DNA of 46,497 nucleotides from Pseudomonadota bacterium (lineage in GTDB: Bacteria > Pseudomonadota > Alphaproteobacteria > Rickettsiales > RGZB01), in NCBI GenBank assembly GCA_010031735.1, contig RGZB01000014.1, positions 1 through 46,497 on the forward strand. Reading direction: 5' to 3'. The notes beneath the pieces are model-generated. The model was given only the letters and a program-made list of their open reading frames with translations. It searched no databases and was not told the origin of the DNA. Of the stretch, positions 1 through 46,497 are shown one piece after another; positions within the stretch are counted from its first letter, which is position 1; each line of letters opens with the position of its first letter. Made by a program: the position numbers and the translations under genes.

Positions 1-3000
1 ACGATGGTGGACCAGCTGAACTCCTTCGCCGCCGAGGTGACGCGTGTGGCGCGTGAGGTGGGTACGGAAGGAAAACTCGGTGGTCAGGCGAAAGTGGAAG
101 GTGTCTCCGGTACGTGGAAAGACTTGACCGACTCCGTGAACATGATGGCAAACAACCTGACCTCGCAGGTACGCGGTATCGCGAAGGTCGTGACCTCGGT
201 CGCAAACGGTGACCTGCAACGGAAACTGACGGTGGAAGCAAAAGGCGAGATCGCAGAGCTCGCCGACACGATCAACAGCATGATCGACACACTCGCAACC
301 TTCGCCGATCAGGTGACCACAGTCGCACGTGAGGTGGGTGTCGAAGGTCAGCTCGGTGGTCAGGCGAAAGTGCCGGGTGCATCCGGTACCTGGAAGGGCC
401 TCACGGAGAACGTGAACCAGCTTGCCGCGAACTTAACCACGCAGGTACGCGCGATCGCAGAGGTGGCAACCGCAGTGACGAAGGGTGATCTCACCCAGTC
501 GATCACGGTGGATGCACAAGGCGAAGTGGCGGTGCTCAAAGATAACATCAACGAAATGATTCGTAACCTGCGCGATACGACGCAGAAAAACACCGAGCAA
601 GACTGGCTCAAAACCAACCTGGCGAAATTCTCGCGTATGTTACAAGGTCAGCGCGACTTAACCAACGTCGGCCGAATGGTACTCTCCGAGCTTTGCCCGG
701 TGGTATCGGCGCAACAAGCGGAGTTTTACGTACTCGATACCAACCAGAGCGACCAACGCAAACTCGTACTGCTCGCAAGCTTCGCTTCGGAAGGTAAAGA
801 ACGCCTCGGCAAACAGATCGGTCTGGGCGAGGGCATCATCGGCCAGTGCGCGATCGAAAAACAAAAAATCATCATCGAGAACCTGCCGCAGGATTACGTA
901 CGTATCTCGTCAGGCCTCGGCGAAGGCAACGCACGAAGCGTACTCGTGCTGCCGCTGATCTTCGAAGGACAGGTGAAGGGTGTGCTTGAGCTCGCATCGT
1001 TCGAAGGGTTCAATCCATCGCACCAAGCGCTCCTCGATCAGCTGACGGAATCCATCGGTATCGTGTTGCACACGATCGAGGCGAACATGCGTACGGAAGG
1101 CCTGCTGACCCAGTCGCAGTCCCTCGCGCAACAGCTTCAAACCCGCCAGGAACAGCTGCAACAAACCAACAAAGAACTGCAGGATAAAGCACGTCTCCTT
1201 GCAGAGCAGAACCAAGAGGTGGAACGCAAGAACTCCGAGGTGGAACAAGCCCGTCAGGAGCTGGAAGACAAAGCGAAACAGCTGGCACTTACCTCGAAAT
1301 ATAAATCCGAGTTCCTTGCCAACATGTCGCACGAGCTGCGTACACCGCTCAACTCACTGCTGATTCTTTCGGATCAACTCACGAAAAACGCCGAAGGTAA
1401 CCTGACCCATAAGCAAACCGACTTCGCCAAAACCATCCACAGCTCCGGTAACGATCTGCTGATGCTGATCAACGACATCCTCGATCTCTCCAAGATCGAA
1501 TCCGGTACGGTGGTGGTGGAAGGAAGCGAACTGCGCTTAGAGGACCTGCAAGGGTATGTCGCGCGTACGTTCAAGCACGTCGCCGAATCGAAAGGTGTGG
1601 AATTTATCAGTGGATTCGACGAACGCTTGCCGCGTGCGATGTTCACCGATGCGAAACGTCTGCAGCAGATCATCAAAAACCTGCTCTCGAACGCCTTCAA
1701 ATTCACCCACCACGGGCAAGTTACCTTCACCGTGCAACCCGCCGAATCCGGCTGGAGCCAGGATTGTGAAGAGCTTAACCGTGCACCGGAAGTATTGGCG
1801 TTCTCTGTCAGCGATACCGGTATCGGTATTGCAACCGATAAACAGATGATCATCTTTGAAGCGTTCCAACAAGCCGATGGTTCTACCTCGCGCAAATACG
1901 GGGGTACAGGCCTTGGTCTTGCGATTTCACGCGAATTGGCACGCCTGCTCGGCGGTGAGATCCGTCTGGTATCAAGCCCGGGACAAGGCAGTACGTTCAC
2001 ACTCTATTTACCTACGGTTTATATTCCACGTGCACGTAAGACCATCATGGGTGCAGAAACCCAGATTGCGACGCGGCCTGCCGATAACCAAGCGCTGATG
2101 AACATCAACGAAGCCGTGCCGATGATCGAATCGGATGCCGGACATCTGGTGAACGAAATCGGTGACGACCGCAACTTCCTGCAATCGGATGATTCGGTGC
2201 TGCTCATCGTCGAGAATGACCTCGGATTCGCCCGCTTCATGCTCGATGCGGCACATGAAAAAGGTTTCAAAGGCCTGGTGACCTCACTGGGTGCCGCGGC
2301 ACTCGCACTTGCGCACGACTATGAACCGGATGCCATCCTGCTTGATATCCATCTGCCCGACATGCAGGGCTGGCGTGTGCTCGAGCGTCTGAAAAACGAT
2401 ATGGCGACCCGCCATATCCCTGTCATCATCATCTCTACGGATGAGTCACGTGACCGCGCACTCAACTCGGGTTCGCTTGCGTTCGTCACGAAGCCGATCC
2501 AGAAACGCGAAGTGCTCGATACATTGCTGGATACGGTGAATGATTTCACGAACCGTAAGCAGAAAACGGTACTGGTGGTTGCGCCGAAGACGACCGAAGC
2601 GGCTAATATCAACGAGTATGTGAACACCAGCGAAGTGCAGGTACTCCATGCGCCGAACTGGACAGAGGCGAAGAAGGCCCTGAAAAAGGAAGCGGTGGAC
2701 TGTATCGTGCTCGATGCCAGCATTCCAGTGGGCGCCAAAAGCGTGCCACAGGTAGAAGCGGAGGAGAGTGCCGTCTTACACCGTATCCCGCTGGTGATTT
2801 ATGGTGAGAAGGAAGTTGAAAAAGCTACGATGAAACGCTTCAAGGATGTTTACTCGGTGCAGACCGTACATTCTCCAGAGCGCCTGCTCGACACGGTGAT
2901 GTTCAACCTTCACCAGAATGTGAAAAACCTTCCGCAGAATGCCCAGAAACGTATTTCGAATTTGCATGAAACGGACATGATCCTGGCGAATAAGAAAGTG

Positions 3001-3357
3001 CTGATCGTGGACGATGACGCGCGGAACATCTTCGCGCTCACCAGCGTACTCGAGGAGCATAATATGCAGATCGTTTCCGCAGACAGTGGCCGTGACGCCA
3101 TCCGTATCCTGCAGGAAGAGCTCGATATGGATATCGTATTGATGGACATCATGATGCCGGAAATGGACGGGATGGAAACCATCCGCGAGATCCGCAAAGA
3201 TGATAGGCTGAAGAACCTGCCGATTGTTGCAGTCACCGCGAAAGCGATGAAGGGCGATCGTGAGAAATGTATCGAAGCGGGTGCATGGGATTATCTCTCG
3301 AAACCGGTCGATACCGAACAAATGATACGTGTACTTCGTGCTTGGTTGTACCGATAG
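1..3357 (+). CDS. Hybrid sensor histidine kinase, HAMP array-GAF-HisKA-HATPase-REC (5' partial)
   Basis: The frame is open at base 1, so the true start lies upstream. The visible part begins with repeated HAMP-type units of about 92 residues (GDL...GE...IN.MI pattern), then a GAF domain (about 205-365), a coiled coil (375-435), a HisKA box SHELRTP (His443 counted from the ATG at base 4), an ATPase with N box near 560-568 and G boxes DTGIGI and GGTGLGL, and receiver domains. The first receiver has its phospho-acceptor at Asp781 (LLDIHLP). The last (from about 998) has Asp1048 (LMDIMMP) and the VDDD acidic pocket. Between them lies a receiver-like stretch whose acidic pocket reads VAPK, so it is probably inactive. 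No membrane segment is visible in this part. The role is a multi-step phosphorelay kinase; the signal is unknown. It lies 30 bp upstream of a second hybrid kinase, probably cotranscribed. Confidence 0.93.
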
Positions 3358-3387
3358 TGGATAAAAAACAAACGTAAAGGTTCTTAT

Positions 3388-5043
3388 ATGGCTAAGAGCA
3401 CGCCCGTCTCTGCCACACAATTTTCCGTTTTCGATAGCATGAAGGATGAAGACATCCGCCATCTACCGGATCCGGAACGCGTCAACATCCTGGTCGTGGA
3501 TGATATTCCGGATAAGCTGAAGGCGTATCAGATAGTACTGGAAGAACTCGGCCAGAATCTGGTGACGGTGCATTCCGGCGAAGAAGCGCTCAAGCAAGTG
3601 CTCCGCCAGGAATTTGCCGTGATCCTACTCGATGTCAATATGCCGGGAATGGATGGTTTTGAAACCGCGGCCCTCATCCGTAAACGCAAAAAATCTTCGC
3701 GCACCCCGATCATTTTCCTGACCGCATTCACCGATGAACTCCGGGTGAATCAAGGCTATGCAAGCGGTGCGGTGGACTATCTGCCGACACCGGTGATGCC
3801 AGAAGTACTCAAAGCCAAGGTGCGTGTGTTCATCGAGCTGTTCCAGATGCGCCGTCAGGCAGCGATGCAGGCCGAAGAACATGCACGCCGCACGGCAGCA
3901 GAGGAAGCCGATCGCCGTAAAGACGAATTCCTGGGGATGCTCGGCCATGAACTCAGGAACCCCCTCGGGCCCATCAAGAATGCAGTAAAATTACTACAGA
4001 TGACCGGTGGTTCTGCTGACGAGCAGACCAAGCAGCTGTATGATATCATTGGCCGTCAGGTCTCGCATATGGCGCGCCTCATCGATGATCTCCTGGATGC
4101 GACTCGGCTTGCGTGCGGCAAGGTCCTCCTCAAGAAAGACCTCTGTGATATCGCACGGCTTGTGCGTCAGACCACACAGGATTACCAGAGTGTGTTCGAA
4201 GCAAGCAATATCGAACTCGTCACCCACGTTCCGAATGTACCGGTATGGGTGGAGGGCGATCCGACACGCCTCGTGCAGGCGGTCGGTAACCTGCTGCACA
4301 ATGCACATAAATTCACCGAGCCGTTCGGCAAGGTCACGGTCACCATGATGCTCGAGAAGAATGCACAAACCCCGCATATGATGGCGAAGATCACTGTGCG
4401 CGACACCGGTATCGGTATCGCACCGGATATGCTGGACCATGTATTCGATGTATTCCGCCAGGCGGAACAGGGGTTGGACCGCAACCGTGGCGGTCTCGGC
4501 CTTGGGCTCACGCTGGTGAAAGGCCTGGTGGAACTGCATAACGGCGATGTGTCGGTGAAGAGCGAGGGTCTTGGTAAAGGTGCAGAATTCATACTCCGCT
4601 TCCCGGTGGAATCTACGGCGAGCAACGTGCGTTCGACTTCGAATGTCAACCCAATCGGTAGCAAAAAAACCTATCGCATTTTGGTCATCGAAGATAACCA
4701 GGATGCAGCAGAGAGTGCACGCTTGCTACTCAAAACCGAGGGGCATGAGGTGCGCACTGCTGCCACGGGTCAAGACGGACTCGATCTCGCACGCAGTTTC
4801 AAGCCGCAAATCGTACTCTGTGATATCGGTCTTCCGGGCATGGACGGGTATCAGGTAGTGCGTGAACTGCGGAAGGATCCGGAAAGTGCGTCGGTCTATG
4901 CAATCGCACTCACAGGCTATGGTAGGGACGAGGATCAGCGCCAAGCATATCAGGCAGGTTTCAATCTGCATCTGACGAAGCCGATCGCCTATCCGAGTTT
5001 ACAAAAAGCATTATATGCGTTGGAAGAAACAACGGCAGGCTAG
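3388..5043 (+). CDS. Hybrid histidine kinase, REC-HisKA-HATPase-REC
   Basis: A 551-residue soluble protein. An N-terminal receiver (about 32-150) has phospho-acceptor Asp82 in LLDVNMP. A linker helix leads to a HisKA domain with His187 in GHELRNP, then an ATPase domain with DTGIGI and GLGLGL glycine boxes, and a C-terminal receiver (about 428-550) with Asp479 in LCDIGLP. There is no transmembrane or periplasmic part, so input probably comes through the N-terminal receiver, that is, from another kinase. The gene follows the preceding hybrid kinase by 30 bp and ends 10 bp before a convergent single-receiver gene. The three genes form a plausible phosphorelay; which protein phosphorylates which is inference. 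Confidence 0.93.
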   Translation: MAKSTPVSATQFSVFDSMKDEDIRHLPDPERVNILVVDDIPDKLKAYQIVLEELGQNLVTVHSGEEALKQVLRQEFAVILLDVNMPGMDGFETAALIRKRKKSSRTPIIFLTAFTDELRVNQGYASGAVDYLPTPVMPEVLKAKVRVFIELFQMRRQAAMQAEEHARRTAAEEADRRKDEFLGMLGHELRNPLGPIKNAVKLLQMTGGSADEQTKQLYDIIGRQVSHMARLIDDLLDATRLACGKVLLKKDLCDIARLVRQTTQDYQSVFEASNIELVTHVPNVPVWVEGDPTRLVQAVGNLLHNAHKFTEPFGKVTVTMMLEKNAQTPHMMAKITVRDTGIGIAPDMLDHVFDVFRQAEQGLDRNRGGLGLGLTLVKGLVELHNGDVSVKSEGLGKGAEFILRFPVESTASNVRSTSNVNPIGSKKTYRILVIEDNQDAAESARLLLKTEGHEVRTAATGQDGLDLARSFKPQIVLCDIGLPGMDGYQVVRELRKDPESASVYAIALTGYGRDEDQRQAYQAGFNLHLTKPIAYPSLQKALYALEETTAG

Positions 5044-5053
5044 GAGAGCGTTC

Positions 5054-5518
5054 TCAAGGCCGTTTGTATTCTGCGAAGAGTTTTTCGAAAAGTTGCATAT
5101 CAACCGGCTTCACCCAGTGATGATGGAATCCTGCGGCTTTTGATTTCTCGCGTTCTTCCGAGCCATCCCAACCGGTCTGTGCGATGAAGAGTGTGTGGTC
5201 GAATCTGGGATCCTTGCGCAGTGTTTCGCACAGCTCGTAGCCATTCATACGCGGTAGCCCGATATCGAGCACGACGATGTCGGGCGTGAAACCCTCTAGG
5301 GCTTCAAGCGCACTACTGCCGCAATGAGCGATCTTCGCTGTGTGGCCCATGACTTCTACCATCAGGGCAGTCACCTTAGCGGAGGATTCATTATCATCAA
5401 CGACCAGCACGGATAATTTTTTTGTAGCGCCCGCATCACCGTACGATTGCTTATCAGCGGTTGGCATAGGATCAATGGTATGTATGTAAATTCCACCTAC
5501 AGGTTTAGTAGCACACAT
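5054..5518 (-). CDS. Single-domain response regulator (receiver only)
   Basis: A 154-residue protein with one receiver domain (about 36-152) and no output domain. It has the VVDDN acidic pocket, phospho-acceptor Asp85 in VLDIGLP and the conserved Lys in VKP. It resembles the C-terminal receiver of the convergent hybrid kinase ending at 5043, which suggests common ancestry or a shuttle role between kinases. The first 17 residues before the internal Met18 are not domain sequence, so translation may begin at Met18 (5467); neither start has a convincing ribosome binding site. Stand-alone receivers of this kind usually act as phosphate shuttles or bind a partner protein. Confidence 0.88.
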   Translation of the reverse strand: MCATKPVGGIYIHTIDPMPTADKQSYGDAGATKKLSVLVVDDNESSAKVTALMVEVMGHTAKIAHCGSSALEALEGFTPDIVVLDIGLPRMNGYELCETLRKDPRFDHTLFIAQTGWDGSEEREKSKAAGFHHHWVKPVDMQLFEKLFAEYKRP

Positions 5519-5636
5519 TCTCTTACGTTAATAGCAGTTTGTATAAAATTTATTATTCCAGCTCTTTTGGCTGCTCGCGTTTTTATCTGTACCGTGCCAC
5601 GTTGCTACGAGTACCACTTTTAGGAGACCTTGCGAT

Positions 5637-5825
5637 ATGGCACGTGGCAGTAAAGCAGCTTACACCGATAAACAAAAGCGGCAGGCACGCCATATTGAAG
5701 AAAGCTATGAGGATAAGGGCGTTTCAGAGAAAGAAGCGGCCAGAAGAGCATGGTCGACGGTCAATAAGGAATCCGGCGGTGGGAAGAAATCCGGTTCAGG
5801 CAGATCAACCAAAAAGGGAAAATAA
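5637..5825 (+). CDS. Small basic protein of the 'plasmid stabilization protein' annotation family
   Basis: A 62-residue, strongly basic protein beginning MARGSKAAYTDKQKRQA, with a helical core containing YEDKGVSEKEAARRAWSTVNK and a Gly/Ser/Lys-rich tail. Proteins with this pattern are widespread on proteobacterial chromosomes and are often labelled plasmid stabilization protein, although the label has little functional support. The tail suggests nucleic-acid binding. A strong Shine-Dalgarno (TTTAGGAG) lies about 10 bases before the ATG. The stop is one base before the ATG of the next gene, so the two are probably cotranscribed. Confidence 0.75.
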   Translation: MARGSKAAYTDKQKRQARHIEESYEDKGVSEKEAARRAWSTVNKESGGGKKSGSGRSTKKGK

Positions 5826-5826
5826 C

Positions 5827-6069
5827 ATGAAAAAACTATCTTTAGCTACTATGGGTTTAGTCATTACACTCGTTTCGGGTTGCGGTGAAAGCAAAAGTGA
5901 TCGTGCGCTATCGGGCGCGGGTATCGGTGCGGGCGCAGGTGCGCTTGGCGGTGCCTTGGTGGGTGGTAACCCGGTGACCGGGGCCGTAGTAGGTGGTGCA
6001 GCAGGTGCAGCAACCGGCGCGCTGACCAAGAAAAAAGACCTGGATATGGGCAAACCGGTCTGGCGCTAA
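5827..6069 (+). CDS. Glycine-zipper lipoprotein
   Basis: An 80-residue protein with a signal peptide ending in a lipobox-like LVSGC (Cys at about residue 18), so a probable outer-membrane lipoprotein. The mature part is dominated by a glycine zipper (GAGIGAGAGALGGALVGG followed by a second GxxxG block), typical of small envelope proteins of the glycine-zipper 2TM type. The open frame extends upstream to 5539, but the ATG at 5827 is chosen because it starts the signal peptide and follows the previous gene by one base. The role is probably envelope integrity under stress; no specific substrate can be named. Confidence 0.82.
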   Translation: MKKLSLATMGLVITLVSGCGESKSDRALSGAGIGAGAGALGGALVGGNPVTGAVVGGAAGAATGALTKKKDLDMGKPVWR

Positions 6070-6084
6070 CCTACGTAACAATAG

Positions 6085-6114
6085 TTAACGTATTTCTATT
6101 TAGCACTGTATAAT
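6085..6114 (+). promoter_or_regulatory. Candidate sigma70-type promoter for the KdpE-like regulator gene
   Basis: TTAACG (6085-6090) is followed after 18 bases by a perfect TATAAT (6109-6114). It would give a leader of about 145 bases before the ATG at 6264. Assigned by sequence match only. Confidence 0.5.
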
Positions 6115-6263
6115 CTTTATGCGTTCTTTATAATAAAGACCGTACTTCCTGCTTTATCTTTACGGCAGATTTCCGAAACTTAGGCATATGCGGTTTTTTA
6201 GGGGTAACGCCTACGATTTGACTACCTCCTCTTCAAAGCCTTTTACTCAATGAAAGGGTATCT

Positions 6264-6983
6264 ATGCTTGAATTAAAAAATACATTGCTGGTAGTGGATG
6301 ATGAACCGCAGATCCGCAAGATGTTGAACATCTTTTTGGATGCGTCTGATTTCAAGATCGAAGAAAGCGATTCTGGCAAACAAGCCATTCGTTTAGCGGC
6401 TTCCATCAAGCCGGACCTTATACTGCTCGATCTGGGGTTGCCGGATATGGATGGCAAAGAAGTGATCACAGCCCTGCGCGAATGGTCACAAACGCCTATC
6501 ATCGTCCTTTCCGCACGTTCTGGGGATGAAGAGGTTACGCACGCGCTGAATCTCGGTGCGGATGACTATGTCGTGAAACCGTTTAATCCCGATGTATTAC
6601 TCGCGCGCATCCAAGCGAACTTACGTAAATCGGCGATTCGTGAAGCGGGAGAACCGGCACTTACGAACGGCTCGCTGCGCATGGATCTGATCCGCCACGA
6701 AGTCTTTATCAAAGAAGACAGGTTATCGCTGACGCCGAAGGAATATGAACTGCTCCGCTACTTCATGGTGAACCGTGGAAAAATGCTGACGCATAAGCAG
6801 ATCCTGAAAGAAGTATGGGGTCCGGCACACAGTGAGGACACGCAGTATCTGCGTGTCTATGTAGGGCAAGTGCGCGAGAAGATCGAGAAGGATCCGGCAC
6901 TCAGAGGTTTGATCGTAACGGAACCAGGTATCGGTTACCGCATGGAGGTGCTTCGGCAACCCGTAGCGAACGCCGCCGCTTAA
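6264..6983 (+). CDS. OmpR/KdpE-type response regulator
   Basis: A 239-residue regulator. The receiver (about 6-120) has the VVDDE acidic pocket, phospho-acceptor Asp56 in LLDLGLP and Lys in VVKPF. A C-terminal winged helix (about 135-230) contains LTPKEYELLRYF and the recognition region ending GIGYRM. Sequence style is closest to KdpE, the regulator of the high-affinity K+ uptake operon, but no kdpFABC genes are in the window. The KdpD-like kinase at 8125-8901 is the natural partner candidate. A strong terminator follows at 7009-7039, so the gene is probably monocistronic. Confidence 0.92.
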   Translation: MLELKNTLLVVDDEPQIRKMLNIFLDASDFKIEESDSGKQAIRLAASIKPDLILLDLGLPDMDGKEVITALREWSQTPIIVLSARSGDEEVTHALNLGADDYVVKPFNPDVLLARIQANLRKSAIREAGEPALTNGSLRMDLIRHEVFIKEDRLSLTPKEYELLRYFMVNRGKMLTHKQILKEVWGPAHSEDTQYLRVYVGQVREKIEKDPALRGLIVTEPGIGYRMEVLRQPVANAAA

Positions 6984-7008
6984 AAAACCCACGTTGCTTT
7001 GGTAAAGG

Positions 7009-7039
7009 ACCCCGCCCTCAAAAGCGGGGTTCTTTTTTG
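7009..7039 (+). terminator. Rho-independent terminator
   Basis: Stem ACCCCGC (7009-7015) and GCGGGGT (7024-7030) with an 8-base loop, followed by a T-rich tract. It ends the regulator gene upstream. Confidence 0.85.
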
Positions 7040-7159
7040 TCGGTGGAAAGGCGATTTCTTTGCATGAGATTTATGAAAAATCCTATGAGCACGTACAGAA
7101 TCTTAATGTTTTTTACCCTAGCGTGCGGCTGAAACAACCCTATTGGAAAGGACTATATT

Positions 7160-7564
7160 ATGAATAAGCTCACCCTCTCGCTCACGGCACTTACTGTCGT
7201 TATTGCTGCTGGTGCCTATGCAGGCGCTGGTGCGTATGCCGCAGAAAAAGAAACCTACGGCACGGAAACCAAAATCGAACGGGATTCCGATGGTAACTAT
7301 ACCCGTAAGACCACGGAAGAATCCGAAGATGAAAACGGCACGAAAGTGGAAAACGAACGTAAAGTGAAAGTCGATGTGGATTCAGACGGCGACCGTGAAA
7401 CCACGGTTGAGACCAAAACCTCGACGGACCCGAAAGGCCTGCTCAACAAAAAGAGCAGCAAAACCAAAGATCGTACCAGCATGAAAAACGGTAAGATCGA
7501 ACGTTCGCACAAACGCGTCGTGAACGGTAAAACCGTTGAAGAAGAAAACCATACCCAGCAATAA
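7160..7564 (+). CDS. Secreted charged hypothetical protein
   Basis: A 134-residue protein with a Sec signal peptide (about 1-28, ending AGAYAAE). The mature part is extremely hydrophilic, rich in Lys, Glu, Thr, Asp and Asn, with repeating T-x-T and E-x-x pairs and no hydrophobic core. It is probably periplasmic or exported and intrinsically disordered or beta-repeat-like. AAAGGA sits before the ATG at good spacing. A terminator follows at 7591-7621, so it is a single-gene unit. I do not recognise the family. Confidence 0.75.
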   Translation: MNKLTLSLTALTVVIAAGAYAGAGAYAAEKETYGTETKIERDSDGNYTRKTTEESEDENGTKVENERKVKVDVDSDGDRETTVETKTSTDPKGLLNKKSSKTKDRTSMKNGKIERSHKRVVNGKTVEEENHTQQ

Positions 7565-7590
7565 GACCTTGCTGTAAGTGGTATCAGAAA

Positions 7591-7621
7591 AACCTGTCGG
7601 CTCATCCCGGCAGGTTTTTTA
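7591..7621 (+). terminator. Rho-independent terminator
   Basis: A 10-bp stem (7591-7600 with 7607-7616, one G-T pair), 6-base loop, then a run of T. It ends the secreted-protein gene. Confidence 0.85.
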
Positions 7622-7725
7622 CGAAGGGCACTTATCTCTTTTTTATCTAAGGCTTTTGCCATCCATAGAGGAATTTGATGGCTGAGTGTTTAAGCTCAAC
7701 AACATAACTAACGATAAGGATGTTT

Positions 7726-7836
7726 ATGATGATGGTGCTTTTTTTACTGACTTCCGTGGTCATTGCCTCTGTTGCGGTAGTGGCAGTGATGCCGAGCTTA
7801 TCCGAGCTCGCGGATACCTATGCGGAGATGGAATAA
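7726..7836 (+). CDS. 36-residue single-pass membrane peptide
   Basis: A short gene with a clear ribosome binding site (AAGGA at 7716-7720, 5 bases before the ATG). The product starts MMMVLFLLTS, continues as one hydrophobic helix (about 3-22) and ends with an acidic tail (LADTYAEME). It lies 27 bases upstream of the DUF1328 gene and is probably in the same transcript. Small hydrophobic proteins of this size often associate with membrane complexes under stress. No family assignment is possible. Confidence 0.6.
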   Translation: MMMVLFLLTSVVIASVAVVAVMPSLSELADTYAEME

Positions 7837-7863
7837 CCCAATAACTTCAAGAAGGAGTACATT

Positions 7864-8046
7864 ATGATAAACTGGATCGTTACATTTTTCATTCTGGCGA
7901 TATTTGCATCGTTCTTCGGATTTTTCGGTTTAGCCGGCACCTTTGCGGAGATTGCAAAATTCCTCGCGGTGGTATTCGTCATTCTTTTCGTGGCGAGTCT
8001 CATCTACAGCCTGATTACGGGTAGGTCTGCAAACCCACCCGCTTAA
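7864..8046 (+). CDS. DUF1328 family small membrane protein (YtjA-like)
   Basis: A 60-residue protein with two hydrophobic helices (about 4-24 and 30-52) separated by GLAGTFAEIAK, the hallmark layout of DUF1328/YtjA. The family is common in proteobacteria and often lies near stress genes; its function is unknown. A strong AAGAAGGAG precedes the ATG. A terminator follows directly. It is probably cotranscribed with the 36-residue peptide gene upstream. Confidence 0.88.
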   Translation: MINWIVTFFILAIFASFFGFFGLAGTFAEIAKFLAVVFVILFVASLIYSLITGRSANPPA

Positions 8047-8073
8047 AACAACGTTCTCTACGTTGTTCTTTTG

Positions 8074-8110
8074 GCCTCCGATTGCTGATGCAGTCGGAGG
8101 CTTATTTTTT
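8074..8110 (+). terminator. Rho-independent terminator
   Basis: Stem GCCTCCGA (8074-8081) with TCGGAGGC (8094-8101), then a T-rich tract. A second small hairpin (AACAACG at 8047-8053 with CGTTGTT at 8061-8067) lies just upstream. Both follow the DUF1328 gene. Confidence 0.85.
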
Positions 8111-8124
8111 GTGGAATTCGAGAA

Positions 8125-8901
8125 TCAGATAGGAATGATTATCGTGAAGACCGCACCACCCGAGGTGCTATTGCTGACGTCGATCGTGCCTTTCAGGAGT
8201 CTCGTAAGCCCTTTGCTGATCGTAAGGCCAAGACCCGTGCCGGCATTGCGGTTGTCGCCGTGTTTGAGGCGCGTGTATTTAGAGAAGATCTGGTTCTTTC
8301 TCCCAAGGGGAATACCAAGGCCATTATCCGATACGGTGATGATCGCTTTCCTGCCCTCTTGACGTGCCGCTAAACTGACCACGGGTGGATTACCCGCGTA
8401 ACGGATCGCGTTATCGATCAGAAGTCCCAAGATGCGGCAGACAAGCACGGGGTCGGTATGGCAAGTCTGAAGCGGCGAGGGGAAGAAACACGAGATGCTG
8501 TTACCTTTGATGCGGTAGCGGTATTTATCGGCACAATCGCGCAGCAACATCTCGAGATCACACGCTTCCTTTTTCACTTTCACGAGTCCATTCTCGATGC
8601 GGAAGATATCGATGATGTTGGTGAAAAAACTATCCAGGCGATACGCCTCCTGAAGTGCTGCCGCAATCAGTTCATCGCTTTTGTCGGCAGGCAAGCGGTG
8701 CTTCATGCGATCATGTACTTCTAAAGAACCGATAACGGTGGCAAGGGGTGTTTTCAGGTCATGCGAAACCGAAGAGAGTATCTCTTGATACATCTTTGCT
8801 TTCTTTTGGTCGAAGGAGGGTGGTTTTGGTAACGGTTTGCTCCCACCTTCGTCTTCCGGAGATTTTTTCTTTGCCATGGCTTCCATACTACAACAACACA
8901 C
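8125..8901 (-). CDS. Soluble sensor histidine kinase, KdpD C-terminal-like
   Basis: A protein of up to 258 residues made only of a HisKA domain (SVSHDLKTPLATVIGS, His47) and an ATPase domain with DNGLGIP and GTGLGL boxes. The SVSHDLKTPLATVIGS box is typical of KdpD, but the KdpD sensor and membrane parts are absent. The first residues (MCCCSMEAM) look unlike coding sequence, so translation may begin at the internal ATG at 8886 or 8877; no strong ribosome binding site decides this. It probably pairs with the KdpE-like regulator at 6264-6983, transcribed the opposite way 1.1 kb away. The input signal is unknown and may come from a partner protein. Confidence 0.88.
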   Translation of the reverse strand: MCCCSMEAMAKKKSPEDEGGSKPLPKPPSFDQKKAKMYQEILSSVSHDLKTPLATVIGSLEVHDRMKHRLPADKSDELIAAALQEAYRLDSFFTNIIDIFRIENGLVKVKKEACDLEMLLRDCADKYRYRIKGNSISCFFPSPLQTCHTDPVLVCRILGLLIDNAIRYAGNPPVVSLAARQEGRKAIITVSDNGLGIPLGRKNQIFSKYTRLKHGDNRNAGTGLGLTISKGLTRLLKGTIDVSNSTSGGAVFTIIIPI

Positions 8902-8946
8902 CCCGGGTGTGCCATTACTAAGATACGCGTGTTCAAGTGGGGTATT

Positions 8947-9243
8947 TTACTGTACTGCGGTATTGTCTTTGATTTTATCACCCGCATCTTTCACCGCGTC
9001 ACCGATCTTCTGGCCGGGCGTTCGGCGCTCAAGCGTCCGTGCAGCATCCTTCGCAGACTTTCCTTCGCGAAGGTCATCGACCGCCTGGTCGAAGCGCTGT
9101 CCAAGCGAACGCTGGTCAGGCGTGGTGAGTAAGAGGTACAGACCAAGGGACAGAATCGCGATGATTAACAGTGTCGTAAGGGTTCTCGCCAAGCCATGAG
9201 CGTCGGAGTATCGGGGGGGCCGTATAGAATAGAATCTCGACAT
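8947..9243 (-). CDS. Small single-pass membrane protein
   Basis: A 98-residue protein: a polar N-terminus, one transmembrane helix (about 21-40, LLIIAILSLGLYLLL) and a charged tail (about 45-98) with amphipathic repeats such as RFDQAVDDL and KIGDAVKDAGDKIKD. The tail resembles the helical repeats of small stress proteins. An excellent AGGAG precedes the ATG. It lies 28 bases downstream of dps on the same strand, which suggests cotranscription with DNA protection under stress. I do not recognise the family. Confidence 0.75.
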   Translation of the reverse strand: MSRFYSIRPPRYSDAHGLARTLTTLLIIAILSLGLYLLLTTPDQRSLGQRFDQAVDDLREGKSAKDAARTLERRTPGQKIGDAVKDAGDKIKDNTAVQ

Positions 9244-9271
9244 AGGTTTTCTCCTATTTTTTCCTTTTGGG

Positions 9272-9790
9272 TTACTTACTGAGGGCTCGGAGCATCCAGG
9301 CCGCTTTGTCGTGGAAGGCCATGCGTTCGATCATTAAATCGGCGGTCACATCGTCTTCGGCATCTTCTGCTGCTTTCAGCACGAGGCGAGCCTCCTGGGA
9401 GCAGATCTCGTGGCTTTCAAGCAAGTTCATAATCATCTGCCTGGCATCAGAAGGCAGTTTCTTATCTTCCTCCACTTGCGTGAGTGCACAGAATTCCCCA
9501 AGCGTGCCCGGCGCAAAATGGCCGAGTGCACGGATGCGTTCTGCGAGTGCATCGCCCGCTTTGTGCAACTCTTCGTAATGCTGCTCGAACAGGCTATGGA
9601 GCCCTACGAAATTCTCACCCGTCACGTTCCAGTGATAGAACAGGGATTTTTGATAGAGCGTATACGTGGAGGCGAGAAACCCCGATAACGCTTGCGCGAC
9701 CGCATCCACATTTTGCATCTTACCGGCGGCGTTGCGGGCAAGTGCTTCTGCTTTCACGGGTACGGTTTTGGTCATCGATGTTTTATGCAT
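9272..9790 (-). CDS. dps: Dps family DNA-protection/ferritin-like protein
   Basis: A 172-residue Dps. It oxidises and stores iron with hydrogen peroxide and shields DNA during starvation or oxidative stress, working as a dodecamer. The ferroxidase residues are in place with family spacing: His53 and His65, Glu69 (Asp in E. coli), Asp80 and Glu84, within YHWNVTG and LHSLFEQHYEEL. A Lys-rich N-terminus (MHKTSMTKTVPVK) could bind DNA. AGGACAGGA precedes the ATG. The membrane-protein gene at 8947-9243 follows by 28 bases. Confidence 0.95.
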   Translation of the reverse strand: MHKTSMTKTVPVKAEALARNAAGKMQNVDAVAQALSGFLASTYTLYQKSLFYHWNVTGENFVGLHSLFEQHYEELHKAGDALAERIRALGHFAPGTLGEFCALTQVEEDKKLPSDARQMIMNLLESHEICSQEARLVLKAAEDAEDDVTADLMIERMAFHDKAAWMLRALSK

Positions 9791-9890
9791 AATCCTGTCC
9801 TTTTCATAGTGTGGTCATCATTGCATCTTTGGTATAAGAAAACGATAAGTCTTCCTGTTTTCAGATATAAAAATGCAAATAAAATAATGA

Positions 9891-10055
9891 TTAATCACGA
9901 AGATATTCGAGTGGGTCATACGAGCCGAACGCGGTGACGAAGCGCGGTGAGCGGTAGATCTCGCGATCGTTATCCAAATGGTCGAAATCGCGGTCCAGCA
10001 ACGGTATGGCATCCGCATGATTACTGAATAAGGTTTTTGCAGTATGTGCACGCAT
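9891..10055 (-). CDS. 54-residue hypothetical protein
   Basis: The start at 10055 is chosen because AAGGAG lies 7 bases upstream; the longer open frame to 10106 would overlap the upstream gene. The product (MRAHTAKTLFSN...) is polar, rich in Asp, Arg and His, and has no signal or membrane segment. It lies 31 bases downstream of the 10087-10500 gene and is probably cotranscribed. It is not recognised. Moderate confidence comes from the ribosome binding site and context only. Confidence 0.5.
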   Translation of the reverse strand: MRAHTAKTLFSNHADAIPLLDRDFDHLDNDREIYRSPRFVTAFGSYDPLEYLRD

Positions 10056-10086
10056 GGTCATCTCCTTTAGGTTGAATGTTGAAGGG

Positions 10087-10500
10087 TTACTCTGGGCAGA
10101 TTTCATCGGCAGCAGGGAAGAACTGATCGAGTTCGCGCAATATCTTCACCAGCTCCTCGGCTTCGGCGGATTGTTTGCGGTCAGCGACCTGGCCGCCTTC
10201 ATCCTCGAAACGTTCGGATTCCTCGACGGCGAGTTTGATCCGGTCGCGTACGTCGGCTACAAGGATCGCAAGTGCCGAAGGAAGTTCAGTACAATGTTCT
10301 TGTTTACAGCTGCCGAGACTGTTGCTGAGTGATTCGATTTTTGCCTTCGTATCCTTGCCTACGAGGGAAGTTTTGTTGTTGGCGAGGAATTGCTTCATCT
10401 CTGCAATCAGCGCATGCAGTTCATCAAGGGAACCTTTGAACAGAAGATGTTCCCGGCATTTCACGACTTTTTCTTTTTTGGTCTGGACATCGGTTAACAT
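10087..10500 (-). CDS. Helical hypothetical protein (137 residues)
   Basis: The start at 10500 (MLTDVQTKKEK) is chosen because AAGGA lies 6 bases before it; the frame is open to 10533. The product is all-helical in appearance with Lys/Glu-rich amphipathic segments and two Cys-containing stretches (KCREHLLF and SCKQEHC). There is no signal peptide or membrane segment. A four-helix bundle is plausible. It heads a small two-gene unit with the 54-residue gene. I do not recognise the family. Confidence 0.7.
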   Translation of the reverse strand: MLTDVQTKKEKVVKCREHLLFKGSLDELHALIAEMKQFLANNKTSLVGKDTKAKIESLSNSLGSCKQEHCTELPSALAILVADVRDRIKLAVEESERFEDEGGQVADRKQSAEAEELVKILRELDQFFPAADEICPE

Positions 10501-10622
10501 AAACATTCCTTTCTTCGTATGAGTGCAATTCACCAGTTGGGGACTAAAGATGCAGTAGTGGAAGTGCGGGTAGATGATAAAGAAGGGATAGCGATGCGCT
10601 GTTTTAGGAAACCCCTATGCAA

Positions 10623-10655
10623 TAAAAAACCCCGGAACACGTGAGTATTCCGGGG
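10623..10655 (-). terminator. Rho-independent terminator
   Basis: Stem CCCCGGAA (10630-10637) with TTCCGGGG (10648-10655) and a run of A on the + strand (10624-10629) that reads as T on the minus strand. It ends the fasciclin gene. Confidence 0.85.
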
Positions 10656-10677
10656 TCTAAAATGAAGTACCTTCGAA

Positions 10678-11376
10678 TTAACGCACAGGTACCACGGCTT
10701 CGGTGGTTACTGTGGTGGTTTTGGTTTCGCCATCGGGTGTACCTTCCGGCGCATAATAGGTTTTTTTCGTGACTACGCGTTGCTCCACGGGCGTTACTAC
10801 GGTGGTTACTGGTACCATCGCAACGGGCACGAGCGCTGCACCCGTAGTGACGGCGATTACTTTCGGTTGCGCGATATTGGCAAGCTCTTGTGGGTTCGCG
10901 ATCACGCCGTCGATTTCATAGAGTGCAGAGCCGAGCAACTGATGCTGCTTCACGATCTTATGGCCTTCGACGGTATAGTTACGTTTCTGCGGTTCGTTCA
11001 TCGCGAGGTGGGTTTTGTCGATACTGAAGACGGCGCTATGGAGTGAATCCTCCAAGCCCACTTCGTGGGAGACGATGTGGTTACGTACGATATCGGCGAG
11101 CTCTTCTTTGCATGCATGGGAGTAGAAACACGGATATTTATCGCGTGAGATTTCGTTCATAGCGGCATTTGTCGGTGCGAAGACCGTGTAAGAGCCGCCA
11201 CTGTTTAATTCATTTACTACACCCGTATCGATCATCGCCTGGTAAAACGCCGAGACGTTGCTGTTACCCTTCATGCTGTTCTCGACCGCCGTGTTGGTCG
11301 CGAAAGCCGGCGAAGAGAAGAAGCCGATAACACCTGCGGCACCTGCCGCAAGTAAAGTATGTTTAGATATTTTCAT
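10678..11376 (-). CDS. Secreted fasciclin (FAS1) domain protein
   Basis: A 232-residue protein. The ATG at 11376 (MKISKHTLLAAGAAG) starts a clean Sec signal peptide cleaved near PAFA-T and follows GAGGT; the frame is open to 11481 without signal features. One FAS1 domain spans about 35-165, with the family motif TVFAPTNAAMN and the second conserved strand region near VEGHKIV. The C-terminal tail (170-232) is Val/Thr/Pro-rich and of low complexity. FAS1 proteins mediate adhesion or bind surface components, here in the periplasm or outside the cell. Confidence 0.88.
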   Translation of the reverse strand: MKISKHTLLAAGAAGVIGFFSSPAFATNTAVENSMKGNSNVSAFYQAMIDTGVVNELNSGGSYTVFAPTNAAMNEISRDKYPCFYSHACKEELADIVRNHIVSHEVGLEDSLHSAVFSIDKTHLAMNEPQKRNYTVEGHKIVKQHQLLGSALYEIDGVIANPQELANIAQPKVIAVTTGAALVPVAMVPVTTVVTPVEQRVVTKKTYYAPEGTPDGETKTTTVTTEAVVPVR

Positions 11377-11504
11377 AGGTACCTCATTTAAATTAGGCGT
11401 TACAGTTGTATTCTGCCTGAAATCAAATAAGAACAGGGATTCATTTTCCATGCGTAAGGCAGGGAAGAATAGTAAAAACAAAGTAAAAGGAAACGTTGTT
11501 ACGC

Positions 11505-11732
11505 TTACGAATTAAAGGAAGGAAGCGTACGTGCGATGTTATAAATATAGTTCATCCCACGATCGCTGTTGATACCGTATTTTCGTTCGATAAGACGCGC
11601 GAGACGAATGGCATCAGGCCCAGCAGCATCGAGCTCGCTCGTGGTGAGACTTTCCCACTCCTGCATGAGATAGCTGCGCAGAGAATCCCAATTGCAATTG
11701 GTGAGTTTACTTGAAAGATTGAGCTTATCCAT
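11505..11732 (-). CDS. Divergent CsbD-like small protein
   Basis: A 75-residue protein with the pattern NW..L...L...W..LT..EL, followed by an acidic linker and LARLIERKYGI. This matches the layout of CsbD proteins such as the one at 13917-14132 (NQVKGKIKEQWGKLTDDE...KLQEKYGI), though identity is low. CsbD proteins are abundant general-stress proteins of unknown mechanism. The ribosome binding site is weak. The assignment is by pattern, not by alignment. Confidence 0.6.
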   Translation of the reverse strand: MDKLNLSSKLTNCNWDSLRSYLMQEWESLTTSELDAAGPDAIRLARLIERKYGINSDRGMNYIYNIARTLPSFNS

Positions 11733-12002
11733 CGTCTGATATCCAGTAGTGTGATTCTCTATCTATAGGATGCTTACAATAGATAACAGAAACAGTATAA
11801 GCCCGCAGTGCAGGAAAAAATGGAAACCATAAATATTCGGTAAGTGGTGCTAGGCCCGCGAGGGTTCGTTTACCTTTTTTACGCAGAAATTATAGTTTGG
11901 CGTTCTTTGACCCATCGAGAAATTAACCCATAGGGAATAACGTTCTTCAGTCGTTAAGCGGGCAGCGGCATTTTCATAGTAATTAAACCGAAGGAGTTAT
12001 CC

Positions 12003-12305
12003 ATGGCAAACCCACAAAAAAATCAGAACCAGCAACAGAATGAAGATTGCAATCAGAACAACAGCTGCAATATCTCCCAAAACGAAGCAGCCAATAAAAA
12101 TGAGAGCAACAATAAAAAGAACAATCCGTCTCCAGCAGATCCGAATCAAGAAGGTGAAGAAGCCAACATTAATAAAAAAGATGTATTCAAACGTGCGGGC
12201 AAAGATGATGAATATGCCGATACGTTCCGCCAGAATAAGGCGAACGATCGCACCAACCAGAACCGTGAACCGGCAGATCTGTCGGAACGTCCTGGTAACG
12301 AATAA
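12003..12305 (+). CDS. Asn/Gln-rich hydrophilic protein
   Basis: A 100-residue protein with a strikingly Asn/Gln-rich first half (MANPQKNQNQQQNEDCNQNN and onwards) and a Lys/Asp/Arg-rich second half. There is no hydrophobic core, signal peptide or membrane segment, so it is expected to be disordered, like hydrophilin stress proteins. GAAGGAG lies at good spacing before the ATG, and a terminator with a GAAA loop follows at 12338-12363, which makes a real gene likely despite the composition. Function unknown. Confidence 0.75.
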   Translation: MANPQKNQNQQQNEDCNQNNSCNISQNEAANKNESNNKKNNPSPADPNQEGEEANINKKDVFKRAGKDDEYADTFRQNKANDRTNQNREPADLSERPGNE

Positions 12306-12337
12306 TCGACATCGTTACTCATTCACGCATCCGGATG

Positions 12338-12363
12338 GGGTCAGAGGAAACTCTGGCCCTTTT
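12338..12363 (+). terminator. Rho-independent terminator with GAAA loop
   Basis: Stem GGGTCAGAG (12338-12346), GAAA tetraloop, CTCTGGCCC (12351-12359), then TTTT. Confidence 0.8.
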
Positions 12364-12484
12364 CGTTTGGAGGTCCCTTCGTTCCCTAACTCGCTTTTTA
12401 TAAATAGTGACCTGATATCACATCGCTTTCTGATGTGCTAAACGCCAGAAAAGAGGGGTAACCCTTTCTACAGGAGAAGTACTG

Positions 12485-13108
12485 ATGATTAAACTTAGAG
12501 TCTTGCCGCTTGCCGGCGTATTGCTTTTTACCACCACGCTTGCAGGGCACACACCTGCTGCACAGGCATCACCCGAAAACCGTGCGGTCGTACGTGATGC
12601 GCGTGGCAATCCGGTGCGTGACGCGCGGGGTGATTGTGTGCGTAGCTCTTCGTATATCGGCACCGACCAGTGCGATGTCGTGCAAGAGCGTGTGGCATAT
12701 TCTGCACGCCATTCTTACACGGAAGATGAGCGTACGGTGTATTTCAATTTCGATAAATCCAACCTCACCGCCGATGCACGTAATCGCTTGAACAGCCTGA
12801 CCAAGGCACTCAAGGCCGATGAACAAGTGAAGGCGGCACACATCGTGGGCTTTGCTGACCGTATCGGTAGCGAAGAGTATAACGAACGACTCTCGAAACG
12901 CCGCGCGGTTGCGGTGAAAGACTATCTGGTCGGCCAAGGTCTAGTGAATACCGATGTCACCGAAACACGGTGGGTCGGTGAGAATGCACCGTCGACGCAG
13001 TGCGATAAAAACTTAGGCAGGAGTGAACTGATTTCATGCCTAGCCCGTGATCGTAAAGTGGAAGTCGAGGTCGAATACTACCCCGATAACCATCAAGCAT
13101 CGCGTTAA
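12485..13108 (+). CDS. OmpA-family peptidoglycan-binding outer-membrane protein
   Basis: A 207-residue protein. A Sec signal peptide (about 1-28) is followed by a short tandem repeat (VRDARGNP / VRDARGDC) and a Cys-containing linker. An OmpA C-terminal domain (about 82-205) begins VYFNFDKSNLTADA and carries the diaminopimelate-binding pattern GFADRIGSEEYNERLSKRRA. It anchors the outer membrane to peptidoglycan; no N-terminal beta-barrel is present. AGGAG precedes the ATG. It lies 39 bases before the DUF883 gene, same strand. Confidence 0.92.
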   Translation: MIKLRVLPLAGVLLFTTTLAGHTPAAQASPENRAVVRDARGNPVRDARGDCVRSSSYIGTDQCDVVQERVAYSARHSYTEDERTVYFNFDKSNLTADARNRLNSLTKALKADEQVKAAHIVGFADRIGSEEYNERLSKRRAVAVKDYLVGQGLVNTDVTETRWVGENAPSTQCDKNLGRSELISCLARDRKVEVEVEYYPDNHQASR

Positions 13109-13147
13109 TAGACTAATTGTATCAACCCATCCTTAAGGAGATAAACT

Positions 13148-13426
13148 ATGCTTACTTCAGTGACTCGTAATAAAAAAATCGGCACCGCAAAAGCAAAACA
13201 CGCAGCCAGCAGTGTCAGCAAAAAAGCGGCGCGCATTTCTGAGAATATGGCAGATATGGCGAATGAAGCCGGCCAACAAGCGCGTGAGTTCATCGATTCA
13301 GCGGCAGCAAATATCAATGAGGCCAAAGAGTCGGTAGTCGAACGCATCCAGGAAAAACCGATCCAATCGAGCCTGATCGCACTCGGTGCCGGTTTCGTGC
13401 TCGGCATATTCTTTCGCCGTTCCTAA
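13148..13426 (+). CDS. DUF883 family protein (ElaB/YqjD-like)
   Basis: A 92-residue protein with an amphipathic Lys/Ala/Glu-rich helix (about 15-70), a short glycine-containing hydrophobic C-terminal anchor (LIALGAGFVLGIFF) and a terminal Arg-Arg. This layout is that of ElaB/YqjD, inner-membrane-anchored proteins that bind ribosomes in stationary phase in E. coli. AAGGAG precedes the ATG. It lies 31 bases upstream of the next membrane-protein gene. Confidence 0.88.
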   Translation: MLTSVTRNKKIGTAKAKHAASSVSKKAARISENMADMANEAGQQAREFIDSAAANINEAKESVVERIQEKPIQSSLIALGAGFVLGIFFRRS

Positions 13427-13457
13427 AACCTCTACACCATCAGAAGGTAATAACGCT

Positions 13458-13838
13458 ATGCTGAGATATGTGAAACTTCTGGGGCTTCTGAACATGACTA
13501 GGCCCATGGGAAAGACGCCGAACATGAAGAAGATCATTATCAGCGTAGCGGCATTCATGGTGCTCACCACTGCGGTTGGAATGGTGGTGAGCATCTTTTT
13601 ACTCAGTGGTTTTTACGGCATCTACCAATGGCTGTTATTGCATATGGATGGCGCTGCCGCCCTGGTGATTACGAGTGTGCTGGGGCTTGCCGTGGTAACA
13701 CTCCTGGTTTGCCTGAGTATGCGCACGATTGGACGCGTGCTCGAAAGCTCGCGCGATGAAGATCCGGCAGGTTTTTCACTGGGTTCAGAAGCGCAGCGCG
13801 TTTTCCATGCGTTCTGCGACGGGTATAACCGTAAATAA
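13458..13838 (+). CDS. Two-pass membrane protein, unknown
   Basis: A 126-residue protein. The ATG at 13458 is preceded by AGAAGG; the frame is open to 13386, but that would overlap the DUF883 gene. It has two hydrophobic segments (about 24-50 and 66-90), both soluble ends short, and a cytoplasmic-looking acidic tail. It follows the DUF883 gene, a common genomic neighbourhood for YqjE-like (phage holin superfamily III) membrane proteins, but the sequence itself is not clearly YqjE. A bidirectional terminator follows. Confidence 0.75.
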   Translation: MLRYVKLLGLLNMTRPMGKTPNMKKIIISVAAFMVLTTAVGMVVSIFLLSGFYGIYQWLLLHMDGAAALVITSVLGLAVVTLLVCLSMRTIGRVLESSRDEDPAGFSLGSEAQRVFHAFCDGYNRK

Positions 13839-13857
13839 TATTTCCTACGTTTGTAAT

Positions 13858-13897
13858 AAAAAACCGCCCGGAGAGGAGTGCCGGGCGGTTTTTTTAT
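13858..13897. terminator. Bidirectional Rho-independent terminator
   Basis: Stem CCGCCCGG (13864-13871) with CCGGGCGG (13881-13888), T-run after it and A-run before it. It serves the membrane-protein gene (+) and the convergent CsbD gene (-). Confidence 0.9.
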
Positions 13898-13916
13898 TCA
13901 GGGATAGATTGGACGC

Positions 13917-14132
13917 TTACGCCGCCTTATCACCTGAACAGCTGTCACAGAATTCTTTGATCTGTTTTTCAGCTTTCTCTTTGGCAATGCCATACTTCTC
14001 TTGCAGTTTGCCGTAGAACTGATCGCTCTTACCGTTATAGAGGGCGATTTCATCGTCCGTGAGTTTACCCCACTGTTCTTTGATTTTACCTTTAACCTGG
14101 TTCCAATTGCCTTGTACTTGCTCTTTATTCAT
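13917..14132 (-). CDS. CsbD family stress protein
   Basis: A 71-residue protein with the canonical CsbD layout: NWNQVKGKIKEQWGKLTDDE, then KLQEKYGIAKEKAEKQIKEF. It is soluble, charged and helical. CsbD proteins are induced by general stress in many bacteria; the mechanism is unknown. The short C-terminal tail carries two Cys (FCDSCSGDK), unusual for the family. TAGGAG precedes the ATG. Confidence 0.93.
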   Translation of the reverse strand: MNKEQVQGNWNQVKGKIKEQWGKLTDDEIALYNGKSDQFYGKLQEKYGIAKEKAEKQIKEFCDSCSGDKAA

Positions 14133-14240
14133 ATGAACTCCTATGGGTGAAAAAACGGCATCTGCCGCGTAGATAGAGTCTTACAAAACCAGACTAAGAC
14201 TTCGATGTTCGCTACGGTTATAAATGATAAGCAGCCGGTA

Positions 14241-14277
14241 AAAAGCAAAGGGGACGTAAGCTTACTTACGTCCCCTT
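14241..14277 (-). terminator. Rho-independent terminator
   Basis: A 13-bp perfect stem (14248-14260 with 14265-14277) and a 4-base loop, followed on the minus strand by TTTGCTTTTT. It ends the BOF-domain gene. Confidence 0.85.
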
Positions 14278-14299
14278 ACCCTTCTTGGAGAAGAAGCTC

Positions 14300-14911
14300 T
14301 TAGTTCACGATGACTTTCTTGGCATTGATAAGCGACTGATTGCCGTTATCCAGATAGCCAATGACCGTGACGTTCGCGCCGGCGGATACGACCGCCGACT
14401 CTGGCGATTCGATCGTGACATTGATGCTGCCCGTATCATCTTTGAGCGTGAAGTGTTTCTCGTTACTCACATCGCCTACCGTGCCACTCAGTTTGATGAG
14501 GCCATCTTTCGGCAGGCTGTTGATTTTATAAGCAGAGGCACCCTCGAAAGAAATCGGTGTGTTTCCTTCCACCGCATCGCTCACTTTTTCAGCGAGCGGC
14601 TTGTTCACTTTCACGTTCGATGCATTGATCTCGGTGCCAAGGCCAAGGAAGCCTTTCTTCAGTGCGCCGGTGACCGTGACATTCTCGCCTTTTTCGAGCA
14701 CCACGGATTTTGCCGCACCGATATCGACGGTGATGGTGCCACTGGCATCACGCAGTGTGAATTCCTGTGCGTTCTTTACATCCGCTACTGTGCCGGAGAT
14801 GGTTACACTGCTGCCATCTTCCAAACGTTTGACGTTCGATACGGAAGCTAGTGCGCTTGTCGATGCGAAGGCGATAAGCGTAGTAATGGTGAGTGCGGCA
14901 TGACGTTTCAT
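14300..14911 (-). CDS. Periplasmic protein with two BOF (YgiW/YdeI-type OB-fold) domains
   Basis: A 203-residue protein. The start at 14911 (MKRHAALTITTL) follows CACAGGAG and begins a Sec signal peptide ending near ALAS; the upstream extension to 14962 is rejected. The mature protein has two related beta-rich units (about 25-110 and 120-203), each with VTISGTV/IKLSGTV, then FTLRDASGTI/FTLKDDTGSI and an alanine-valine end strand. This is the BOF/OB-fold pattern of YgiW-type periplasmic stress proteins. The internal duplication is unusual; such proteins usually carry one domain. Confidence 0.82.
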   Translation of the reverse strand: MKRHAALTITTLIAFASTSALASVSNVKRLEDGSSVTISGTVADVKNAQEFTLRDASGTITVDIGAAKSVVLEKGENVTVTGALKKGFLGLGTEINASNVKVNKPLAEKVSDAVEGNTPISFEGASAYKINSLPKDGLIKLSGTVGDVSNEKHFTLKDDTGSINVTIESPESAVVSAGANVTVIGYLDNGNQSLINAKKVIVN

Positions 14912-15017
14912 GGGTTCTTCTCCTGTGAAATTATATCCCATTACTACGCGTTGCGACGTCAAAAGGCGATTGGGGTGACTGCCTGAAATATAATGCCCTG
15001 ATAAAGACCTAAGACTG

Positions 15018-15050
15018 AAAAGGGCTTATGGTTACATAACCATAAGCCCC
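15018..15050 (-). terminator. Rho-independent terminator (weak tail)
   Basis: A long stem formed by 15022-15034 and 15037-15049 (GGGCTTATGG and its complement), followed on the minus strand by TTTTC. It lies just after the 15081-15815 gene. Confidence 0.65.
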
Positions 15051-15080
15051 TTGGGTGATGATGGAATCAAAACCGTTTCA

Positions 15081-15815
15081 CTAGTGCTGCAGGTTGGTTT
15101 GGGTCTGCAGGTTGGTTTCCGGTGACAGTGTATCGGTGGATACCGGAGTGTTGGTATCCGTAGTCGTATCCGTTTCTGTATCGGTTACGGTATCATCCGA
15201 GATGGTCTGATTCTCGAAATAACTGGTCTTTTTCGGTTTTGGTTTCACGGTCGGTGGTTTTGCCGGTTTCACGGTCGGCGGTACCGCCGGTGGGAAGACT
15301 TTCTTCTCTTTGCGTGCTTCGACCAGGTTACATTGGCATGCCTTATATTCTACGCCGTCTTTCGTTTTCTTGGTCACGTCGTTGCGGCAATCGATATCGA
15401 TGTAGATATCACCCTTCGGGCATTTCTTCGCGGTATCCTGCCACGGCAGGGTTGACCAGTTATCTACCGGCGTTGCTTCGGCTTGTTCATACCAGAACGT
15501 TTGTGAACCATCGATGGGAGGTTTACATGCGCAAGAGAACCTATCCTTGAATTGGATTACTTCGCTTTTGTCCGTAATCTGATCGCAACGTACCTTTATG
15601 TTACTACGCAATCCTGTGGCAATACATTTAAGTTCATCTTCCGTCGCTGTACCCGGGCCTGGTTGGCCGATCTTGAGTTTACCGGTTTCCCATGGAACCG
15701 TCTCGGTACCAGTCTGGGGTTTCGGAGGCGATGTGTTCGAACCCGGTGCCGCATGCACCACCCCCGTCACTGTGAGGGTTAAAATGGCAATCGCCGTATA
15801 TACTGTCTTGAACAT
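15081..15815 (-). CDS. Secreted Cys-containing protein with Thr/Asp-rich tail
   Basis: A 244-residue protein. The start at 15815 follows AGGAG and begins a Sec signal peptide (cleaved near VVHA-A); the frame is open to 15860. The middle part (about 58-165) has eight cysteines, probably in disulfides. It is followed by a Pro/Lys hinge with a repeated PPTVKPxKP and a low-complexity Thr/Asp/Ser tail (about 205-244). The layout suggests a surface or periplasmic protein with an extended stalk. Family not recognised. Confidence 0.75.
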   Translation of the reverse strand: MFKTVYTAIAILTLTVTGVVHAAPGSNTSPPKPQTGTETVPWETGKLKIGQPGPGTATEDELKCIATGLRSNIKVRCDQITDKSEVIQFKDRFSCACKPPIDGSQTFWYEQAEATPVDNWSTLPWQDTAKKCPKGDIYIDIDCRNDVTKKTKDGVEYKACQCNLVEARKEKKVFPPAVPPTVKPAKPPTVKPKPKKTSYFENQTISDDTVTDTETDTTTDTNTPVSTDTLSPETNLQTQTNLQH

Positions 15816-16045
15816 AGGTACTCCTGGTTTAGACACACATCTGCCTTGAACTCTAGGCATGGTATGCCTGTGCGAGGGTATTGTAAATGCCCGAACCGCC
15901 AGGTCCGAAGGCTATTTGGCCGTTATTAACCGAATTTTAATCAATTTTTAGGTATTCCTGTCTACAGGTGGATTAATTGACGGGAATCAAGGCCAGCCGC
16001 CATTTCCTATGATTAAATTCCATATAACCTAACAGAAGGTATTAT

Positions 16046-16195
16046 ATGGAACTTGCCATTGTCATCGTTACCGCGGTTTTCTTTATATGTATGTTATCGC
16101 TCTTGCTCGGCGGCTCGATCTATTATTACACGAAGAAAGACGAGGAAAAGTCGCGTGCTATGGGCCGCATTGTGAAACACCATCTGCACGCATAA
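16046..16195 (+). CDS. 49-residue single-pass membrane protein
   Basis: A small gene with AGAAGG eight bases before the ATG. The product has one hydrophobic helix (about 3-28, from MELAIVIVTAVFF), a Tyr cluster at the membrane border and a basic tail (KKDEEKSRAMGRIVKHHLHA). It lies in an otherwise empty interval, 54 bases before the receiver-like gene. No family is recognised. Support is the start signal, the coherent membrane topology and a stop immediately after the basic tail. Confidence 0.55.
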   Translation: MELAIVIVTAVFFICMLSLLLGGSIYYYTKKDEEKSRAMGRIVKHHLHA

Positions 16196-16243
16196 AACCC
16201 GCGACCTATTTAAAGATTTCTTAATAAGACAGGGGTATAATGG

Positions 16244-16846
16244 GTGGGTATGAAAGCCAACCCGGTCATACTCATTGTCTTTGATGGGAGTGATAGCGAT
16301 ATCAAACTCATCACCAGCCAACTGTTGGGTGCATCGCCTGCGGCATGGTTGTATCTGTCGCCGCACGCCGATGATGCGATGAAACAGATCAGCGAACGTA
16401 AACACGACATACTCCTGCTGGATGTGATGTTACCGAAATCTGACGTGGATGCGTCTCTTGCGTTAGGTGAGGAATATATCTATAGCCGCGAGGTGGCGTT
16501 CCGATTCAAAGAAGAACATCCGGAAGGGGTTATCCTTTTGGTTTCTTCCTATGCCGTGCAATACCAGGAGCATTATCCATCGATGTCGCGTGTGCTACCC
16601 AAAGAAGATTTACGCTCGCCCGAAGTCATACGGGAATTATTCGAGGGTATGGGCTTTGAAACACAAAAATTTATAAAATCGGTATCCGATGCAGGAGAGG
16701 AAGTACATTACCCAAGCCGTATCATGCAGGTCAGGCGGAGTGATTGGTTCAATGGCAGCAGGGAAGGCATGGAAGATTCCTGGAGCATCCGCACTTCGTA
16801 TAAAAATCCGCACGACGATGAGCCAGAAAAAGGCCGGAAGAAATAA
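16244..16846 (+). CDS. Divergent receiver-domain protein
   Basis: About 200 residues. The N-terminal 125 residues have a receiver-like fold: ILIVFDGSDSD acidic start, probable phospho-acceptor Asp60 in ILLLDVMLP, and Lys in VLPKEDL. The loop after the phospho-site is expanded and charged. The C-terminal part is polar with no DNA-binding domain recognised. Translation may begin at GTG 16244 or ATG 16250; both follow a GGGTGGG stretch. It is probably a shuttle or partner-binding response regulator. It ends 6 bases from the convergent ExoD-like gene. Confidence 0.75.
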   Translation: MGMKANPVILIVFDGSDSDIKLITSQLLGASPAAWLYLSPHADDAMKQISERKHDILLLDVMLPKSDVDASLALGEEYIYSREVAFRFKEEHPEGVILLVSSYAVQYQEHYPSMSRVLPKEDLRSPEVIRELFEGMGFETQKFIKSVSDAGEEVHYPSRIMQVRRSDWFNGSREGMEDSWSIRTSYKNPHDDEPEKGRKK

Positions 16847-16851
16847 GCCCT

Positions 16852-17460
16852 TTACCCGAAAAAGAGCAATAGCTGATCTGCGACGGCACCGAGAAGTATG
16901 AGCGTGAAAGTGCCAAGAATGAGTCCGAGTAGAATCACAAAACCGTCGCGCTTGATCAGCCCCAGTGCGATGAAGGCCATCGACCAGCCCGGCATGAAAT
17001 TGCCGAAGGGAATCGGCAGCGACATGATAGTCGCGAGTACGACGATCACAAGACCCAGCAAGGGTTGTATCGGCCGCGAACTCATCACCAAGAAGCGCGG
17101 GTAGAGCGCGTTTTCCATTTTTCTTATGGTAGGTATGCTATGCTTCAGTACCTTCGCGAAGGTTTTTGCCGGTATACGCTTTTCACCAAGGAATGTCGGT
17201 AACCACAAATCGGTTCTGCCGACCATCATCTCGAGCCCTATGATACCGATCGGAATGCCCGTGAGGGCAGAAAGTCCGGCAAAATTCGGAATCGGCAGGC
17301 AATTAGGAATACAGAACAGCAGGATCGCCAGGCCAAAAACCCGTTCTTTCAGCAGGCCGACGATATCCTCCAGGGATACGGTACGTTTGCGCTGGATCTT
17401 TGCCACCACCGTCCCTAGCAGATCGGAGGTGCGAAGGTCGTGGGTCCTCGGTTTCTTCAT
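16852..17460 (-). CDS. ExoD family membrane protein
   Basis: A 202-residue protein with the ExoD pattern: a cytoplasmic start containing TVSLEDIVGLLKERVFGLAI, then IPNCLPIPN..GLSALTGIPI and four to five hydrophobic helices. ExoD was first described in rhizobia as needed for exopolysaccharide production and alkali tolerance; its biochemical role is unknown. It is convergent with the receiver-like gene. The ribosome binding site is weak, but no other ATG fits the domain start. Confidence 0.9.
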   Translation of the reverse strand: MKKPRTHDLRTSDLLGTVVAKIQRKRTVSLEDIVGLLKERVFGLAILLFCIPNCLPIPNFAGLSALTGIPIGIIGLEMMVGRTDLWLPTFLGEKRIPAKTFAKVLKHSIPTIRKMENALYPRFLVMSSRPIQPLLGLVIVVLATIMSLPIPFGNFMPGWSMAFIALGLIKRDGFVILLGLILGTFTLILLGAVADQLLLFFG

Positions 17461-17584
17461 CTAAACATCACGCGAGTGGTTAACATCCGCTCATTGTAGG
17501 GATAATAGCGGAAGCTTCAATACGGCAGATGTGGGCAGACGATTCCCTGTCGGTATTTTATACGCTCCGTGCTAGGTAAGTGGG

Positions 17585-17749
17585 ATGAAACGCGTATTAA
17601 TCACAATACTGATCCTAACGGTTCTGCTTGCCGCTTGTGCCGATAACCACTGCACACCTGCACAGGCGAAAGAAGGTTTTTGTGGGGCTGCGCAATCGGA
17701 TTGTCCGATGAAAGACCGCGACGGGCATGGGAAATGCTGGCCCCATTAA
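17585..17749 (+). CDS. 54-residue Cys-rich lipoprotein
   Basis: A short gene with AGGTAAGTGGG before the ATG. The product has a lipoprotein signal peptide with lipobox LLAAC (Cys18), then a small domain with four further cysteines (about 23, 33, 40, 51) and charged Asp/Lys/His residues (CPMKDRDGHGKCWPH). The conserved-looking Cys spacing suggests a disulfide- or metal-stabilised mini-domain in the periplasm. Family unknown. Confidence 0.65.
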   Translation: MKRVLITILILTVLLAACADNHCTPAQAKEGFCGAAQSDCPMKDRDGHGKCWPH

Positions 17750-17856
17750 AAGCGTTAGGTGCCCGTAACCATAGGGATTTTCCCACTACCGTAAATAGGT
17801 TGCAAATCCAGGTGACATAAGAGAAAATTGGGTCGAGGAATAAAAAACGGTATGGT

Positions 17857-18492
17857 ATGCCCCATCAATCGAATAAAAAACCCCAACTGGTAGAGCGCGA
17901 AGCAAGGCATCAATGCCTCATTTACCATGGCGCTCCCTCCCAGCAATTACCGGCGCTTGGTGCGGTGCTCAAACGAAAACTAAGCGAAGGTTATCGCTGT
18001 ATGTATATTAATAGTATACCAATGGTGAATGGTATGCGGTCGTATCTGTGGACCATCGGCGTGGACGTGGAGAGCGATACCGCGAAAGGTCACTTGGTTT
18101 TCTCTTCGGAATCCTTACTCACCGAGGGTACGACGCTTGACGTCAAAGTGATGCTGAAGACGCTCGAGAACGCGCTCGATAAAGCACTTCAGGATGGGTA
18201 TAAAGGACTCTGGGCCACCGGGGATATGACATTCGAGTTTGGCTATAAGGAAAATCTTGCGAAGCTGCTCGAATATGAATATGGGCTTGAGGAACTGATG
18301 GCTAAACGCATGGAACTTTGCGGCATTTGTCAGTACCATCAGGATACGCTGCCTAAAGAAGCGACGCCACAAGCCTTACTCACCCATCCGGTGATTTTCA
18401 TCAATGAGACACTCTCACGGGTAAATTCCAACTACGTTCCTTTCGGCGCGAAGAATAATAAATCGAATCCGGATACGTGGGAATCTTCCTAA
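17857..18492 (+). CDS. MEDS-domain (DcmR-type sensory) protein
   Basis: A 211-residue soluble protein matching the MEDS domain, a sensory module known from DcmR and methanogen/methylotroph regulators. It starts with HQCLIYHGAPSQ, the domain's N-terminal His-Cys block, and contains LWATGDMTF and GICQYHQDTLP near the end. The usual DNA-binding or kinase partner domain is absent, so it must act with another protein. It lies just upstream of the tRNA-Asn-associated element and is followed by a terminator. Confidence 0.8.
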   Translation: MPHQSNKKPQLVEREARHQCLIYHGAPSQQLPALGAVLKRKLSEGYRCMYINSIPMVNGMRSYLWTIGVDVESDTAKGHLVFSSESLLTEGTTLDVKVMLKTLENALDKALQDGYKGLWATGDMTFEFGYKENLAKLLEYEYGLEELMAKRMELCGICQYHQDTLPKEATPQALLTHPVIFINETLSRVNSNYVPFGAKNNKSNPDTWESS

Positions 18493-18625
18493 GACCGTAA
18501 CGTGTGTAACATTTCGGCGTGCAAGTATATGCCCGGGCTTCTTGGCGCTAGCCGTGCAAAACCCAGTCATGGTTTAGTCGAACGAATGTTCAAATCACGA
18601 TCTCGCCAGAACACTTCATAAAAAA

Positions 18626-18653
18626 AGCCACCCGAAAAGGTGGCTGTTTTTTT
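18626..18653 (+). terminator. Rho-independent terminator abutting the element's left end
   Basis: Stem AGCCACC (18626-18632) with GGTGGCT (18639-18645), then seven T. The left att repeat begins two bases later, so the host gene's terminator marks the edge of the insertion. Confidence 0.85.
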
Positions 18654-18654
18654 A

Positions 18655-18676
18655 AGAAATGGCTCCCCGGGAGGGA
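18655..18676. repeat. Left attachment site (duplicate of tRNA-Asn 3' end)
   Basis: A 22-bp exact copy of 26957-26978, containing TGGCTCCCCGGGAGGGA from the tRNA acceptor and T stem. The match stops at both outer bases (18654 A versus G, 18677 G versus T). Confidence 0.9.
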
Positions 18677-18687
18677 GCCTAACAAAC

Positions 18688-18713
18688 ATTCACTACCATT
18701 CGCAGCTATTCAC
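18688..18713 (+). promoter_or_regulatory. Phased ATTC(A/G)C repeats next to the left att site
   Basis: ATTCAC at 18688, ATTCGC at 18698 and ATTCAC at 18708, exactly 10 bp apart, so on one face of the helix. A further direct repeat of GCGTTCTTAA-type decamers lies at 18769-18788. These could be arm or accessory sites for the lost integrase or excisionase. Inference from spacing only. Confidence 0.45.
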
Positions 18714-18821
18714 TTATACCCCCTATAGCCCTTGCATTTCAAGGAAAAACACCTAATTATGTTTATGGGCGTTCTTAAGCGTTCGTAAAAAGCCGCCATT
18801 TATTTGTATGTAGGAGAGGAT

Positions 18822-18971
18822 GTGGCCAGATATAGTAATAAGTTATCAGCCGTTACAGTGAACAAGCTCAAGAAGAGGGGCTACTATGCTGATGGAGGTA
18901 ATCTGTATCTTCAGGTAAGTGAATCCGGCAGCAAATCATGGATACTGGGCAAAAACAACGGCGCACGATGA
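18822..18971 (+). pseudogene. Tyrosine-type integrase, N-terminal remnant
   Basis: Begins at GTG 18822 after AGGAGAGGA. The first 46 residues (ARYSNKLSAVTVNKLKKRGY then ADGGNLYLQVSESGSKSWIL) match the N-terminal DUF4102-type arm-binding domain of phage P4-like integrases. A stop follows at residue 50, and nothing of the core-binding or catalytic domains (Arg-His-Arg-Tyr) remains; intact relatives have about 400 residues. The reading shifts near 18940 into unrelated sequence, so a deletion is likely. It lies 145 bp inside the left att site, as expected for the element's own integrase. Confidence 0.85.
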
Positions 18972-19231
18972 TGCGCGAGCAGCTAGAGGCAGAGGGGGTC
19001 GATTTGGCTGCGCTCGTAGCTCAAGGAATCATCCGCGCACAGGAAAGCGGTGATGAACATATTTTGGCTGAATATATCAAAATGGCATTGCCCTATTGCT
19101 ACCGTAAACTCCCTGCTGAACACGAGATACACACCAACCCACCTCGGATTGATTACTCTGAGGTGTTACTTGCGCACGGCATTCCGCTTCGCGAAGATTG
19201 TGGTGGGACGGCGGAAGCAAATGGGATGTAG
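18968..19231 (+). CDS. Small hypothetical protein or gene fragment
   Basis: An open frame giving about 88 residues (MMREQLEAEGVDLAALVAQG...). It is acidic at the start, contains MALPYCYRKLP and ends without a recognised domain. There is no ribosome binding site before the ATG, and the frame runs upstream into the deletion junction with the integrase remnant. This favours a 5'-truncated fragment of a longer gene, perhaps phage-derived; no family is assigned. It is followed after a good AGGAGG by another ATG (19250), whose frame soon becomes antisense to the helicase gene. Confidence 0.4.
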   Translation: MMREQLEAEGVDLAALVAQGIIRAQESGDEHILAEYIKMALPYCYRKLPAEHEIHTNPPRIDYSEVLLAHGIPLREDCGGTAEANGM

Positions 19232-19319
19232 CCGAGAGGAGGCTCAATAATGACTGAAAATACAGGCCTTATAACTCTGAGGTGCCTCTATTTGGTTATT
19301 GTCTTATTCGAGCACTGTT

Positions 19320-21707
19320 CTACCTGCCCCTTCGCCTCTTCGGTCTTGACGACGATCCAGCATCTCCAGGGGGATCCTGATTATCTCTATAACGGCTTTC
19401 CATCCCAATCTTGTGCTTTACCCATTCAAGCTCGCTTTCATTGAGGCACTCTTCTTGCGAAAGCCCAGACTGTCTTTTTTCAAATCTGGTACGATGGCCA
19501 TCAATAGTTGGCGGTTGTGTACGAGATTTTTGTAATCTTCCCCAAAGCTCCGCAAACTTTATATCCTCATCTTCTGAGCCACCCAACTTTACCCCTAACA
19601 ATTCAGCAAATTCTTCACGGTTTTTCCATTCTCGGGTTTTCCCCTTCTGATAATTTGTGGTCCCTTCCCACCAGGCTTTTGCATCGTCTGCGGTTTTTCC
19701 TTCCACCCCCTGGTAAATCATCTGTAAAGCATCAGGATAGAGGTAAAGATCTACGCTCCGCTTATCATCGCGGTGAAAATCAAGATATTTTACCGGAACC
19801 GATATACTTATCTTTTCTCCGTCTTCTCCAAGCGTAAAACTGACACTACGAGCAAGCGGCGGCCTGATAGAAAAATTATGACTAAGCTGTTCCTTAATAT
19901 CCATTAATTGCTCATATTTTTTTGTTCCTCGATTAATTCTGAGCACTATGGCAGCCTTCTCGAAGGTTAGAGCCTCTGGAGGATGCTGGTCTTTTATCTT
20001 GCCATATAAAAGCCCTCTGAAATTCTCCAGAACCAGCTTATTAACCCCAAACACACGCTTCCCGGTTTCCTCATCCCGGAAATAACCTATCATGTCTATG
20101 GGAAAGCGCATTTCCCGATAGGTAAGCGGCCCCAGGATCGCCACCGTTTGCTCTTGTGCTCTTCTTTGCACATATGCTTGCTCAAGCCCTTGCATAAGAG
20201 GCTCTATGGCTTTTTCAGAACGCTTTAAGGCCTTAGCTAGTTCCGGAAGAGTGTAGGTGCTAGCATCTTTGATGGGTAATCGCTTGGTATCCCTCTCTTC
20301 TTGTCGACGCGCTAGAAACTCATGCATATCCCTCTGATAATAATGCACGGTTAAACCGTCTACCGTTGGGAAAGGTGAAGCGGCTTCTCCGCTGCCACCA
20401 CTCTGGCTGGGTTGATAGGTTGCTTCTTCATCGGGAACCCATAAACCTCCAAGAACTTCACCAGGAATTGCTTGATCAAACATTCTCCTCGATACTGTAG
20501 CGGTCATTCCATAAGCACGCCTTTTGTCTTCATGCCTGCGATCGATACGGCCAAAGAACTGCACTGGGGGAATGGGTGAGCGATTGAAAGATAAATCAAC
20601 AGCAATTTGTGCAGGAGGTAGATCAGCACCGGTGCTAATTATCTCCGCGTTGGTAAGGGCGCAATGACCTGTGCCGTTATTATAGTTAGTAACGATGGCG
20701 ACAAGGTCGCCGGAATCAGTTTGGCCACTTACCGCTTGTGCATAACCCTCACCAAAAAAATCGTTCAGCCTATCAGCAAAACGTCCTGCAAGACTGATCG
20801 TGGGAAAACGCCAAATAGATTGCATGTCACGAAATGGCGTTCCAGTAAGGGGGCATTTTGTGCGTGGATTTGTAAAGAATTTGAATGCAGCTTCTTCAAT
20901 TCCAGATTGTTCATAAACCCTACGCCGGAACGCTTCTGTGTATTCTCCGTCTGGCGTAATTTCCCCACCTGAACCAGGATCATAGTTTACTTCCAGTACG
21001 ACATTAACCGTTTCAGCAATAATCTCGTCTTTGGCAGCCTGTTTAAACGTCATCTCCCGTATGTATGGTTTTCCGTCCAGGACATAATCAGCAACAGAGA
21101 GTCCATCGAGGTATATATCGGTTGCTGTAAACATGACCACATGACAGTTGGGCCGCAATACTTCACGGACGAATCTACCAATACCGTCATATTCATTGCC
21201 ACGGGCGGCGAGGTGAGCTTCATCAATAATAGTAAGGTCATATTTTGCGGGATCTAATATCTTATCAGCATACAAAATCTTCGCTTCGGAAAACGTCATG
21301 GCGGTTATAGATGCATCCAGCGCCGCCTGCAGCCTTCCTGCGCTAGCACCGGGTATGTATGCTTGAGCATGCTCTGCTGGAACACCAAACAGCTCAGCGT
21401 TATGCAGCTTTCTGATAAACTGATCACGCAAATACCCTGTAGGGAAAATAGCGAGAACTTTTCTGTCATACGCAAAATCCCCATCTAATCGACGATTCAC
21501 TGCAACTGCCAATGCGCCTGCAATAATACTTTTTCCAGAACCCATCGGATCCTTGATGATGCCGTAGGTGGCCTCAGTTCTGAAATGATTCGCAGTAAGG
21601 GGCAACGCATCTCGCTGATGATCCCATAGCCACGGAATTACATTATCATCATGAGTGGCTAATATTCTATCTATTACCATTCTACGCTGTGTTGAGTGTA
21701 ATGCCAT
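19320..21707 (-). CDS. SF2 DEAH-box helicase, element cargo
   Basis: A 795-residue protein. Helicase motifs are in order: Walker A DPMGSGKS (53-60), DEAH (162-165), FTAT (193-196, motif III), ISTGADLPP (about 357-365, motif V) and QFFGRIDRR (383-391, motif VI). An insert of about 110 residues separates the two RecA-like lobes. The C-terminal half (about 440-795) is not recognised; it has several short helix-turn-helix-like stretches (for example TLPELAKALKRSEKAI) and ends in a basic tail (SSSRPKRRRGR). It should be an ATP-driven DNA or RNA translocase. It is third in an operon, 33 bp after the 850-residue gene, with GGAG before the ATG. Confidence 0.9.
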   Translation of the reverse strand: MALHSTQRRMVIDRILATHDDNVIPWLWDHQRDALPLTANHFRTEATYGIIKDPMGSGKSIIAGALAVAVNRRLDGDFAYDRKVLAIFPTGYLRDQFIRKLHNAELFGVPAEHAQAYIPGASAGRLQAALDASITAMTFSEAKILYADKILDPAKYDLTIIDEAHLAARGNEYDGIGRFVREVLRPNCHVVMFTATDIYLDGLSVADYVLDGKPYIREMTFKQAAKDEIIAETVNVVLEVNYDPGSGGEITPDGEYTEAFRRRVYEQSGIEEAAFKFFTNPRTKCPLTGTPFRDMQSIWRFPTISLAGRFADRLNDFFGEGYAQAVSGQTDSGDLVAIVTNYNNGTGHCALTNAEIISTGADLPPAQIAVDLSFNRSPIPPVQFFGRIDRRHEDKRRAYGMTATVSRRMFDQAIPGEVLGGLWVPDEEATYQPSQSGGSGEAASPFPTVDGLTVHYYQRDMHEFLARRQEERDTKRLPIKDASTYTLPELAKALKRSEKAIEPLMQGLEQAYVQRRAQEQTVAILGPLTYREMRFPIDMIGYFRDEETGKRVFGVNKLVLENFRGLLYGKIKDQHPPEALTFEKAAIVLRINRGTKKYEQLMDIKEQLSHNFSIRPPLARSVSFTLGEDGEKISISVPVKYLDFHRDDKRSVDLYLYPDALQMIYQGVEGKTADDAKAWWEGTTNYQKGKTREWKNREEFAELLGVKLGGSEDEDIKFAELWGRLQKSRTQPPTIDGHRTRFEKRQSGLSQEECLNESELEWVKHKIGMESRYRDNQDPPGDAGSSSRPKRRRGR

Positions 21708-21740
21708 TTACTCATCTCCATCTTATCGTATCATTGTTCC

Positions 21741-24293
21741 TTAACTTCTTGGCCTATTAGCGGCACCTCTGGCTTGCTCTTTTAATTGCACCACTTTTCC
21801 AAAAAATTCTTCACGCTGCCGCACCGTGGCCACTGCATCACTAAAGTATTCAATTGGACGGCTGGGACTATATTTTTCCGGTACGCTTCTCCTGGTAACT
21901 CTTACTGCTTGGTCGGTGGTAGGATTCGTGTAAGGAGAATACTCGTTGTTTGCATGTTCTCTGAGCGACGCATTGATTTGTGCGATAAAAGGTTCGATAA
22001 GTTTTTCATCTTCGGCTTTTACACGAAAACCGATTTCAACTGGATTGCCAATGTGCTCAATATCTTTCTTGCCACGAATCGGGTGTAACACTGCCTCATT
22101 ATTGTTAAAGCGCGCTGCCCTTCTCAATTGCAGGCGAAACACAATACTTTCTCCCTCCTGACGTTGTGTGGAAGTCACTGCAGCAAGGTCAGCTATGGGG
22201 TGGACGTTATCTCTATCACGATAAAAAGAATCTGTGATGATGTCACCTAACTTCCTGCGATCCAAACAGACCGCTCCAGATTGCTGTAGACCATCCTTAT
22301 TGATTAATTGGTGCTCCAGTGTTATTGGATCAAACAATAGCTGATTATGATCATTTTCTTTCACCAGCTTTCCACCTTCAAGTGCCCAAACTGCTCCGAT
22401 TGAGTGCAGTCTCTCAAGTTGATAGTAGAGGCGCTCCATAAATTCTGCGCCAATAATCTTTGCTGCCTCGGGATCTAGTGTCCCAATCTTGCGATAGAAA
22501 ACTCTCCTATATTCGCTCCCTTTTTGCTCCCCTTCGCCACCTGCTTTTATGTGTATCTCACCTCTAATCGCAAAGCTATCTCCGTGCCGCTGGACACATG
22601 CTGGCCCTGCGAAGGTTTGCTGATTCTGATCATTAGAGCCATCTCCTATCAGCACTCTCTCCTTAAACGCCTCTACAGGAATAACCTGTGCTCTGTGCCA
22701 CTGTTTCTGCTTTATCAAATCGTTTCGAGCTTTCTTAACAACGGCCGCTTCTTCACTGTCAGTCCTATCTTTCTTCTCCACTCCCGCAAGATCTTTTATA
22801 AGCTCGTCTTGCCACTCAGCCTTGGTCATGGACTGTCGACTATCTGTCTTTTCTCTCATTACCTTAAGGAGTATCTCTTTTCGCCTCTCTGCTTCTTCGT
22901 GTGCCGCTTGAGCCTCGTCTCTGGTTGCCTCAACGTTACCATCCGGAATTTTGTACTGCACACCCAGGGGTACTGTAGCCTCTACTTTCTTAATGACATC
23001 TTTATAGCTTTTATCTTCCTGCCTTACTCGACGCGTTTCTTCAAACACACACTTAAGCGCATAAACATCGCCCTCGTTTCCTAGAATAGCGGATGTCAGT
23101 TTCTTGGTTTTTGAACTTTTACCCATCGGCAAATGATCGTTCCTTCTAATATTGCCTGAGCCAGTTCCTTCTTTTGTAACCTCGTAATATGGATAAATAT
23201 CGTCACGATCAAACAGATAGCTTTCTACCGCACGGCGTATGATATTTGCATCATCCAGGTCTATGGAGGTGTCATAAGAGCGCGTAAATTTCTCGTTCTT
23301 ATCGTCAATAAACACGATGTCTAGGCGATGCGTTCCTTCAGAACTTAGTATGCACTGCAACATATTTTGTGGAGGGTCTTTTGCCAGCACTTCCGGTAAG
23401 ACAATACAATCCATTTCATCCATTATTTTCCGGATTATTCTTTCAACATCATCACTTTTCGGCCGCTGCCTTTGTACGCGGTCAAGTATAACTACTTCTA
23501 TTTTTTCTATTTCTTCTGGCGCTTCATCAGGCTCCGTTTCTGTAGCCGGTTGGTCCTGTTGTGGCATAAGCGTTTTCAGTCCCACCGCGGCAAGGGCTTG
23601 CTCGGCTAAAACGGATCTTCGATGCTCTAGCTGCTGTCTTACCTCTTCATCATTTTCTCGTAAAGCGGGGTTGGGCGATAGGAGTAAGAGCTGTATTTCA
23701 TGAAGCTCAATAATGGCCTCACGACTGCCAAGCGCCGAGACCATGATTACCGGAGCCCTTTCAAGTGCGGCAAGCGCACGCTGATTTGCTTCTTTCCAAC
23801 GTTCTGTAATCGCTGTTTCCATCTGCTGGATCAATCGATCCAAATCGGAAAGGACTCCTTTCCTGTTCTCAGGAGCAACTCCCACCTGGAAGTGCGCCTT
23901 CAATTCGCCAGTATTTCCTATAACTCTGGTGGCAGATAGCTCATCAATATATCCAACATTGACCTCAGCATATTCTGCGCTGGCAGCATTATGAATGATG
24001 TTGTGCTGAAGCAGCCGCAGCAAAACTTCAGCTCTTCTGACCTCCTTCTCCGCACCAACAGCCGGCGTATTCTGCTCTGCAAGTAACTCTGATATGGCAT
24101 TCCTTAAGCGTGTTTCTGCTGCAATAGGCCTCTCAGGAACATCGGCATCTTCAGACGTTGATATATGTTCTGCTATTCTTAAAATATCATCTGACAATAG
24201 TGCCGAGCCCAACTCCCGGTGTAATGGGTTGACTGGTATTAGAGAGCGAGTAATGGCTCTAATTTCTTGGGGCTCTTTATCCACCTCTGCCAT
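21741..24293 (-). CDS. Unrecognised 850-residue protein, helicase operon
   Basis: A large soluble protein with no signal peptide or membrane helix. N-terminal half: helical, Glu/Arg/Leu-rich, with a coiled-coil-like region (about 155-235). Middle (about 260-285): acidic Glu/Pro linker. Then a mixed alpha/beta region (about 290-395, with HRLDIVFIDDKNEKF), a charged helical stretch (455-530) and a C-terminal region (about 580-850) with beta-like segments and a second-domain feel (RGEIHIKAGGEG; VFRLQLRRAARFNN). No motif of a known nuclease, methylase or ATPase could be confirmed. A very strong AAGGAGGGG precedes the ATG, which overlaps the end of the upstream gene by 17 bp. Confidence 0.85.
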   Translation of the reverse strand: MAEVDKEPQEIRAITRSLIPVNPLHRELGSALLSDDILRIAEHISTSEDADVPERPIAAETRLRNAISELLAEQNTPAVGAEKEVRRAEVLLRLLQHNIIHNAASAEYAEVNVGYIDELSATRVIGNTGELKAHFQVGVAPENRKGVLSDLDRLIQQMETAITERWKEANQRALAALERAPVIMVSALGSREAIIELHEIQLLLLSPNPALRENDEEVRQQLEHRRSVLAEQALAAVGLKTLMPQQDQPATETEPDEAPEEIEKIEVVILDRVQRQRPKSDDVERIIRKIMDEMDCIVLPEVLAKDPPQNMLQCILSSEGTHRLDIVFIDDKNEKFTRSYDTSIDLDDANIIRRAVESYLFDRDDIYPYYEVTKEGTGSGNIRRNDHLPMGKSSKTKKLTSAILGNEGDVYALKCVFEETRRVRQEDKSYKDVIKKVEATVPLGVQYKIPDGNVEATRDEAQAAHEEAERRKEILLKVMREKTDSRQSMTKAEWQDELIKDLAGVEKKDRTDSEEAAVVKKARNDLIKQKQWHRAQVIPVEAFKERVLIGDGSNDQNQQTFAGPACVQRHGDSFAIRGEIHIKAGGEGEQKGSEYRRVFYRKIGTLDPEAAKIIGAEFMERLYYQLERLHSIGAVWALEGGKLVKENDHNQLLFDPITLEHQLINKDGLQQSGAVCLDRRKLGDIITDSFYRDRDNVHPIADLAAVTSTQRQEGESIVFRLQLRRAARFNNNEAVLHPIRGKKDIEHIGNPVEIGFRVKAEDEKLIEPFIAQINASLREHANNEYSPYTNPTTDQAVRVTRRSVPEKYSPSRPIEYFSDAVATVRQREEFFGKVVQLKEQARGAANRPRS

Positions 24294-25878
24294 GTTCCCC
24301 TCCTTCCAAATATTTTAAGCCGGGGTGGGCATCGTCTCGTGTTGCCTCTGCTATTATTTTTTTTGCAATTACTTGTGCTGGTTCCAGGCTATACCCAATA
24401 GAACCACCGCGCCGTGTGCCAACCTCACTCGCCAATCCTGATCTAACTGCCGCCTGCCTTTCGCGGAATTTATCCAGATTGACTTTGGGCGGATCAACCT
24501 GAGTTTGTGGCGGCGGAGTAACATCTAGCGCGGGCAACTCTCCCCCAAGCTCAACTAAACCAACCTCTGCAAATCTGATAAATTTTTGATAAATCAGATA
24601 GTTGATCGGGAAATCTTTCTTGACTCTTTCCGTGTCATATTCTGAATTGTGCAGCCAGCCATGTAGAAAACCAATCCTTCTTCCGATAAGTAAATCCAGT
24701 GGGCCTATACCCTTTGCTACATTTTCATAATATGTGTTACCTGTTAACTTTTTTTCGAACTCACGCTTTGCTTTCTCTTCCAATCCATCTTCTATTTGCT
24801 CAACAATACGAGGGGGAAATAAATTAAAGACAGCACCGGCTATATTCATACCCAAATCATCTGGATCTTTCGATACAGGTGACTGAAAATAGGCCACCTT
24901 GGAGATGGTTCTCTTGGAAAACCCCAACTTGGTTGAGTTATCAAATAGAACAATGCCTGCACTAGCTAAGGAAAGAAGGCTCCTGAATAATTCAGGACAG
25001 AATGGAGAGGTATCGAGAATATTCTGAAGTGCCAAGACTCTTTTTTCCCCTATGGGGGTAACGCGTTTTGCTTCATTAGCAGCCACCACCGCTCGGGATG
25101 ACGCGATAACCTGATCCAGATTGTCGACAACCTTTCCTCGGGCGGCGTTATACAAGAGCTCTTCCCAGTTTTGTGCGGGCACCACTTCTGTAAAGTATTT
25201 AATATTTCTCCGGATAATACTATCGTCGTCTAAGCCGGAGAGAATTTTATCTATTACCACGTCCACATCGTCAAGATCAGCTGGCTTTAATGTGGTGAGC
25301 GCCAAGTGAAGAGGCATATGACCAATATCAGGCTTGGGAGTAGTTAATCTAATACTGTCCAACACAGACATCGGGTTGCCTATGAGCGGAATTACGATTT
25401 CATCATGTCCTATGATAGGGTATTTGGGTCTTTCTCTCTTAGCAGCACCCCTTTTAATTCCAGCATTGATATAAAGCTTCTCCATGATCGCCTCAGAGAG
25501 ACTTTGAGGATCTGGATATGTAGTTGAATCTATTACCTCTATCTCTCCTCTATCGATATTTGGCCGGATGCGATTGATTATTTCTCTAAGCTGTGCGTCC
25601 CCTTTGCCTTTCCAGAAGGAATCGGCTGGTTTTGGCAAGGTTGCGACAGCCACAGGGTAAGGTTCTCTAAGCATTTTATCTAAGTCTGCTAAGACGGCGT
25701 CCTTACGCTCAGGTTCCCTGACTTTCATTATAGCCACTCTATCAAGGACATAGATCTCTTTTATGTCCCGTCCATAGGATAATTGAGGCGCAATGGTGCC
25801 GTGAAGGTCCCTAAAGACACTTGTTTTTTGATCAAGTTCTTCAGGCGTCCCACCCGCTACAATGATGACTTTGGCCAT
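24277..25878 (-). CDS. Unrecognised 533-residue protein, first gene of helicase operon
   Basis: A soluble protein. The first 130 residues look alpha/beta: strand AKVIIVAGG, strand EIYVLDRVAIM, strand VAVATLP, strand EIEVIDSTT. The middle (about 165-430) is mostly helical. A Pro-rich linker (PPPQTQVDPPKV) precedes a polar Gly/Glu tail. There is no signal peptide, membrane segment or recognised catalytic motif. It is the first gene of the three-gene unit: a perfect -10 box lies about 25 bases before the ATG, and the next gene starts inside its 3' end. Function unknown; it could be a sensor or structural partner of the helicase. Confidence 0.85.
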   Translation of the reverse strand: MAKVIIVAGGTPEELDQKTSVFRDLHGTIAPQLSYGRDIKEIYVLDRVAIMKVREPERKDAVLADLDKMLREPYPVAVATLPKPADSFWKGKGDAQLREIINRIRPNIDRGEIEVIDSTTYPDPQSLSEAIMEKLYINAGIKRGAAKRERPKYPIIGHDEIVIPLIGNPMSVLDSIRLTTPKPDIGHMPLHLALTTLKPADLDDVDVVIDKILSGLDDDSIIRRNIKYFTEVVPAQNWEELLYNAARGKVVDNLDQVIASSRAVVAANEAKRVTPIGEKRVLALQNILDTSPFCPELFRSLLSLASAGIVLFDNSTKLGFSKRTISKVAYFQSPVSKDPDDLGMNIAGAVFNLFPPRIVEQIEDGLEEKAKREFEKKLTGNTYYENVAKGIGPLDLLIGRRIGFLHGWLHNSEYDTERVKKDFPINYLIYQKFIRFAEVGLVELGGELPALDVTPPPQTQVDPPKVNLDKFRERQAAVRSGLASEVGTRRGGSIGYSLEPAQVIAKKIIAEATRDDAHPGLKYLEGGEHGRGG

Positions 25879-25888
25879 AATTAAGCTT

Positions 25889-25925
25889 CCCAGTTGAACA
25901 TCATTATAGTGCGTAATGATTAATG
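25889..25925 (-). promoter_or_regulatory. Candidate promoter/operator of the helicase operon
   Basis: On the minus strand a perfect TATAAT (25903-25908) lies about 25 bases before the ATG at 25878; the -35 region is poor. Just upstream (about 25914-25933) is an AT-rich imperfect palindrome (TAATGATTAA / TGAATTATTA, 16 of 20 bases symmetric), a possible operator. Weak promoter plus operator would suit a repressed or activated system. Confidence 0.45.
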
Positions 25926-25958
25926 AATTATTAACATGTTGGGGCTATTCTGGCGTAA

Positions 25959-26075
25959 ACCGCCTGCAGCACCGCGGAGCATGAGCACCAGGCACTCAAA
26001 TCTGAAAAGCAAAGAATGCTTGAGACCATCAAGCAGGCCTTCCTAGAAGCCGAGAAGTTTTTACAGAGTCAGTAA
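25959..26075 (+). pseudogene. 3' remnant of an unknown gene
   Basis: A plus-strand frame of 38 codons from after a stop at 25956. It ends in a helical, charged stretch (AEHEHQALKSEKQRMLETIK, then QAFLEAEKFLQSQ) and a stop at 26073-26075. There is no start codon signal, and the sequence reads like the C-terminal end of a coiled-coil or helical protein. The rest is missing on its 5' side, where the helicase operon promoter now lies. It marks a second junction inside the element. Confidence 0.4.
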
Positions 26076-26145
26076 TTAAGAGGCCGTGGAGAGCCTCATG
26101 CTCGAAGCTCTCCACGCCCTGTTACGCTGTCAAAAGTCAATGACC

Positions 26146-26364
26146 TTACTTCATCTCCTGCTGCGCCTCAACGAGATAACCCTGAATCGTTTCAACCAAG
26201 CTCTTGGTGTTCATGAGTGTCTCAACGGCAACCGTGCTAAAATGCTCTGGTTTGACAATCGCATTAAGGCGATCACCAATTGAAAGCAGAGCCTCAATGC
26301 GTGCAGCTACAACTTCCAGCAGGCTTATTGCGTCGGTTACTGAGATATTGGGATTTTTACTCAT
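26146..26364 (-). CDS. Small helical protein, element
   Basis: A 72-residue protein. The start at 26364 follows AAAGGAG at good spacing; the frame is open to 26454, but that part overlaps the upstream gene. The product (MSKNPNISVTDAISLLEVVA...) is almost fully helical with regular Leu/Ile spacing, so a short coiled coil or bundle. The start overlaps the stop of the preceding gene by 8 bp, so the two are translationally linked. Not recognised. Confidence 0.65.
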   Translation of the reverse strand: MSKNPNISVTDAISLLEVVAARIEALLSIGDRLNAIVKPEHFSTVAVETLMNTKSLVETIQGYLVEAQQEMK

Positions 26365-26629
26365 GATTGTCTCCTTTGGTTGGGTTGTTTGGTACAGCAG
26401 CGCTACCATCACTTTCTTCAAGAGCTTTTGCACCCGCTTTTTCGCGCTCTTCACGTATTAGCCTTTTAGCAAGCTCTATGTACTTTTTATCGTCCTCTTC
26501 TTCCTCTATGCGCTGCTGTTCTTTCTCTACGTGACCATGAGATGTGAATAAGCTTAATAAACTTCTCGAAATATGTTCCTCTTCCTCTATACGACATTGC
26601 TCTTCTAATGAATGGATCGCATTGGTCAT
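26357..26629 (-). CDS. Small Glu-rich helical protein, element
   Basis: A 90-residue protein dominated by Glu, Lys and Arg (IEEEEHISRS, RIEEEEDDKKYIE), probably one or two long charged helices with a polar tail. GAGGAG precedes the ATG. It lies 2 bases after the lipoprotein gene and overlaps the next gene by 8 bp, so the three small genes are one operon. Function unknown. Confidence 0.65.
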   Translation of the reverse strand: MTNAIHSLEEQCRIEEEEHISRSLLSLFTSHGHVEKEQQRIEEEEDDKKYIELAKRLIREEREKAGAKALEESDGSAAVPNNPTKGDNHE

Positions 26630-26631
26630 GA

Positions 26632-26838
26632 CTACTTCTCCTCTTCGCGGATAAGTTCACAACCTTTGCCACCCGCATTGCTGCCGGTGTTCACTACCAG
26701 ATCATAAAGCTCTTGAGTGGTTACCCACTTCTCCACACCATTGCAGCGCACATGCTTCATCGGCATAGATTGCTTCGTATGTGGTGAGGTGGTGCAGGCG
26801 GTAAGTAGTATAGGAAGGATGATGAGAAATTTAGACAT
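26632..26838 (-). CDS. Small lipoprotein, element
   Basis: A 68-residue protein. The start at 26838 follows TAGGAG and opens a lipoprotein signal peptide (MSKFLIILPILLTAC, Cys15). The longer frame to 26943 is rejected. The mature part has two more Cys (near VRCNGVEKW and GGKGCELI), suggesting one disulfide. It heads the three-gene small operon beside tRNA-Asn. Phage spanin-type or plasmid entry-exclusion lipoproteins have similar size, but nothing in the sequence proves this. Confidence 0.65.
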   Translation of the reverse strand: MSKFLIILPILLTACTTSPHTKQSMPMKHVRCNGVEKWVTTQELYDLVVNTGSNAGGKGCELIREEEK

Positions 26839-26927
26839 AAGCGGTCTCCTACATGCGTTGTTGAACGTTTGTAGCCGCGAATGATTTGTAGGTAAGTTTG
26901 TATGTTGAAAGCGCTCTATAAAGAGCA

Positions 26928-26959
26928 TCTCACTGATATACAAAGACTAATCAGTGAGA
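26928..26959. repeat. Inverted repeat beside the right att site
   Basis: Perfect 10-bp arms TCTCACTGAT (26928-26937) and ATCAGTGAGA (26950-26959) with a 12-base spacer; the right arm overlaps the first 3 bases of the att repeat. A smaller hairpin (GCTCT/AGAGC, 26913-26926) and three TTTGTA repeats (26868, 26885, 26897) lie just inside. TTTGTATG also occurs near the left end (18803). Candidate recombinase or accessory-factor sites. Confidence 0.55.
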
Positions 26960-26978
26960 AATGGCTCCCCGGGAGGGA
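26957..26978. repeat. Right attachment site within tRNA-Asn
   Basis: A 22-bp exact copy of 18655-18676. It covers the CCA, discriminator, acceptor strand and part of the T stem of the tRNA gene plus 5 bases outside, so the tRNA stays intact at this end. Confidence 0.9.
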
Positions 26979-27036
26979 TTCGAACCCCCGACCATTCGAT
27001 TAACAGTCGAATGCTCTACCGCTGAGCTACCAGGGA
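26962..27036 (-). tRNA. tRNA-Asn (GTT)
   Basis: 75 bases with CCA encoded. Acceptor TCCCTGG pairs with CCGGGGA (one G-T), anticodon loop CTGTTAA gives GTT, T arm GGGTTCGAATCCC. The 3' end serves as the integration site of the adjacent element. Confidence 0.97.
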
Positions 27037-27158
27037 ACAAAGGTAAGCTGACAGAGGGGGAGAATTAAGCCCATTATCCGGTAAAATGCAAGTTTTTTCC
27101 TCGTTCTGCCGGCAGTAGCCATCGAGGAGGGCTTGAAAGTGCCGGAAATCCAGGAAAA

Positions 27159-30100
27159 TTAGTCCCCTCGGACGGCCAGGCAGGTGACATCACGGTCTTT
27201 CAGTTTATGGCAGCGGTCGCTCGCGTCAAAACGGCTGTAGAGGGGCCCTGCGCGCATCTGGTAGCGCGCATCTTTAAGCCCGAAGGTTTTCGGTACATAA
27301 ATGCTCAGTTTCAGCGCATTCAGTACGTCTTTATGTTTCTCGCTAAGCTCCTTCCAATGCTTGAGTACTTCGGATTCATCCTTGAAGCTTCCAAGCTGGA
27401 GCCAGTAGATCGTGCGGTCGGGATTGGCATCGTAGGTGAAACTGTCGGCCGTATGTTTTTCGGGCTGGAAGGCGAGCGATTTGATCGGGACACCCTTGCC
27501 GAGTTCGTAGATTACGGAGCAGGTAAGCGCCCCTTGTTTGAACAGCGTACAGGCTTGTGCGGCATCCTGCGAGTTGTTGAAGTTACCGACGCGTAGCGCC
27601 AGGCTCTTCGTACCGTCAGGATTATCCATCGACTGGGTTTTCATGCGCAGGCTTAAACCCTCGCGTGCAATGGTTTTGTCGAACAACTGGAAGGCATCCT
27701 CTTCGTTTGCGAAACTCGCAAGCTCGATCCAATAACCGCGTGCGCCCTCGCTCTTATCCGAGCCGAACCATCCGCCGGAACGCAAATCGAAATTCGGTTT
27801 TGCATCCGGTACCGCGACCACGCGGACATTCCGCGGTGTCGAGAGCGGTACGCGGACGGCTTCTGCCACCTCAACGGTACCTTGTTTTGCGGCTTCTGCA
27901 TCCGGCACCATGACGGGTTCGTCACTGCCGGCGGCGGGGCTCGGTGCGATCGCTTCGATATCGGCGATCGTGGCCTCTTTCTTCTGCCCTGCTGGATCCA
28001 TCGTACCTTCCGATGGATCCGGTGCTGCTCCTGCGAGCGGAGGAAGATCGGATTCAGCAACAGATGGGGTCGGGGTGGCGTGGCCGGTATCGATAGCGGT
28101 TGCGGGTGCAGGAGTGAAGGCCTTATTCTCGAGGGCCGCCAGCTGTTGCCAGAATTCGGCGTCGCTTTGTGCGTTACTCTTTTCGGTTTTCTTGATCGGT
28201 TTCGCGGCAGCAGGTTTTTGCGGGGTGGGCTCTATAGATTGCCTGGCAGGTTTCTCCGCCGGCGGCACCGGGGCTGCTACCGGTGGTTTGGATGCTTGCT
28301 GTTTCTTGATCGCGTTCAATTTTTTGAGGAGCACATCCGTGCTTTGCTGCATCTGCTCGCGATCGAGTTCTTCTTCGGTCTTGCCGGTATCCGCATGGTT
28401 TGCGGGTGGGTTGACCTTTACCTCTGGTGCAGAGGGTTTCGGCGGCGGGCCACCATGTTCGGTCTCCGTCGGGGTTTTATCATTGGCCGGTGGCAGCGGT
28501 GGCAATTCCGGTGGCAGCTCAGGTGTTGTCTGGGGTTTCGGCGCGTCCGGGGTTTCGATGCGCACGATCACATCCTCCGGTGGTGTGGAGGGTGCCGGCG
28601 CCGGCGCGTCTGCTTTTGCGGATTTCTTCTCCGCGCTCTTTGCCGGGGGTTCCGTTGGTTTGACTTCCGTCGGCTTCACCGGTTTGGCGGTTTCCTTCTC
28701 GGGAGCGGGTGTTGCTTCGAGCGGGGGGAGTTCGATTGTAGGCAGGGCAACGTTAGGTGCAGGGGCTGGCGCAGCGGCCGTCTCTTTCGGCGCGGCAATC
28801 GTAGCAGGGGCTTCCGGGATTTTTACAGGGGCAGGGGGCGTGGTGGTATCGATTACTGTCACGGCCGGTGCGGTGGTGGCTTCACGCTGTTTGCGTTCGG
28901 ATTCGATGGCTTTCTTCGCCGCCTCTACGCGCTCTGTTGCTTCTTTCGCGGCATCTTCCTTTGCTTTGGCGACCTTTGCCGCCTCGATGGCACCCGCTGC
29001 CTGTTTTGCGGCTTCGATGCGTGCCTGTTCGATTTTTTCAGCCGCACGTTTTGCAGCATCCAGACGGGCTTTGCGCTCCTCTTCATCGGCGATGATTTTT
29101 GCAGCAGCGACTTTCTCTGCCTCCTGGCGGTCGGCATCCTTGCGGATATCCTCCATCGACTGGTTCGGGTTCACCGGAAAGGGTTGCAGTGCGGCGGAGG
29201 GTGTTCCTTCAAGCGATACGGGAAGATCGGCGGGGGTTGGTGCTGCCTGTGCTACCACCGGTGCTACCGGTGCAGGCACCGCAGCGGGGGCAATCGTGTT
29301 ACCGCGTAGATTCTGCGTGATGGCTTGTGCCATTGCAGCGGTGTCGGTGGGTTTGTTTGCGGGAGCAGATGATTTTGCAGAAGGTGTCGCGGCATCGCGC
29401 ACCGAGAGCACGAAGAAAGGCTTGTTCGCAGGACTTTTCTGTGGGGGCACAGCAGTTGCGGCACTGACGGCGCTATCCACCGGGCTTTGATACGGTGCAA
29501 GTAAGCTTAAGACCTCGGGATCATTCTTCTCGCGTGCGATATCGACCGCGGATTGGCCTTTCATATTCACCGCACTCGTGTTCGCACCACCCATCAAAAG
29601 CAAACGAACGATCTTGCTGTTCTTGGTCTCCGCGGCTTTGAGGAGCGGTGTTTCATTCTGTTTGTTGACGGCATTCACATCCGCACCCGATTCCATGAGC
29701 AGGCGTGCGGCCCCTTGCTTGCCAGCGGCAACGGCACGCATCAAGGGCGTCCAGCCCTCGCTGTCTGCCATATCGACATAGGCGCCGTAACGGATCAGCA
29801 TCTTCACGATATCGACATTGTCCTGACGCGCGGCGAGATGGAGGGCAGTCGCACCACCCACATCGACCGCGTTCGGGTTCGCACCGGCAGAGAGCAGCAT
29901 CTCGGTCGTGGTGAAATTGCCTTTGAAGGCGGCGCGCATCAGCGGGGTGACATCGAATTTGCCGCGACTATTCGCAGAGTGGCGCTCGCGGATCAGGCGG
30001 GAAGCCTCCATCGTATCGCCATGTTCGATGGCATCGACGAGCGGTTCATCGAAGGAGGTTTCTTCAGCATGGGCGAGGGGAGCTACACCAAGCAGGCTTA

Positions 30101-30188
30101 CGGTGAGAAGAAGTCGCGCAGCACAAAGACTGCCCAGGATGGGACCAGAAGCCGGTATTTTCCAATTAAACCGCCAGTCTTTACGCAC
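27159..30188 (-). CDS. Ankyrin-repeat/SPOR-domain envelope protein
   Basis: A 1009-residue protein read from a GTG start preceded by AGGATAGG. Signal peptide or anchor about 24-42 (LLLTVSLLGVAPLAHA). Ankyrin repeats about 50-230 (TPLMRAAFKGN, TALHLAARQDN, TPLMRAVAAGK, TPLLKAAETKN). A very long Ala/Pro/Lys-rich region (about 235-800) contains alanine-rich helices with EEERKARLDAAKRAAEKIE-type repeats. Two C-terminal SPOR domains follow (about 820-905, GYWIELASF; and 925-1009, IYWLQLGSF). SPOR domains bind denuded septal peptidoglycan, ankyrins bind proteins, so a periplasm-spanning division or envelope scaffold is likely. Ankyrin plus paired SPOR in one chain is unusual. Confidence 0.88.
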   Translation of the reverse strand: MRKDWRFNWKIPASGPILGSLCAARLLLTVSLLGVAPLAHAEETSFDEPLVDAIEHGDTMEASRLIRERHSANSRGKFDVTPLMRAAFKGNFTTTEMLLSAGANPNAVDVGGATALHLAARQDNVDIVKMLIRYGAYVDMADSEGWTPLMRAVAAGKQGAARLLMESGADVNAVNKQNETPLLKAAETKNSKIVRLLLMGGANTSAVNMKGQSAVDIAREKNDPEVLSLLAPYQSPVDSAVSAATAVPPQKSPANKPFFVLSVRDAATPSAKSSAPANKPTDTAAMAQAITQNLRGNTIAPAAVPAPVAPVVAQAAPTPADLPVSLEGTPSAALQPFPVNPNQSMEDIRKDADRQEAEKVAAAKIIADEEERKARLDAAKRAAEKIEQARIEAAKQAAGAIEAAKVAKAKEDAAKEATERVEAAKKAIESERKQREATTAPAVTVIDTTTPPAPVKIPEAPATIAAPKETAAAPAPAPNVALPTIELPPLEATPAPEKETAKPVKPTEVKPTEPPAKSAEKKSAKADAPAPAPSTPPEDVIVRIETPDAPKPQTTPELPPELPPLPPANDKTPTETEHGGPPPKPSAPEVKVNPPANHADTGKTEEELDREQMQQSTDVLLKKLNAIKKQQASKPPVAAPVPPAEKPARQSIEPTPQKPAAAKPIKKTEKSNAQSDAEFWQQLAALENKAFTPAPATAIDTGHATPTPSVAESDLPPLAGAAPDPSEGTMDPAGQKKEATIADIEAIAPSPAAGSDEPVMVPDAEAAKQGTVEVAEAVRVPLSTPRNVRVVAVPDAKPNFDLRSGGWFGSDKSEGARGYWIELASFANEEDAFQLFDKTIAREGLSLRMKTQSMDNPDGTKSLALRVGNFNNSQDAAQACTLFKQGALTCSVIYELGKGVPIKSLAFQPEKHTADSFTYDANPDRTIYWLQLGSFKDESEVLKHWKELSEKHKDVLNALKLSIYVPKTFGLKDARYQMRAGPLYSRFDASDRCHKLKDRDVTCLAVRGD

Positions 30189-30502
30189 ACCACACCTATC
30201 CTGAACACAGCAGGTAGTAAGTTATCACCTCATTAATACCTAAATATGGTGCTCTGGCCAACATATATATAGGATTTCCTTGCGGTTTTCTGTGCGGTCG
30301 ACCTGCGTGGATAAGTGTGGGGTCACGGCCACAGGTCTGTCCTAAAAGGAAACGCAGGTGATTGCGTGATTCGGTTGCATGCAATCAAGCGTGAGCGCCA
30401 TTTTTATGCATCCCTTACAGGGAAAGTGGCGAACATGGTTGTTTGACCGATAGTTTCATTCACATAGAATTGTCGCTGGAGATTATTTGGAGGAGTAAAA
30501 TC
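30189..30502. other. Intergenic region between divergent genes, with possible structured leader
   Basis: 314 bases without a credible gene. It must hold promoters for the ankyrin/SPOR gene and for the receptor gene. Three possible hairpins lie in the receptor's leader: GACCTG...CAGGTC (about 30299-30337), GATTGC...GCAATC (about 30360-30387) and GCGCCA...TGGCG around CCCTTACAGGG (about 30394-30432). No known riboswitch consensus was recognised. Confidence 0.5.
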
Positions 30503-32506
30503 ATGCGCAACATTCTGTTTTCTACATCACTCGCAGCCGGAATGCTTCTGGCACTCGCGACACCCGCAACCGTCCGCGCACAAGATAGCGCGATTTCATC
30601 CATCGAAGAGTTGATGGGACAGAAAGTAACGCTCGTTTCACGTAAGGAAGAACGTGCGGTCGAAGCGGCAAGCTCGATCTACGTCATCACGCAGGAAGAT
30701 ATCCGCCGCTCCGGCATGACGAATATCCCGGAACTGCTCCGCATGGTGCCGGGCCTGCATGTCGCACGTGCCGATTCCAAAGGCTGGGTGGTCAGCGCCC
30801 GTGGTTTCTCCGACCAATTCTCGAACAAACTGCTCGTCATGATCGACGGCCGCACGGTATATAACCCTCTCTTCTCCGGTGTGTATTGGGATACGCAGGA
30901 TTATCCTCTCGAAGATATCGAACGTATCGAGGTGGTGCGTGGCCCGGGCGGTACGCTCTGGGGTGCAAATGCCGTGAACGGTGTGATCAATATCGTTACG
31001 AAGAAGGCAGAATTCACCCAAGGTAATTACGCATCCGTGGGCTTCGGTAACGAACTCCGCGGGCTTGCAGAAGCACGCCATGGCGGCAAGATCGGAGAGA
31101 ACACCTACTATCGCGTCTATGCGAAACACCAGGACAACGATGATTCATCGCTCATGAACGGCGATGATGCGGGTGATGCATGGCGTATGTCGCATTCCGG
31201 TTTCCGTATCGACACGCAGGCGCATAATGGTGCGACGCGTATCACCACGCAGGGCGATGCGTATTACGGACGTGAAGACTGGGATTATCTGGAGCCGAAC
31301 ATCGCGTCACCGATTCTGGTACGTCCGGCGCAGTTCAAAGAGGATGATATGGGTGGCAACTTCCTGACCCGTGTGGAGCACACGAACGAGGATGGTTCCA
31401 TTCATACGCTGCAAGCATACCTCGACAACTATTACCGCGACAACTTCTCGCTCGAACAAAGCGTCACCACGGCGGACTTGGATTACCAATACCAGTTCGA
31501 TGTCGGCAAACGCCACCAAGTCGTGGTGGGTGCAGGCTACCGGAGTACCTTCTTCGATCTGGAGTCGACCCCGCTCATCAACTATCCATTCACCCGCGCC
31601 AACGAGCAAACCGTGAGCGCGTTCGCGCAGGATAAGATCGCGCTGGTGCCAGATTCGGTGTTCCTGACACTCGGTTCGAAATTCGAGAACAACGACCACA
31701 CGCATTTCGAGATGCAGCCCTCGGCGCGTATCTCGTGGCTGCCGACGAGTAAACAAACCCTGTGGGCGGCCGTCTCCCGCGTGGTGCGTACGCCTAGTAT
31801 CAGTGAAGACTCGTTCTTAGGTACGGAACGTGCGTTCCCAGGGAACTTCCTCTTCCCGGGTGCGCCGGCGGGTTACATCACCTTCAACGGTTCGCCGCAA
31901 ACACAGTCGGAAGAACTCGTGGCCTACGAACTGGGTTATCGCGTGCAACCGACGGATACGGTCGCGGTCGATACCTCCGTGTTCTATAACGATTACGCAA
32001 AGCTGACGACGTTTGAGCGGGGTCTTCCGACTATCGACCGCCTGGGTCGTTTTGTGTTGCCCTATACCATCGACAATAATGCGGATGGTAAAGGTTACGG
32101 TGTGGAAAGCTCGGTGAACTGGGAAGTAACGCCGGATTGGAATTTATCGGCCGGTTATTCGCTCCTGGTCCTCGATATCGAGAACGATCCGGGCTCTACC
32201 GATCCGCGGAACGTTCTCACGGAACAGAAGTCTCCCCGCCATCAATTCAACATCCGTTCCAAACTGGATCTGCCGCATAACGTGAAACTGGATAACGCTG
32301 CCTACTGGGTAGATGATGTGCTCAATACCGATGCATATATTCGCTTCGATACCCGTCTGGCATGGGAAGCGACCGAAGGTGTGGAGCTCAGCCTGACCGG
32401 TCAGAACCTGTTCGACAACCATCATCCGGAATTCGATTCGGTGCTCTATGGCCAACCCACCCAGGTAGACCGTTCTATATTCGGACAAGTGAAGCTGCGC
32501 TTCTAG
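30503..32506 (+). CDS. TonB-dependent outer-membrane receptor
   Basis: A 667-residue protein. The ATG at 30503 follows GGAGGAG and starts a Sec signal peptide cleaved near VRAQ; the frame is open to 30443. A plug domain (about 45-155) contains IRRSGMTNIPELLRMVPGL and VVRGPGGTLWGANAVNGVIN, followed by a beta-barrel ending in aromatic Phe (QVKLRF), the usual outer-membrane signature. The substrate is unknown; the sequence style resembles receptors found with DUF4154/YfiR-like proteins, as here (78 bp downstream). No cobalamin or iron box was recognised upstream. Confidence 0.95.
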   Translation: MRNILFSTSLAAGMLLALATPATVRAQDSAISSIEELMGQKVTLVSRKEERAVEAASSIYVITQEDIRRSGMTNIPELLRMVPGLHVARADSKGWVVSARGFSDQFSNKLLVMIDGRTVYNPLFSGVYWDTQDYPLEDIERIEVVRGPGGTLWGANAVNGVINIVTKKAEFTQGNYASVGFGNELRGLAEARHGGKIGENTYYRVYAKHQDNDDSSLMNGDDAGDAWRMSHSGFRIDTQAHNGATRITTQGDAYYGREDWDYLEPNIASPILVRPAQFKEDDMGGNFLTRVEHTNEDGSIHTLQAYLDNYYRDNFSLEQSVTTADLDYQYQFDVGKRHQVVVGAGYRSTFFDLESTPLINYPFTRANEQTVSAFAQDKIALVPDSVFLTLGSKFENNDHTHFEMQPSARISWLPTSKQTLWAAVSRVVRTPSISEDSFLGTERAFPGNFLFPGAPAGYITFNGSPQTQSEELVAYELGYRVQPTDTVAVDTSVFYNDYAKLTTFERGLPTIDRLGRFVLPYTIDNNADGKGYGVESSVNWEVTPDWNLSAGYSLLVLDIENDPGSTDPRNVLTEQKSPRHQFNIRSKLDLPHNVKLDNAAYWVDDVLNTDAYIRFDTRLAWEATEGVELSLTGQNLFDNHHPEFDSVLYGQPTQVDRSIFGQVKLRF

Positions 32507-32584
32507 GCATTACGCCATGCGGGTTTCACCGAAACAATTTAGCGTAAACGGACTATTGCTTTTTGATGCAACGGAGGGTAGAAG

Positions 32585-33148
32585 ATGACACCCTTCCATA
32601 CATCAAAAACAGTATTATCCTCTCGCATGTTACGTCGAATAATCCTTGTTATTAGTCTCGTGGTAGCCTTCTCACTCGGGACCCGTGTTACTTGGGCACA
32701 GACCTCCGAGTACGACATCAAGGCACAGTTCATCTATAACATCCTTCGGATGACGGAGTGGAAATCTGCTGCCATCAAAAAGAATGGTCTGGTGCTCTGC
32801 ACACTCGGTGCCGATCCGTTTCATAGTGCACTTGATAAAGTGGCCGACAAGAGTTCCGATCTGAAAATCGTACTCAAACGTAACATCGTGCTTTCGGATG
32901 TTACAAGTTGCAATGCTCTCTACATCAGCTCGACCGAGAAAGATGTCGGTCGTATCATCCGTAAGATCGGCAGTGCGCCGATACTCACCTTCAGCGATAT
33001 GCAAGGCTTTGTCGATGAAAAGGGCATGGTGGGCTTCATCGATGTCGACGGGAAGATCCGCTTTGAGATCAACATGGCAAGCGTGAATGCGGCCGACCTC
33101 AAGCTGAGTGCGAAACTGCTCGAACTCTCACGTCGGATCGTGCGTTAA
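32585..33148 (+). CDS. YfiR/DUF4154 family periplasmic protein
   Basis: A 187-residue protein with an N-terminal membrane or signal segment (about 18-38) and a YfiR domain that starts YDIKAQFIYNILRMTEWK, with CTLGADPF, two Cys and the C-terminal NMASVNAADLKLSAKLLELSRRI. In Pseudomonas, YfiR is a periplasmic repressor of a c-di-GMP cyclase; related genes follow TonB receptors in many bacteria. No cyclase gene follows here. GGAGGG precedes the ATG. The stop overlaps the convergent methyltransferase stop (shared TTAA). Confidence 0.9.
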   Translation: MTPFHTSKTVLSSRMLRRIILVISLVVAFSLGTRVTWAQTSEYDIKAQFIYNILRMTEWKSAAIKKNGLVLCTLGADPFHSALDKVADKSSDLKIVLKRNIVLSDVTSCNALYISSTEKDVGRIIRKIGSAPILTFSDMQGFVDEKGMVGFIDVDGKIRFEINMASVNAADLKLSAKLLELSRRIVR

Positions 33149-34026
33149 GCCGTTCGCTCTGCGATACAGACATGCTCCCCACGGGTGCGCATCAGTAGTT
33201 CCCATTCCTTGGTACTCACATACGGCTTTTGCATCTCCTGGAAAAGATGGAGGCTTCGTTGTTCCATGCCGAAGAGTTTGACGAAAGCGGACATACGTTC
33301 CGGTGTCATGGCAAATCCTTCCATGCGCTCATGCCGCTTCTGCCACAGGCGCGAGAGCAGTCGGTCACGGCCGCGATCATCCATGAACGTGAAGGCAAAG
33401 AGGCTGCCCTTGGCACTCAGCTGCTGGATCTGGCGGAAAAGATCGGCGATGGTTGCCTCCGATAGATACATGCTTACCCCTTCCAGGATAAAAATGGATA
33501 CCGCGTTCTTATCAAAGCGTGGGTGGTTCGTAAGCACATCCTGTAATTTGGAGACGGAAAGGTCGGCAGGGACGAACTCGATGGGGGCTTGTAAGGAGGT
33601 GGCAAGGACGGCCGAGCGTTTGGCCGATTGGGTTTCAGGTTTATCGATCTCGAAGAAACGTGCGTTCGGGAACTGCCGTGATAAGCGCAGTGTCAGCGTA
33701 TCAAAGCCGGCACCGATCACCACCACCTGCCTAGCGCCATTCTGCAGATGCTCCACAGTCGCCGCCTCGATCACCCGCTTCCTGAGTGCGTAGTTGAGGA
33801 TCATGCCAGGATAGGCAAGGTTGACGAGGGTGCGCACCATGAAGCGGTAGGGTGGGAAGGTAAGATGCTTACCGTAGTGCGGTTTATGTGTAAGCGTGCG
33901 GATGAAGCTGAGCAGTAGCTCTGCGGATTCTTTGGGTACAAGAGAACCCCGCTTGCTATCGCGGGATAGAAATACCAGACCTTTAGAGACAAGGAGAGCG
34001 GACGCGCTCGTCGTGGATTCAGACAA
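33145..34026 (-). CDS. SAM-dependent methyltransferase, leucine carboxyl methyltransferase-like
   Basis: About 293 residues from a TTG start at 34026, four bases after the stop of the upstream gene; the open frame to 34215 is antisense-like over that gene and rejected. The SAM-binding loop is VVVIGAGFDTLTLRL, followed by FFEIDKPETQ and the acidic post-loop, then ILEGVSMYLSE. This is the PPM1/LCMT-like small-molecule methyltransferase family. With the acyltransferase upstream it forms a two-gene unit that could modify an acylated product. TTG starts are rare; the exact start is uncertain. Confidence 0.82.
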   Translation of the reverse strand: MSESTTSASALLVSKGLVFLSRDSKRGSLVPKESAELLLSFIRTLTHKPHYGKHLTFPPYRFMVRTLVNLAYPGMILNYALRKRVIEAATVEHLQNGARQVVVIGAGFDTLTLRLSRQFPNARFFEIDKPETQSAKRSAVLATSLQAPIEFVPADLSVSKLQDVLTNHPRFDKNAVSIFILEGVSMYLSEATIADLFRQIQQLSAKGSLFAFTFMDDRGRDRLLSRLWQKRHERMEGFAMTPERMSAFVKLFGMEQRSLHLFQEMQKPYVSTKEWELLMRTRGEHVCIAERTA

Positions 34027-34030
34027 AGGC

Positions 34031-34975
34031 CTACCCGCGCGCGATGATGTATTCGATTTGCTCCGGCGTACAAAGGCCGAGCTGGGCAGCGAGTTCGCCG
34101 AAGCGCACACGGTTACCTTGAGAGGTCGCGAGTTCCCGTTGCTTCTGCAGGATGAGATCGCGTTGTTCCATCGAGATGAATTCCGCCGAGACCAGTTTGA
34201 AACCGATATAGACACGCGGGTCGACCTTATAGAGCATCTCGCGCGTGACGGCGCTTCTGAGCGAGCGTTTGATTTTCTCGTACATCGGCTGCTTGTTCAC
34301 ATCGATCACGATGACATACATCGGTACGTTATCGTATTTCGGCATGCGGATCTCGATATCCCAGCGGAATTCAACATCGCAACCGAGTTGCTTCGCCAAT
34401 TGCTGGTAAAGCCTGCAACGTTTTTCCGTCGAGACGACGAACGCATAACGTACACCAAGCTCCACGCAACGCGCATAGAGACGCAGCAATAAGTCTTTCG
34501 AGAACTGCTGCTGGTGTTTCATGCTCAGGCGGTATGCGGGTGCCAGCACCAGGCGGGTCGCTTCCGCATACGCATTTTCTTCCAGATGGTATTGGGGAAA
34601 AAGTTTCTTGTAGCTGAATTCTTCGGTTTCCATCGGTAACATCAGCGGATGTTCCGGGAAGCAGCAGGTCATGCGTGCACCGCCGATTACTTCCGAACGC
34701 TGCTCGGCGTTGGTTTTGATCGCGAGCAGTTGTTCGCTTTTATAATCCAAGATATCCGGTCGTCCCGCATTGAAGTGCCCTTGCATATCCTTATCGGTGA
34801 GATACGATTCGCGGCGCAGTTCGAAGAAACGATTCAGTAAGTCTTCGTCTTTCGTATAGATGAATTCCGCCGACGCGTTCACATCCAGTGGAATGAAAGC
34901 GGCCGTCGGTTGCAATATCTTACTGTTCAAAACGTTCTCTAACATCTGGGTAAAATTGCCTTCTAAAGAGCTCAT
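34031..34975 (-). CDS. GNAT/autoinducer-synthase-like acyltransferase
   Basis: A 314-residue soluble protein. The core (about 35-225) has the acyl-homoserine-lactone-synthase-like start FIYTKDEDLLNRFFELRRESY, then EATRLVLAPAYR and a receptor-like strand region. It resembles N-acyl amino acid synthase (FeeM-like) or PEP-CTERM-associated acyltransferases more than LuxI. The C-terminal 45 residues (FGELAAQLGLCTPEQIEYII) match the short helical module seen in type II secretion/pilus-type proteins, an unusual attachment. A perfect palindrome lies about 60 bp upstream. The acyl donor and acceptor are unknown. Confidence 0.8.
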   Translation of the reverse strand: MSSLEGNFTQMLENVLNSKILQPTAAFIPLDVNASAEFIYTKDEDLLNRFFELRRESYLTDKDMQGHFNAGRPDILDYKSEQLLAIKTNAEQRSEVIGGARMTCCFPEHPLMLPMETEEFSYKKLFPQYHLEENAYAEATRLVLAPAYRLSMKHQQQFSKDLLLRLYARCVELGVRYAFVVSTEKRCRLYQQLAKQLGCDVEFRWDIEIRMPKYDNVPMYVIVIDVNKQPMYEKIKRSLRSAVTREMLYKVDPRVYIGFKLVSAEFISMEQRDLILQKQRELATSQGNRVRFGELAAQLGLCTPEQIEYIIARG

Positions 34976-35036
34976 ACTTTACCAGATTGGAAAGTTCGCT
35001 TCAATTTAAGATACAATTTATGCGAATTTTATCCTT

Positions 35037-35058
35037 TTTACACAATAGATTGTGTAAA
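35037..35058. promoter_or_regulatory. Perfect palindrome upstream of the acyltransferase gene (operator candidate)
   Basis: Ten-base arms TTTACACAAT (35037-35046) and ATTGTGTAAA (35049-35058) with a 2-base centre. The left arm lies about 62 bases before the acyltransferase ATG, in the promoter zone of the minus-strand unit. Strict symmetry and position suggest a dimeric regulator site. Confidence 0.6.
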
Positions 35059-35191
35059 TCATCCACAGTTCGCACCGCTAATATTAAGATTGAGGCACTT
35101 ATTCGGCTTTGTCAAACGATAATCATGGTTTTACAAGGAGATAGGACCCGTGTTTTCATGCACGATACAGATATAAGGAATGGATAAGGAG

Positions 35192-35266
35192 TGGAGGCCG
35201 AGGGCGGAATCGAACCGCCTCGTCGAGGATTTGCAGTCCCCAGCATTCCCACTTTGCTACTCGGCC
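35192..35266 (-). tRNA. tRNA-Cys (GCA)
   Basis: 75 bases including CCA. Acceptor GGCCGAG with CTCGGCC, discriminator T, anticodon loop CTGCAAA giving GCA, T arm GGCGGTTCGATTCCGCC. It is intact and has no att duplicate in the window. Confidence 0.97.
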
Positions 35267-35330
35267 TTGAGGTCGGGACAACAGATTTATGCGGTAAATC
35301 GCAAAAATGCAAGCATTTCCGCGAAACGGA

Positions 35331-36077
35331 CTATTCCATGTGATGGCCACCGTTGACCGAAATGGTCTCGCCCGTGATGAAGCCTGCGTCATCTGCAGCA
35401 AGGAACACCACCGCACGCGCAATCTCTTCCGGTTTACCGAGACGGCGTACCGGTATCTGCGCGACGATCTTATCGAGCACATCTTGGGATACCGCGTGCA
35501 CCATCTCGGTGTCGATATAGCCCGGCGCGATGGCATTCACGGTGATGCCTTTTGCCGCGGTCTCGCGCGACAATGCTTTGGTGAAGCCCAGGATACCGGC
35601 TTTTGCAGCCGAATAGTTCGTTTGCCCGAACTGGCCGAGCTGGGCATTGATCGAGCTGATGCTAATGATACGACCGAAGCTTTTGTCGCGCATACCGGTG
35701 ATCACCGCACGCGTCATGTTGAAGCAGGAAGTAAGGTTCGTTTCGATCACGCGGTGCCAATCATCGGGCGACATTTTGTGCAGCACGGCGTCACGCGTGA
35801 TGCCGGCGTTGTTCACCAACACCTGCACGGGAGCATCCATATCTTTTTCGACTTTGATGATACCGTTGATGCATTCTTCCGGGTCCGCCACGTTCCATTT
35901 ATAGACGGGGATCCCGGTCTCTTTCTTGAAGGCTTCCGCAGCCTCATCATTCCGCGCATAGTTCGCCGCCACTCTATAGCCTGCGTCCTTCATGGCTTTG
36001 GATATCGCCGCACCAATGCCGCGTGTACCGCCGGTGATGAGTGCTACGCGGGAAGAAGATTGATTCATATTCGACAT
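35331..36077 (-). CDS. phaB: Acetoacetyl-CoA reductase (PHB synthesis)
   Basis: A 248-residue short-chain dehydrogenase: TGGTRGIG (15-22) for the cofactor, NNAG (89-92), catalytic Ser142 region, Tyr155-x3-Lys159 in NYSAAK. It reduces acetoacetyl-CoA to (R)-3-hydroxybutyryl-CoA with NADPH; its position downstream of phaA and phaC separates it from FabG. Last gene of the PHB operon, 13 bp after the 165-residue gene. Confidence 0.93.
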   Translation of the reverse strand: MSNMNQSSSRVALITGGTRGIGAAISKAMKDAGYRVAANYARNDEAAEAFKKETGIPVYKWNVADPEECINGIIKVEKDMDAPVQVLVNNAGITRDAVLHKMSPDDWHRVIETNLTSCFNMTRAVITGMRDKSFGRIISISSINAQLGQFGQTNYSAAKAGILGFTKALSRETAAKGITVNAIAPGYIDTEMVHAVSQDVLDKIVAQIPVRRLGKPEEIARAVVFLAADDAGFITGETISVNGGHHME

Positions 36078-36090
36078 AGGCCTTTATACC

Positions 36091-36588
36091 TTAAGGGTTC
36101 ATGATAACGATAGTAGGATTCGGAGCAGAGGGTAGATGATTTGCCGGTACGGCTGCGTGTGCGCCGGCTTTGCGGAAGGCTATATCGAGGTGGTTGTATA
36201 ATATCGTTTGGCCGTCCATCACCCGGTCGCAGGCATCGGCCGCTGCGCCGCCATCGGGTGTTTTCGTGCCACCCAAGGAACCGATATCCGCACGTGCTTG
36301 TTTGCTGACCGCGGCATTCCATTGGCCGAGGGCTTGGAACATCGTGTCGCGTGTCGTTTTTATAGGCTCGAGTGCTTTCGCACCGCTTTGCGGGGTGCTT
36401 ACAAAAGCCTCCACCTCTGCGAGATACCGTTCGACGGCATCTTTCGGAAAAGCGGTCTCAAGCGTGTGGCGTGCGTATGCATCGGTGACGGCGGCATTGA
36501 AGTAATCATCGAGGCGTGTCATCACGCCGCCGATTGCGGTGCGGGCATCTCTTGCAGCATCTCTGGCTTCTTGAGCGAAATTAGTCAT
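36091..36588 (-). CDS. Unknown 165-residue protein inside the PHB operon (phasin candidate)
   Basis: A soluble protein with amphipathic helices (about 1-95, MTNFAQEARDAARDARTAIG) and a Gly/Pro/Ala-rich tail. It has no signal peptide and no recognised domain. A very strong AAGGAGG precedes the ATG. It lies between phaA (9 bp before) and phaB (13 bp after), so it is expressed with the PHB genes. Phasins are small amphipathic granule-coating proteins often found here; the sequence does not show a clear Phasin_2 pattern, so this is inference from composition and context. Confidence 0.75.
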   Translation of the reverse strand: MTNFAQEARDAARDARTAIGGVMTRLDDYFNAAVTDAYARHTLETAFPKDAVERYLAEVEAFVSTPQSGAKALEPIKTTRDTMFQALGQWNAAVSKQARADIGSLGGTKTPDGGAAADACDRVMDGQTILYNHLDIAFRKAGAHAAVPANHLPSAPNPTIVIMNP

Positions 36589-36597
36589 GGTTCCTCC

Positions 36598-37815
<1,218 letters not shown>

Positions 37816-39063
37816 TTACAAACTATGCGCCCAGTTGGCAAGCGGTATCCACAGGTCGCGCCGGGCATTTTTGCCAGCAATCATGCCGACATGGCCAGAG
37901 ATACACGAAACCTTGTGCACCCGCGGTAACAAAGCGGCCAAGGGCTCGGCGCATTTCGGTGGCACGATCGGGTCGTGTTTCGGAATCGCACAGAATGCCG
38001 GAAGGGTGAGCAGTGCAGGGTTGATCGCTTCACCCGCGACCATCCAATTGCCATGATACGTACTGTTGTAGCACGCCCAATCGACAAAGGTGGTATGTGC
38101 CACTTTGCGGGGCAGATCGATGCCGGTATTGGCCCAGAGCTCGCGTGCGAGCAACACCTCGCGCACAGGATCATGCGTATCCAGCGACGCAAGACGGCGG
38201 AATTTATCATGCAGTCCCCACGGATTTAAGCTGTAGAAGATCGTATAGAGCAGCGAGTTCGGCACCAGCGGAGCGGAAGCGAAAAGGCTGGCGATTTGTT
38301 CTGCCCCGGCAGGAGAAAATGCGGTGCGGGCGACATCGGGTGCGATGAAATCCCATGGGGTGGCAAGCAGTGCGAGACCCTGGATCCGTGCGGGGAATAA
38401 TTGTGCGGTGGCAAGCGACAGGAGCCCACCCATGCAATAACCGGCGAGTATGACCGGCTTATCGTATTCATCGTGAAGTACCGTCACGGCACGTGCGATA
38501 CGAGCGACATACTCATCGAGCGAAAAGGCTGCTTCCGTTTCGCCGGGTGATTGCCAATCGAGCAGCACAGGGTGTGTGTCATGTTCGCCCATGAAATCGA
38601 GCATGCTGTAACCTGCAATCAGGTCGAGGATATTGGCGCGGTTGATGAGCGAGGGCACGAAGAGAACGAGCGGTTTGTCACCGGTTTTCCCTTTGCCGTA
38701 ATTGCGCATCACGGTGGTTCCTTCGCGCCACAGGATACGTTCGCTCGGCGTGTTGAGTGTGAGCGGTGCTTCGAGATAGATTTTGAGGCCGAGCAGGAAT
38801 TGTTCGAAACGCTTTAAACCTTCCTGGACAAGGATAGGCTCAGCATTATTTACGTTTGCGAGGGGTTCCAGCAGTTTTCCGAGCGGGCTTGCGGCGAACT
38901 GCTTTATCGTTTCGTTTGCGTGCACGCAGTTCGGATTCCAATTCGGCAATCCGTGCTTCACATGCGCGAAGGCGAACGCGGAACTCAGATAATGAAAGCT
39001 CGCCATCTGGAGATAGAACGGTATCGGAAGCGTGAGCGGATTTACCTTTTTGTTTGCGTTCAT
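37816..39063 (-). CDS. phaC: Poly(3-hydroxyalkanoate) synthase, short class III-like
   Basis: A 415-residue alpha/beta-hydrolase. Start at 39063 (MNANKKVNPL) follows GAGG; the frame continues to 39075. The lipase-like box is GYCMGG (Cys210), with Asp364 (KHDPIVPP) and His391 (GHVGMIAG) completing the triad. It is far shorter than class I synthases (about 590) and close to class III/IV catalytic subunits (about 360), which need a PhaE or PhaR partner. Its first ~72 residues are encoded in the same DNA as the end of the 38846-39241 gene, in another frame. It polymerises 3-hydroxybutyryl-CoA into PHB granules. Confidence 0.9.
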   Translation of the reverse strand: MNANKKVNPLTLPIPFYLQMASFHYLSSAFAFAHVKHGLPNWNPNCVHANETIKQFAASPLGKLLEPLANVNNAEPILVQEGLKRFEQFLLGLKIYLEAPLTLNTPSERILWREGTTVMRNYGKGKTGDKPLVLFVPSLINRANILDLIAGYSMLDFMGEHDTHPVLLDWQSPGETEAAFSLDEYVARIARAVTVLHDEYDKPVILAGYCMGGLLSLATAQLFPARIQGLALLATPWDFIAPDVARTAFSPAGAEQIASLFASAPLVPNSLLYTIFYSLNPWGLHDKFRRLASLDTHDPVREVLLARELWANTGIDLPRKVAHTTFVDWACYNSTYHGNWMVAGEAINPALLTLPAFCAIPKHDPIVPPKCAEPLAALLPRVHKVSCISGHVGMIAGKNARRDLWIPLANWAHSL

Positions 39064-39241
39064 TCGTCGCCTCACTCGGTTGGGCTGGGTTCATCATCTG
39101 GCCTTGCATGGCGCGCGTCATCGCAAGTGCCATATCGACAAGCGCCGGATCGTTCATCGAGGAGAGTAGCTGTTTCTGCCACGCGTCCATGAATTGTTTA
39201 GTAAGGTTTTCAAAGGCTTGGCCTGAGAATGGGTGGTCCAT
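38846..39241 (-). CDS. Small PhaE/PhaR-like PHA synthase subunit candidate
   Basis: A 131-residue protein starting MDHPFSGQAFENLTKQFMDA. The N-terminus has helices (about 8-60), a linker, then a coiled coil (LSEFRVRLRACEARIAELES, 80-108) and a Lys/Arg-rich tail (KPARKTAGTPRKRK). A short coiled coil and basic tail are typical of small synthase-partner or phasin-like proteins. The gene is first in the PHB operon and its last 218 bp overlap phaC in another frame. Both frames look coding (here, the basic tail and heptads; there, the phaC start). The assignment is inference from position and composition. Confidence 0.7.
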   Translation of the reverse strand: MDHPFSGQAFENLTKQFMDAWQKQLLSSMNDPALVDMALAMTRAMQGQMMNPAQPSEATNERKQKGKSAHASDTVLSPDGELSLSEFRVRLRACEARIAELESELRARKRNDKAVRRKPARKTAGTPRKRK

Positions 39242-39302
39242 GTGTTAACCCTTTATTAAGTCTCGCTACCCTATAATAGCGGATAGAAAACAGCAGGCAA
39301 CC

Positions 39303-40973
39303 ATGGCGAATGATGCAGATATTTTATACCTGATCGGGCGATTGGCGCGTCTTCCAGAAATGCAGGAACGCTCGGTGCAGTTTGACCATGGATACGCAGA
39401 GCTGGATGCATTCATGCGCGAGATTGCCGAGCGCGGTTTTGAATACGGTTATGATCTGTCGAATCTTGATCTCGCCCATGTCCCACACCCGGTAAATGAA
39501 GGTCAGTTCGTGGATTTGATGCCAGCACTTTCGTGCTTTACCCTGCCGCGCCTTAACCTACAACACGCAAAACTGACCTATGCTCCAAATGAACGTCTGG
39601 GTGAAGAGGTGGATGAAGATAATCGGATGTGGCTGCCGACGATTGTTTTTAGCGAAGGTACCGATCTCACGCAGGCCGAGATCGTTCTGCATGCGCCTGT
39701 CGATGTACAAAAGAATCTCAATCTACACATCATGTTCGCCACCTCTGTCTATCCTCCGAGGCAGGAAAAAAGCAAGCAGTACGAGGAGCAAAAAGTGCGC
39801 GAGCCACGTATTATCATCGCTGACCGTCTGCGTTTACCAGAGGAATATCGCAGCGTCCAGTTGCAGGTGGATTGCCCGGTTGATTTCACCACGCTGGATC
39901 TGAAAGAATATGTGACGCCAGGAATTTCGGATCCCGAGGGCCGCGCCGCAAAATATACGGCGAGATTTATGCAAGCTGACCCTGCTGAAGGTGGACATCC
40001 AAATACAGTGACCTTCAAGCAGCATGTTTTCATCCACAGCACAAAAGATACGATCATGCGCGGGTGCCACTTCCTGCCTCAAACAGTGATTCATCTCGAA
40101 CAGCCATCCGGTATCCATGGGGAAAAACCTCCGCTTATCGACCTCGATTTCGCAAAACTCTCCGACACCCGCGTGGTCGGGCCCGAGCAGGTGATGTCGG
40201 AGGGTGAAGCGGCGCTGCCGCGGTTCACGTTATCCATGCGCTATGCCGAGGCGGAGAATATGAAATTCACCGCTGGCTCCGGTAGTCTTGAATGGCAGGA
40301 AGGATCTATCGCCGGCGGTAATTTCGAATACGCGCAATTCAAAGGCATCCACTTCCGGCATGTCGATGCGGATTCGGCGAACCTTCAATATGCGAGGTTC
40401 AGCACGTGTAATGCGGAAAGCCTTCATAACCTGCGCGGCGAACAGCTCATCAGCACGTACATCGACGATACCACATTACTCACCGTGTCCGAGGAGGTGC
40501 GGCGCCGAATCGCACATCTGCGTCAACATGAGAGTACGTTCGTGCTGACTCCCAAGCTCGAGGAATATATCCTCACGGAGTTTATGCCCACGATCGTGCT
40601 TGCCGATAAAAATCCTGAAGGACTCGCCACATTACTGGATAAACTCGAACAATGGCAGGATATCGGTTATAAGGAGCGCGATCAGCGCACGGCAAAAGAG
40701 CAGCTTACCTATGATTGGTTGGGGCAGATGTCGGAAGAAGAAGCGCGTGTCCTGCGGCACTGGGTAAGATTCTTGAAGGATTATCCGGTACGTTATCTCA
40801 AAGAGGAAACCACCGAGCAGGATGAGGGACGTATCGCGTCGCTCTCGCCGCGCATACAGGTGGTGTTTGCTATGCACATGACGGTGGTGGCGGGGCATGT
40901 CACGCAACTGAGGGAAGAACGCGAACGTCTAGGGCCGGAAGCCTACGAAGCGCGGTATCAACTGAAATCATAA
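39303..40973 (+). CDS. Unrecognised 556-residue protein with pentapeptide-like segments
   Basis: A large soluble protein. N-terminal part (1-60) helical. Then come beta-rich stretches with loosely repeated A(N/D)LxX-type pentapeptides (DLSNLDLAHV; MKFTAG; GNFEYAQFKGIHFRHVDADS; ANLQYARF). The C-terminal part (about 380-556) is helical. The pentapeptide fold is a right-handed beta helix with protein- or DNA-mimic roles; the repeats here are few and degenerate. It is divergent from the PHB operon with only 61 bp between starts. No domain can be named with confidence. Confidence 0.75.
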   Translation: MANDADILYLIGRLARLPEMQERSVQFDHGYAELDAFMREIAERGFEYGYDLSNLDLAHVPHPVNEGQFVDLMPALSCFTLPRLNLQHAKLTYAPNERLGEEVDEDNRMWLPTIVFSEGTDLTQAEIVLHAPVDVQKNLNLHIMFATSVYPPRQEKSKQYEEQKVREPRIIIADRLRLPEEYRSVQLQVDCPVDFTTLDLKEYVTPGISDPEGRAAKYTARFMQADPAEGGHPNTVTFKQHVFIHSTKDTIMRGCHFLPQTVIHLEQPSGIHGEKPPLIDLDFAKLSDTRVVGPEQVMSEGEAALPRFTLSMRYAEAENMKFTAGSGSLEWQEGSIAGGNFEYAQFKGIHFRHVDADSANLQYARFSTCNAESLHNLRGEQLISTYIDDTTLLTVSEEVRRRIAHLRQHESTFVLTPKLEEYILTEFMPTIVLADKNPEGLATLLDKLEQWQDIGYKERDQRTAKEQLTYDWLGQMSEEEARVLRHWVRFLKDYPVRYLKEETTEQDEGRIASLSPRIQVVFAMHMTVVAGHVTQLREERERLGPEAYEARYQLKS

Positions 40974-40984
40974 GAGAGAAAAAG

Positions 40985-41061
40985 TGGCGGGAGTGACGGG
41001 ACTTGAACCCGCGGCCTCATGCGTGACAGGCATGCGCTCTAACCAACTGAGCTACACCCCC
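40985..41061 (-). tRNA. tRNA-Asp (GTC)
   Basis: 77 bases including CCA. Acceptor GGGGGTG with CACTCCC (one G-T), anticodon loop CTGTCAC giving GTC, T arm CGGGTTCAAGTCCCG. Confidence 0.97.
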
Positions 41062-41155
41062 CCTGAAGGGTAGAGGGCAGGGTATACAGTATGTTTTATC
41101 AATGCTCAAGAAAAAGATGCGGTTTTACGCCGTTTGCTGCCTAAGGGTGCATATT

Positions 41156-42415
41156 TCAGCGATTTCTCCGGGATTTTGGCTTCCCGCCACCCTCAGGGCC
41201 TTGACGGGGCACAAGCGCCTGAATGTCATGGAAGGCCTTCATCGCAAAGCTGGAAGGTTCCAGGAACGGCTTTATTTCGGCCAGTAGCAGCGGAAGGCGT
41301 GCATCCTGCCCGAAGGCCATGAGCGATGCGGTGTCGCTACGATCCTTGTAGGTCTCATCCAAGGCCGTTTGCAAGTCTTTCGGGATGACATTCTGATGGT
41401 CGAATTTCTCATGCATCTGCGCCAGATGGTGGAGGAACGTGGTCAATATGACCGCTTCTTGGGCTGTTTGCGGCCTCACCTTGGTGGGATCCTGTAGCTC
41501 ACCGCTTTCTTCCAAGGAGATGCGCATCCAATCAGCGAGCACGTCATAGCCCTCTTCGGTGGCAAGCGGAATCAGTTTCAACAGGAAGTTGCGTTTCTGC
41601 GCAGGAAAGTTGCGCGTGCTGGTAATAACAGCGCGGTGATCTACTTCCGAGAGCAAATCCGGCACGGCTTGTTCGAGCTGTTCTTGTGTCAGTTTATACG
41701 GTTTTCCGGAGAGTGTTTTCCGTACCATGCCGGCGAGTGCTTCCCTTCGGTCGGCCGTATCCTTTGCAACCCCTACGGTACGGGAAAAGAAATCCTGCAC
41801 GGCGGTCGGCGCACGATGACGGTCGACGATACCGCCGCGAGCGGCATATTGCAGTGCGATCATCACCATCCCGGGGCACTGCCCCCAATCGTCTGACATC
41901 GGCGGTTGGCGCACCAGCGCCTGCTTTTCCTGGCCGTCGACTGTAAAATGGATGGGTATGGAGGCGAGCGCGCGTATCGGCAGGATGCCCTTTACGGCCT
42001 CCTCTGCTTTGGCCTCTAATTCTTTGCGCGTGGCTTGCGGGATCAATTCCGGATTCGTGAACATGCGCACGTGCTGGCGGAAGCCACGCACCGCACCCTC
42101 GAACGCGGTGATGGACTGATCGATCATGGGATGGCTCGCCGCCAGACGACTTCTGTCGAGCAGTGCAGCGGTATCGGAAGTCATGCCGATCATGATTTTA
42201 TGCAGGCACTGCACCAGCCCGGCGAGATCGGCTACTTTCTTGATCTCGATCCCGAATATATTATCGCGACGGTGCAGAGAGGCCGCTTCGCGCATATCGC
42301 CGAAGTAGCGCAGGAAGGTCGGGGAATCCTCGTGGAGTTGATAGAGTGTGGTAGTGGGTTCCGTCAGTTCGGAAATGTCGCCAAAACTGAGCCGATGATC
42401 ATCCAGTATACCCAT
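41156..42415 (-). CDS. Unrecognised 419-residue helical protein
   Basis: A soluble protein, mostly helical, without signal peptide, membrane segment or known motif. It has regular Leu-rich helices throughout and a basic C-terminal tail (GGGKPKSRRNR). It is flanked by tRNA-Asp and tRNA-Val genes, all minus strand, an arrangement often due to repeated insertion or shuffling near tRNAs. A GGAGGAG lies 12 bases before the ATG. The length and good codon pattern support a real gene. Confidence 0.75.
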   Translation of the reverse strand: MGILDDHRLSFGDISELTEPTTTLYQLHEDSPTFLRYFGDMREAASLHRRDNIFGIEIKKVADLAGLVQCLHKIMIGMTSDTAALLDRSRLAASHPMIDQSITAFEGAVRGFRQHVRMFTNPELIPQATRKELEAKAEEAVKGILPIRALASIPIHFTVDGQEKQALVRQPPMSDDWGQCPGMVMIALQYAARGGIVDRHRAPTAVQDFFSRTVGVAKDTADRREALAGMVRKTLSGKPYKLTQEQLEQAVPDLLSEVDHRAVITSTRNFPAQKRNFLLKLIPLATEEGYDVLADWMRISLEESGELQDPTKVRPQTAQEAVILTTFLHHLAQMHEKFDHQNVIPKDLQTALDETYKDRSDTASLMAFGQDARLPLLLAEIKPFLEPSSFAMKAFHDIQALVPRQGPEGGGKPKSRRNR

Positions 42416-42478
42416 AGGCGCCTACGCTCCTCCACCATAGGAGTATAGCCAAACGGGAAGGAAGTGTCTTGGAGGAAA

Positions 42479-42555
42479 TGGTGGGTGATGAGAGACTCGA
42501 ACTCCCGACCCTCTCGGTGTAAACGAGATGCTCTAACCAACTGAGCTAATCACCC
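42479..42555 (-). tRNA. tRNA-Val (TAC)
   Basis: 77 bases including CCA. Acceptor GGGTGAT with ATCACCC, anticodon loop TTTACAC giving TAC, T arm CGGGAGTTCGAGTCTCTC-like. Confidence 0.96.
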
Positions 42556-42664
42556 TAAAGTCGCGGAAAGGAAGGGTCTTTTAGCGGAGTTTCCGGGAAA
42601 ACACAAGTATTTTGACGTGTAGGGTGCCCCTCGGCTAAGCTAGGGGGCAAAAGAGGAGAGAGAT

Positions 42665-43162
42665 ATGCGCATCACCAAGTGGCTCCTGAGCCTCATGATT
42701 ATCCTGCCTGCCACCGCAGCAGAGGCGACCGAACCGTGCCGGTATTACGACGAGCCTGCCTTCATCGAGAATGTGCTGAAACCGGCGGATCTGGTTGTAT
42801 ATGCCGAAATCACGGATTACAGCAAACGCGATGAGGGCCCGGCAGAACTCCAATGGACGGGCATCAAGGTGCTCTCGCCACTCTTTTCCAAGCGGGGTGG
42901 TAAGGTGGACATGCATGTAGCAGGATGGCAGGCGCACCAGATGCCGATGTATCCCTATAACGTGGGCGACCGCGTAGTGTTGTTCCTGAAAGCGGAACAC
43001 GGCCATTATGTGCTCGCCAAAGATGAGTGGCTTACCTGCACACCATCGATCTGGAATGCGAACAAAGAAGAAAAGACCTATCAGGGATACAAACCTGCAT
43101 CAGCGAAGGCGGATTGGATTTCGATCAACGATGTACGTGCGTGGATCATGAAGAATAAATAA
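42665..43162 (+). CDS. Secreted hypothetical protein with a domain resembling metalloenzyme-associated exports
   Basis: A 165-residue protein. The ATG follows GAGGAGAG. A Sec signal peptide is cleaved near EATE (about residue 22). The mature domain (about 23-165) is beta-rich with LVVYAEITDYSK, VGDRVVLFLKAE and two Cys (CRYY and LTCTP), probably one disulfide. There are no membrane segments. The architecture is that of a small periplasmic protein; no family is recognised. A bidirectional terminator follows. Confidence 0.78.
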   Translation: MRITKWLLSLMIILPATAAEATEPCRYYDEPAFIENVLKPADLVVYAEITDYSKRDEGPAELQWTGIKVLSPLFSKRGGKVDMHVAGWQAHQMPMYPYNVGDRVVLFLKAEHGHYVLAKDEWLTCTPSIWNANKEEKTYQGYKPASAKADWISINDVRAWIMKNK

Positions 43163-43180
43163 TTACCTTATATAGCGACG

Positions 43181-43214
43181 AAAAAAAACGGGCGACCGAT
43201 AGGCCGCCCGTTTT
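43181..43214. terminator. Bidirectional Rho-independent terminator
   Basis: Stem ACGGGCG (43188-43194) with CGCCCGT (43205-43211), A8 before and T4 after. It serves the secreted-protein gene (+) and HU (-). Confidence 0.88.
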
Positions 43215-43237
43215 CGTGTTCACATATCCGACTGGCG

Positions 43238-43513
43238 TTATTTGTTCACTGCTTCTTTCAGCAGTTTGCCAGCGCGGAATTTCGGCTGTTTGGAAGCCGG
43301 GATTTTGATCGGGGCACCCGTGCGCGGGTTGCGGCCTTCGGTTGCTTTACGTTTTGCTACCAGGAAGGTACCGAAGTTTACGAGGCGTACTTGTTGGCCT
43401 TTTTTCAGTTGGCCGGAGATCGCGTTGAATACTGCGTCGATCGTACGGCTGACATCGGCTTTCGTACCGCCGGTTGCTTTAGCTACTGCTTCAATGAGTT
43501 CGTTTTTGTTCAC
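43238..43513 (-). CDS. hupB: HU-family nucleoid protein
   Basis: A 91-residue HU. The GTG at 43513 is chosen because AAGGAG lies at good spacing and it gives the usual VNKNELIEAVA start; the longer frame to 43558 is rejected. DNA-bending arm GRNPRTGAPIKIP is intact. HU compacts and bends DNA. The gene lies near lon, as in other proteobacteria. The 5' leader on the minus strand contains a strong hairpin (43581-43600). Confidence 0.96.
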   Translation of the reverse strand: MNKNELIEAVAKATGGTKADVSRTIDAVFNAISGQLKKGQQVRLVNFGTFLVAKRKATEGRNPRTGAPIKIPASKQPKFRAGKLLKEAVNK

Positions 43514-43976
43514 CTTAGTCTCCTTCGTTGGAATTGATAGGTTGCTTTGTTTATGCACGGTTGCTTTTCTAGACCGTACATAGCTTGGAAAACCAAGCTA
43601 CGCGGGGCACTCAAGCACCGCTGATTTTAAGTTGCAAGTGAAAAGAAGAAGTTCACCATCAAAAAACGGCAGAATTGCGCAAAAAATTTCCTTGACGTTT
43701 AAACCAAAATATTTTATCGCGCCCGGAAATTGGCTGTGACACTTGCACTCCGGCGATTGCTAAAAATAAAATCACACGCAAATTATGCACATTATTTCGC
43801 GTGTGGATAAGCGTGGCCACCTGCTGATTTTACAGCGTTTTTTCATCTTTGGATTTTTAACTACTTCTTAAGGTTAAGTGCGTAGAATACAAATTAATTA
43901 AAGTTTTATGGACATTCGATTCAAACACATGGGATCAGCGAAAATGTCCAAAGGCTAACCCAAGGAAATAGGAAAT
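43514..43976. other. Intergenic region between HU and the following plus-strand gene
   Basis: 463 bases with no credible gene. It contains the HU leader with the 43581-43600 hairpin, an AT-rich central stretch, a TTGACG (about 43693) that could start a plus-strand promoter, and a perfect DnaA-box TGTGGATAA (43802-43810). Only one exact DnaA box is seen, so it is not an obvious origin. Confidence 0.55.
43581..43600. repeat. Hairpin in the HU leader
   Basis: Perfect 8-bp stem TAGCTTGG (43581-43588), AAAA loop, CCAAGCTA (43593-43600), about 70 bases before the HU start on its strand. There is no T-run after it on either strand, so it is not a terminator. Possible leader regulation of HU. Confidence 0.5.
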
Positions 43977-44747
43977 ATGAAACCATACAGAACGAAATCC
44001 CCCGCCATACTTTTACTCTGCACCATGCTAGTGACATCACCGGTGCAGGCGCAGGTGCGCACGCTCAATCCAGGTAACACGAATGGTACCGTCATCAATA
44101 ACGTACCGACGGGTGGAACGACGACCACTACGACCGGCACACCGACAACGGATTTAAAAGCCGCCGCATGTGGCCAGAGACCGAATGGGGTTCTCTATAG
44201 CGAACTTACCATCCGTAATCCTGCGAGCGGTGTTATTGAGAAAGCATCGAAATATTTTAGCCCGGGTGTCGTCCCGCCGGACCGTTGTAAAGCGACCCCT
44301 TCGCATACGGTGGATCAGTCATCGCTCATCGAACGCATGAAAACGTTCGCACGCGTCGCGTGGCAGAATACGTTGGGAATTCGCGAAGTCTATGCGCAGG
44401 CAACCCCGCAACTGGTCGGTCCGAACAGTATCGTGTTGGTCGCGACCGTGCCCGGTGAAAGACTCGGTTGCAATGCAGGTATGGGCACAGGTCGTAGCCC
44501 CTACATCGTCAGTGCACTCGTGAACATGTACCTGCAGCCCTATAACGGTCAGTGGTATGTGGTATCGCAAAATACGGTAAACAACCTGCGCATCACCGAT
44601 ATACCGGATGGCTCGAGTCCGCCGGATATGGCAGCGGCACGCGTCGGTGCATTGAATGCCCACAAGATATTTGTTCGCCGTTGCGGCGAAGGCCAACCCA
44701 ATGGCTCATGCCAGCTGGCACCGTATAACCAATGCACGACGATCTAA
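43977..44747 (+). CDS. Secreted hypothetical protein
   Basis: A 256-residue protein. The ATG is preceded by AAGGAAATAGG. It has a Sec signal peptide (about 1-24, ending VQAQ). The first mature 30 residues are Thr/Gly-rich and of low complexity. The following domain has four or five Cys (near AACGQRP, DRCKA, GCNAG, RRCGEG) and a C-terminal CQLAPYNQC pair. It is exported and probably disulfide-bonded. No family is recognised. A bidirectional terminator separates it from convergent lon. Confidence 0.75.
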   Translation: MKPYRTKSPAILLLCTMLVTSPVQAQVRTLNPGNTNGTVINNVPTGGTTTTTTGTPTTDLKAAACGQRPNGVLYSELTIRNPASGVIEKASKYFSPGVVPPDRCKATPSHTVDQSSLIERMKTFARVAWQNTLGIREVYAQATPQLVGPNSIVLVATVPGERLGCNAGMGTGRSPYIVSALVNMYLQPYNGQWYVVSQNTVNNLRITDIPDGSSPPDMAAARVGALNAHKIFVRRCGEGQPNGSCQLAPYNQCTTI

Positions 44748-44760
44748 TAAGCTACAAACA

Positions 44761-44796
44761 AAAAACCCGCCGTTTTCGTGGACGGCGGGTTTTTTA
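44761..44796. terminator. Bidirectional Rho-independent terminator
   Basis: Stem CCCGCCGT (44766-44773) with ACGGCGGG (44782-44789), A5 before and T-run after. It lies between the convergent secreted-protein gene and lon. Confidence 0.9.
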
Positions 44797-44815
44797 TGGT
44801 CCGTAGTGGAACACA

Positions 44816-46497
44816 CTAGTGTTTCAGCGTTTCGCCTTTGGTTTGGCCTTTGCCTTTCGCCGCGACTTCCACCGCGGCCACCTCGGTTTTCACCGGCGTG
44901 ATTTTCTCTAACGGAGAAAGCGGGCCGGTCAGTGCAAGCTTCAGTACCTCATCGACCGTCGTGACCGGAACGATATTAAGACCCTTCTTCACATTCGTTG
45001 GAATGTCCTCCAGATCCTTCACGTTCTTCTGCGGGATCAGCACGGTCTCGATACCGCCGCGGAGTGCCGCGAGCAGTTTTTCCTTGAGGCCGCCGATCGG
45101 CATGACTTGACCGCGGAGTGAAATCTCACCCGTCATCGCCACATCCTTGCTGACCGGGATTCCCGTAAGCGCAGAGACGAGCGACGTAATCATCGCAACA
45201 CCTGCGGAAGGACCATCCTTCGGTACCGCGCCTTCCGGTACGTGCACGTGGATATCGTTCTCCTGATAATGTTCCGACGTGATACCGAATTCATGCGAAC
45301 GCGAGCGGATATAGCTCCACGCCGCCTGGCTCGATTCTTTCATCACATCCTTTACGTTACCCGTGACGGAGAGACGGCCTTTGCCGGGGAACATCACCGC
45401 TTCGATCGGAAGCAGGTCGCCGCCGGTTTCGGTATAGGCAAGACCCGTGGTGACACCCACGCGGCTCTTCTCGTCGATACGGCCGAAATCGAAACGCTCG
45501 ACACCGGCATATTTGCGCAGGTTCTTCTCGGTGATCTTCGATTGCTTCGCTTTACCCGAAACGATCTCTTTGATCGATTTGCGGGCGAGCTTCGCGATCT
45601 CGCGCTCCAGGTTACGCACACCGGATTCACGCGTGTATTTACGGATGACATCCCGCAGCGCCTCATCCGATACCAGCCATTCTTTTTCGGAAAGGCCGTT
45701 CGCTTTACGTTGCTTCGGCAGCAGGTGACGTTTCGCGATCTCGAGTTTCTCGTCTTCTGTGTAACCGGAGATGCGGATCACTTCCATACGGTCGAGAAGC
45801 GGACGCGGGATATTGAGCGTATTCGCCGTCGTGATGAACATCACCTCGGAGAGGTCGTAATCCACTTCTAAATAGTGATCGTTGAACGTGGTGTTTTGTT
45901 CTGGATCGAGCACTTCCAAGAGTGCCGCTGCCGGATCGCCGCGGAAATCCACACCCATTTTGTCGATCTCATCGAGCAGGAAAAGCGGATTCGAGGATTT
46001 CGCTTTCTTCATCGATTGGATGATCTTACCCGGCATCGAGCCGATATAGGTGCGGCGGTGGCCACGGATCTCTGCTTCATCACGCACACCACCGAGCGAG
46101 AAGCGAACAAAGTTCCTTCCCGTTGCGGATGCGATGGAGCGGGCGAGCGAGGTCTTACCCACACCCGGCGGGCCAACAAGGCAGATGATCGGGCCTTTGA
46201 GTGACTTCGTACGTTCCTGCACCGCTAAGTGCTCAAGAATACGCTCTTTGACCTTCTCAAGGCCGTAATGGTCTTTATCGAGCACCGTTTCCGCGATCTT
46301 CACATCGTCGCGCACGCGGGTGCGTTTTTTCCACGGCACGGAGATCATCCAGTCGAGGTAGTTCCTGACCACCGTTGCTTCCGCGGACATCGGGCTCATC
46401 TGGCGGAGCTTCTTCATCTCGCCGATGCATTTCTCTTTCGCCTCTTTCGTCATTTTCGTGGCTTTGATCTTCTCCTCTAACTCGGAGAGTTCGTCCT
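44816..46497 (-). CDS. lon: ATP-dependent Lon protease (5' partial, C-terminal part)
   Basis: The frame runs off the right end of the window; the visible 559 residues cover the AAA+ and protease domains, the N-terminal substrate domain is outside. Walker [10 protein letters not shown], Walker [11 protein letters not shown], the sensor region, then the protease domain with catalytic Ser in GPSAGVAM and Lys in [14 protein letters not shown]. The C-terminal tail (about 40 residues) after the domain is Lys/Val-rich. Lon degrades misfolded and regulatory proteins in the cytoplasm. The stop is followed by a bidirectional terminator. Confidence 0.97.

Follow-up and report, generated by a model that had tools for sequence, protein, structure and literature searches.

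A mobile helicase operon with large orphan partner proteins: a probable undescribed module and candidate defence system in an alphaproteobacterial order

Does an operon that couples an SF2 helicase to two large proteins of no recognisable family, carried within what looks like a decayed mobile element, represent a defence system that has escaped description? The question was raised by a 46,497-nucleotide stretch of DNA (here called the window; G000:C36) from a Rickettsiales genome (G000; 251 contigs, 2.38 Mb). As originally predicted, the operon consists of three consecutive ORFs on the minus strand: p533, the first gene (533 aa, positions 24277 to 25878), p850 (850 aa, 21741 to 24293), and a DEAH helicase/translocase (795 aa, 19320 to 21707). 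The original prediction also held that both junctions overlapped tightly and that this pointed to fixed stoichiometry. The overlap of 17 bp between p533 and p850 (24277 to 24293) was confirmed, whereas p850 and the helicase are separated by a gap of 33 bp (21708 to 21740); since the helicase frame has just 795 codons from stop to stop, an overlap at this junction is impossible, and fixed stoichiometry is therefore not implied. Translation signals differ along the operon, with a strong Shine-Dalgarno sequence for p850 (GGAGGGGAACATG), a moderate ribosome-binding site of the GGAG type for the helicase (GGAGATGAGTAAATG), and a weak site for p533. The codon-position GC of the three ORFs (about 0.57/0.39/0.40) identifies them as real genes, and their GC3 of 0.40 to 0.41 is foreign to the surroundings, compared to 0.54 to 0.66 in the nine other window genes that were measured.

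The assignment of the last gene to the SF2 DEAD/DEAH helicases (ResIII type) was upheld. Motifs I (GSGKS56), II (DEAH162), III (TAT194), and VI (QFFGRIDR383) are all present and in order, and Pfam returned ResIII (3e-9; 37.4 bits with a cut-off of 22.5) and DEAD (2e-7). Archaeal XPB/RAD25, RadD, and the R subunit of type I restriction enzymes are the nearest solved relatives of the core in the PDB, and the core alone also matches phage helicases. The protein thus divides into a ResIII/XPB/RadD-like core (residues about 1 to 440) and a lineage-specific extension of ~350 aa (about 440 to 795). For the two partners, the predicted lack of a recognisable domain also held, with no match for p850 or p533 in Pfam, PADLOC, PHROGs, NCBIfam, or the PDB sequences. 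No effector domain was recognised either, whether nuclease, NADase, membrane, or of another kind. Structure prediction gave models of low confidence: for p850 (AlphaFold with three sequences) the mean pLDDT was 40.6, with values of 60 to 80 mainly at about 395 to 535, and for p533 (single sequence) it was 35.9. Foldseek with the low-confidence p850 model returned meaningless matches only (TM under 0.1 on the query). A Pumilio match from a PDB profile search with 10 family members (E 2e-4, over a short stretch) was read as a chance match to a helical repeat, and a strand-strand-strand-helix unit repeated in the p850 core, seen by eye, found no supporting database match and is not claimed.

The operon is the main cargo of an 8.3-kb element (18655 to 26985) that has integrated in a tRNA-Asn gene (GTT; 26962 to 27036, minus strand; found by ARAGORN and Rfam). 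Its ends are marked by 29-nt direct repeats on the plus strand, a distal copy (18655 to 18683) and a copy overlapping the 3' end of the tRNA gene (26957 to 26985); the two are identical at 26 of 29 positions, with no mismatch in the first 22 nt, and this 22-nt core has no third copy in the 2.38-Mb genome when two mismatches are allowed. Just inside the distal repeat, at the tRNA-distal end, lies a truncated tyrosine integrase of 55 codons (18804 to 18971, plus strand), of which only the N-terminal arm-binding domain is left (PF13356, Arm-DNA-bind_3; E 7e-5, under the curated cut-off); the remainder of the integrase was not found within the element. With repeats that include the tRNA 3' end and an integrase remnant at one end, this is a tRNA-integrating genomic island, and the degraded mobile element suggested earlier could thus be given exact limits. 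Apart from the three operon genes it contains nothing large and intact. The integrase is down to 55 codons and the operon is intact, so that the cargo has outlasted mobility; the element is probably no longer self-mobile. The other ORFs in the element are small: a 97-aa ORF of no confident family (18938 to 19231, plus strand) and, between the operon and the tRNA gene on the minus strand, a 76-aa ORF without a family (26146 to 26376; a shorter-start reading of 26146 to 26454), a 90-aa acidic ORF (26357 to 26629), and a lipoprotein-like ORF with a signal peptide and an LTAC lipobox recognised by eye (26632 to 26943). A lower-GC stretch rich in stress genes to the left (about 6 to 18.6 kb) lies outside the element.

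Relatives of the helicase were sought in 105 genomes of the order. Full-length relatives were found in G057 (L016, 845 aa) and G005 (L017, 945 aa), which belong, together with the window genome, to three different families; the partnered helicase is therefore present in 3 of the 105 genomes. A core-only relative in G052 adjoins a D5-type primase and an integrase in a satellite-like element. For both full-length relatives, the gene immediately upstream is a giant one, coding for 2049 aa in G057 and 2750 aa in G005, and it overlaps the helicase gene by 32 bp and 13 bp, respectively. The three helicases align with 27% identity all the way to the C-terminus. Furthermore, p850 is colinear with the C-terminal parts of the two giants (Smith-Waterman Z of 8.9 and 6.4), and none of 200 shuffles reached the observed score. 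The position of p533 in the operon corresponds to the N-terminal region of the giants. A sequence relation of p533 to these regions was nevertheless not detected, with shuffle Z values of -0.7 and 0.5 and no match to a profile of the N-terminal modules of L056, L058, and L039; against a wider set of such modules p533 scored 4.0 bits, above all 200 of its own shuffles, but with an E value of 2.7. No homologue of p533 was found in any collection searched, and the three-gene form (p533, p850, and helicase) occurs once, at the window locus. A reading of the N-terminal modules as degenerate zincin-like folds, made by eye, had no database match in its support and is not claimed.

The surroundings of the three partnered loci differ. 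The G005 locus, on a 48-kb contig (CAIJLX010000103.1), is a mobile island with defence and prophage genes: besides a full-length type IIG/type I-like restriction-modification fusion (2401 bits) and a type II methyltransferase, it encodes a tyrosine integrase alongside two large serine recombinases, as well as RepB/ParB proteins, a GHKL ATPase, and a phage terminase. The G057 pair, near endonuclease V, an antiporter, and an RTX/type I secretion locus, has host-like GC3. Att repeats were found neither at the tRNAs of G057, including the tRNA-Ala next to the pair, nor at those of G005, and the G057 pair, with its host-like GC3, is thus not clearly mobile. Of the three loci, then, that of G005 belongs to a mobile region rich in defence genes, that of the window is by itself on an integrative element, and that of G057 lies in unremarkable DNA. 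The module is conserved, patchy, and mobile in two of three cases. Taken together, it is highly probable that we are dealing with an undescribed mobile module of a helicase and orphan partners, found as a helicase with a giant in no fewer than two further families of the order.

Residues 440 to 795 of the window helicase aligned with the two other partnered helicases, of G057 and G005, at Z 22 and 27, compared to -1.0 to 2.4 for five unpartnered SF2 helicases, whereas the core was alignable with all seven; the cores of these unpartnered controls are more distant too, so that distance may account for part of the specificity. The G005 extension reached Z 5.8 with the helicase of G461, which suggests that the extension may be somewhat wider. 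By these alignments, the extension appears to be clearly common only to helicases that adjoin a giant partner of the p850 family, and in the simplest reading it would be the part that docks the helicase to its partner.

The partner family itself is not bound to the helicase. Profile searches brought up further p850-family members in G036 (three loci), G052, G015, G067, and G103, so that 8 of the 105 genomes surveyed in the order have the family; in a set of 385 genomes taken from the class, only G000 and G015, which both belong to this order, gave a match, and every relative found lies within this one alphaproteobacterial order. Ten members from eight genomes could be aligned, with conserved points at C314, P389, G444, R471, W532, A611, W636, and F817 (p850 numbering). 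At seven loci in five genomes no helicase adjoins the family member, several of them at core chromosomal sites, with neighbours such as mraZ/ftsL, RNase D, cheB, and an ECF sigma gene (names assigned by eye on the translations), and four of these five genomes had no helicase match. The family would thus work without the helicase or with other partners. In G036 a giant is split into two ORFs (1124 and 640 aa, with a 4-nt overlap) at a different point from the split between p533 and p850 in the window, indicating that fission of such proteins recurs.

Could the module be a known system in divergent form? It was originally held to match no known helicase system, and indeed no PADLOC system model fitted it. 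The PADLOC matches were weak and confined to the helicase core (mREase_IV, PbeA, IIG, and DrmD; E 0.002 to 0.03), with none for the partners, and the signatures of Zorya, DISARM, BREX, Gabija, and the other PADLOC 2.0 systems were not found. In architecture the module is most like type III Druantia, in which DruH, a large protein without recognised domains, goes with the SF2 DExD/H helicase DruE (PMC13316683). However, DruE is a protein of 1667 aa with DUF1998 (PMC13316683), and the 795-aa helicase has half that length. PF09369 (DUF1998/MZB), detected in 8 of 14 control genomes, was absent from all three genomes with the module (G000, G005, and G057). With a helicase half as long as DruE and no DUF1998/MZB, the module does not belong to Druantia types I to III; its proteins had no PADLOC match to DruE or DruH, the partners are not detectably related, and homology is limited to the helicase core. 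Hachiman likewise pairs an unknown protein with an SF2 helicase, HamA with HamB, the latter of 1174 aa (PMC13316683). HamA, however, has about a quarter of the length of DruH, whereas p850 and p533 add up to 1383 aa and the giants measure 2049 to 2750 aa, and none of the three proteins had a PADLOC match to HamA or HamB, which places the module outside Hachiman as defined by a HamA nuclease and a HamB helicase. RadD and archaeal XPB (RAD25), the closest solved relatives of the core, lack the unique C-terminal extension and operon partners of this helicase, whose weak NCBIfam match to RadD (15 bits, compared to an equivalog cut-off of 720 for NF053632) does not make it a RadD. The restriction translocases of types I, III, and IV resemble it in their ResIII and SWI2/SNF2-type core, in line with the weak mREase_IV matches, but the operon has no nuclease, methyltransferase, or specificity subunit. 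The literature searched contained no description of a helicase/giant module. It was also conceivable that the partners were genes of a single phage family or of a known non-defence family, which would have spoken against the original prediction; neither 50,697 phage records nor 72,556 plasmids nor pattern scans of IMG/VR, searches that are limited in sensitivity, yielded a match to them, and the family searches gave no such assignment.

As for function, anti-phage or anti-mobile-element defence of a type III Druantia-like kind is our best guess, which, from the setting and by analogy, comes close to an even chance, on the low side. Indirect points in its favour are an intact operon that has outlasted the integrase as cargo of a mobile island, the association of helicase and partner family, which three families of the order have kept, and the one homologous locus, in G005, that lies among restriction-modification genes, recombinases, and prophage genes. 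A simple defence reading is opposed by the helicase-free branch of the partner family, with several loci at core sites, and by the restriction of all relatives to one order, with three partnered loci only. The lack of a recognised effector domain and the doubtful mobility of the G057 pair also count against defence. The fuller claim of a new alphaproteobacterial defence system, in which an XPB/RadD-like dsDNA translocase joins, by way of a dedicated C-terminal extension, a new large-protein family (a single giant or a pair of split genes) that is also active without it, is put forward tentatively, as one more apt to fail than to hold.

Three other functional readings were weighed against defence. 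The module could be a lineage-specific accessory of DNA repair or recombination, a RadD/XPB-like remodeller with clamp or scaffold partners that is retained for genome maintenance and is on the element by chance. The solved relatives of the core, the weak RadD match, and the G057 pair, whose DNA is host-like and includes endonuclease V nearby, would fit, but a partnered helicase in 3 of 105 genomes is too patchily distributed for a housekeeping role, the window copy sits on an integrative element, and the partners have no known repair domain, and we hold this reading to be rather improbable. The window and G005 copies are on mobile DNA (with integrase, recombinase, RepB/ParB, and terminase genes between them), and together with the satellite-like setting of the G052 core-only helicase this would suit a role in the biology of the element itself, such as replication, maintenance, anti-restriction, or transfer. 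We nevertheless give such a role a low probability: no primase, initiator, relaxase, or origin was seen in the window element, the partners were not found in the phage and plasmid records searched, the G057 copy is not visibly on an element, and the p850 family also occupies core loci.

Somewhat lower in our estimate is the idea that these are large proteins peculiar to the lineage, either cytoplasmic or translocated (such as factors of predator or host interaction), some of which happened to acquire a helicase. It draws on the p850 family being restricted to the order as far as searched, with variable N-terminal regions and several copies in G036, and on its adjoining an ABC1-kinase-like protein (L058) or a GNAT/amine-oxidase fusion (L039); however, no secretion signal or system is linked to it, and it leaves unexplained why a helicase that has a conserved extension of its own repeatedly follows immediately downstream. 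Finally, three unrelated genes might have been joined by integration and have no joint function, as the lack of a p533 homologue and the single occurrence of the three-gene layout could suggest. This neutral explanation is already disfavoured by the recurring layout, since a p850-family gene precedes the helicase in each of three families, at about 25% identity and with junctions that overlap or nearly do so, and we regard it as very improbable.

If defence is nonetheless the function, a mode of action like that of type III Druantia could be envisaged, by analogy and with no homology beyond the helicase core. In M. smegmatis, type III Druantia has been reported to block the circularisation and replication of phage DNA (PMC13316683). 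Here, helicase and partners would form one complex acting on DNA, in which p850 and p533, or the giant, may be the recognition or scaffolding part and the helicase, docked via its C-terminal extension, may be an ATP-driven double-stranded-DNA translocase of the XPB/RadD/type I R-subunit kind. Because no nuclease domain was seen, the complex is proposed to block or remodel incoming phage or plasmid DNA, at the stage of circularisation, replication, or transcription. As a specific proposal this mechanism is unlikely to be right as it stands.

Were the defence reading true, the module would be an unrecognised helicase-centred system in lineages hardly sampled for defence, and would add a protein family that is invisible to current profile libraries. 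It offers a concrete test of whether the combination of a large orphan protein with an SF2 helicase has arisen more than once, in type III Druantia, in Hachiman, and here. Even without a role in defence, p850 and its relatives constitute a new family of large proteins that can be aligned.

Immediately to the left of the integrative element, window positions 5054-18492 had a somewhat lower GC content, and many stress and envelope genes were identified there by eye, encoding response regulators, a histidine kinase, and Dps-like, CsbD-like, fasciclin-like, and OmpA-like proteins. On the opposite side of the tRNA from the element, a 1009-aa protein (window 27159-30188) displayed, also by eye, N-terminal ankyrin repeats and a C-terminal SPOR-like region.

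In genome G057 (contig C5), the neighbors of the helicase/giant pair included type I secretion genes together with two RTX-associated genes, one for the acyltransferase HlyC and the other RTX-like and very large; these genes lay from L016:17828 onward and in locus L021. For G005, the entire 48-kb contig C103 (loci L017, L030, and L020) was a mobile region, encoding a type IIG/I R-M fusion, a GHKL ATPase, a PDC-M36A-like protein, a methyltransferase, serine recombinases, and a terminase; two orphans of 546 and 554 aa (L017:4984-8289) adjoined the helicase/giant pair of this contig.

Among p850-family members, a 966-aa protein in G067 (C18, L058:3-4826) had an ABC1/atypical-kinase-like protein of 628 aa encoded immediately upstream, a possible alternative partner for the family. 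A GNAT and flavin amine oxidase fusion protein was located upstream of a 1738-aa giant with three tandem N-terminal modules (G036:C10, L039:8639-16587). On G036:C4, another giant of the family was split into two ORFs with a 4-nt overlap (L041:6729-12022), adjoined by a 1818-aa repetitive autotransporter-like protein (L041:13544-19000).

Finally, G052 harbored a satellite-like element (C4, L018:1821-10886) in which an SF2 helicase accompanied a D5/DUF5906 primase-helicase, a tyrosine integrase, and an orphan of 368 aa. In the C-terminal half of the SF2 helicase, a ~75-aa repeat (NWQSVAALQKKYVG...) occurred in about four tandem copies. This represents a separate cargo candidate.
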